DNA from: Candidatus Altimarinota bacterium
GTDB lineage: Bacteria > Patescibacteriota > Gracilibacteria > BD1-5 > UBA2023
Reading direction: 5' to 3'
Assembly: GCA_028689065.1 (NCBI GenBank)
Contig: JAQTWX010000008.1
Location: 1-44,474, forward strand
Length of the DNA: 44,474 nt
Shown here: one piece after another, positions 1 through 44,474 of the stretch
Numbering within the stretch: position 1 is the first letter of the stretch
Layout of the letters: the number at the start of each line of letters is the position of its first letter
Program-made: the position numbers and the translations under genes
The notes under the pieces: generated by a model
Database searches by the model: none
The model's input: only the letters and a program-made list of their open reading frames with translations
Told to the model about the DNA's origin: nothing

Positions 1-779
1 ATTGAGGCATGTTTCCTTAGATCAAAGTAACCTTCACTGCCTAAACTTTTATATGTTTTAGCAACCATAATATCAAACATATTAAGCTTGGTATTTTGAG
101 TGTTGATTCTTTCAAAAACACTCAAAACATCGCTCAATTTTCAACTTTGATTTACAGCAATAACTTTTCTGTTTAAAATACTTTCTTCTAATATTTTAAT
201 TTTCTTTAATATCTCTACAAATAACTCACTATTAACCAATTTCATTATTTTTTCTATGTCGTTATCATAAACATATTTGAGCTTTATAAATCTTGAACCA
301 TATTTTTCGTAAATTTCTTTTTCATCTAATGTATCCAGTTCCGTTTCCTCTCATTCAATACATTCATCTCAATATATAAATTTCTGTTCTGAATCATCTC
401 AAAAATAGGTGCTATCAAAATATAGGTTTGCTATTTCTGGCTTCTTTGTATTTGTTCATTTATATACTTTTTTATTTGTAAAAACAAGCATTAAAGCCGT
501 TGTTCTTTGCTGACCATCAAGAAGATAATTAACATCACTTCAAGACTTTCATTCAGGATATTTTATTTCTTTTAAACTTCCTCAAACCCTTCTTCTGGCA
601 AGTTCATCTCATCACTCCCAAACTAAAATACTACTGATAGTGTAATTATTGTAGAGACTATCAATCAATAGTTTTATTTGAGATTTATCCCAAACAAATG
701 GTCTTTGAAATTCTGGCAAAAGGATCTGCTCTTTTTCGGCTAGTTGAATAAGTCATTTTACATTTAAATCATTGAACAT
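1..779 (-). CDS. DUF262 (GmrSD/ParB-like) domain protein, 3' part outside window
   Basis: The visible 259 residues are the N-terminal part of a DUF262 protein, a ParB/sulfiredoxin-fold family found in GmrSD-type modification-dependent restriction and other defence proteins. The diagnostic motif LLDGQQRTTAL is present at about residue 95, preceded by an LPEFQRPFVW segment near residue 20 and followed by VFERINTQNTKLN near residue 235. These are the usual family signatures. The start is the ATG at 779, because a TAA lies six bases upstream in frame. The reading frame needs many UGA codons read as Gly. A TATAAT box at 858-863 could serve as its promoter. The C-terminal part, which would show whether an HNH (DUF1524) nuclease follows, is cut off by the window edge. 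It lies directly downstream of a TOPRIM protein on the same strand, so the two may form a defence pair; that is inference. Confidence 0.85.
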
Positions 780-857
780 ATTTTATGCTTTAACTTATAC
801 AAATATATCTATAAACTTTCAATTTGGGTATTACAAATTATTAGCAAAAACGCGGGG

Positions 858-863
858 ATTATA
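858..863 (-). promoter_or_regulatory. Probable -10 box for the DUF262 gene
   Basis: On the minus strand a TATAAT hexamer is followed by CCCCGCG. A TTGTAA hexamer lies 16 bases upstream of it as a possible -35. The same TATAAT followed by a C-rich start region occurs before atpD. The leader to the ATG at 779 would be about 70 nt. The 780-988 stretch holds nothing else that I recognise. Confidence 0.45.
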
Positions 864-988
864 TAGATAATTCAAGCAATTACAAGGTGGGGGGATTTTT
901 AGAAATTTTTTTCTAAAAAAATTTATCTATTAAAAGTAGATATCAAAAAGAGTATAAGTAAAATTGGTTTTTATCAATTCGATTGATA

Positions 989-3900
989 TTAAGGCTTTTT
1001 AGCATTTACGATTATTTTTTCTACTAAATTAATAATTGGCAAGAAATTAATAAATAGTTCCTCCTTTATTGGAAAATTACCTCCAAAAAAAGTTCAGTTT
1101 AATAATTCATTTGAAAAAGTAGCCTTAGATTTACAAAAATCATCTTTTAAGGCAACGAATTCTCATCATCAAATTGATTTTTGTTTTTCCGTAAATAATT
1201 TCTCATTAAGTTTCTTATTCTTATCATCATCTATTCATTTCAGAGCATTATAAAATAGATGTTCTATTTCAAGTTTTGAATCAAATCAATAATCATTTCC
1301 AGAATCTTTTAATACCTGATCTTTGATATTATTGTTTGGGACAGGGAGCAAAAAAGCATAAATATTTTTATTTTTATGTTTTTTACATTTTCACTTATGA
1401 TAATCAATTTCGAAATCATCATATTTTCATCCATCTTTCTTGGAATAATTTATATGTTTTAATTTTAAGTATTGATCATATCAGGTCATATCAAAATCAA
1501 ACATTCAGATGATTGATAATCATTTCGGTAAATCAACACTTTCATAGTGTTCTAAAAATGACAGAACTCAACGACTTCATCATCCTTGAATAATAAAAGG
1601 ATGGATCCCGCCTTCATTTAAAGGCAAACTATAATAATAATTCAAGTAATTCTTATCACTTTCCCCTTCAACAAACAATATACAGCTTAAATTTTCTACT
1701 TTTAAAATTTCTTTGAAAGCAACAATTGCTTGATTTGTTTCCAGGAGATTATTCTTAATACTAATATTCTCCAATTCTAATTTTGAATTTTCTCTTTTTA
1801 AAAAAGTTATTTCTTCTGCCATCGCAACTATCTCATCTGAGCCATCTTTTTCTTTGCTGTAAACATCTTTATATACTTTTGCTACCTCTGCTTTGCTATA
1901 TTTCTCAGAATAATCATTTATAAGTTTATCTAAATAGTTAATTTTGAATGAGATCCTAATTTCGTTATCTTTTAAAGATAGATCGTAAATGTACTTTTCC
2001 AATAGGAATATACTCTCAAGTTTTTTCTTTTCAATTCCTTCATAAAAGTAAAAAACTGCTTTTTGTATATACTTTCAAAAGGTTTTATATTCCTTTGCTT
2101 CTTCGCTTATCTCAAATGAATATTTCAGAAGCTTCTTTATTTCTTCCTCAAAAGATAAATCTCTTATATATCTGAAAGCAAGTATAAAATTATCATCATC
2201 TCTTCAAAACCAAGAAATCTCAGATTCCAATGGGGAAACACCCCTTGCTATTAAAGTATTATTTTCTGGTTCGATAAAGCTCACTTCCTTTTTTAGTTGC
2301 CTAATATACCAATCAATTATATCTTTCTTGTTTTTAAGGTTTTCAAATCGTTTTAATAAAAATTTACCCGATAATGAGGCTATCTTGAAATTATGAGACT
2401 CAATAGTATTTGCCCCCTTCGATAAAATATCTAGAAAATAATTACTTTCAGTTTTGTATTTATTGAATAGACCTAATAATTGATCCTTACTTCATATTTC
2501 TACAAGTTTTTCAGCTACATACTCCCTATCGTATCATTTATATTCAGAATTATTTATGATATTCAAAAAAGTATCTTCAAGATGTTTTTTATCGTGTTTA
2601 ATAAAATCATCCTTATAATTTTCGTAAAAAATAATAAAAGGTTGAATATTAAAATACCTGAGATCATCTTTTGTTCTACTTCCATCAAAAATGGAAACAA
2701 GATATTTTACTTCATCCTTATTAAGGTTTCAGTCAATTACACTTTTTATAATTTCTATATCATCACTGTAAGTAAATGGAATATATTTGATAGCCTTTTC
2801 TCTGACTTCTTGTAGGTTAAATCAAAATACTTTATAAAGTCTCAGACACCTTAGAAAAGTTCCATTTACTACAAATTGATGAGTTGTATATGATGATGAA
2901 TTCTCATTTTTCTCCGTATAATGAAGTTCATATAAATCCGGATTTGATGCATCCAGTTTAAAAAATCGTTTTATGTGTTTTTTTACTAAACGCCTAATGT
3001 TTTTATCAGTTTTAAAATCTGGATATTCACTATTTTCAAATTGATATAATAAATACTCACTTATTCATTTTGATGGTCATTTCCTTTTTTCAGCCTCTTT
3101 TATAGCTTCGATTCACTTATCGAAATCTCTTCTTTCTTTTGTTTTCCTTCTTTTTTGTTCAGTATTAACTTTTTTTAAGTATTTTTGTCTTTCACTTAGT
3201 TTTTTGTTAAAACTTTCATATTTTTTAAATTCCAGTTTCATTATTTCTTTATCTTCTCGTTTTCATCATTCGATATATTCATATATATGAACATCATAGA
3301 AATTACTTCAAGATATTTCACATAGCTCTTTTACATTTTCTATCCTTAATAAGTCTGATATTATTTTTATAATATCCCAGAAAACATAAATTGTGTTTTT
3401 GGCAGTTTTAATTACTTCTATGGATAAATCATTATAAATATTTCAAAGATATTTACTCAATTCCAAACCAAATTCACTTTTTAAAAATTTAGAAACCATC
3501 TCATTAAATCTATGATTAGAAGTCTTTCAGTCTTCTAATTTTTTAAAAAGACTTAAAAATAGATCTTTCAGTCTATTGTTTATAGTAGGATCTGAAAGAG
3601 ATTCTATATTTTTTATGAATTTCTTGGTTTCTTTTAAATCCAATTCATTCAAATAAAGTAATCAATTTTTAGATAGTAGATCGAGAAAAATCGAGAAGAC
3701 ATCTTTATTGAGATTCAATAAATAAGCAATTTGAGACTTATTTATGTATTTATTTCCAAATTGTGTTTCTTTCTCTAAAAATTCATTGAAAGATTTTATA
3801 AAATATTCTTTTTCATCAAGTGATTGAAATATATCTATAAATTGCCAAACAATATTATCATTACTATAATGATCGTATAGTTCTTTGAATATTTCTTTAA

Positions 3901-4240
3901 ATTTAGATTCTTTCTTCTTTTCAAGAAAAAATTTAATATAACTCAAATAGAGACTTTTATTATCAAGTTTATCCTCCAAATATTTAAGTCTATAATTCTC
4001 AATTATTTCATTTTTATAAGGGTCAGGAATTTTATTTTCATCCAGTAGTTTCTTTAATATATCATATATATCGACTTGATAAGCCCCTATATCAGTATCT
4101 CCTTTGTAATTTCAGAGTATATAGTCCTTGTCTTCGGTATTTTGAAAATTGAATTCATCTACTAATTCCATTTTAGCTATTTCACTCAGATGAAATGAAT
4201 CTTTTTTTATCTGTTCGAGTTTCTCTATAAAAGGAGACAT
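989..4240 (-). CDS. Large helical protein with C-terminal TOPRIM (OLD-type nuclease-like) domain
   Basis: A 1083-residue protein that closes only when UGA is read as Gly. Residues 1 to about 840 look mainly helical, rich in Lys/Glu/Leu, and show no P-loop, so the usual ABC ATPase of OLD/GajA proteins is absent. From about residue 846 a TOPRIM-type domain is visible: LFVEGESDKNYL supplies the acidic residue, a Gly-rich GGGSRGV turn follows, then MFDFDMTGYDQ gives the DxD motif, and an EIEHLF segment sits where OLD-type TOPRIM domains carry their C-terminal acidic motif. Such domains bind Mg2+ and cut or unwind nucleic acid. Two of the Gly in the GGG turn are UGA-coded. The start at 4240 is the first ATG after an in-frame TAA. 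I do not recognise the N-terminal region. Role in phage or plasmid defence is an inference from the fold and the neighbouring DUF262 gene. Confidence 0.8.
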
Positions 4241-4383
4241 ACTTTTTATTTTTTAATTGATTATCCTAAAAAATATAATAGGAATTATAGAGAAAAGCTC
4301 ACTGAAAGCAAACGAGAAATTTTTCAAACTGGTTCAAGAATAATTCCCCAAATTTGGGGCATTATTCTATTTTTATCACAGTG

Positions 4384-6300
4384 TTAATATTTCAATTCAC
4401 TAACGGTCCTTTTTCCATTATCTTCTTTATACATAGGAATATCTACAAAACCATAAACCGTAAACTTTTTATTTATTTTACCATCATTGGAAGATACTTC
4501 TACTATACAGCTTTTATTTCACATAAGGGATTTTCTACAATTGAAACCATAAAAATGGTTATCAGTCTCTTTTTCACCGATACTAAATTTGTAAGAAATA
4601 TTCATTAGGTCAATTTCCTTAGATGATGGACCGCCTCTTTCCCATAAGTCCAAAGATGAAATTGTGTGTTTTGTTCCTATATATTTTGAATTACAAGGGT
4701 TTGGTGTATATTCGCAATAACTAGTAATATTTGATTTTTCCAATATAACATCCAATTCACTTCTTTTCTTTTGATATATTTCGTCTTTGAGCCTACCGGA
4801 ATAGAGAACCGCAATATTTTCTGTTTTTCCATAATCAAGGTTCCATATATCAGATAATTGACCGTTCAAATAATCATTTACATATCATACAGAAGTCCAA
4901 TTTGGATTTATTTTATCGTGAAGAGCTTGGCAGGAATTTTCTAGTTTTCCAATGACATCTTGCGAAGTAGCAAGAACCTCCTTTGCTTCACCTACAATAA
5001 CAGGAACAAAAGCCTTATTTGAAGCATAATCACAGGCTAATACTGAAAGATTATTTGGTTCTCCTGTCGTTTCATTCACAAGGCTTATAAATTTAAATGG
5101 TGAGGTATTATCAAGCACAAGCTGATTTGAGGTAAGTGTTGTGAATTTACGAGCCTTGTCAGTGGTTGAAAAAACTGAGTTTTTAGCATAAATATCAATG
5201 GATGGAAAACTTGTTGGAACAAGTTGTATTTCTGAGCTTGCCCCTATTTTCATAGCGTAAGCCCTTGTTTCCTTGTCCCCATCTTCATTCAGTCAATTCA
5301 TCGCTATTGTGGTCATCAAAAGAGCCAACTCTTGTTTCTTTTTCTGTTCTATTTTATATCCCATATCTCCCTTCATATAGCTATTTGTGAGAGAGTCAGC
5401 CAAGGCTCATTTTAGATCCACTGGTTTAAAAGAATTTCTGACATTAACAGCATAGTTTGATTTAACTGAACCGATTACCAAACTTCCGTCATTTATACGA
5501 TTCATAGGCACTGATTGAATATAACATCGCAGTTGTGATTTTCCCTTCATTGCATTAGAGTAGTCATCTAAGTACTTTTGAAGCTGATCACGAATTTCCT
5601 TATTACTTTTTAAAGAAGGAAATGTAAATGTTTTTTCGTTATGTTGAAATCATAAAGAAGATGAAAGGGCTACCTCATCCGTATACGCTTTCTTATTAGC
5701 ATCAAGTTCTTCATTTGTGAATTTAATAAATCCAACCTGTTCGAAGGAATTAACAAATGTAGGATAAGCGTTGTTAGATGTTCTAATATCCCCAAAGTAT
5801 ATCCTAAGTTTTTTCAAAACATTGTTTGCTATGCCTGCCGTAAGGCACTCATTAATAAATCCAGATGATTGAAGTTTCCAGAATTCATCATTATTTACAT
5901 AATTTTCAAGGTGATCAATCACCCAATCATATATTTTTGTGTCTCGATCCTCCGAGGGTAAATTTCTATTCCGTTGCCAGTTAAAATATCCAGGAGGGTT
6001 TATAGGATCGCCATCAGCTTCCTGTTCTGCCTTGGCATAACCTGGAACTTTTTTTATGCAGGCAACAAGAGATTTATTAGTCAGATTAGATATCTGAGAA
6101 AGAATTTTATTCTGAGTTGCTTCCGACTTGTTCATAAGAACAACCTTGATCTTTTCAGTTATCTTATCTCCCTTATTTGAAATAGTATTATGAAAATTAT
6201 TCCTTGTTTGTTCTATTGAATTTTCAGATGCTAAAACATTAAATACACTTACTTGCGAGAGTATTAATAAGATAAGTATTACGGATGATAATTTTTTCAT
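4384..6300 (-). CDS. Secreted protein of unknown function (638 aa)
   Basis: A protein with a clear N-terminal signal peptide (MKKLSSVILILLILSQVSVFNVLAS, cleavage likely near residue 25) and no later membrane helix that I can see. The mature part contains several scattered cysteines (for example CEYTPNPC near residue 550), which would suit disulphides outside the cytoplasm. Three in-frame UGA codons join segments that look broken under the standard code. It starts 29 bases after the stop of the upstream zinc-finger membrane protein, so the two are probably cotranscribed. I recognise no family. Its place inside a plasmid-like element suggests a surface or transfer-related function, but nothing in the sequence proves it. 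Confidence 0.75.
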
Positions 6301-6329
6301 AAAAAGGAAAAATAAGGAGTTAAAAATAA

Positions 6330-6854
6330 TTATGCGTTTGTTTGAATAAATTTTGTAGTTTCATTTATTGTTTTTAATCTCTGTTTCATCTTCCAGACCT
6401 GATATGGTCATACAAACCCTCAGATGAAACAAGAAAAACCAAATTTGAAAGCTTTGCGTATAAATAGGGCTATAATTCACTCATTCACTCTAACAGTTAT
6501 AGAATTTGGATCTTTCAAAGAATTAATAAAAGTCCATCCATACATTATAAAAAATCAAAAATAGAGATATATAAGTCAAGATATCATTGCTTTGTTTTCA
6601 ATGTTAGGATCTCAATATGTTCAGTGATATTGATTAAACCCCATTCAGAATAAATAGAAACCTACGAGAATTCAGATAAGAGTATTTTTTATAAAAGTGC
6701 TATTTATTGCACTTTTTTCGTTTACTAACCTCACCAGATTACATTTAGAGCATACTGGTATCGTAAAAGCGCGGAAACACTCCTGACACAATCCTACTCA
6801 GCAATCTACACAGGTTCCAACAGCATCTACAATGGAATGTTTATGACATTTCAT
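6330..6854 (-). CDS. B-box-like zinc finger membrane protein
   Basis: A 174-residue protein with a short Cys/His cluster at the N-terminus (C3, H4/H6, C15, C18, C23, C26, C35 and C38), resembling the bacterial B-box zinc-finger arrangement that is often followed by membrane segments. After it come two hydrophobic stretches (about residues 55-72 and 88-108), then a third weaker one around 135-155, and a basic tail. At least eight Gly are UGA-coded. The ATG at 6854 was chosen because the zinc-ligand cluster starts immediately after it. It precedes the secreted protein gene by 29 bases on the same strand. The zinc finger may act in membrane recruitment or protein contacts; I cannot assign a specific role. 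Confidence 0.7.
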
Positions 6855-6867
6855 AGAAAGGATAGTT

Positions 6868-6906
6868 AAAAAAATAAGCCTCAGGAAACAGAGTTCCTAA
6901 GGCTTA
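6868..6906 (-). terminator. Intrinsic terminator after the primase transcript
   Basis: A stem with arms at 6873-6885 and 6894-6906 (one C-A mismatch, loop of about 8 nt) is followed on the minus strand by a run of seven T at 6868-6874. It would end transcripts coming from the primase gene before the zinc-finger gene starts at 6854. Confidence 0.7.
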
Positions 6907-6958
6907 TATGTTATCACATTATTAAGCAATCATAAGGGAAGCTGTTCGCCAGATGTTT

Positions 6959-7089
6959 GCTTACAACAACCTTTCGCTTTCTCGAATTCAATCGGGGAAA
7001 GTGGACGAGCACAGCTCCCCATTTTGATGATTGAATTCGTTAAATAAGTCCAGAAGTGGACAAAAAAATAGCGAAGGTTTATTGTAAGC
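6959..7089. other. Nested inverted-repeat structure (candidate oriT, origin or structured RNA)
   Basis: Three nested inverted repeats: outer arms 6959-6978 and 7070-7089 (20 bases, few mismatches), middle arms 6983-6993 and 7029-7039 (11 bases, perfect) and inner GGGG/CCCC at 6994-6997 and 7017-7020. A further small hairpin with a 5-bp stem lies at 7048-7061. It sits between the primase stop and the terminator at 6868-6906. The rest of 6907-7142 holds no gene. Base pairing is seen directly; the role is not known. Confidence 0.6.
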
Positions 7090-7142
7090 AAGATAATCAT
7101 ACGGAAAATCTGTGAAAATCAAATTTATTACAATTCCATAAC

Positions 7143-8672
7143 TTATTTATCTGTTTTAGTTTTATTAAAAACTACCCCATATTTCACATTTCCTATATCA
7201 AAATCCTGAGTAATACAAGAGATTTCTTGAATATTATTTCTTACCCTTTGAAAAGTATAATCTTCAAAGAATGTTTTTATAAATTCTTTATCTCTTTCAA
7301 AAATTTCCGTATTCTTATCAGCTATATTCAACCATTCCTTACACAGATAAAGATAGAATTTCAACCATTTCCCGTTAGTTGGTATAAGCAGAGCTCTTGT
7401 ATTTACAAAATGTCCCCCATTATCGATATTATTTTGAAGTTTTTTATCAAAAAAGTAGTCTGGAATGACTGAAAATAAGATCATTCGATCTGTTCATTTT
7501 CTGAATATTTCAAAACGAAGCATAGGGAAAAGTGTATTCTTTATTTTAGGAATCTTATCCTGAAAATCCTGAAGATACTTTATAAATTCATTAGATTTAT
7601 AAAGCATTCCTGTCCCCTTCATAAAATCCATTAAATGACACTTGATTTTTTCTCAATAAGGAAGGGCCGTATCGAGTTGCTTATGAGCAAATCGAAAAAA
7701 CTTTAAAATCGTTTGAATATCTTTTCCTGAGAGATTAGATTCCACTAATCACTTCTCAATATCTTTTGGTATTGGTATATTTCTTCATTTGCCTCCTGCA
7801 TCGAGAATTCAAAAATGAATCTTGAAAAAAGTCCAAGTTCTTGCGATAGACCTAGAATTTAACTCCTTTTCTTCTATTCCTGGCTTTTCTTTGAGAATTT
7901 CAGATCTATTAAAAGCCTTTACAATAGCGAAGTTCTCTCATTTATATCTGTTATGAGAGTAGTCATTTACATAATTTCACACGGGATCAATCTTATATCC
8001 ACTAGTCTTTTCTCCATTTTCAATAATCGTTTTATTATCTTCGGTGTATTTAATTCAAAGTATATCAAGCACTTTATGAATAGGAACAGAATTAACAAGC
8101 CTTAGTCTTTCTCAGATGGAACTAATAAGCTCTGACCCCTTTAATATCTGAACTCGACATTTTTTTGTATCTCCGGGTTTTTTGTGAAGGGATCAGGGTA
8201 TCCTTGAAATTCTTGAAAGATCAAAGATTTTATCATCAAGCACTAATCTAGTTGATGTGGCTATTTCGAGTGCCTTCTTTTTCCAGTCTTTTAAAAACTT
8301 TTCAGATTTTTCTTCCGTGTAAAATTTTTCATCATTCAAAATATACAAGTGAAATCAGTTCCTAGACTGTATTATAAAGTCAAACATATACCATATATCT
8401 TCAAGCTTTGCCCTCATACCTTCCAATGATAAGGGAAGATTATCTTTTAGGTCTATATCAAAGTAAAATAAAGGGAATTTATAGGCATTTTCAGCCTTTC
8501 TACTACATCAAGCAGGAAATCAGCAAATACTAAAAAAGAGGTTTGTGTGTTCTTTTTTATTTGAATTAATAATATCCACCGGCTGTATCTTTTTTGTATA
8601 TTCCTCAAAAAACAAACATCATTTTTTTTCAAAAAATGAAACCCAATCCTTAATAGTGTCAATATGTGCCAT
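7143..8672 (-). CDS. Archaeo-eukaryotic-type primase (replication protein of a plasmid-like element)
   Basis: A 509-residue protein with the hallmarks of the AEP primase superfamily, which makes primers for replication of plasmids, phages and archaeal or eukaryotic chromosomes. The metal-binding acidic pair is YFDIDL (D72 and D74), the His motif is SRNGFHLYI (H108), and the third motif is DLSRISRIPGSLHKKPG (residues 151-167), as in prim-pol proteins of mobile elements. The C-terminal 300 residues are helical and unassigned; no helicase P-loop is visible. More than ten glycines are UGA-coded. The ATG at 8672 was chosen as the first in the frame. Four iteron-like repeats lie 100-220 bases upstream, so the gene and a possible origin sit together. 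It likely initiates replication of the element; that is inferred from family and context. Confidence 0.8.
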
Positions 8673-8770
8673 AATTGTAATGGTTAATAAATAATAAAAC
8701 TTTGAAGAAAAATAGAGCTCTTATCTTTCTTCTTTTAAGAATTATATTAATGTCATTGAAAATTTTGACG

Positions 8771-8891
8771 AAAACCCGCACATTTTTTAAAAAAAGTTTC
8801 TGAAACCCGCACGCACTTTCCTGATTTTCCTTTTAAGTAAGGCATTTCTTCAAAAAACTAAAACCCGCACAAGACAAGGCATAACCCGCAC
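8771..8891. repeat. Four iteron-like direct repeats (AACCCGCAC), candidate replication origin
   Basis: The 9-mer AACCCGCAC occurs at 8773-8781, 8804-8812, 8862-8870 and 8883-8891, all in the same orientation, within 120 bases of AT-rich DNA upstream of the primase start. Short repeats of this kind next to a replication gene are typical of iteron origins bound by an initiator. The rest of the gene-free stretch 8673-9150 is AT-rich (for example 8939-8960) and otherwise without recognised features. Confidence 0.6.
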
Positions 8892-9150
8892 ATTTTTTGC
8901 CATACCTTTCCCTTTGGAATGCGATATCAGCCCCCATTTTAAATATATATAATATAACAAACAATATTAATTATCCTCGGAAGGTATTTCATAAATTGAG
9001 TAAATAAAAAAGACAAGAATTTAAAAAAGACGGTATTTCTAAAAACTCACCATAAAAAGACAAGATAGTGCTCTATGAGCCTCCAACTTGCTTTGTTATG
9101 GTTATAGAGTTTTTTCTTTTACCTTACTTTAATTCTTATCTTTTACCATT

Positions 9151-9486
9151 ATGACACAATTATTATGTAGCTTGACCGGGGCAGGGTTTTTAGATATTCA
9201 GTTTTTTGACAACCTTATAAATGAGTTCAGTTTAGACTTAGATTATGAAAACATAATTCAGGAGTTCTGACAGACGAATATAAACATATTTATCTATGAA
9301 GCCTATGAACAGGTTAAGAACTTATTCATAGAACAGAATTCAGAAGAAATTCAAAAGATTATTGAAAAAGATCCTAGTGAGGTGGATTATCAGATATTTA
9401 CAAATTATTGCGACAGCAATTTATGGTTTAATAATGAGGAAATTGAGACATTATTTCAATATTGGCGTGAAAAGATAAGGAACTAA
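9151..9486 (+). CDS. Small acidic hypothetical protein
   Basis: A 111-residue protein, MTQLLCSLTGAGFLD onward, rich in Glu, Asn, Ile and Phe and predicted by eye to be mostly helical. One in-frame UGA (in EFGQTN near residue 40) must be read as Gly. It begins 260 bases beyond the iterons on the opposite strand to the primase and ends inside a strong terminator hairpin, so it is a single-gene transcript. I do not recognise a family. Its position suggests an accessory or copy-control role, which is only a guess. Confidence 0.6.
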
Positions 9487-9502
9487 TCTTTATCTTTTTT
9501 TT
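9471..9502 (+). terminator. Intrinsic terminator
   Basis: Arms 9471-9478 and 9490-9497 pair perfectly over 8 bases with an 11-nt loop containing the TAA stop at 9484-9486, followed by a run of T to 9502. Confidence 0.7.
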
Positions 9503-9624
9503 CATAGTTTTTTTAAAACATTTCAAGAGTTTTTTATCAGATTTCCAAAAAGTCATATATACAATCCAAATGTTCAGGTGAAATAAATACACCTAAGCAT
9601 TTTAGTTATTAACTTTTTTACACT

Positions 9625-11973
9625 ATGAATGAACAATTTACCTATGAGGTATTCCCGAGGAGAATAGAAGACGAAACTTTCTTACTTGCCTCTATCAAAA
9701 CCGATATGAATGGACTTGTGAATATTAAGGCTGAATATACCTTTAAATACCTGTTATTCAGGAATGAGACTGGTATTTATTTGAAACAGTATATTTCTTC
9801 AAATTCAGAAGCCTGAATATCGTTTTTGCTTAATTTTTATGAGAAGCTCTATTCTGGAAGTATAGCATTTAAAAAGATAAATGATCCTTTGTTATTACAT
9901 AGATCAAAGCACCATTATACCGTTGCTCTAAAAAACAATAATGTTTTCCAAATTAAGAAGCCTGGGGAAATTTGACTGAATACATTTTCAAGTTCCACAG
10001 GACTTATTGAAAATGTTTTAAATGAGGCTTCTCTTGTATTGAAACAGGGTGAATTCATTCAGTTTGAATTCAAGATTATTCCATCTACCTATGATCAGTT
10101 TACCAAAGCATTCTTGTATGCAATCAAAGAAATTTGAAAATCTGAGGAATATAAGGAAGAGTTAAATAGTAGTTTTACAGATAAACTTTGATTTTTCATC
10201 TTTGATCTAAGGGTTTGTCATAATCTCGATAATGAAAAAGTATTCTGAGAGATTTTATATAAAAATTTGAGGTTGTATGATAGCAACTGGAATTATTACG
10301 AGTATAAATATTCAAATAAAGATTATCCAAAAATAGCAAACAGATACAAAAAAGGACAAATGGATATGTTTTTATCTCATTGATTAGTTTCTTTAATCTC
10401 TGAAAATAATAGATATGTAAAAAAGCTTCCTTCGAGTATTATTCCTATTAGCCCAACTTTGGCTTTAAATAATGGAACCTGAAAGAAAAAATGAGAATAC
10501 AAAACTTTCATATGAAAGTGATTTAGAGATTTAAGGCTGAATAATCAGGAATATTTATCTATTGACGAATGATTATTAAAAAATGGACACTTTCTGGGTA
10601 TTGGATCTACCTGAACAGGTAAAAGTTATTCTACCAGTTCTGTAATGGGGTATGATATCGTAAAATCTATCATAGATGATAGATTGAATTTTGAAAAAAA
10701 TGAAAGCCCAAGATCACAACATATTTTTATTGATCCACATTATAGTCTGGCTGGGAACATCTATAAAATACTTGAAGTCTTTAATAAAGATAGGAATTTT
10801 AAATACAATTCAGAGCTTCAAATTACGGAATATCAGAAAAATAATGATAATCAGCCATCACTAAACTCGTTATCAATTCCTCTTAAAAAAACAAAGTTAG
10901 TTTTTAATCCTCTTTATTCAGGAAGTCTTAATATGTCAAATCCTATCGAGTGTTTAAAGGACATAAATAGGATGGTCTCTGCTTGTTTGGACTGAGTTAG
11001 GGCAACACACTCAAAAACATCTTTTTGACCTCAAAATTCAGAAATTCTCTGAACTATTATTAGGCTGTTTATCATTTTCAATGTATTGAGAAATGAGGCA
11101 AATAAACAGTCTAATAATGATACTGGAAATTATAAGAGAATGTTAAATTTATGAGATATTCACGATTTTTTAGAAGATATGGAAATTTCAAAAAGTCTTC
11201 CTGATCAATTCAAGGATGATTTTAAAGAATGATTAACCCATAAAGAAGAAGAGATAAGAAATATTATAAAAAATCTCAAAAAGAGAATTGATTATTATTT
11301 AGAACAATTAAAAAAGAATGCCTGATATTTATCAAGCTCCATCAATAAAGTTTCTCCTTATTCAATGGAATTAAAAGAAACCTTTTGAAGCTGAACACTT
11401 CATACGAATTACTCACTAAATCTATCTGATTTTTATATAAAAAAGGACTATGAAAAAACCAATGTATTTTTCTTTAATCTCTGAGACTTTTCGATAAATG
11501 AGAAGAATATAGTTGCCGGCTTCATTCTTTCCTATATGTATCACTATTGAACTATCAAAAACCATTTAGACAAAAAGAACTTAGTTCAAACGAAAATATG
11601 GATTGATGAAGCCTCTGCTATATTAAATTGAGAATATATTTTAGAGATTATCGCTTCCAGCCTGGCAGAAATAAGGAAATATAATTTTTCTCTGAAATTT
11701 TTTGCCCAGACTATGGATCAGCATTTTTTTTCTTTGGTCTATCCTAATGTTTGAGCACTGTTCGTATTTTCAGTTGATTATAGACAAGCTGAACTTATTT
11801 TGAAAGATCTAAATTCTGGCTGTTCCTGAAAACTACTTCAACCAAATGATATAAGCAATAACCAAAGAGGTTGCTACTATTGATTTCTTAAATTTATAAA
11901 TGGATGAAATGCTACATTTCTTGTTGAATGATTTTCTATGAATGAAGAAGAAATTAAATACCTTATCTCCTAA
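9625..11973 (+). CDS. VirB4/VirD4/FtsK-type conjugation ATPase
   Basis: A 782-residue P-loop ATPase of the HerA/FtsK superfamily. The Walker A motif is GIGSTGTGKS (about residues 325-334), and one of its glycines is the UGA at 10612-10614, so the enzyme depends on the alternative code. A Walker B-like KIWIDEAS follows near residue 670, then FAQTMDQ, which resembles the sensor region of VirB4/TraG proteins. The N-terminal 300 residues have no obvious membrane helix. By hand count about 28 glycines are UGA-coded, more than half of all Gly in the protein. Twelve bases separate it from the next gene, so the two form an operon. Such ATPases energise DNA transfer or secretion through type IV systems. 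Which subtype it is cannot be decided by eye. Confidence 0.8.
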
Positions 11974-11985
11974 TCAAAAAAATCT

Positions 11986-12753
11986 ATGAAAAATACTACT
12001 TACAAGAACATTTTAATCACTGAAAGAGATGTTGATATTCTGAAACTCCTCTCTAAACTCAAAATCTGAGAAAGTGATTTAATCAGAGATTTACTTACCC
12101 CAGAGACAAGTCAAAATACCTTTACCAAGAGATTGAAGAAACTCGAAGATAAATGATTCATACGGTCGATTAACCAGGATCAGAGAGGCAGGACACGGAA
12201 TAAGCTCTATCAGCTCAATATCAGGCAAAAAAAGGCTGATATTGAAGCAATTATATGAAGTGAGATACTCGGAGGAACAGTAAATATGAGTTATAGCATT
12301 TATTTCCATACGCTATATATCTGATACTTTCTCAGATTTCTTATAAAACAGATCAAGAAAAAGAATGAAAACTATACTTTCATAGTAGATGATTTCATTT
12401 CTCAATTTGAATTTCAGAGATGGACAATGACCAGAAAAAAGAACGAATTGGATACCGTAATAATACCTGATTGATTATTGAAGGTATGAAGCAAAGTTCA
12501 ATGGATAGAAGTAGAGATAAAAAATTCGTTGAAAGATTTTAATAAGAAATTAAAGAACTACAAAGAACAGTATTTTTATTTATCAAAAGAGGGTTTTTGT
12601 GAATTCTTCAAAAAGGATGATAAACATACGCTTCTGATAATGGCTCCTGAATGGAAGATAGGATCATATACGGAAAGCATAACAAAGGAAAAGTTGAAAG
12701 AATATTATTCAGTTCAGCTTCTGAATGAAGATAATGTTTTAAAGTATCAATAA
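11986..12753 (+). CDS. Winged-helix plus nuclease-fold protein, replication-relaxation type
   Basis: A 255-residue protein. Residues 8-80 form a winged helix (ITERDVDILKLLSKLKIGESD then a KRLKKLEDKGFIR recognition-helix region and a basic wing). Residues 150-185 carry a restriction-endonuclease-like pattern: DTVIIPDGLL (D156, D162), then WIEVEIKN (E175, E177, K179), which fits a PD-(D/E)xK arrangement. This order matches the replication-relaxation (Replic_Relax) family found beside FtsK/TraG-like ATPases on plasmids and conjugative elements, where it is thought to nick or bind the origin. Five or more glycines are UGA-coded. It directly follows the ATPase and precedes the large hairpin at 12805-12907, which could be its DNA target. 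The target idea is inference. Confidence 0.7.
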
Positions 12754-12804
12754 GAAAGTATTCCTACCCCTTCCGTATTGACTTACTGACTTCTAAAAAT
12801 AACG

Positions 12805-12907
12805 CCTGCCAACCCCTCACACACTTTGCTAGAAGTATATTAACTTTAAACCGCGTTTTAAAGTTAATATACTTCTCTATCGGCAATGTGTGTGAGGGGT
12901 TGGCAGG
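12805..12907. repeat. 103-bp near-continuous hairpin or cruciform site
   Basis: Outer arms 12805-12824 and 12888-12907 are 20 bases and perfectly complementary, a short TTGC/GCAA step follows (12826-12829 with 12883-12886), and inner arms 12831-12850 and 12857-12876 are another perfect 20 bases around a 6-base loop CCGCGT. In total about 44 base pairs with one mismatch and one small bulge. The outer arm is GC-rich, the inner arm AT-rich. It lacks a T-run on either strand, so a simple terminator is unlikely. The remaining gene-free sequence 12908-13146 is purine-rich low-complexity DNA. Confidence 0.8.
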
Positions 12908-13146
12908 ATAGAGTAGTAATGGGATAGATGGATATTGGATATGATAATGAGATATAGAATAATAATAATATAATAATATATATAATAAGTTAGGTTAGGA
13001 GAGAGGAGAGGAGGAGACTGGAAGAAGAAAAAGTAAAAAAAGAAAAATGATGAGAGGAAAAAAGTGATGGAAAAAATGGACTTTTGTGTATAATGGCGAA
13101 AATGTTGAGTTGTGTGTAGTTTTTATTTTTTTAATGTTTTTGTTGT

Positions 13147-13728
13147 ATGTTGAGAACTATTGATTATAGAATGATTGAAAGTGAACTATATAAACAATAT
13201 TTTCAGGTTGGAAGAAGAATGTTAAGTTTTTTAGATTTATTTGAAACACTTTGTGAAATGGAAATTTATCATATTACAAGTGATATAGCTATTCCAATAT
13301 CAAAAGATATTTCTGAGGGATTAAATTTTAAAATTAAAGAATTGCTTTGAACAGAATTAAGATCTAGCGAATGACTTCAATCCCTGATTAATGGATTTTT
13401 TTGAACTTCAACCTTAAAAATTACTAATGATCATAATACTTCAATTGGTTTCAGTATCTCAAATAGAGGAGTTGCTTATTTTAGAAAAGCTAATGATCCA
13501 CTGATAAAAATTCAAATTTCATATATTCTCAAAAAAATATTCTGAGAAGATTTTGATCAAAAAATATTTAAACTTGAATTATCACAATCTCAACATCTTG
13601 GTATCAAAAAAATTGAGGAATTACTTGAAAAGTCTATTAAGAAATTCAATGATGATGAATTTAAGTGATATGAATTTAGAGGGAAATTAGAAGAGTTTTT
13701 ATCTAAAAATAAACCATTATTTCCATAA
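13147..13728 (+). CDS. Hypothetical protein at the element boundary
   Basis: A 193-residue protein with five UGA-coded glycines. It is helical and charged, ends in a Lys-rich segment (KKIEELLEKSIKKFNDDEF), and has no membrane segment or signal peptide. I recognise no family. Its base composition and UGA use match the element to its left, not comM to its right. It stops 26 bases before the first ATG of the truncated comM. It could be an integration- or maintenance-related gene by position only. Confidence 0.6.
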
Positions 13729-13754
13729 AATGTTTTAATAAACACTTTGTCCTC

Positions 13755-14618
13755 ATGGAAGGGCCTCCTGGATCAGGAAAAACTATGCTTGCCAAAGCAT
13801 TTGCTACTATTCTCCCTAATATGGATTTTTCAGAAATCGTCGATGTTTCAAAAATATATTCCGTCGCTGGACTCCTGTCTAAAGACCACCCGCTCATATT
13901 TACAAGACCGTTTCGCAAAGTGCATCATACCGCAAGTGGCGTGAGTATCATAGGAGGAGGACGAGATAGTCGTCCGGGAGAGATTAGCCTCGCTCATAAA
14001 GGAGTACTCTTTCTCGATGAATTTCTGGAATTTGATGGGAAACTCCTCGAGATGCTCCGACAACCGCTGGAAGATGGAGAAATAAGTATTAATCGAGTTA
14101 ATGCAAGCTATATCTACCCTGCAAAATTCATCCTTATTGGAGCACTCAATCCTTGTCCGTGCGGATTTCTCGGAGACAAGGAAAAATCCTGTATCTGTAG
14201 TGAATCACAGATAGAACGGTATCGTTCGAAGCTCTCGGGACCTATTCTCGACCGTATCGACCTCTTTATCCGAGTTCCACGCATAAAAGTCGAGGATTTC
14301 GGAGAGCATAAAAAAACACCGAAAACCTCCGTAGAGCTCAAAGAGCAAATCGAACAAGCCCGAGCTTTCGGAAAAACTCGATTTACTGGAACCAAGAAAA
14401 CCTCCAATGCCGAAATGAGCAATGAAGATGTGGAGAAGTACTGCACTCTCGGAGCAGAAGAGGATACCTTCCTCAAAAATGCAATAGAACGCCTTCAGCT
14501 CTCGACCCGGATATACTTTCGAATCCTGAAACTCGCCCGAACGATTGCCGATCTAGAAGGATCGCCTGATATAAAGCTCCTGCACTTGGCAGAGGCGTTA
14601 AGTTATAGGAAGATATAA
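13755..14618 (+). pseudogene. comM: comM (YifB), Mg-chelatase-like ATPase, 5' part missing
   Basis: The 287 residues match the AAA+ and C-terminal parts of ComM/YifB, the helicase that drives branch migration during natural transformation: GPPGSGKTMLAKAF (Walker A), SRPGEISLAHKGVLFLDE (Walker B region), NPCPCGFLGD with its conserved cysteines and LSGPILDRIDL, then the C-terminal Mg_chelatase_C helices. The family is usually about 500 residues; roughly 190-200 residues before the P-loop are missing. Homology in the same frame starts only a few codons before the ATG at 13755 (HFVL before MEGPPG), at the junction with element-like DNA. No UGA occurs in it and codon use is GC-richer than its left neighbour. 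A shortened AAA+ protein could still be made, but loss of the N-terminal domain argues for a disrupted gene. Confidence 0.75.
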
Positions 14619-14657
14619 ATTTAAAAACTCTCGGAAAATTCCGAGAGTTTTTAAATT
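14617..14657. terminator. Bidirectional intrinsic terminator
   Basis: A perfect palindrome with arms of about 17 bases (14620-14636 and 14641-14656), A-run on the left and T-run on the right, serves comM on the plus strand and the small gene on the minus strand. Confidence 0.8.
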
Positions 14658-14805
14658 AGTTTTCATTTTTCTTATTTTTCCCAAAAGAGAGAATAAAATC
14701 TACTATTGCTTTGCAAGCCTTCTTAATTGCAACAACTCATTCAGGAAATTCAACCGAAGTATCATAATCTTTTTTTGAACTTGTTGGATGTAATAAACTT
14801 CACAT
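14656..14805 (-). CDS. Small hypothetical protein (49 aa)
   Basis: A short frame starting MGSLLHPTSSKKDYD and ending in a basic tail, with two UGA codons read as Gly (residues 2 and 23). The middle FPEGVVAIKKACKAIVDFIL is amphipathic. It ends in the bidirectional terminator and begins 18 bases after the stop of the sigma-like gene upstream, so it could be the last gene of that transcript. No family recognised; short length lowers confidence. Confidence 0.45.
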
Positions 14806-14823
14806 AGTCTACAAAGAGAGGAA

Positions 14824-15876
14824 TTAATTTTGTTTGAGTTGGTACATATTACGTCCAACTCGCTCAATCTGTTGCTTATTCTGAAGATTCATATAGATAG
14901 TACTTGTTTTCACCTGTCGAGTTTTAAGAACTCGTGCAATAATTTCTTCTGTAGAAAGTGGAACCTTTGCTTTCTGGAAAATATCCATAATAACATCAAG
15001 GACTGTTCCTGGTTTATATCCCCATTCCTTAAGAACATAAATACCTCGACCAATGAGAACAAACTCATTATTTCGAATAAGTTCATTGTGGATAGTTGCA
15101 ACCTTCACTGCTTCTCCGAAATAATTGGAAATCTTATTAGCAAGTTCTACGAAATGAATAGGATTCTTTTCTTTTTTGAATACATAGATGGCCTTGTCTT
15201 TGAGTGTTGATGGATTGAGAATCTTCCATTTTGTAAGACCGATATATTTTTCTTCACCTTTCACAAGTTCATCGAATATATCCATAACCCCATCGATAAG
15301 ACATGTTTCTACTTTTCCAAAAGCAGAGGCAAGATTTGCTTTGATTATCTCGTAGAGTGCTGCAGTTTCCATAATATCACCCTTCTTTTTGAGAATCGAT
15401 ATTGCTTCCTTATGAATAGCACCTATGAGCTTTTTTTGAATCTCAGGAGTATAAAAATACGTTTGTGTTCCAATTTGTGGTTTACTTTTTTGAATGTTGA
15501 AATCAGATTGAACAATAACTTCCAAAATCCCTTCATTAAGAGTTTTATCTATACGAATCTCTTCGATAAGAGCCTCGACAAGCTTATCTTTTGTCATGAG
15601 TCCTCCTGAAACAGAGAGGATTTTTTCAGCAGTCTCTTGAATATATATAAGAGCACTTGATCGAACAATTCTTCCGATTTTTTTAATCCCTACATCTTCT
15701 ATCTGACGAACACGCTCTCGAGTAATTCCATAAGTATTTCCAATAGCTTGAAGAGTTTCTTTTTCACCACCAAGTCCTATGCGACGAGTTATAACAGAAT
15801 GCTCTTTCTCGGTAAGTCCCCCAAGAATAGAAATAAAACTATCTTGAATTTGTTTGGTATTGAGAGTTGCTACCAT
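14824..15876 (-). CDS. Sigma-70 region 4 and HARE-HTH domain regulator
   Basis: A protein of 350 residues from the ATG at 15876; a TTG at 15930 would add 18. Residues 15-70 are a sigma-70 region 4-like helix-turn-helix (LTEKEHSVITRRIGL, then TLQAIGNTYGITRERVRQIE), the part that binds the -35 element. The middle is helical. The C-terminal 130 residues carry a HARE-HTH-like winged helix (NPIHFVELANKISNYFG, then LIGRGIYVLKEWGY), as in RNA polymerase delta subunit, followed by a second wHTH-like repeat. No region 2 is present, so it is not a full sigma factor; it may modulate RNA polymerase. No UGA is used. It is followed by hisS's terminator upstream, so it has its own promoter. Confidence 0.75.
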   Translation of the reverse strand: MVATLNTKQIQDSFISILGGLTEKEHSVITRRIGLGGEKETLQAIGNTYGITRERVRQIEDVGIKKIGRIVRSSALIYIQETAEKILSVSGGLMTKDKLVEALIEEIRIDKTLNEGILEVIVQSDFNIQKSKPQIGTQTYFYTPEIQKKLIGAIHKEAISILKKKGDIMETAALYEIIKANLASAFGKVETCLIDGVMDIFDELVKGEEKYIGLTKWKILNPSTLKDKAIYVFKKEKNPIHFVELANKISNYFGEAVKVATIHNELIRNNEFVLIGRGIYVLKEWGYKPGTVLDVIMDIFQKAKVPLSTEEIIARVLKTRQVKTSTIYMNLQNKQQIERVGRNMYQLKQN

Positions 15877-15982
15877 ACGTTTAGTTGAAAATGAGATATA
15901 ATTACTATCCTGTATAATTTTTTTTCTCAAAAAGTCAAGAAGAAAAAGAAGATTTCATAACCACATTTTCTCTTAAACAATT

Positions 15983-16008
15983 AAAAACCTCTATTTCTAG
16001 AGGTTTTT
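15983..16008. terminator. Intrinsic terminator of hisS
   Basis: Perfect 10-bp stem (15983-15992 with 15999-16008), 6-nt loop, flanked by A and T runs, 18 bases after the hisS stop on the minus strand. Confidence 0.8.
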
Positions 16009-16025
16009 AGAGAATTATTGTCGCA

Positions 16026-17369
16026 TTATTCCTGTGGAATTATTTCCTTTGGTTCTTCGATAATAAAGTCCTTAAGTGGTGAATAAAAATCGAGTGATTG
16101 AACATCGATTTTTTTCATAAGATGATCGAGGAGTTCTCCGAGCGGAATCTCTTCCTGAGTACCATTTACCATATCTTTCAACTGACAAACCCCTTTCTTC
16201 GCTTCCATGATACCAATGATAGCAACATATTGAGCACCGAGACGATTTGCTTTTTTCATCTGAACCTTGAGAGACGGTGTACCGAGAGAAATAAGAGAAT
16301 TAAGTCCTCGAGTACGAGCTTCCATATCAAGAGGAAGTACAAGTTTTGTTGCATCCTCTCCAAGTTGGATAAAGTAAAGATGTGTCTTGTCTTTATTCTT
16401 GAGTTTTACTCCATTATCCATGATAGTTTCTATGAGACGTTCTGCCCCCATACCAAACCCGACTCCTGGAACTGCATTTTTGTAACCGATAGATTTAGAA
16501 AGTCCATCATATCGACCTCCTCCTCCAAAAGCATTTTGTGTTCGACTACTTCCATCCACCCATTCCCAAACTGTATGACAGTAGTAATCAAATCCTCGAA
16601 CGAGTAATGGATCCTCCTCATAAGCAACTCCAAGTATATTGAGATATGCTTTTACTTTTTCATAATATTCCTTGGAATCTTTTTTGAGAAAGTCAGTGAT
16701 TTTTGGTGCTACCTTTAAAAGCTCTTGAACATCCTCATTCTTTGTGTCAAGAAGACGAAGAGGATTTGTTGTGAGACGATGCAAATCTGTTTCATCGAGC
16801 AAATGTTTTTTATTTTCAAAAAAACCAACAAGTTCTTGAATATATTTCTCTCGTTCTTTTGGTGTTGCAAGCGTATTGAGCTTGAGTTTATATTGCCCTT
16901 TTAATCCTATTCCATCAAGGATAGAACACCCGATATGAATGGCTTTCGCATCGATAACAGGATCTATTTCTCCAATAATCTCAGCTCCTACTTGATGATG
17001 CTGACGATATCTTCCTTTCTGAGGACGATCGTATCGAAAATGTGGTTCAATATAGTAGAGATATACAGGTTGTGGTTCTTCGAGCATATGTTCAAGATAT
17101 GCACGCATAACCCCAGCAGTTGATTCAGGTTTGAGAATAAGCTCACGATCTTTTCGGTCAGGAAATGTATACATTTCCTTGGAAACGATATCAGAAGATT
17201 CTCCCGCTGAACGAACGATAAGTTCCTTGTGTTCTACAATTGGCGTAGAAATACGAGTAAATCCATTTTTACGGAACTCATGTCGAGCAACCTTTTTAAG
17301 GAAAGTAAAATATCTCTGGTATTCACCGAAAATATCTTGCATACCACGAACACGGAGAGGAGGAGTCAT
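16026..17369 (-). CDS. hisS: Histidyl-tRNA synthetase
   Basis: A 447-residue class II aminoacyl-tRNA synthetase that charges tRNA-His in the cytoplasm. The order is canonical: RGMQDIFG at the N-terminus, motif 1 region with PIVEHKELIVRSAGESSDIV, motif 2 with YYIEPHFRYDRPQKGRYRQHHQ (its Arg contacts ATP), the HisA loop LLVRGFDYYCHTVWEW, motif 3 GGRYDGLSKSIG through GFGMGAERLIE, and a C-terminal anticodon-binding domain (about 330-425). A short acidic tail ending in IIPQE is extra. Length is normal for the family. No UGA codon occurs. There is no Shine-Dalgarno sequence before the ATG at 17369; the leader is T-rich on the minus strand. Confidence 0.97.
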   Translation of the reverse strand: MTPPLRVRGMQDIFGEYQRYFTFLKKVARHEFRKNGFTRISTPIVEHKELIVRSAGESSDIVSKEMYTFPDRKDRELILKPESTAGVMRAYLEHMLEEPQPVYLYYIEPHFRYDRPQKGRYRQHHQVGAEIIGEIDPVIDAKAIHIGCSILDGIGLKGQYKLKLNTLATPKEREKYIQELVGFFENKKHLLDETDLHRLTTNPLRLLDTKNEDVQELLKVAPKITDFLKKDSKEYYEKVKAYLNILGVAYEEDPLLVRGFDYYCHTVWEWVDGSSRTQNAFGGGGRYDGLSKSIGYKNAVPGVGFGMGAERLIETIMDNGVKLKNKDKTHLYFIQLGEDATKLVLPLDMEARTRGLNSLISLGTPSLKVQMKKANRLGAQYVAIIGIMEAKKGVCQLKDMVNGTQEEIPLGELLDHLMKKIDVQSLDFYSPLKDFIIEEPKEIIPQE

Positions 17370-17448
17370 AAAAATGAAAAAAATTAGAGATTAATAAAAA
17401 ATATCACAATCATGAGATAATTCACCATCTTTTCTAGAAAGGTGAAAA

Positions 17449-17475
17449 ATATCCCGATAAAGGGATATTAACAAA
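17449..17475 (-). terminator. Intrinsic terminator of the small RHH-like gene
   Basis: A perfect 8-bp stem (AATATCCC and GGGATATT) with a 6-nt loop, followed on the minus strand by a T-run. A second hairpin with 6-bp ends lies at about 17420-17447. Confidence 0.65.
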
Positions 17476-17497
17476 TGATGAAATGAAAAGCAAAACT

Positions 17498-17692
17498 TTA
17501 TACGATATATGTCTGATAAATATTTATCGGACCATTTTTATCTTCATACTTTTCGACGGTTGTTTGGATATGTCCTCGAAGAAAATCGGTAAGACTTTGT
17601 CCTTTTTGTTCAAGAATAACTTCAATTTTCTTCTTCTGAGCGTCGGTTACATAGAAGTTTACCGCACTTGCAAATTTTTTGCGTTCTGCCAT
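17498..17692 (-). CDS. Small ribbon-helix-helix-like DNA-binding protein
   Basis: A 64-residue protein from the ATG at 17692. The pattern is a short strand (ASAVNFYVTDAQKKKIEVILEQKGQSLTDFLR is the core: strand, helix, turn, helix), as in CopG/MobC-type ribbon-helix-helix repressors, followed by a short acidic tail. An upstream extension without a good start was not used. It has its own terminator. A decayed copy with a conserved upstream region lies at 20696-20794. It may repress its own promoter, in keeping with the family; that is inference. Confidence 0.65.
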   Translation of the reverse strand: MAERKKFASAVNFYVTDAQKKKIEVILEQKGQSLTDFLRGHIQTTVEKYEDKNGPINIYQTYIV

Positions 17693-17864
17693 GGTGTTTA
17701 CTATTAAAAAGAATAGACAAGATAAAGATATAGAAAAAGCAAGGAAAAGCAAGAAGATTTTTAAAAAATTTATAACTAGTTACGATATATTTTTTAAAAA
17801 AATGATTTTTTTAATAGAAATTAAAGAAAAGGATAGGAATTCTTCCTTTAATAGTGTTGTATTT

Positions 17865-18281
17865 TTAGAGATTTTGATTGTCGATTCTCTGTATTTCACG
17901 AAAAATCCTCATAGATTTTTTAAGTTCCGCTGCTTTTTCAGTATCTCCATTTTTGATAGTTGCATCAAACTCTTTCTTTTTTGTTTTTTCTAACTCTTGT
18001 ATCTTTCTCTTGAGTTCTTGTATTTTGATTTTATCTCCCGTCTTTTGTGCGATTAATAAATCAGTGAATAGGCTTGAATTTTCTTTTGGAACATCTTTGA
18101 GAAAAGTTTGTATTCTTTTTTCATAAACAACTTCTTTATTTACAAGAGGAGAAACTATTTTTACTCCCGTGAGAGCTTCTGTTGTGGAAACGTCTCTATT
18201 TGAGGTTTTATTATCTTCCATTTCAGAAGAACAGGAAAAGAGGATAAAAGTAAAACAGAGAAAAATAATAATCTTATTCAT
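17865..18281 (-). CDS. Lipoprotein of unknown function
   Basis: A 138-residue protein with a lipoprotein signal: MNKIIIFLCFTFILFSCSS places a lipobox (LFSC) at residues 14-17, so Cys17 would be lipidated. After a low-complexity Ser/Thr region the protein is a long charged helix (about residues 70-130) with many Lys and Glu, probably a coiled coil (KIQELKRKIQELEKTKKKEF). No UGA is used. It lies just downstream, on the same strand, of the prepilin-LRR gene (46-base gap), so it may be cotranscribed and surface-linked. Confidence 0.65.
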   Translation of the reverse strand: MNKIIIFLCFTFILFSCSSEMEDNKTSNRDVSTTEALTGVKIVSPLVNKEVVYEKRIQTFLKDVPKENSSLFTDLLIAQKTGDKIKIQELKRKIQELEKTKKKEFDATIKNGDTEKAAELKKSMRIFREIQRIDNQNL

Positions 18282-18327
18282 AAGAGGGTGTTATTAGATT
18301 GAAAAGAGAGAAAAAACTATGACAAAA

Positions 18328-20655
18328 TTATAGTTGATTTCCTATGTAATTTATAAAATATACCGGATCAAATTCACTGGCTGTAGGATTTGTATAAGTG
18401 TCAAAAATATATCCACTTGGTGGTCAGTATACAGTTCCGGTTCATGCTCAGCTTGTTTGAATATAAAAAGCAGAATCTCCAATGATTGTTGAATTACTTT
18501 GTATGGTTATACTTGTTAAATTATTTTCAGAAAAAGCAAACATTCCAATGTTAGTTACATTACTTGGAATACTTATATTATTTAACTTATTAATACTAAA
18601 ACTTCTATTTCAGATATTTGTTACACCAGTTCCAATAATCACACTTGTGAGTTGATTTCCATAAAAAGCATAATCACCAATACTAGTCACACTATCTGGA
18701 ATGTTTATGTTTGTGAGTTGTCAGCCATCAAAAGCATAATCACCAATATTTATTATAGTATTAGGAATAATAATTCATGTAAAAGAATGACCTTCAAAAG
18801 CATAACCAGCAATGTTTTTTACATCTACTCCACCAATTTGTGAAGGAATGGAGAGAATAGCTGGTGGAGGATTTCAACTAGTATCTATGTAACTTCCTAT
18901 TGTTCGAGTATTAGGATCAAAAGAAAAGAAAGAATTAACTACATAATTAGGAAGCATGGTTTTATCAAAAAATGTATTTGCTGTATCGTTTGTATAAACA
19001 TTAAATATATTTCAGAAACTTGGCCCGTACACCGTTCCATTTCCTATGGAATTTGTTTGTGAGCTAAATGCTCCTGCTCCAATGGTAGTACTACTACTAG
19101 GAAGGGTTATAGAAGTTAGAGAATTTTTATTAAAGGCCCAATATCCAATATTCGTCACACCACCTGGAATTATTATATTTGTGAGTTGATTATCATAAAA
19201 AGCATAATCTCAAATATTCGTCACACCAGTTCCAATTATTACATTTGTGAGTTGATTTCCATAAAAAGCATACATATCAATGTTTGTGATATTGTTTGGA
19301 ATAGTTACACTCGTAAGGAGATTTGTATCAAATACTCCCTCTCCAATACTTGTAAGACCAGTTCCAATTATTACATTTGTGAGTTGATTTCCATAAAAAG
19401 ATTCTAATCCAATTTCTGTAACACTATTCGGAATAGTTACACTCGTAAGGAGATTTGAATCAAATACACTTTCTCCAATAATAGTTACACTATTCGGAAT
19501 TACCACACTTGTTAATCCCTTGTTACTAAAAGCAAAATCTCCAAGCTTGAGCACATCTACTCCTTCAATTTGTGAAGGAATAATAATATCTTTTGTGCAA
19601 TTTATATCATCATAGTCTTCTATTGTATTGGAAATACTATTAAAAGTAAAACAAGTACTATCTGTTGGTGTTGGAGAGATTGGTGGAGTATCAGTATTAT
19701 TCTTAGATAACAAAATATTTCCGTTAAGCCAATAAACGACAGCATGCTCTCCAAGTTTTACTAATTCTTCTGTAGAAGAATTAGTAAGTGCTAAAATATA
19801 GGGTTGTATTTTTTTATCTGTAGATAAAAAGGTTCCAGAATAAGCAAGGGCGATATTTTCTGATAAGAGAATTTTCTCAGAATCTATTGACGGAAGAGAA
19901 GTACCTTTATAGAGAAACATAGGAGTAAATACAACTCCTCAAGAGTTTGATTCTTTATGAAAGAATATTTTATCCTTAAGAGTAGTTATATCAACAGTAG
20001 ATCCTATATTTTCTATTGGTGGTATTTCTGAAGTAATAATAGAAGGTGTTGCTATAACAAAAACATTTCCTCCTGTTTGAGTTTTTAGAACAACACCATT
20101 ATAATTTCCACTTATATATGAACGATCTGGTTTCCCTGAGGAAGCATAGGATTTTTCAATTATACTAAAAGCATCAGGTTTTATAAGAGATATATCTTTG
20201 CCTTCCCAATCAGCTTTAATTTGGTAAGCATTCCCATGTGCAAGACGGGAATAAATATATTCATTTGTGGAAATAAGAGGATCTGTGGGTTTTTTACTAA
20301 ATTTGACTCCATTAGTATTTAATATATTTATAACAGAATCACCAATAGTTCATTGATGCCAGAGAATTCATCCAGAATAGGTTACAGAAAAAGAATTTTC
20401 AGGAAGAGGATAGGTACCCATCTTTATTTGAACAATAGTCAATCATTTACCTATATTTACTATATCAGATGCTCTAGAGGCATCTCTTGCAATACTTGGA
20501 AATTCTGAAAGTTTTGTATAGCTTATAGTACCAAGAATAGCAAGAATACTTATGACTACTATTAATTCCGTAAGAGTAAACCCGAAGGAGATTTTACAAA
20601 GATTGGTAATTGTTTGGAAATTACTAATATTTTTTTCTTTATTTTGTGTTTTCAT
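18328..20655 (-). CDS. Type IV prepilin-leader protein with BspA-type leucine-rich repeats
   Basis: A 775-residue protein. The N-terminus is a type III (prepilin) signal: the [20 protein letters not shown] region gives cleavage at G25/F26, Glu at +5 and a hydrophobic pilin helix. Residues 55-300 are a unique region. From about residue 330 there are many BspA/LRR_5 repeats of about 23 residues (consensus [23 protein letters not shown]), in two blocks, each opened by a similar IPSQI-GVDV segment. Nine or more UGA-Gly codons are needed to read it through. Proteins with such repeats bind host surfaces or other cells; export through a pilus-type machine is implied by the leader. It likely forms a pseudopilin-like adhesin. 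Near-identical repeat DNA within the gene would allow repeat-number change by recombination. Confidence 0.85.
19225..19400. repeat. Identical 44-base direct repeats within the LRR gene
   Basis: Bases 19225-19268 and 19357-19400 appear identical, 132 bases apart, and encode successive leucine-rich repeats ([12 protein letters not shown]). Less exact copies lie around 18625-18670 and 19170-19215. Confidence 0.7.
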
Positions 20656-20695
20656 ATATGAAATATAGATAAAATATAATTAAAAGTATTAGCTT

Positions 20696-20794
20696 TTATA
20701 AAGTTTTAGATATATCAGATATTATACAAAATAAATACCTCTTGTTTAGAAATAACTTCAATTTTTCTTTTGAAGATTTTTTACGTTCTACCAT
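20696..20794 (-). pseudogene. Decayed copy of the small RHH-like gene
   Basis: From the ATG at 20794 the first eight codons (MVERKKSS) match the start of the gene at 17498-17692 (MAERKKFA). A stretch of about 40 bases is then missing and the match resumes with the AAATTGAAGTTATT segment before the frame ends in unrelated sequence. About 70 bases upstream of both starts are also alike (17693-17760 and 20795-20865). This is a duplicate with an internal deletion. The remainder of the gene-free stretch 20656-21016 shows nothing recognisable. Confidence 0.65.
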
Positions 20795-21016
20795 GATATT
20801 TACTCTTAAAAAGAATAGACAATATAAGGATATAGGGAAAACAAGAAAAAGCAAAAGGATTTTTCTCTTTACTTTTCCTCTCAATTTCATACCATTTTAT
20901 CAATCGGTGTTGATTTTATTATTTTCGCTAGATTTTTCATCTCTTGTTATACAAGACTATTTTTCAAAAAACTATCACAATACTCAAAAATCAAACTTAT
21001 TTAAAACCCTCTCTCT

Positions 21017-22162
21017 ATGAAAACCATTATCGTCGATATCGCTCCGCGAAATACCAAAACCGAAGACCTGGAAGCCCGTATGATAGAGCTCGAATCGCTC
21101 GTGTCCACCTATGGCGACACGGTGGTTGTGAAGCGCATCCAGAAACGGGATACTCCGGATTATCACACGTATGTCGGAATCGGGAAGCTCGAGGAGATGA
21201 TTAATGCCGGGGAAGAGCTCGGGGCCGAGCGGATTATCATCGGAAACATCCTGAAACCGGCTCAGATTTACCATATCAACGAGATTCTTCGAGAGCGAAA
21301 ATCCAAGATCCAGGCCTGGGATCGGATCGATCTCATCCTCAAAATATTCGACCAGCATGCCCACTCGCCAGAAGCCAAGCTCCAGATCGAGCTCGCCTCC
21401 ATCCGCCACATGGGACCGCGGATTTTCGGAATGGGAATGGAACTCTCCCGTCAGGGATGAGGAGGTTCGGGAGCCATGCGAGGACTCGGAGAAACCAATA
21501 CCGAAATCATGAAACGCCACCTCCGGGATCATGAACTCAAGATCATCGAGAAACTCGAGCGATACGCGAAGACCCGGAGCGAGCACCGTAAATCCCGCAA
21601 ACGCAAAGACCTGAAAACCGTCGGAATCGTCGGGTATACCAACGCGGGGAAATCGACGCTTATGAATACCCTGACCCACAAGTGAGTCCTCGCCGAAGAC
21701 AAGCTCTTCGCCACGCTCGGGACGAGTGTCGGGAAGATGTGGCTCGAGAATAAAGTGGAAAACAAGAAACAGAAAGTATCAGAAGATTTTTCTACTTATG
21801 CTCACGGAAAAGAAATTCTTATTAATGACACTATTGGGTTTATACGAGATTTGCCTCCAGAACTTATCCGGGCGTTTTCTTCGACACTCGAGGATTCCAT
21901 CGAGGCGGACATACTCCTCCATGTCATCGATGCGAGTGACCCGAAGGTACTGGAGAAAATCGACATCGTGGACACGACCCTGTCGAATATCGGGGCAGAA
22001 CAGCCGAGAATCTACGTGTTCAACAAAATCGACAACATGTCCGAGCTCGCCATCCTTATGATGCGAGAGCAATTCGCAGAATTGAATCCCATATTCTTGA
22101 GTGCAGTAAGCAAGCGGGGAATCGAGGAACTAAAAGAGCGGATTAGAGAGATGGTAGAATAA
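21017..22162 (+). CDS. hflX: Ribosome-associated GTPase HflX
   Basis: A 381-residue GTPase of the Obg-HflX superfamily that splits or rescues stalled ribosomes. The N-terminal HflX domain (1-180) includes YVGIGKLEEM, WDRIDLILKIF and a Gly-rich turn SRQGGGGSGAMRGLGETN, where the second Gly is the UGA at 21458-21460. G1 is GYTNAGKST (about residue 200), followed by FATLGTS (G2), NDTIGFI (G3 equivalent) and FNKIDN (G4). The UGA at 21683-21685 encodes the Gly in THKGVLAEDKLFATL. Family members need Gly at the first site. The first 760 bases and the last 300 are GC-richer than the segment at 21770-21860. No Shine-Dalgarno sequence precedes the ATG; the leader is CTCTCT. Confidence 0.95.
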
Positions 22163-22198
22163 AAAATATCTCATTCCAACTAGAATGAGATATTTTTT
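22161..22198. terminator. Bidirectional terminator between hflX and infB
   Basis: Perfect 16-bp stem (22161-22176 with 22183-22198) with a 6-nt loop, A-run and T-run on opposite sides. It overlaps the hflX stop and lies 8 bases past the infB stop, so it serves both convergent genes. Confidence 0.9.
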
Positions 22199-22205
22199 AT
22201 TTCAA

Positions 22206-24659
22206 TTATTTCTTGATAACTGTCTTAAAAATCTCCAGCACATCCCCAATTTCCGGTCTCACCTCTCCTTTATAGGAGATACCACACTCATTTCCTTCCT
22301 CCACTTCATTGACATCGAGGAGTCCAGATTTAAGATTGGCAACCTCTCCGTTGGCAATCTTCTTTCCATCGCGGATGATACGGATCTTCGCTCGATTCTC
22401 GATCTTTCCAGATTTCACCTCGAGTCCGACAATCATCTTATCTTTTCCGGTGTAGAATATCGCTTTTACCTTTACTTCTCCGAGCTCTATATCCTCGTAA
22501 CGGGTATCGACCATACCGGTAATGATCGCCTCTACTCGGTCAAGTACATGGTAGATAACCTTCTTGTCGATAAACTCGATCTTGGAGTTGGCAAGCGTTG
22601 TCTTGGCTCGTACTCCGACTCCAACATTATAAGCTATGAGAATCGCCTGGCTCGTACCAGCAAGTACAACATCCGAGTCATTCACATCTCCGACTGCGGA
22701 GTGGATGAATGTCACACGGGTTTCATTCGTCGAAAGTTTGGAAAGTGCGTTCTTGAGAGCTTCGAGACTTCCGTTGGATTCACACTTGAGAACCACTTTG
22801 AGTTGCTTGAGTCCTCCGGTCTTAAGACGATTCAGGAGGAGATCAAGGGAAGCCCCTTCGAAGTTATGGATACTCTTCGTGCTCTGAGCAAGTTCAAACT
22901 CATGAGCCTTGCTAGCTGCTGTGAGCGAGTCCGGAACGACCTGGAGGATATCTCCTCCACCAACCGTCTTGGACATACCAGAAACGAGTACCGGAACAGA
23001 TGGTCCTGCTTTATCAACATTTTTTCCTTTGAAATCTCGAAGAAATCGAACACGTCCGCTCGCGGATCCACAGGCAACATAGTCTCCCTTTTTGAGAGTT
23101 CCCGTATTGACAAGCACTGTGGCGAGAGGTCCGAGTTTCGCATCAAGATGCGACTCGATAACCGTTGCGATGGCTGGACGATCTTCTATTGCGCGGAGTT
23201 CCATCATCTCGGTCGAGAGGAGGATCATATCAAGCAGGTCGCTGATTCCGAGTCCCGTATGAGCGGAAACAGGAACTACGACAGTATCTCCTCCCCATTT
23301 TTCCGGCTGAAGTCACTGCTCGGCAAGTTGCCCGTACACGAGCTCAACAGTTGCCCCCGGCTTATCCATCTTATTAACAGCGATAATCATAGGAACATTT
23401 GCCTCTCTTGCATGGTTGATGGATTCTATAGTTTGAGGTTTCATCCCTTCATCTGCAGCGATAACGATCACCGCAAGATCCGTAAGCTTCGCACCTCGAG
23501 CACGCATAATAGAGAAGGCTTCGTGTCCGGGAGTATCGAGAAAAGTGATTTTCTTTCCATTTTTCTCCACCTGATACGCTCCGATTTTCTGAGTAATCCC
23601 TCCGGCTTCTCCCTTGGTAATCTCAGTATTACGAATATAGTCGAGGATGGAGGTCTTTCCGTGATCAACATGTCCCATGACAGAAACAATTGGAGCACGT
23701 GAAGTCATTTTGGAAACATCATCGTTTTTCAAAAGCTCAGCGATATTTCCATCCATGAGACTCGAAACGCTTGCATTGGTACTTATCTCTTTTACGATCG
23801 TGATTCCGAAAGTTTCCCCAATAAGAAAACATGTATCAAAATCGATTTTGGTATTGATAGTGACCATCATACCATTTTTCATAAGCTCCGTGATAATCTT
23901 CACAAGTGGAACTCCGATCTTTTCAGAAAATTCTTTTACGGTTAATACTTCCGGGATAGTTACTTCCTGTCCAGTTTTGTCGGTCAATGTTTGTTTGATA
24001 TCCTCAACCTCACGATTCTTCTTTTCCAAGGTGCTCACAGCCTTTCCAGAACGACGAAATCCTCCATCATCCTCGGCATATCCACGAGTTTTGAGTGTTT
24101 TTCGTCCACCATGTCGTTCCCCAAAAGAAAACGGAGACTTTCCAGAACCTCATTTTTGTTTATTTGCACCAAAGGTCTTTTTCTCAGAAGAGCGTGATTC
24201 TGTGGTACGTGGAGTAAATACAAAAGGAGTTTTTGTATCATCTTTTGTTTCAGAAGAAGACTTTGTTTCTCACTGATTAGAACTGTATCGTGGAACAAAA
24301 GGAGTTTTCTTTGTTTCTCGAGGAACATGAGAAAAAGCGTCTCTTGAAACCACTTTTGGAGCTTCAGAAACAACAGATTCTACCACATCTGCTTTCTCTT
24401 TTTCCTCGTCTTTCTGGGACCAAATAATAGCAACAGAGGATTTTTTCTCTTTTATTTTTACCTTTCCATGTGCAGGAGATGATTTGATGGTTGTTTCTGA
24501 AGAAGAAGTAGACTCTTCAGTTGAGGAAGTTTCTTCTACTTTTTTTGCTTTTACTTTTAACTTCAATCATTTCTTTTTAGAAGTATCTTCTTCTGCTATA
24601 GGAGATGCAGAAATATGAGCATAATAGTCATCAAATCCGGTAGTATTCTTGTCGGTCAT
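22206..24659 (-). CDS. infB: Translation initiation factor IF-2
   Basis: An 817-residue GTPase that brings initiator tRNA to the small ribosomal subunit. Residues 1-205 are a charged, Ser/Lys-rich, low-complexity linker. An IF2_N-like region follows ([27 protein letters not shown]), then the G domain: [11 protein letters not shown] (G1), GITQKIGAY (G2), DTPGHEAF (G3) and NKMDKP (G4). Domains II to IV follow to the C-terminus. Four UGA-Gly codons are seen; the one at 23313-23315 lies in [15 protein letters not shown], where Gly is highly conserved in IF-2, and it splits the gene if read as stop. The ATG at 24659 leaves no Shine-Dalgarno sequence. It is convergent with hflX. Confidence 0.95.
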
Positions 24660-24718
24660 TATGAGGAAAGGGGATAATTATATAAAAAAGTAACACGCAA
24701 ATAACCATCCTTTAAAGG

Positions 24719-24724
24719 ATTATA
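24719..24724 (-). promoter_or_regulatory. Possible -10 box for infB
   Basis: TATAAT followed by CC on the minus strand, 60 bases before the infB ATG. A second AT-rich box lies at about 24675. No convincing -35. The gene-free region 24660-25036 otherwise holds only the redoxin-like remnant at 24873-25025. Confidence 0.3.
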
Positions 24725-24872
24725 TTCGCGAGCTTTTAGAACACTTTTATTGTCTATCTCTATTTTGTTACGTGATAATATAGACAGAGTATATGTTTTC
24801 GCCCTCTAAAGTCAAAAAACTTATAAAGTTTTTGTAAAGTAATTGACCGTAAATATTGATTTGAGAATATTT

Positions 24873-25025
24873 TTACTTATTCACTTCTCTTAAAAGTTTC
24901 TCTGCATGACCATTTACTTTCACATTTCGTCATGCCTTGATAATACTTCCTTTGTTATTAAAGAGAAAAATAGAGAATGGTACGAGGGTTTCCGAGACAT
25001 ATCTTAAAAAAGTCTCAGGATTGAA
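24873..25025 (-). pseudogene. Remnant of a thioredoxin-fold (redoxin) protein
   Basis: About 50 codons ending in TAA, without a start, read ETFLRYVSETLVPF, then IFLFNNKGSIIKAG, then GHAEKLLREVNK. The 'cis-Pro plus FLFNNKG' strand pair followed by a terminal helix resembles the C-terminal end of TlpA/AhpC-type redoxins. A TAA closes the frame just upstream and the N-terminal active-site half is absent. It sits 3' of the LamG gene. The assignment rests on a short match. Confidence 0.35.
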
Positions 25026-25036
25026 TTATAAAGATA

Positions 25037-26515
25037 TTATTTTGTAGCATTATAGAGGGTTTGGATTTCTGATTCAGAAAGAACTCGATTATAGATGCGA
25101 ATCTCGTCGATAATTCAATTAAAATTATCAGTTCCAGCTGACATAGCTCAAATAACTAATCTATTTATAGGATTTATTGTTGAAGTAACTGTATTTTCAG
25201 CGGTTCAAAAAATATTTCAATTAATATATGCTTTTATATCTTTTCATTTTGTTACAGATATATAATTATATTCATTGTTAGTCAAATTCGATCAGGCAAA
25301 CGTAATCCCTCAAGATATTCATCATCAACGAAGTCAAAAAGTCAATTCTCATCTATTAAGGGGGGTTATATCATCCTGTCTAAACGAATCATTTATTTTC
25401 AATAAAATATAATCTCAAGCTTGTTGTGATATAATTCTCCATCATCATCAATAATTTGCTTCTTGTGCTCAAGAGTGTTTTACTTTCGCATACAAGGTAA
25501 CATCATTGAAATCAAAACTTGAATTATCATCTATTGACACTAGATCATCAATTCCATCAAAGTTCATAGCCTTTCCGCTCTTTCCATCCCCCTCTACGAA
25601 TTGTGGTCCAAGTTCACTTGTTTCACAATTTACAGCGGTCCCAGAGTTATAACAGGTTCCGTTATTATTATATTGACTTAAATCTTTTAGTACTGTAGTA
25701 GTTCAACTAAGTGTGGTTGTCTCCATATCCCAATATCCAACAAGACTTGAATCAAGGCTTGCAAGAGTTTTGTTTCTTATAAGATCATCTTGTTTGTTAT
25801 AAGCGAATGTAAACAAACTTCCTGTATAGGCTCCACTTCCGCTTGTTATAACTGTTGCAGTAGCATCATTCTTGGAGAATATCATGGTATACCCAGAAAG
25901 TGTGGTAGTTTGTACAAGATCTAATCCTGTTCCACTCTCCTGTATTGGTTGATTTAAAATACTTCCACTATTCCCGAGAATAATTCCAAGTGTATCTCCA
26001 AAGGTCATCGGATACCGTTTTGAGTAATCAGAAGCACTACTTGCATAAGTGGTAGAAATAATATTTGGAACAAAAGCGTTCATAGTATTACTATCTTCTA
26101 AAAAAGACATGACTTGCATTTTGGTTTTTGTTGCATTGGTAGAGTAAGTAATATACATACTCGGATCAACAGGGTCTTTTGTTCCTCCCGGAGACAGTTT
26201 AGCAATACCCTCTATCTGTTCTTTTGCAAATCATTGATATCAGATAATAACTCCTGAAGCTGTTATCTCTACAAAATTTTCAGGCACTGGATATACTCCT
26301 GATTTTATTTGAAAGAGAACGAGCCCTTTATGAAGATTGGTGAGGCTTGAGATTCTTGCAGAATCTCGTGCAGAACTTGTAAAACCTCCGAGTTGTATAA
26401 AAGCAATAGTTCCAAGTATTACGAGGATGGTAATTACAATAATAAGTTCGACGAGAGTAAAACCAAAAGTTTTTCTTGTTTTACAAATCTTCTGAGTCTG
26501 AAGAAGGAGAGACAT
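25037..26515 (-). CDS. Type IV prepilin-leader protein with LamG lectin domain
   Basis: A 492-residue protein. The prepilin signal TFGFTLVELIIVITILVILG gives cleavage at G18/F19 with Glu at +5. Residues 45-270 are a pilin-like and linker region with ARDSARISSLTNLHKGL, similar to the equivalent part of the LRR prepilin at 20655. From about residue 285 a LamG/concanavalin-like domain begins (SLVGYWDMET, then GKAMNFDGIDDLVSI) and ends with FNGIIDEIRIYNRVLSESE, the typical family ending. The second half has dense UGA-Gly codons, the first half almost none, so the lectin part may have a different history. It is probably a surface pseudopilin-like adhesin binding sugars or protein on a partner cell. 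Confidence 0.85.
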
Positions 26516-26574
26516 AATCAGTGAAGATAAAAAATACTATGTACAAATTATAGTAATCCCAAAAAAAAATCAAA

Positions 26575-26616
26575 AAGAAAAATCTCACAACTTCCTCAAG
26601 AAGGTGTGAGATTTTT
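26575..26616. terminator. Intrinsic terminator of copA
   Basis: A stem of about 16 bp with one mismatch (arms about 26579-26594 and 26600-26616) flanked by A and T runs; it overlaps the copA stop region and would end copA transcripts on the minus strand. Confidence 0.75.
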
Positions 26617-28917
26617 CTACAATCGTATCCTCTTTAACCTCAGACTATTCGTCACAACCGCTACACTGGAGAATGCCATCGCTGCTCCCGCAAATGCGGG
26701 GGAGAGAGTCCATCCAAAAAAAGGAACAAAAAGTCCGGCAGCGAGTGGTATTCCGATAATGTTGAAACAGAATGCCCAAAAGAGATTCTGATGAATCGTT
26801 CGAACCGTTCCTCGACCGAGTAAGAGTGCAGAGGGGATTTTCAGGATATTCCCTCCGATGAGAGTCACGTCCGCGGAAGCCATAGCAGCATCGGAGCCTG
26901 TTGCCATAGCGATTCCGACATCCGCGGAAGCGAGTGCGGGAGCATCGTTGACTCCATCTCCAACCATGACCACTTTTCGATTCTCTCCTCGGAGTCGCTC
27001 AATCTCTTCGGACTTCCCTGTCGGAAGGACTCCGGCAATCACCTGTTCGATACTGATCTCGGTTGCGATAGCATGAGCAGTTCGTTCATTATCTCCCGTG
27101 AGCATGACCACCAATTTTCCCATATCCTTGAGTCGGCTAACAACTTCTTTTGCAGACTTCTTTGGACGGTCAGCGACTGCTATGTATCCCATGACCTCTC
27201 CGTCAATCGTGAGCATAACAACGGTTTTTCCTGAGGATTCGAGTTTTGATACGATATTTTCTGGGTCATTCTGGAGAGTAGGACGACGAACTTCCAGAAT
27301 CTTTCCGTCTAACTCTGCACGCACTCCAGAACCAGCAGTCGACTGAAAATGGGAGATGTTTTTGAGAGCGATTTTCCTTTCTTCTGTCGCACGAACAATA
27401 GCTCCTGCGATTGGGTGTTCTGAGCCCGACTCGACCGATGCTGCAAGAGAAAGTATATCTTCTTCTCGGTATTTTCAGGAAATAGGGATAATATCTGTTA
27501 CCTCGGGCTTTCCTTCAGTGAGTGTTCCTGTTTTATCAAACACAACGGTATCGACGGAGGCAAGAAGCTCTAGTGCCTCGGCATTTTTTATGAGTATACC
27601 GTTTTGAGCTCATTTCCCGACTCCTGTCACGATGGCAGTCGGAGTGGCAAGTCAGAGTGCACAAGGACAAGCGATAACGAGTACTCAAACAAATGATACA
27701 ATAGCGAGAGGGAGTGCTTTCTCAAACCCGAGAAAATATGTTCCGAGTATCAACCAAGAGAGAAGTGAGAGAGTGGCGATAACAAGAACCGTCGGAACAA
27801 AAATAGAGGATATGCGATCTGCCAGACCTTGAATAGGAGCTTTTGAGTTCTGGGCAGCTTCGACTTTTCGGATAATCTCTGCAAGAAGAGTCGCTCCAGC
27901 GAGCCGTATTGGGCGTATATGGAGAAGTCCAGAAGTATTGACTGTTCCGGCGGATACTTCATCTTTAGGAGCTTTCTCTACCGGAATACTCTCACCCGTA
28001 AGAGCGGATTCATCCACTCAGGATGCTCCAGAGAGTACAACTCCATCTATCGGGATTCTCATACCAGGGCGTACGATTACCTCATCTGAAAGAGTGACAG
28101 TTTCAACGTCTACCTCGAGTTCTTCTCCATCTCGGACCACCCAGGCAGTTTTTGCTTCCAGACGCATGAGTGCGGAAACTGCCTCGCCCGTTCGACGTTT
28201 TGACTGTGCCTCAAGTATGCGCCCGAGGTTAATGAGTGCAATAACTACAACCGTAACATCGAAGTACGTGATTTGTACATCGAGATAGGGGCTGAGAACT
28301 GTCGAAAATCCAGAAAGTATGAAGCTGTACGCAGTTGCAGTAATGGTTCCGATTCCGACAAGCGCATCCATGCCAGCATTTCCACTACGAAAAAATCGCC
28401 ATACCGCTCCGAAGTACCCCCGCCCAACGGTTGAGAGGATAATAACCGCGAACATCGGCATGAGTGCATGAAATAACTCTCGGGGAATGGGTCACATCAT
28501 GGGTACCCATCCGAGCTTTCCAAATGTATCCCAACCCATCACGAATATCGTTATGGCTGCGAGCGAGAGAGCGAGGCGTGTTTCTGTCGGAAAAGATGTG
28601 TTCTGTGTGATTGAAGAATCTTTGTCTCATATAGAATGGTCATGTTCTCCTTGTTCCGAGTGATCATGTTCCGCCATATGAGATGTGCGATTTTCTATTT
28701 TTGGTACGATGAGCTCATATCCGAGATTATGGATATCCTGCGCTATAGTATCTAGTGGTAGGGTGGATGGATCAAATTCGAGAGAAATCTTTTCAGAAAC
28801 AGCATTCACTTCCGCTTTGGTTATCCCAGGAGTTTCAGAGAGTGTTTTTTCGATGAGCATCGCACACGAGGCACAGTGCATCCCTTTGACCGGGAGGAGA
28901 AGTTTTTCTGTGGACAT
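26617..28917 (-). CDS. copA: Copper-exporting P1B-type ATPase
   Basis: A 766-residue membrane pump that exports Cu(I) using ATP. Order: one HMA domain (KGMHCASC, C15 and C18), a His-rich linker ([16 protein letters not shown]), paired membrane helices, the A-domain motif ALTGESIPV, the metal-site CPC motif within [22 protein letters not shown] (phosphorylated Asp), a SEHP motif and [10 protein letters not shown]. The Gly of CPCALG is the UGA at 27652-27654 and the Gly of GVGKGAQNG is the UGA at 27610-27612; both are conserved in the family. CPC plus SEHP favours Cu(I) specificity. It is the last gene of the copper operon and has a CsoR-type operator 40 bases upstream. Confidence 0.95.
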
Positions 28918-28956
28918 AATTTATACTGAAAAAATAAAATCTTCTTCATAAAAACC

Positions 28957-28978
28957 ATAACCTCTGGTGGAGGTATAT
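28957..28978. promoter_or_regulatory. CsoR-type operator before copA
   Basis: A 22-bp pseudo-palindrome, ATAACCTC, six bases, AGGTATAT. Its two 8-base ends match those of the site before csoR exactly (in opposite orientation). It lies 40-61 bases upstream of the copA ATG, so copA may also be transcribed on its own under copper control. Confidence 0.65.
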
Positions 28979-28991
28979 ATCATTCAAAAAT

Positions 28992-29033
28992 ATTCCTCTC
29001 TTTTGTACTTTTGTGAAATAAAAAGAGAGGAAT
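28992..29033 (-). terminator. Hairpin between the SHOCT gene and copA
   Basis: Perfect 13-bp arms (28992-29004 and 29021-29033) with a 16-nt loop, followed on the minus strand by ATATTTTTG. It may be a partial terminator inside the copper operon. Confidence 0.55.
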
Positions 29034-29038
29034 ACAGA

Positions 29039-29344
<306 letters not shown>

Positions 29345-29357
29345 AATCTCCAAGAGA

Positions 29358-30785
29358 TTATTTTTTCTCTTCCGGTACCGTCGAACAACTGTAACTATCA
29401 TTGACTGTAGTATTGGAAGTCTTTATTGTGCTTGAAGGAGAGGAAATATTTGAATTGGAGTCATCGCTGTCAATAATAATTTTCCCGGAATACATTCCCA
29501 TGCTACAAGAAAACCCAATCGTTCCAGATGCAGGAGAGATAAATTCAATCACATTCTCTCCAGGAGTGAGTTGTTTTCGAACACCAATCGCTGAAGCAAC
29601 AAGCTGGCTCGCACAAGAGTATGGATTCGTTGCTGTGATAATCCATCGAGTCTTCCGGTTTGGTTTTATATGAAAGATATTAGGCGTATATCCACGCTCT
29701 GACTCAGTCATACGGATTTCCTGAACCTCATCTGATACTACTCCTACAGAGGGCTGTACACGAGAGAGACTTCCGATACTCATAAGTGTATACCCGTTGG
29801 AGATATTAAAAAGAGCAAGAGCAAGGACGAGGATTCCAGTAAATCGAAAGAATCGTTTTGCAAAAGTACCAGTAAGATAGGAAGTCAGTCCTCCGATTCC
29901 AAGGAGTCATGGAGCAGTTCCAATGGCAAATGCCATCATAGTCAATCCTCCTGTTACAAAATTTCCAGTAGTAACAGCATATGCTTGCATAGCGAGAGTA
30001 AATCCACAAGGGAGAAAGAATGTCAGTGCACCAGTACTCAGAGCGATGATATGTTTTGATATACCATCTTTCTTTGGTATATCAGTACCGAGAAATCTTG
30101 GGAGCGTGATTGATACTCGTGAGAGTCGTGGAGAAAGTTCCGAGAGATTGATCCCGAGGAGAAGCATAATGAATCCCGTTATCACAGTAAGGAATCCGAT
30201 TGCAAAAGAAGAGAGTGAGACAAAACTTCCGAATATTCCAAGAAGTCCCCCAAGAATTCCATACCCAACAATACGCCCGATATTAAAAAAGAGATGTGGC
30301 TCAAATCGATGCCATTTTGAGGCATTCAAATGTTTTTCATTCCACTTCGCACTGATACTGAGAATAAGTCCTCCATGGAGTGCCATACAACTCGATACTC
30401 AGGCTGTTAATCCTACAAGAAGAGCTATACTAAAAGAAGGGGAAGAAAAATCTCCGAATCCCTCGAGAGAATATCCACTCATTTTTACGAGGATATAGAG
30501 TATAGAAAGTATCACCACTATTGACAGAGACTCTAGATATTTATCTAAGTCAGTATGAAACCATGGGAGCTTCTTTTCTTTTCCTATCGTATATCCACAC
30601 TCTTCTATGATTGATTGTATAACTTTTTCATCTGGGGGAGTCTTATTATATGAAATTTCCAATACTCCTTTTGATTGACTTGCATGAACTTTCTCGACAT
30701 TTTCGATTTTTTGTATGGATTGTTCGAGAAGTATTTCACAGGATTTGCAATGCATCCCAGTAACATCAATTACTATCTTTTTCAT
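29358..30785 (-). CDS. HMA, TauE/SafE (DsbD-like) and cupredoxin fusion protein
   Basis: A 475-residue membrane protein. Residues 1-65 are a heavy-metal-associated domain (TGMHCKSC, C13 and C16). Residues 85-330 hold about seven membrane helices of the sulphite-exporter TauE/SafE or DsbD transmembrane type; GVSSCMALHGG and AIGTAPGLLGIGG are the signature-like segments, each with UGA-Gly. The C-terminal 130 residues are a cupredoxin-like beta domain with copper-ligand candidates in NPYSCASQ and SCSMGMYSG. This fusion is known from copper-handling loci. It probably receives copper and passes it across the membrane or to a partner. It follows csoR by three bases. Confidence 0.85.
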
Positions 30786-30788
30786 AAA

Positions 30789-31067
30789 TTATTTTTTATG
30801 GGAAATATGAAAAATATCCATAAGTTCTTGTATAAATTGTTCTTTTTCTACTGTATTTTCTACAGTAAGTTTTTTTGCACCACAGGAATTAAGATGACTC
30901 TCAAGAATGAGATCTTTCGCACTTTTCATAAGTCCGAGTGAGGCATTGATCTGTTGAGCTATGTCCATACAATATCTATCTCACTCTACCATCTTTTCGA
31001 TAGTTTCCAGGAGTCCTCGAGTTTTTTTAAGATTAATTAGAAGTTTTGATTTATATGGTTCAATCAT
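30789..31067 (-). CDS. csoR: Copper-sensing transcriptional repressor CsoR
   Basis: A 92-residue all-helical repressor of the CsoR/RcnR family. The Cu(I) ligands are in place: C33 (EGDRYCMDIAQQINA), H58 and C62 (ESHLNSC). The Gly before Asp30 is UGA-coded. It is the first gene of the copper operon; only three bases separate it from the next ORF. The operator at 31084-31105 sits directly before it, so it should repress the whole unit until copper binds. Confidence 0.92.
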
Positions 31068-31083
31068 AATTTTTTGTGAAAAA

Positions 31084-31105
31084 ATATACCTAGGGGGGAG
31101 GTTAT
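31084..31105. promoter_or_regulatory. CsoR-type operator before csoR
   Basis: A 22-bp site, ATATACCT, six bases AGGGGG, GAGGTTAT. On the opposite strand its flanks are ATAACCTC and AGGTATAT, identical to those at 28957-28978. It lies 17-38 bases upstream of the csoR ATG, where it would overlap the promoter. Confidence 0.7.
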
Positions 31106-31137
31106 ACTTTTTTTCATGGAAGTCAAATTTTAAATCA

Positions 31138-31167
31138 AAAAATCACCATATTTTAATGGTGATTTTT
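31138..31167. terminator. Intrinsic terminator
   Basis: Perfect 12-bp stem (31138-31149 with 31156-31167) with A and T runs. The stop codon of the membrane protein gene (31153-31155) lies in its loop. Confidence 0.85.
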
Positions 31168-32205
31168 ATCTTCATGATGAATACTTTCTCATACTTCAAA
31201 ATGTTTCTTATTCTTCCGATAAGCATTGTACCATATTGCTTCTACAAATATCTCTACTACAGAATTCAAATGAGATATAAAAACAAGAAGAGCGAGAAAG
31301 AGAAAAGCGAGAATTCCTATTGATATAATCTGTAGAAGGGAAATAGTAATATAGGTAAAAAGTGCGGATACAATGAATGGAAAAACAATAAAAATAAGTG
31401 CGGTGAGAAAAGTGCGGATATATACAAGAAGAAGTGTAAAATACAAATGAAACGTTATCTCGAGATTCATAAGTGCCATTCGAACGGAAAGACTCAATGA
31501 TTCGAGTGCTTTTTTATTTTCAAAAATAATAAAGAATCGAGCATATGAGAAAAGGATATTTACGAGAAATGCGAATCCAAGATAGACCGCCATAAATATC
31601 GTAATACTCATAAAATAATCTTTTCCAAATACTCTCAGAAGAAGGATATAAAAAGTAATAATAGAAAGGAGCTTAAAAAGAGCAAGGAAATTATGGAGCT
31701 CAAAAATAGGCAAGAAATGTATAAGTCCTTGGGAAACACCATATCCTATTCGTCCTTTTGTTTCTATTGATTCAAAAGACTCATCCTGTCTTTTAGCAAT
31801 CAGTGCTATAAGTCCTCATTCTGCAACTGGCGTGATGAGTATATAAAGAAGAACTCCGAGACCAAGCGCTCCAAGAAATTGCCAAAAATATGCTGTATGT
31901 ACCCACTGTATGATAACAGCAAAAAACTGATCTTTCAATTGAAAAATATTAACGTACGTGAAGGCAAGTTGGTAGAGGATGATACATCCGAGATAAATAG
32001 TAGTAAGAAGGGATGGGAAAAAATTGAATTTTTTTATAAAGGAAGTATTCATAACAAGTTCCCACGCAGGCCCTACAATATCCTCACGGAGCATAAGATT
32101 ATGTCACTTATCTAATGTCTCTGAAGGACTTGTTTGAGAATCATGAGATACTTCTATCACAGGATGTTCTTCTGGAGATTGATGTGAATGTCCCGATGTT
32201 TCCAT
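31153..32205 (-). CDS. Polytopic membrane protein with His-rich ends
   Basis: A 350-residue protein with about seven hydrophobic segments between residues 65 and 320 (for example LLTTIYLGCIILYQLAF, FYILLLRVFG and IISIGILAFLFLALLVF). Both ends are hydrophilic and rich in His (SGHSHQSPEEHP at the start, HHEDKNHH at the end). It starts three bases after the upstream binding-protein gene, so they form an operon. No permease signature (EAA loop) or P-loop is visible, so it is not a standard ABC component. Function unknown; it could work with the binding protein. Confidence 0.7.
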
Positions 32206-32208
32206 ATT

Positions 32209-34359
32209 TTACAGATTTCAGAAATGAATAATTTCAAGAGGAGAGTATTTTTTTAACCAATCAATCATTCCTCAGACGCTCTTTCCTTCGAATTTTATAG
32301 TAAATTGTTCTTTGAGATATATATTCTCTGCCGTATCATAGAGCGATGATGAATACGGAAGTACCGGAACTTTTTTAAATTGCTTTAGATTTTTATCTAT
32401 AAAATAATAATTATATGGACTATAGAGAGGAACAAATACATTTTCTTTTTTAAGAATTTCAAGTATTTGTGACTGAAGATATTTAAGAGATTCGGAGTTC
32501 AACTGACTTGACTTAAGTTTTTCAAGGAGGATATCAAGTGGGATATTTTTCAATTTTGCAAAATTAAATCCCTTTTCTGCTTGTCCAGAATGAAGAAATG
32601 GAAAAATATTATAATCAAAAAGTCCGAGATTTATTCCCGTTAAAATCATAGAATATTCCTTTTCTCCTTTAGATATAATTGCCTGAAGATTTTCTGTTGA
32701 AAGCGGAGTAGTTTCTACATCAATTCAAAGAGTTTTAATATGCTGAGTAATCTCTGCTGCTAATGTCTCCATATAAGGAGTTTGTTTTGTATATACAAAA
32801 CTGAGAGAAAATCTTTTAAGATTTTTGTCATAATAAAACAAAGGATTCAAAGTTTCTATTTCTTTTGCTAGTACATTTCATTCTTTTGCTTTCTTTCCCT
32901 CTTCCAATAGGATAGCCTCTATTTCTTTTTGGAGCTTTTCTATAAATTCTTTTTCCTTTACATTTGCCTCTTCTTCAGTTGTTGCAAGAAAAAGAGTAAG
33001 AGTTTCTTTTATAGTTTTCTTTCCTTCAGTTACAAAAGCAAGTGTATAAGTGTTGAGTCCATTTTTAATAGTTCCGAGTCAAAGACTTGCACGATAATAA
33101 AATTTCTTCTCTTTCGGAGAAAAAGCCTTGAGTTGATAGTCATTAACATATACTTCTGTCACTCACTCTGGAACATTTCCAGAAATAAGAAAATCTGTTT
33201 CTTTTGTTACTGCATACTTTTTATCGCTCGGGCTTGTGAAAAATTCAAGAGTATTTTTTTCTAAAGATGTCGTCTCTGGTTTTGTGTTCGTAAGTTCTTT
33301 TGCGAGAGTATCTTTTTTGAAGTACCCCATATTTTTCATTATGGTATCGATTTTTGTTTTATCGAAATTCTCAGGAAGAATAGATTCTTCTGTAAAAAAT
33401 GAATTCTTTAACAACATTCCTTTTTCTTCATCAAGTGAAGAAAATTTTACCTGTGAAAAAGAACCGAGAAGAGTATTACGAAGTTCTGGTGAAATCTTAT
33501 CAGTGTTCAGGAAGAGTGAAATATATTCTGGGAATATAAATTTATATCCAAAAAAACGAGGGGAAGAAAGTGAATCAATCGCACTATTTGGGAAGATAAC
33601 ATTAAGATTATCTTTGTTGGCTACAAGCTCATTTTTATCGTGAAAAAAACGAAAAACATATCGTTGAATATACGTATGTTCTTTCGTGTTTTGATTATTT
33701 TTTACGAAAGAGATTTTTTCACCATTTGTTTTTTCATCGATTTCTCTCTTTTCAAAGACATAAGCACCAGCAAAAAGATTCTCACTTATAGTGAAATTAT
33801 TGTCTTTAATTTTTTCAACTACTTCTTTTTGAATAATCGGATACAAGAGCATATCAAGAACCAACACATCCGCTTTCCCCGCAAATCGGATATATCCTCC
33901 TTGATCTTCCACTGTGATATTCTCAAGAAGTTTTTTTACTATTTTATTTGTATCGGTATTTTTCAACATGTCATATGTCGCCAATATATCCTCTTTTGTT
34001 ACTGGTGTTCCATCACTCCATTTTGCATCATTTTTTACATAACACTTAATCTCTGAAAAATTCTGCCCGAGATTACAATTAGCTAAATCCCCCTCCATCT
34101 GTTTTGTTTCAATATTGTACCTGAGAAGAGACCGAGTAAGAAACCGAAGTATATAATCTCCTATAGGATCTGTACCATATGCTGCTGGATTGAGATTTGG
34201 TACCGCTCCTATAATACCTACATTCACCGTCCCTCCTTCTTCTGGATTTCTAATGGAATCCTCTGAAAGATAGAGAAAAATAAGATGCGCGCTCGTCGCG
34301 AAAATAAAAAATATAGAAAGAAAGAGAAAGTATTTCTTGATGGTTTGGTAGATGTGCAT
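32209..34359 (-). CDS. Oligopeptide-binding-type (SBP_bac_5) extracellular protein
   Basis: A 716-residue protein with one N-terminal membrane segment (residues 10-32) and no lipobox Cys. The extracellular part has the family pattern of DppA/OppA: GIIGAVPNLNPAAYGTDPIGD (opening strand), then KCYVKNDAKWSDGTPVTKEDILATYDML, the segment that marks SBP_bac_5. The central region from about residue 400 is less usual and includes a charged coiled coil (about residues 445-490). The C-terminal third returns to the fold (ILTGINLGLFDYNIFPFLHS). Several UGA-Gly codons fall in the second half. No ABC permease or ATPase is adjacent, which is odd for this family. It may bind peptides for an unlinked system. 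Confidence 0.8.
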
Positions 34360-34495
34360 AGAGAAATCTATAAAGTCTATAAAGTCTAAAAGTCGATAGC
34401 CTCAGTCGAAAGTCTATAAAACGAGTGGGGGACTTATCTCATAGGATGTTTTTTGCTTTGGAGACTTTACGAACTTTCGACTTTAGAAACCTTTC
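34360..34495. repeat. Short repeats between secG and the binding-protein gene
   Basis: TATAAAGTC occurs twice in tandem (about 34368-34385), with further AAAGTC copies, and GTCGAAAGT (about 34403-34412) faces ACTTTCGAC (about 34472-34481), which can pair. A structured leader or terminator is possible. Confidence 0.4.
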
Positions 34496-34714
34496 CTACG
34501 AGAGGAAAAAATAGATAGTTGCATTTACTACAAAAATAACCCCGAGAACGATAGTCATAATATGGAGAGTTTTTTCTGCCCCTCGTTTTTCAAATTTTCC
34601 AAAGTCATTTGATCCTGGTGCGATAGAAAGACCATTTCCCTTTGCTTGGACAAGGATGAGGAAAATGATAAGAATACTTACAATTATTTGGATAATAAAG
34701 AATATTTTTAGCAT
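34496..34714 (-). CDS. secG: Preprotein translocase subunit SecG
   Basis: A 72-residue two-helix membrane protein. The first helix is IIQIIVSILIIFLILVQ, followed by the conserved loop KGNGLSIAPGSND and FGKFEKRGAEKTLH, then helix IMTIVLGVIFVVNATIYFF. This is the full SecG pattern and length; it assists SecYEG. No UGA is used. It begins 18 bases after the holin-like gene on the same strand. Confidence 0.92.
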   Translation of the reverse strand: MLKIFFIIQIIVSILIIFLILVQAKGNGLSIAPGSNDFGKFEKRGAEKTLHIMTIVLGVIFVVNATIYFFLS

Positions 34715-34732
34715 AAGAGGAGAGGTAAAAGT

Positions 34733-35116
34733 TTATTTCTTGGTTAAAGTGTTCGCGATTGTATTGAAAACAGTAAAAATTGCAACCGCAATTGCAAAAA
34801 TGACAATACCATCTATCTTATAGCTCACTCATGAGATACCAAGCAAACCAATGGCTTTTTCAAGGAGCTTTAATATAATCCCATTGATAACCAAAATAAA
34901 AAGTCCAAAAGTAAGTATCATAAATGGAAAACCTATGAATTTTAGAACCGGACGTACAATAACATTCAAAAGTCCAAGAATAATACCTCCAGCAATATAG
35001 AGTTGCCATCCACCAACTGCCGAAATCCCTGTCTCTGTAACAGTATTATAGGGGAGAAAATAAGCAATTCCAAAAAGGATAGCTGCATTTGCGATAACGG
35101 ATATAAGAAGTTTCAT
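34733..35116 (-). CDS. Phage holin family 4 (4TM) membrane protein
   Basis: A 127-residue protein with four hydrophobic segments. The pattern GGIILGLLNVIVRPVLKFIGFPF, then LTFGLFILVINGI, is that of the superfamily IV holin-like proteins (DUF/PF04020 type), common in bacterial chromosomes and not linked to phage here. One UGA before VSYKIDG separates the fourth helix under the standard code. It lies upstream of secG on the same strand, with a TATAAT box at 35158-35163 as possible promoter. Confidence 0.85.
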
Positions 35117-35190
35117 ATGATAAGAAATAGGGAAATAAATCGTACATATTTCAAAGGATTATATCTTTTTTCTTTTTTTCGCTAATTTTT

Positions 35191-35219
35191 TTGGATTTTT
35201 TCCGAAAAATGGATACTAT
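35191..35219 (+). promoter_or_regulatory. Promoter of the pilin-like operon
   Basis: TTGGAT at 35191-35196 and TACTAT at 35214-35219 with a 17-base spacer, about 30 bases before the ATG at 35252. A 5-bp hairpin (GGGACG with CGTCC) lies in the leader. Confidence 0.55.
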
Positions 35220-35251
35220 AGGGACGTTTGTTATTTCCTCTCGTCCAAATT

Positions 35252-35920
35252 ATGAAAAAGAGAATTGTTAGTCTCCTGCTTCTGGGTATGTATTTTTTTG
35301 GTGGGATTGGAATGGGAGTTTCTGAAGTCTTTGCTGCTGTGGATGTTACATCCAATAATGGTTCATACAATAATTTGCCAGTAGCCTGAGTAGGGGGATG
35401 AAATTGAACAAATCTAACTCCTCAATGAGCCGCTGCTATTCAAAAATATTTACCATCTTGAACAACAACAGCGTCGGCAAATGCAGCACAACTAGAACAG
35501 GCTGTACGTGATTTTCAGGCAGCAAACGGATTAAATGTGGACGGAAAGCTCTGAGAAAACACAGCAACCGCAGCAAATAAATCAGCATGAAACTCCCCTG
35601 TAGAATGAAAAGATAATATGATGAGTACCGATTTTACTCTCAATCCTGGTTTTCTTAGTCCATCAAAGGAGAGTTATACAGGAGGAACAAAGGAAAATTT
35701 GAAAAAACTTCTTCAAAACATCGGAAAATACCTTCTTATCGCAACCACAACCATCGCAGTTCTCTCCATCGTTGTTGGAGGTATTATGATTTCAACCACT
35801 GGTCCATCCGACCGTGCAGCCAAAGGAAAGACAATTATCCTACTCAATATTATGGCGGTTGTCGTCGCCCTTTTTTCTTACTCTATTATCAGATTTGTCT
35901 CATGGATTATCGCAGCGTAA
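35252..35920 (+). CDS. T4SS pilin-like protein with peptidoglycan-binding-like N-terminal domain
   Basis: A 222-residue protein that opens with a signal peptide (MKKRIVSLLLLGMYFF, cleavage near residue 30 at VFAA). Residues 60-108 resemble a PG_binding_1 unit: AIQKYLPSG, then QLEQAVRDFQAANGLNVDGKLGENT. Residues 150-222 have two membrane helices (KYLLIATTTIAVLSIVVGGIMI and IILLNIMAVVVALFSYSII) around a short basic loop, the VirB2/TrbC-type pilin layout. About ten UGA-Gly codons fall in the N-terminal half. It overlaps the next gene by 19 bases. It is the first of four tandem two-helix genes. Confidence 0.75.
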
Positions 35921-36255
35921 AAAAATGGTTCGTTCTTGGTATTTTCTTTTTTGTATTTTCTTTTTCACTAGCACATGCTAGTGATTTACCAAAACCAGAA
36001 GAACTTGGTCTCCCTTTTGAAAATGCATGAGAAGCCACAACTCCTATCATAAATATTATCAAAGAATCCATCAAATATGTCGGACTTTTGGCAATTCTCG
36101 CACTCTCTTGGTGAGGGATTCAGTTTCTGACCTCCGTAGGAAATGACGAAAAAGTAAAACACGCTAAACGTACCGTTATCTACGCACTTATTGGAGTTGT
36201 GCTTTCTGTTATGGCATATGCTATTATCGATATCGTCAATAGTCTCAAAATATAG
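35902..36255 (+). CDS. T4SS pilin-like two-helix protein
   Basis: A 117-residue protein with a signal peptide (VLGIFFFVFSFSLAHA) and two membrane helices (SIKYVGLLAILALSWGGIQFL and YALIGVVLSVMAYAIIDIV) around a GNDEKVKHAKR loop. Two UGA-Gly codons. It starts within the end of the previous gene. The loop sequence GNDEKV is shared with the fourth gene, so they are paralogues. Role as pilin or secretion-channel subunit is inferred from layout. Confidence 0.75.
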
Positions 36256-36283
36256 CGATATTTATCCTTTATAAAAACAATCT

Positions 36284-36658
36284 ATGAAAAAATGATTTAC
36301 AAAAACACTACTCGGAGTCACTCTTCTAATATGATTTCTTGGAATATTTTGAGATGTTGTTTTGGCAGATCTAAGAACTGATCTTCAGGTAGATGGCGGA
36401 GGTAATAGTGCTAATGCAAGTGTTGATGTAAATCTTCAGGATAATTTTCTTAAAACCATTCAAATCTATATGATGGGGCTTGCTGGAATTGTGAGTGTTG
36501 CTGTTTTTCTCTATATCGGATATACCCTCTTCACTGCCCAAGGAAATGAAGAAGAATTCAAGAAAGCATGGAAAGCTCTTGTATATGCTGTTATAGGACT
36601 TGCGGTTATGCCACTCGCCTATATCGCGGTCAAAATTGTCACTGGATTCACTTTGTAA
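36284..36658 (+). CDS. T4SS pilin-like two-helix protein
   Basis: A 124-residue protein with a signal peptide containing three UGA-Gly (MKKGFTKTLLGVTLLIGFLG region), a Gly/Asn-rich N-terminus and two helices (MMGLAGIVSVAVFLYIGYTLF and LVYAVIGLAVMPLAYIAVKI) around a QGNEEEFKKAWK loop. Same layout as its neighbours. Gap of 28 bases to the previous gene. Confidence 0.75.
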
Positions 36659-36674
36659 AGTAACCTTTCTTTTT

Positions 36675-37088
36675 ATGAAAAAAATATTTTTCGCCATTTT
36701 TGTTAGTTTTTTTATTCTTTTTTCTTTTTCTTCAGCATTTGCTGGGGATTGCTCTAAAGAAATTCCAAAAGATAATACCAACTGGGAGATTCAAGACTAT
36801 TTAAAAGATTGTGCACCAACTGGTTCAATTACTTCTAATGCATATGAAATCAAGGATGTAAAAACAAAAATTGTAAATATTACCAATAAACTTATTCTTG
36901 CAGGATCCATCTTATCGGTTGGAGGAATTGTTTTTGCTGCCATCCTCTATGTAACTGCTCTCGGAAACGATGAAAAAGTAAAAAAAGCAAAAAGTGCACT
37001 ACAATTCTCTGTTATCGGATTCGTTGTTATGCTCCTCTCATTTCCGATAGTAAATGCTATTGTAAACCTTATCTATGGAATCGGATAA
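36675..37088 (+). CDS. T4SS pilin-like two-helix protein
   Basis: A 137-residue protein with a signal peptide ending in SSAFAGDC, two cysteines in the mature N-terminus (GDCSKE, LKDCAP) that could pair, and two helices (KLILAGSILSVGGIVFAAIL and FSVIGFVVMLLSFPIVNAIV) around GNDEKVKKAKS. No UGA is used. Sixteen bases after the third gene. It closes the tandem set. Confidence 0.75.
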   Translation: MKKIFFAIFVSFFILFSFSSAFAGDCSKEIPKDNTNWEIQDYLKDCAPTGSITSNAYEIKDVKTKIVNITNKLILAGSILSVGGIVFAAILYVTALGNDEKVKKAKSALQFSVIGFVVMLLSFPIVNAIVNLIYGIG

Positions 37089-37154
37089 ATTATAGAAGTA
37101 TATAAAATCCTACTCTTATATTTAAATAATTTTCCATATTATATTATTCCTCCC

Positions 37155-37988
37155 ATGCATTTTACCCGTAACGATTCTTTCAAGTTTCTTCTCTATACCA
37201 CTCTCTTCTTACTCCTATTTGTTGGGTATAATATCGCTTCAAGTCCCTATTTTGAGACGACATTCGATAGTGCTTCCATAACAAATCAAGAAATGCCTGT
37301 TTCTGAAATAATTCCTGTGCAACCAATCAAAACTCCAGAACAAAAAATCATCAGAAGAAATATACCGAAATCTCCTCTTATAATCACTTTTAATCCGGAT
37401 TATATCACCATCAGCAATGATATAATTGACCGTCTCAAAGAAGTTATTCATTCGCCGTATTTTGAATCGAAAGTTACTCCATTAAATCTTCTTCTCGATA
37501 GTGAGAAGCAAGAGCCACGTGGACAAGTGATTGGAAATAAACTCATTCTTTCTACAAGTATCTCAAATGATTCAGAACAACTCAAAGTATTTATTCATGA
37601 ACTTGGACATATTGTCGATATTTTTTATTTAAAAAAAGGTATCTTTGCAGATCCTTCGGATGTATTTTATACTATTTCTTGGGAATCTTTTAATACAAAG
37701 AAAAAAGGACAAAAAATCACCGATTTTGTCTCTGGATATGCTCTCTCCAATAAATATGAAGATTTTGCAGAATCATTCATATTCTATATATTCCACAATG
37801 AAGATTTTCAAAAGCGAGCCAAACAAAATGATATCTTACAAAGGAAATATAATTTTTTCCAATCCTATGTTTTTGAGAAAAATATATTTGTCGGTACTTC
37901 TTTCGAAAAAAATACTCTTAGCAACTATAATTGGGACACAACAAAAATACAAATAGATACCAATAAATATTTGTATTATATCAAATAG
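37155..37988 (+). CDS. Membrane-anchored HExxH zinc metallopeptidase
   Basis: A 277-residue protein with one N-terminal membrane helix (residues 10-28). The zinc-binding motif is FIHELGHIVDIF (HELGH at about residues 148-152), and EDFAESFIFYI further on supplies the third ligand Glu, as in gluzincin or anthrax-lethal-factor-like proteases. The catalytic domain faces outward if the N-terminus is inside. Its position after the pilin-like genes, 66 bases away, may point to processing of surface proteins; substrate unknown. No UGA is used. Confidence 0.75.
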   Translation: MHFTRNDSFKFLLYTTLFLLLFVGYNIASSPYFETTFDSASITNQEMPVSEIIPVQPIKTPEQKIIRRNIPKSPLIITFNPDYITISNDIIDRLKEVIHSPYFESKVTPLNLLLDSEKQEPRGQVIGNKLILSTSISNDSEQLKVFIHELGHIVDIFYLKKGIFADPSDVFYTISWESFNTKKKGQKITDFVSGYALSNKYEDFAESFIFYIFHNEDFQKRAKQNDILQRKYNFFQSYVFEKNIFVGTSFEKNTLSNYNWDTTKIQIDTNKYLYYIK

Positions 37989-38098
37989 TAGCTATACTTT
38001 TCGCCACTATCAAAGCTTGTTGATATCCAAAGAATTTAGATATTCTTTTCTCTGGATTTATAAACCCTTCCATTTTTATAAACTTCTTCCATAAATAT

Positions 38099-38605
38099 AT
38101 GCATGATTTCTTTACAGAACTCGATTCTGACATTACTAGTACAAAAAAAATGACTCATACCCCAAAAACACCATGAGAAAATACAAAAATCATTCCATCT
38201 ATACCAAAACCACATACTCATCCTCATCAAAAAAGACCAGAAACAAAAGGGAAAAGTTTTACTCAAAAATCAAATAGTACTATTCCAAATCATGTTAATG
38301 AAATGCGTGCACAGATGATGACTGCAGGAGTTGTGACTATAGTTTTTAAGGCAGATGAAAAAACCCGAGCTCTTCTCGGTCATCTTAAACTTGAAACTCG
38401 CGGTTTTGTATACATGGAAGAGGTCCGCGAAATACATAAGATGATTATAAAAAAAGCTCGTGCTTCCTACGAAGATACTCTCAAAGACATTCCCGATATC
38501 GAAGAAAAAGATTTTCTCAAAATAATCCGCCGAGATATGGAAATATTTCTCACATCCAAGATAGGACGAAATCCTGTAATTATTCCTATAATCATCTATG
38601 TATAA
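38099..38605 (+). CDS. Free-standing RNase J C-terminal domain protein
   Basis: A 168-residue protein. Residues 1-70 are low-complexity, rich in His, Pro, Lys and Thr (one UGA). From about residue 78 it matches the RNase J C-terminal domain: ETRGFVYMEEVREIHKMI, then IEEKDFLKIIRRDMEIFL, ending in IGRNPVIIPIIIYV, like the RrPmIlPvi ending of the family. The beta-lactamase and beta-CASP catalytic parts are absent, and the ATG at 38099 has no extension upstream. In RNase J this domain drives dimerisation. It may partner a catalytic protein encoded elsewhere. Confidence 0.75.
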
Positions 38606-38636
38606 ATAATACCCTCTATTTCTCAGAGGGCATTAT
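38604..38636. terminator. Bidirectional intrinsic terminator
   Basis: A stem of about 13 bp with one mismatch (arms 38607-38619 and 38625-38637) with A/T flanks between the converging RNase J-like and DedA genes. Confidence 0.7.
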
Positions 38637-38637
38637 T

Positions 38638-39231
38638 TTATCTTTCATTCCTCACTCACCATAGGATAGAGAATATAACAATAAGCAAAACAATAAGAAC
38701 AAGGATGGTAGTGGTATCCTCTGATATCTGAACTATAGTTTCCCATTGATCACCAAATATATATCCGAGACATGTGAAAATACTAGCATAAAAAAATTCA
38801 CCAGATATGTCATACAAGAGAAATTTTTTATAATCTATCTTTGTAAGTCCGGAAAGGATATTCACTGTCGGACCAAGCGTACTAACGATAAATCGACTCG
38901 AAAAAATAGTGTAACTAGAATGTTGAGAAAAGATAGTTTCCAATACTTGAAATCTCTGCGAAGTAAGCAAGCTCTTAAAACCTATACGCATAAGCACATC
39001 TCGCCCATATCGAAATGAGACAAAATATCCCGTTATATCCCCAAGTATGCTCGCGAAAAAACCACAGATAAATATACTATACAAATCCAAATACCCTTGT
39101 GCTGCAAATGCTCCTGCAGCCATAAGAAGTGCGGTCGCAGGAATAGGAAATCCAAAAGATGCAACAAAAATTACAGAGAAAAGAACTGCATATTTATAAA
39201 TCAGGAGATACGAGAGAAAAAAACTAAGCAT
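38638..39231 (-). CDS. DedA family membrane protein
   Basis: A 197-residue member of the DedA/SNARE-associated family, thought to flip membrane lipids. It has FGFPIPATALLMAAGAFAAQG (the conserved re-entrant start), GDITGYFVSFRYGRD, then SRFIVSTLGPTVNILSGLTKIDYKKF, which carries the family Arg and Pro residues, and helices to the end. One UGA lies near the end (WGVRNER). It follows the 39242 gene by 10 bases. Confidence 0.88.
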
Positions 39232-39241
39232 AATGAAACTA

Positions 39242-39661
39242 TTATTTAGTCGGATGAAGAACTATATATTCTTTTACTTTATTTTTCACTTCATTGATAA
39301 AAATATCTTTATCAAGCTTCTTATCTTTTATATATCGTCCAATAGGGAGATTCGCATAATGCGTATCATCAATATAGAGCATATCTTTTAAGTAATTCTC
39401 TGGGAGATTAAAAATAAAATTAATATACTCGAAAGTCATCCATACATCGATATATTCGACATCCTGTATAGAAGTTACATTTGTTTGTTTATTTTTAAGC
39501 AAAAGTTCTGAAATAGATGTCCGGTTTTGAAATACTCCAGTCTTGTGAGCGAGTTGTATATTATGCACAAGTAAAACGGAAAATATCGTCAGTAATACTA
39601 TAATTATACCGATGAGAAAATACTCAAGAATAGTGAGTTTTTTCAAAAGAATCCAGGGCAT
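39242..39661 (-). CDS. Membrane-anchored hypothetical protein
   Basis: A 139-residue protein with one helix near the N-terminus (FLIGIIIVLLTIFSVLLV) and an extracellular helical part (VWMTFEYINFIFNLPENYLKDMLYIDD, then LPIGRYIKDKKLDKDIFINEV). No UGA. It precedes DedA on the same strand, with a TATAAT box at 39692-39697 and TTGAAA at 39713-39718 (minus strand) as a promoter. No family recognised. Confidence 0.65.
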   Translation of the reverse strand: MPWILLKKLTILEYFLIGIIIVLLTIFSVLLVHNIQLAHKTGVFQNRTSISELLLKNKQTNVTSIQDVEYIDVWMTFEYINFIFNLPENYLKDMLYIDDTHYANLPIGRYIKDKKLDKDIFINEVKNKVKEYIVLHPTK

Positions 39662-39691
39662 AATAGAAATACGTTAAAATATATAAACAAG

Positions 39692-39718
39692 ATTATACTC
39701 AAGTGTAGATAATTTCAA
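39692..39718 (-). promoter_or_regulatory. Promoter of the 39242-DedA unit
   Basis: TATAAT (39692-39697) and TTGAAA (39713-39718) with a 15-base spacer on the minus strand, about 30 bases before the ATG at 39661. Confidence 0.4.
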
Positions 39719-39749
39719 TTTCAAAAAATTTCTGAGCGAGGATTTATAA

Positions 39750-39780
39750 AAAAATCCTATTCAATAAGAATAGGATTTTT
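39750..39780. terminator. Intrinsic terminator of the ATP synthase unit
   Basis: Perfect 13-bp stem (39750-39762 with 39768-39780) with a 5-nt loop and A/T runs, just past the atpC stop. Confidence 0.85.
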
Positions 39781-39784
39781 GAGA

Positions 39785-40195
39785 TTATCTCGTCGCAAGT
39801 TGCTCTCGAGCACTTTCCTTAAGGAACTGCTGTTCAAGTTCTATATATGTTTCCATCTCTATGGAATCACCTTTGGTTTTATATTCTTCTAGAAGTTTAT
39901 GGGCTTCCTCTTTTTTTGCACGAATTGCATCGATATCAAGATTTTCACCTTCTTCTACCATATCAGCAGTGACAGTCACACTCTCAGTCGTTATTTCAGC
40001 AACCCCTCAACCGATAGCATAAGATGTCTCTTTTCCAAGAGCATGAACAACAAGTACACCTGGAACGAGTGCGGTAATGAGTGGTTCATGGTTCGGAAGA
40101 ATAGTAATCTCTCCATCGAGAGTTGGGATAGTTACCCACTCAATAACAGGAAGATCAAGAGCTTTTTGGATGATAGAAACAAGAGTGAATTGCAT
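39785..40195 (-). CDS. atpC: ATP synthase epsilon subunit
   Basis: A 136-residue F1 epsilon subunit. The beta-sandwich region has VTIPTLDGEITILPNHEPLITALVPG and then AIGGGVAEITTESVTVTADMVEEGENLD, with a UGA-coded Gly in the GGG turn where the family has conserved Gly (near 40008). The C-terminal helices follow (KKEEAHKLLEEYK). It closes the ATP synthase unit on the minus strand. Length is normal. Confidence 0.9.
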
Positions 40196-40208
40196 AAGTA
40201 TAAAAGTA

Positions 40209-40817
40209 TTATTGAATAGTATTGTTTTTTCCTACTAGGACATCTCTTCATTGCTTCCTGAGTGTTTCTTGTAAGCATTGTAAACTTAACTTTGCATCGT
40301 TCATGAGTATTTCAGAATGAGTCTTCTCTTCGATCAATCGAGCTCGTTCATCTGCTGAAAATCCTGATTCTTGAAGTATAATCTCCATATTCGTGCATGT
40401 ATCTTCCATTTTCCGAAGAACATTCTCTACCATAAGAATATTGCTTTCGATGACCTTCTTCAGACTCGCTTTCATATCATCTCATTGTATACTGACTTCC
40501 AATGGGAGAATTATTATTTCCTCCAGATACCGAATATACCCATTCAATCCGAGAAAATAATTATCTCCGTTATTTTCTCGGATTATCTCCTCGTATTTTT
40601 TTAGATTCGATTCTATAAAATCAATATATATTGGACCAACAACCCTCATATGAGAAAGCATAATTTCCAATGCTGTTTGAACTTCGTTAAATGTTGGATA
40701 ATACCCGCTTTCTTTTAAAACTAGAGAATTTTTGAAATCTGCAATAATATCTGTAACTGATAGTCATTCTCATACCACGAGGGTTTCATGAGGACAACTT
40801 CAAGAATGGACGTTCAT
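40209..40817 (-). CDS. Helical protein encoded between atpD and atpC
   Basis: A 202-residue protein, mainly helical, with no membrane segment. The N-terminus has MNVHSGSCPHETLVVGEGLS with three UGA-Gly, then helices with EIMLSHMRVVGPIYIDFIESNLKKYEEII and a second set with KASLKKVIESNILMVENVLRKMEDTC. Length and coiled-coil-like heptads do not fit any ATP synthase subunit that I know. It starts 34 bases after the atpD stop and ends 13 bases before the atpC start, so it must be cotranscribed with both. Confidence 0.7.
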
Positions 40818-40851
40818 ATCTTTTACAGCTTAAAAACTAGTTTCTTTCTAT

Positions 40852-43945
<3,094 letters not shown>

Positions 43946-43947
<2 letters not shown>

Positions 43948-43970
43948 AAAAGGCACGGATTTCTCCGGCC
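43946..43970 (-). terminator. Intrinsic terminator of an RNA-like segment
   Basis: On the minus strand GGC, CGGA, loop GAAA, TCCG, bulged T, GCC, followed by six T. It overlaps the stop of the RNase gene on the other strand and would end transcription coming from the 16S side. Confidence 0.7.
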
Positions 43971-44216
43971 TTTGGGTAACCGATTAATCTCGCACATGGC
44001 AAGCCAATCTGATCGGGTTTGGTGATTGATGGTAACTAACTGAGACCTTCTCAGAAACGAATTTCCTCCCCACCTTCCTCCAGTTTATCACCGGCAGTTT
44101 TCCAAAATTACTCCTGAACTACAAGAAGCAAAAGGGAACAGAGGTTATATTCATGAATGAACCGAGAAATTCGTCAGAAGGTACTCTGCCCAATCCCCGT
44201 ACATATAGGGGCATAA
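43946..44216 (-). ncRNA. Putative structured RNA containing a 16S rRNA-derived segment
   Basis: On the minus strand the stretch begins with a GC-rich hairpin (44187-44215, CCCC/GGGG with TGCC/GGCA outside), contains 44067-44098, 32 bases identical by eye to the universal 16S segment near E. coli 1150-1190 (ACTGCCGGTGATAAACTGG onward), a 6-bp hairpin at about 44040-44055 and the terminator at 43946-43970. It does not fit tmRNA, RNase P RNA, SRP RNA or 5S rRNA as far as I can see. The flanking 16S context around the 32 bases is not conserved beyond about 44146. It could be an independent small RNA, a spacer RNA or a rearranged rRNA fragment. The part 44217-44408 between it and 16S shows nothing else. 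Confidence 0.4.
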
Positions 44217-44408
44217 GAAACAGTCACTTAAAACAATGTCACCATCAATCAATAGAAACTATATTTAAAGCAGTATTTTTGTCAAATCAAAAAAATCCCC
44301 CCTAGTTTTCACTACGAAGGAGTTTGTTATTTGAAAATTGAGCTTTTTAAAATCCAACCCACCAGAAGACAAAACTATCAAAAGTAGAGAAGTAAATAAA
44401 CCGTTCGA

Positions 44409-44474
44409 TAAGGAGATAGTCCATCCGCACGTTCTCGTACGGATACCTTGTTACGACTTTAGCCCAGTTAGTGA
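44409..44474 (-). rRNA. 16S ribosomal RNA, 3' end only
   Basis: The minus strand reads AAAGTCGTAACAAGGTATCC, then the helix 45 stem (CCGTACG, AGAA loop, CGTGCGG) and ends GGACTATCTCCTTA. This is the 3' end of 16S rRNA, including the dimethyl-A loop position and the anti-Shine-Dalgarno tail. The tail is one base longer in difference than usual: ATCTCC where most bacteria have ACCTCC. The rest of the gene lies beyond the window. No 23S gene follows within the next 500 bases, so the two are not closely linked here. Confidence 0.92.

Follow-up and report, generated by a model that had tools for sequence, protein, structure and literature searches.

A serine-recombinase element with a plasmid-like replication module and a putative relaxase interrupts comM in a bacterium that reads TGA as glycine

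The window, the whole stretch of 44,474 nucleotides analysed here, corresponds to contig 8 of G000, a draft genome that is 96% complete and totals 1,038,859 bases on 24 contigs. Its long reading frames emerge once TGA is read as glycine (genetic code 25), a reassignment that points to a bacterium of Gracilibacteria or Absconditabacteria type. From the left end it carries a group of cargo genes, an AEP-type primase gene, an array of direct repeats, a small divergent gene, a large ATPase gene, a gene for a putative relaxase, a long hairpin and one last small gene before comM (Table 1). The original prediction had described this region as an AT-rich block, and GC content does change from 0.288 up to position 13754 to 0.369 beyond it. 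Codon usage changes as well: TGA accounts for 133 of the 272 glycine codons (49%) in eleven genes of the element, versus 26 of 362 (7%) in ten chromosomal genes (Fisher p = 3e-34). With about half of its glycine codons written as TGA, the element would hardly be expressible in hosts that use the standard code and should therefore circulate among code-25 bacteria.

Table 1. Coordinates of the element, its genes and its insertion site in the window (contig 8) and on contig 5 (C5, outside the window)
Feature	Position	Strand	Basis
Right-hand portion of the element	1-13754		Split comM, GC and TGA bias
DUF262/GmrSD N-terminal domain gene, cut by contig end	3-779	-	Pfam PF03235, 2.6e-29
1083-aa protein, cargo	989-4240	-	TOPRIM-like C-terminal motif FVEGESD...DFD, by eye only
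698-aa predicted secreted protein, cargo	4384-6480	-	Reading frame
174-aa zinc-ribbon/B-box-like membrane protein	6330-6854	-	Weak Pfam match
AEP-type primase (primase-polymerase), candidate replication protein	7143-8672	-	Motifs, PHROG
Four direct repeats (iterons), candidate replication origin	8773-8891	+	Repeat of AACCCGCAC
orf111, small conserved partner gene	9151-9486	+	
HerA/VirB4/VirD4-class ATPase, 782 aa	9625-11973	+	Sequence and fold matches
Replic_Relax (PF13814, MOBC-type) putative relaxase	11986-12753	+	Pfam, profile, fold
Near-perfect hairpin, 103 nt	12805-12907		DNA folding, z -15
orf193, gene of the element nearest to the right junction	13147-13728	+	Reading frame
attR core, ATG common to both junctions	13755-13757	+	
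comM 3' part (Mg-chelatase/ChlI), host target gene	13758-14618	+	Pfam PF01078, 1.5e-74
Left-hand portion of the element, about 2.6 kb, with recombinase	C5:1-2601		
Large serine recombinase, 624 aa	C5:651-2525	-	Pfam and PHROG matches
comM N-terminal part	C5:3267 down to C5:2602	-	ChlI domain
Chromosomal VirB4-like gene	C5:21446-22366		

The block ends within comM. From 13755 onward the Pfam Mg_chelatase match begins inside the domain, and the missing N-terminal ChlI domain is found on contig 5, where the comM sequence ends ...ATATCCTAATG and is followed by TTATGTTCATAAA; in the window, comM resumes after ...TTTGTCCTCATG at 13757. The two junctions read ...CCTAATG followed by TTATG... on contig 5 and ...CCTCATG followed by GAAGGG... 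on contig 8. Both contigs break after the same comM codon, and the halves joined at the ATG give 1527 bases in frame, with the final stop as the only one. A 700-bp query comprising both comM flanks is uninterrupted in every other genome of the genus (six of six, at 76-82% identity) and is divided between contigs 5 and 8 in G000; two rows of the genus-wide alignment of this region are in reverse orientation. Because comM is intact in the other genomes and split in G000, the insertion is specific to G000. It is bounded on both sides, with each junction identified and the target gene intact in relatives. The shared core of the att sites is only ATG, and dyad symmetry of the attP and attB half-sites is no better than in shuffled sequences.

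The original prediction had the block ending sharply at a truncated comM, and proposed to look for the left end beyond position 1, to compare related genomes and to consider an assembly error at the join. The split is confirmed, the other side of it lies on contig 5, the relatives carry comM without the insertion, and an assembly error is countered by a second contig that breaks at the same codon and restores the frame. The sharp break is real, but it sits slightly further right than had been stated, with chromosomal homology restarting at about 13750-13757.

The insertion is explained by the gene at the other side of the break, a full-length large serine recombinase (LSR) whose start lies 76 bp from the comM junction on contig 5. 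It has both Resolvase (PF00239, 3e-25) and Recombinase (PF07508, 5e-21) domains, its catalytic motifs (YVRVS and the LSR motifs) are intact, and nothing else in the genome matches PF07508. An integrase of a known class is present at one end of the element, and we consider it highly probable that a serine-recombinase element integrated site-specifically into comM. Beyond the LSR, a staphylococcal-nuclease-like gene is cut by the contig end. Position 1 of the window is likewise a contig end, so that the left side of the block is not a biological boundary. The sequenced element comprises about 2.6 kb on contig 5 and 13.75 kb on contig 8, at least 16.4 kb in addition to an unsequenced gap between them. 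Contigs of this genome share 127-base overlaps at their joins; among the contig ends compared, neither C5:1 nor C8:1 overlaps with another end. Parsimony and shared composition suggest that the two pieces are one element: both show a similar TGA-glycine bias, far above that of chromosomal genes, which supports their belonging together, and their GC content is 0.28-0.29 against 0.37.

The core of the element (primase, iteron region, orf111, ATPase, Replic_Relax protein and hairpin) recurs on another contig of the same genome, C19, at 76-88% DNA identity. At the protein level the relaxase is 91% identical between copies and the primase 89-92%, and the C19 ATPase is a mosaic, with identity near 90% over residues 1-300 and about 52% thereafter. 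Iterons and relaxase are conserved between the two copies and the flanks differ. The second copy also leaves room for recombination between copies, which counts against reading the pieces on contigs 5 and 8 as a single element. Outside G000, the core genes are found rearranged beside a serine recombinase in G052, a genome from another family of the order, in which the LSR also adjoins the AEP gene and the primase is 40% identical over its N-terminal part. The ATPase, the relaxase and one small gene are present in G008, and an N-terminal piece of the ATPase only in G073. In all, no more than 3-4 of the 353 genomes in the class carry the module, and no relative was confirmed among genome contigs and IMG/VR.

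The replication module agrees with the original prediction of an AEP-type primase and iteron-like repeats. The primase carries the motifs FYFDIDLKD, SRNGFHLYI and LSRISRIPGSLHKK, which are kept in its closest relatives, so that the AEP DxD, sxH and third catalytic motifs are present as judged by eye from the alignment; the motif II histidine is absent from the more distant proteins of G073, G074 and G076. It matches the PHROG family 'DNA polymerase/primase' at 4e-6 and has no Pfam match, no credible match by sequence in PDB and no tblastn match in the plasmid collection. Between the primase and orf111, perfect 9-bp copies of AACCCGCAC start at 8773, 8804, 8862 and 8883 and occur nowhere else in the window; none of 500 shuffles held more than two copies of any comparable 9-mer. 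The iteron region on C19 is about 95% identical and retains all four copies. In the equivalent place in G052, TTATACCATTT occurs three times with start-to-start distances of 32 and 55 (31 and 58 in the window), a repeat unlike the window iterons in sequence. Such conservation of layout with change of sequence is what would be expected if a replication protein diverged jointly with the iterons that it recognises. orf111, which is divergent from the primase gene, has relatives in equivalent position on C19 and in G052. Judged from sequence, the spaced direct repeats beside a replication gene have the arrangement of an iteron replicon, and with the primase they support the 'plasmid-like' part of the original prediction.

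Next to this module lie the two genes on which the case for transfer depends. The ATPase has an N-terminal domain fused to its motor; in G052 and G008 each of these two parts has a gene to itself. In Pfam it reaches only a sub-threshold DUF87 match, below the curated family cut-off, and its relatives in G008 and G052 match PF01935 (HerA central domain) above cut-off. Its profile finds only HerA by sequence in PDB, while a Foldseek search with its model gives VirB4/TrwK as best match over the whole length, and the motor fold scores similarly against DndH (VIA-align Z 17.9), TrwB (17.4), VirB4 (16.8), DotL (16.3) and HerA (16.1). The structure models used here and below have mean pLDDT of 63 and 56, that is, low to middling confidence. 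The 'conjugation-type ATPase' of the original prediction is thus upheld as a member of the HerA/VirB4/VirD4 class by sequence and fold, but it cannot be placed among these three; its modelled motor fold appears to be of the conjugation class or near it. No match to it was found by tblastn in the plasmid collection.

The protein encoded immediately downstream, predicted to be a replication-relaxation-type protein of nuclease fold, combines a winged helix with a PD-(D/E)xK-like domain. By Pfam alone it scores 23.0 bits, below the cut-off of 25.3. A profile of its four relatives, however, aligns near-full-length, over 202 columns, with a profile built from twenty PF13814 sequences found in the phylum (probability 97.5%, E 5e-12, versus 0.1-0.2% for ten column-shuffled controls), and by this comparison the putative relaxase belongs to the PF13814 sequence family. 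Residues D162, E175, E177 and K188 are invariant among the four relatives. Residues 98-255 of the model match PD-(D/E)xK-type folds, with a middling best Z of 7.8 to the nickase N.BspD6I, consistent with a restriction-endonuclease-like domain whose acidic residues are conserved. CONJscan uses PF13814 for its MobC relaxase (PMC5357655), and a relationship between MOBC relaxases and restriction endonucleases has been described (PMC11389934). Like the ATPase and the primase, this protein has no tblastn match in the plasmid collection.

The 'giant hairpin' of the original prediction folds far beyond chance and lies 52 bp 3' of the relaxase gene. It is kept on C19, where four pairs are changed on both sides and 97% of pair cells are standard; these covariation counts, drawn from two sequences, are equalled by 29 of 500 shuffles and are suggestive, and gene conversion between the arms could give the same pattern. 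In G052 and G008 the sequence 3' of this gene showed no equally strong hairpin, and an Rfam search of positions 1-14700 gave no match. We infer a candidate oriT or other DNA signal, to which a terminator is the plain alternative. orf193, further right, matches no family.

The cargo genes lend little weight to the 'putative defence genes' that had been proposed. The DUF262 N-terminal half resembles HEC-05 in PADLOC (2e-22) and is possibly a defence gene, but the 1083-aa protein has no relative in Pfam, PADLOC or PDB. The 698-aa protein matches no family convincingly, and its real start probably lies downstream of the listed GTG. A weak relative of the 174-aa protein occurs in G074, near the AEP of that genome.

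Taken together, these observations suggest an integrative mobilizable, possibly conjugative, element (a probability of roughly three in four), its transfer part being the less directly indicated. We consider it somewhat more probable than not that conjugation can mobilize the element, or once could. Of the 'integrated plasmid-like or conjugative element' originally predicted, integration and plasmid-like character hold, but conjugation stays an inference, with no mating-pore genes seen on the sequenced parts.

That same lack of a mating pore is one reason to consider whether the element has ceased to move, its LSR-mediated insertion being real and its replication and transfer functions being relics or serving maintenance only. 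Most patescibacterial relaxase genes lie away from virB4, and the potential for conjugation is considered uncommon there (PMC12102498); the rarity of the module within the class points the same way. By contrast, the core reading frames are all intact in code 25, as are the catalytic motifs of the LSR, and iterons and relaxase have been conserved between two copies whose flanks differ. We regard an immobile element as possible but doubtful.

A HerA-nuclease anti-phage defence pair on a genomic island, similar to HerA-DUF4297 or SIR2-HerA, would account for an ATPase with HerA-class sequence and fold matches, for the PD-(D/E)xK fold of its neighbour and for a DUF262 gene in the same block. However, the nuclease aligns with Replic_Relax proteins over its winged helix too, the best Foldseek match of the ATPase is VirB4/TrwK, PADLOC returns only a weak mad8 match for it, and primase, iterons and LSR accompany the pair, all of which make a defence pair improbable. 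Less probable still is a prophage or phage satellite with a serine integrase: the LSR does match a PHROG phage integrase family (5.5e-56 across most of its length), and the primase matches a phage primase family and, marginally, a single phage protein, itself a primase, but capsid, portal, terminase and tail genes were not recognised among the proteins of contigs 8, 5 and C19, and IMG/VR scans gave no relative. A false join of foreign DNA to the chromosome, conceivable in a draft of 24 contigs, is scarcely credible when one of the two contigs that break at the same codon carries a recombinase at the break.

The integrative mobilizable element favoured here resembles known systems in part. Streptococcal integrative mobilizable elements in which MobC (PF13814) accompanies VirD4-type coupling proteins (PMC5357655) share with it site-specific integration, a relaxase beside a conjugation-class ATPase and no mating-pore genes seen; by contrast, ours has an AEP primase and iterons, an ATPase with a VirB4-like N-terminal part, a relaxase below the Pfam cut-off, an att site in comM and a code-25 host. 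HerA-nuclease complexes likewise set a HerA-class motor beside a nuclease-fold protein, but here the nuclease is of the Replic_Relax family and the context is replication and integration genes. AbaR islands are transposon-derived. In Acinetobacter they likewise interrupt comM with mobile DNA (PMC7508600), whereas a serine recombinase lies at the junction here. Within the same phylum, a survey of type IV secretion systems and relaxases in Patescibacteria found MOBC to be the commonest relaxase, with relaxase genes near a coupling protein more than near virB4 (PMC12102498). G000 likewise has a VirB4-like gene on its chromosome; unlike in that survey, the relaxase here belongs to a recombinase-integrated element that has defined boundaries and a replicon of its own.

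In the mechanism we propose, the LSR would have joined the attP of the element to attB within comM, and its excision activity would release a circle, for which the iterons would serve the AEP primase as origin. Nicking would fall to the Replic_Relax/MOBC-type nuclease, at an origin of transfer that may lie in the hairpin, and the strand would pass to a mating channel by way of the VirB4/VirD4-like ATPase. The type IV secretion system to which the chromosomal VirB4-like gene belongs could supply that channel, in line with the phylum-wide survey (PMC12102498), or it might be built from parts encoded in the gap. More tentatively, the element may represent a code-25-adapted family of serine-recombinase elements in Gracilibacteria-type bacteria, with a compact transfer module of a diverged MOBC relaxase and a fused VirB4/coupling ATPase, that uses the chromosomal type IV secretion system and has the hairpin as its transfer origin.

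Integrative mobilizable and conjugative elements are known in general and are hardly described in bacteria that read TGA as glycine. If our reading is true, the element would be a native vehicle of gene exchange among epibionts. Its relaxase candidate, just under a curated threshold and linked, in a code-25 lineage, with recombinase, replicon and conjugation-class ATPase, would be one of the 'very different relaxases' missed by current tools, and the recombinase, comM site, primase and iterons may serve as building blocks for the first vectors to be made for such bacteria.

This genome carries two more serine-recombinase pieces, both C-terminal and each running off a contig end: one on contig C22, where it adjoins trmD, and one on C12. 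Because of these additional pieces, there are probably at least three serine-recombinase insertions in the genome.

On C19, the contig with a second copy of the element's core module, chromosomal homology ends at 4074, where that copy or its cargo starts. The glycosyltransferase gene ending at this position has an hflX-like gene immediately after it in four of five compared genomes from the genus; here that hflX-like gene is found instead in the window, at 21017 (boundary at 21016). A perfect, terminator-like 34-bp palindrome lies at the C19 element start, and a similar sequence is present on contig 3 of another genome (G026). Within the window, a small repressor-like gene is present as a diverged direct repeat. 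The two copies flank a 775-aa repeat-rich protein, and the block between them is possibly another insertion.

Feature coordinates, by contig or locus
Feature	Location	Position	Zn_ribbon_recom
Serine recombinase, C-terminal piece	L034 (C22)	14866-15636	8e-7
Serine recombinase, C-terminal piece	L026 (C12)	7086-8135	0.005
Glycosyltransferase	L021 (C19)	2533-4074	
34-bp palindrome	L021	4110-4143	
237-aa protein	L021	7590-8303	
1064-aa protein	L021	8325-11519	
ATPase	L021	15820-18177	
ATPase	window	9625-11973 (+)	
Repressor-like repeats	window	17498-17752, 20742-20860	
775-aa protein	window	18328-20655	
Paired serine recombinases	L058 (G052)	1-281, 16568-18052	

In a genome from another family of the order (G052), a related element has a serine recombinase gene on either side, both pointing the same way, an arrangement that looks like tandem integration. 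This element conserves the C19 1064-aa protein, which has many hydrophobic spans, and its 237-aa partner, both candidate transfer-channel or surface parts; counterparts in the window copy may lie inside its unsequenced gap.

The HerA/VirB4/VirD4-class ATPases of the window and C19 copies are nearly identical over residues 1-300, whereas their motor domains are only ~52% identical. The ATPase is a mosaic, which suggests that elements have recombined with each other.
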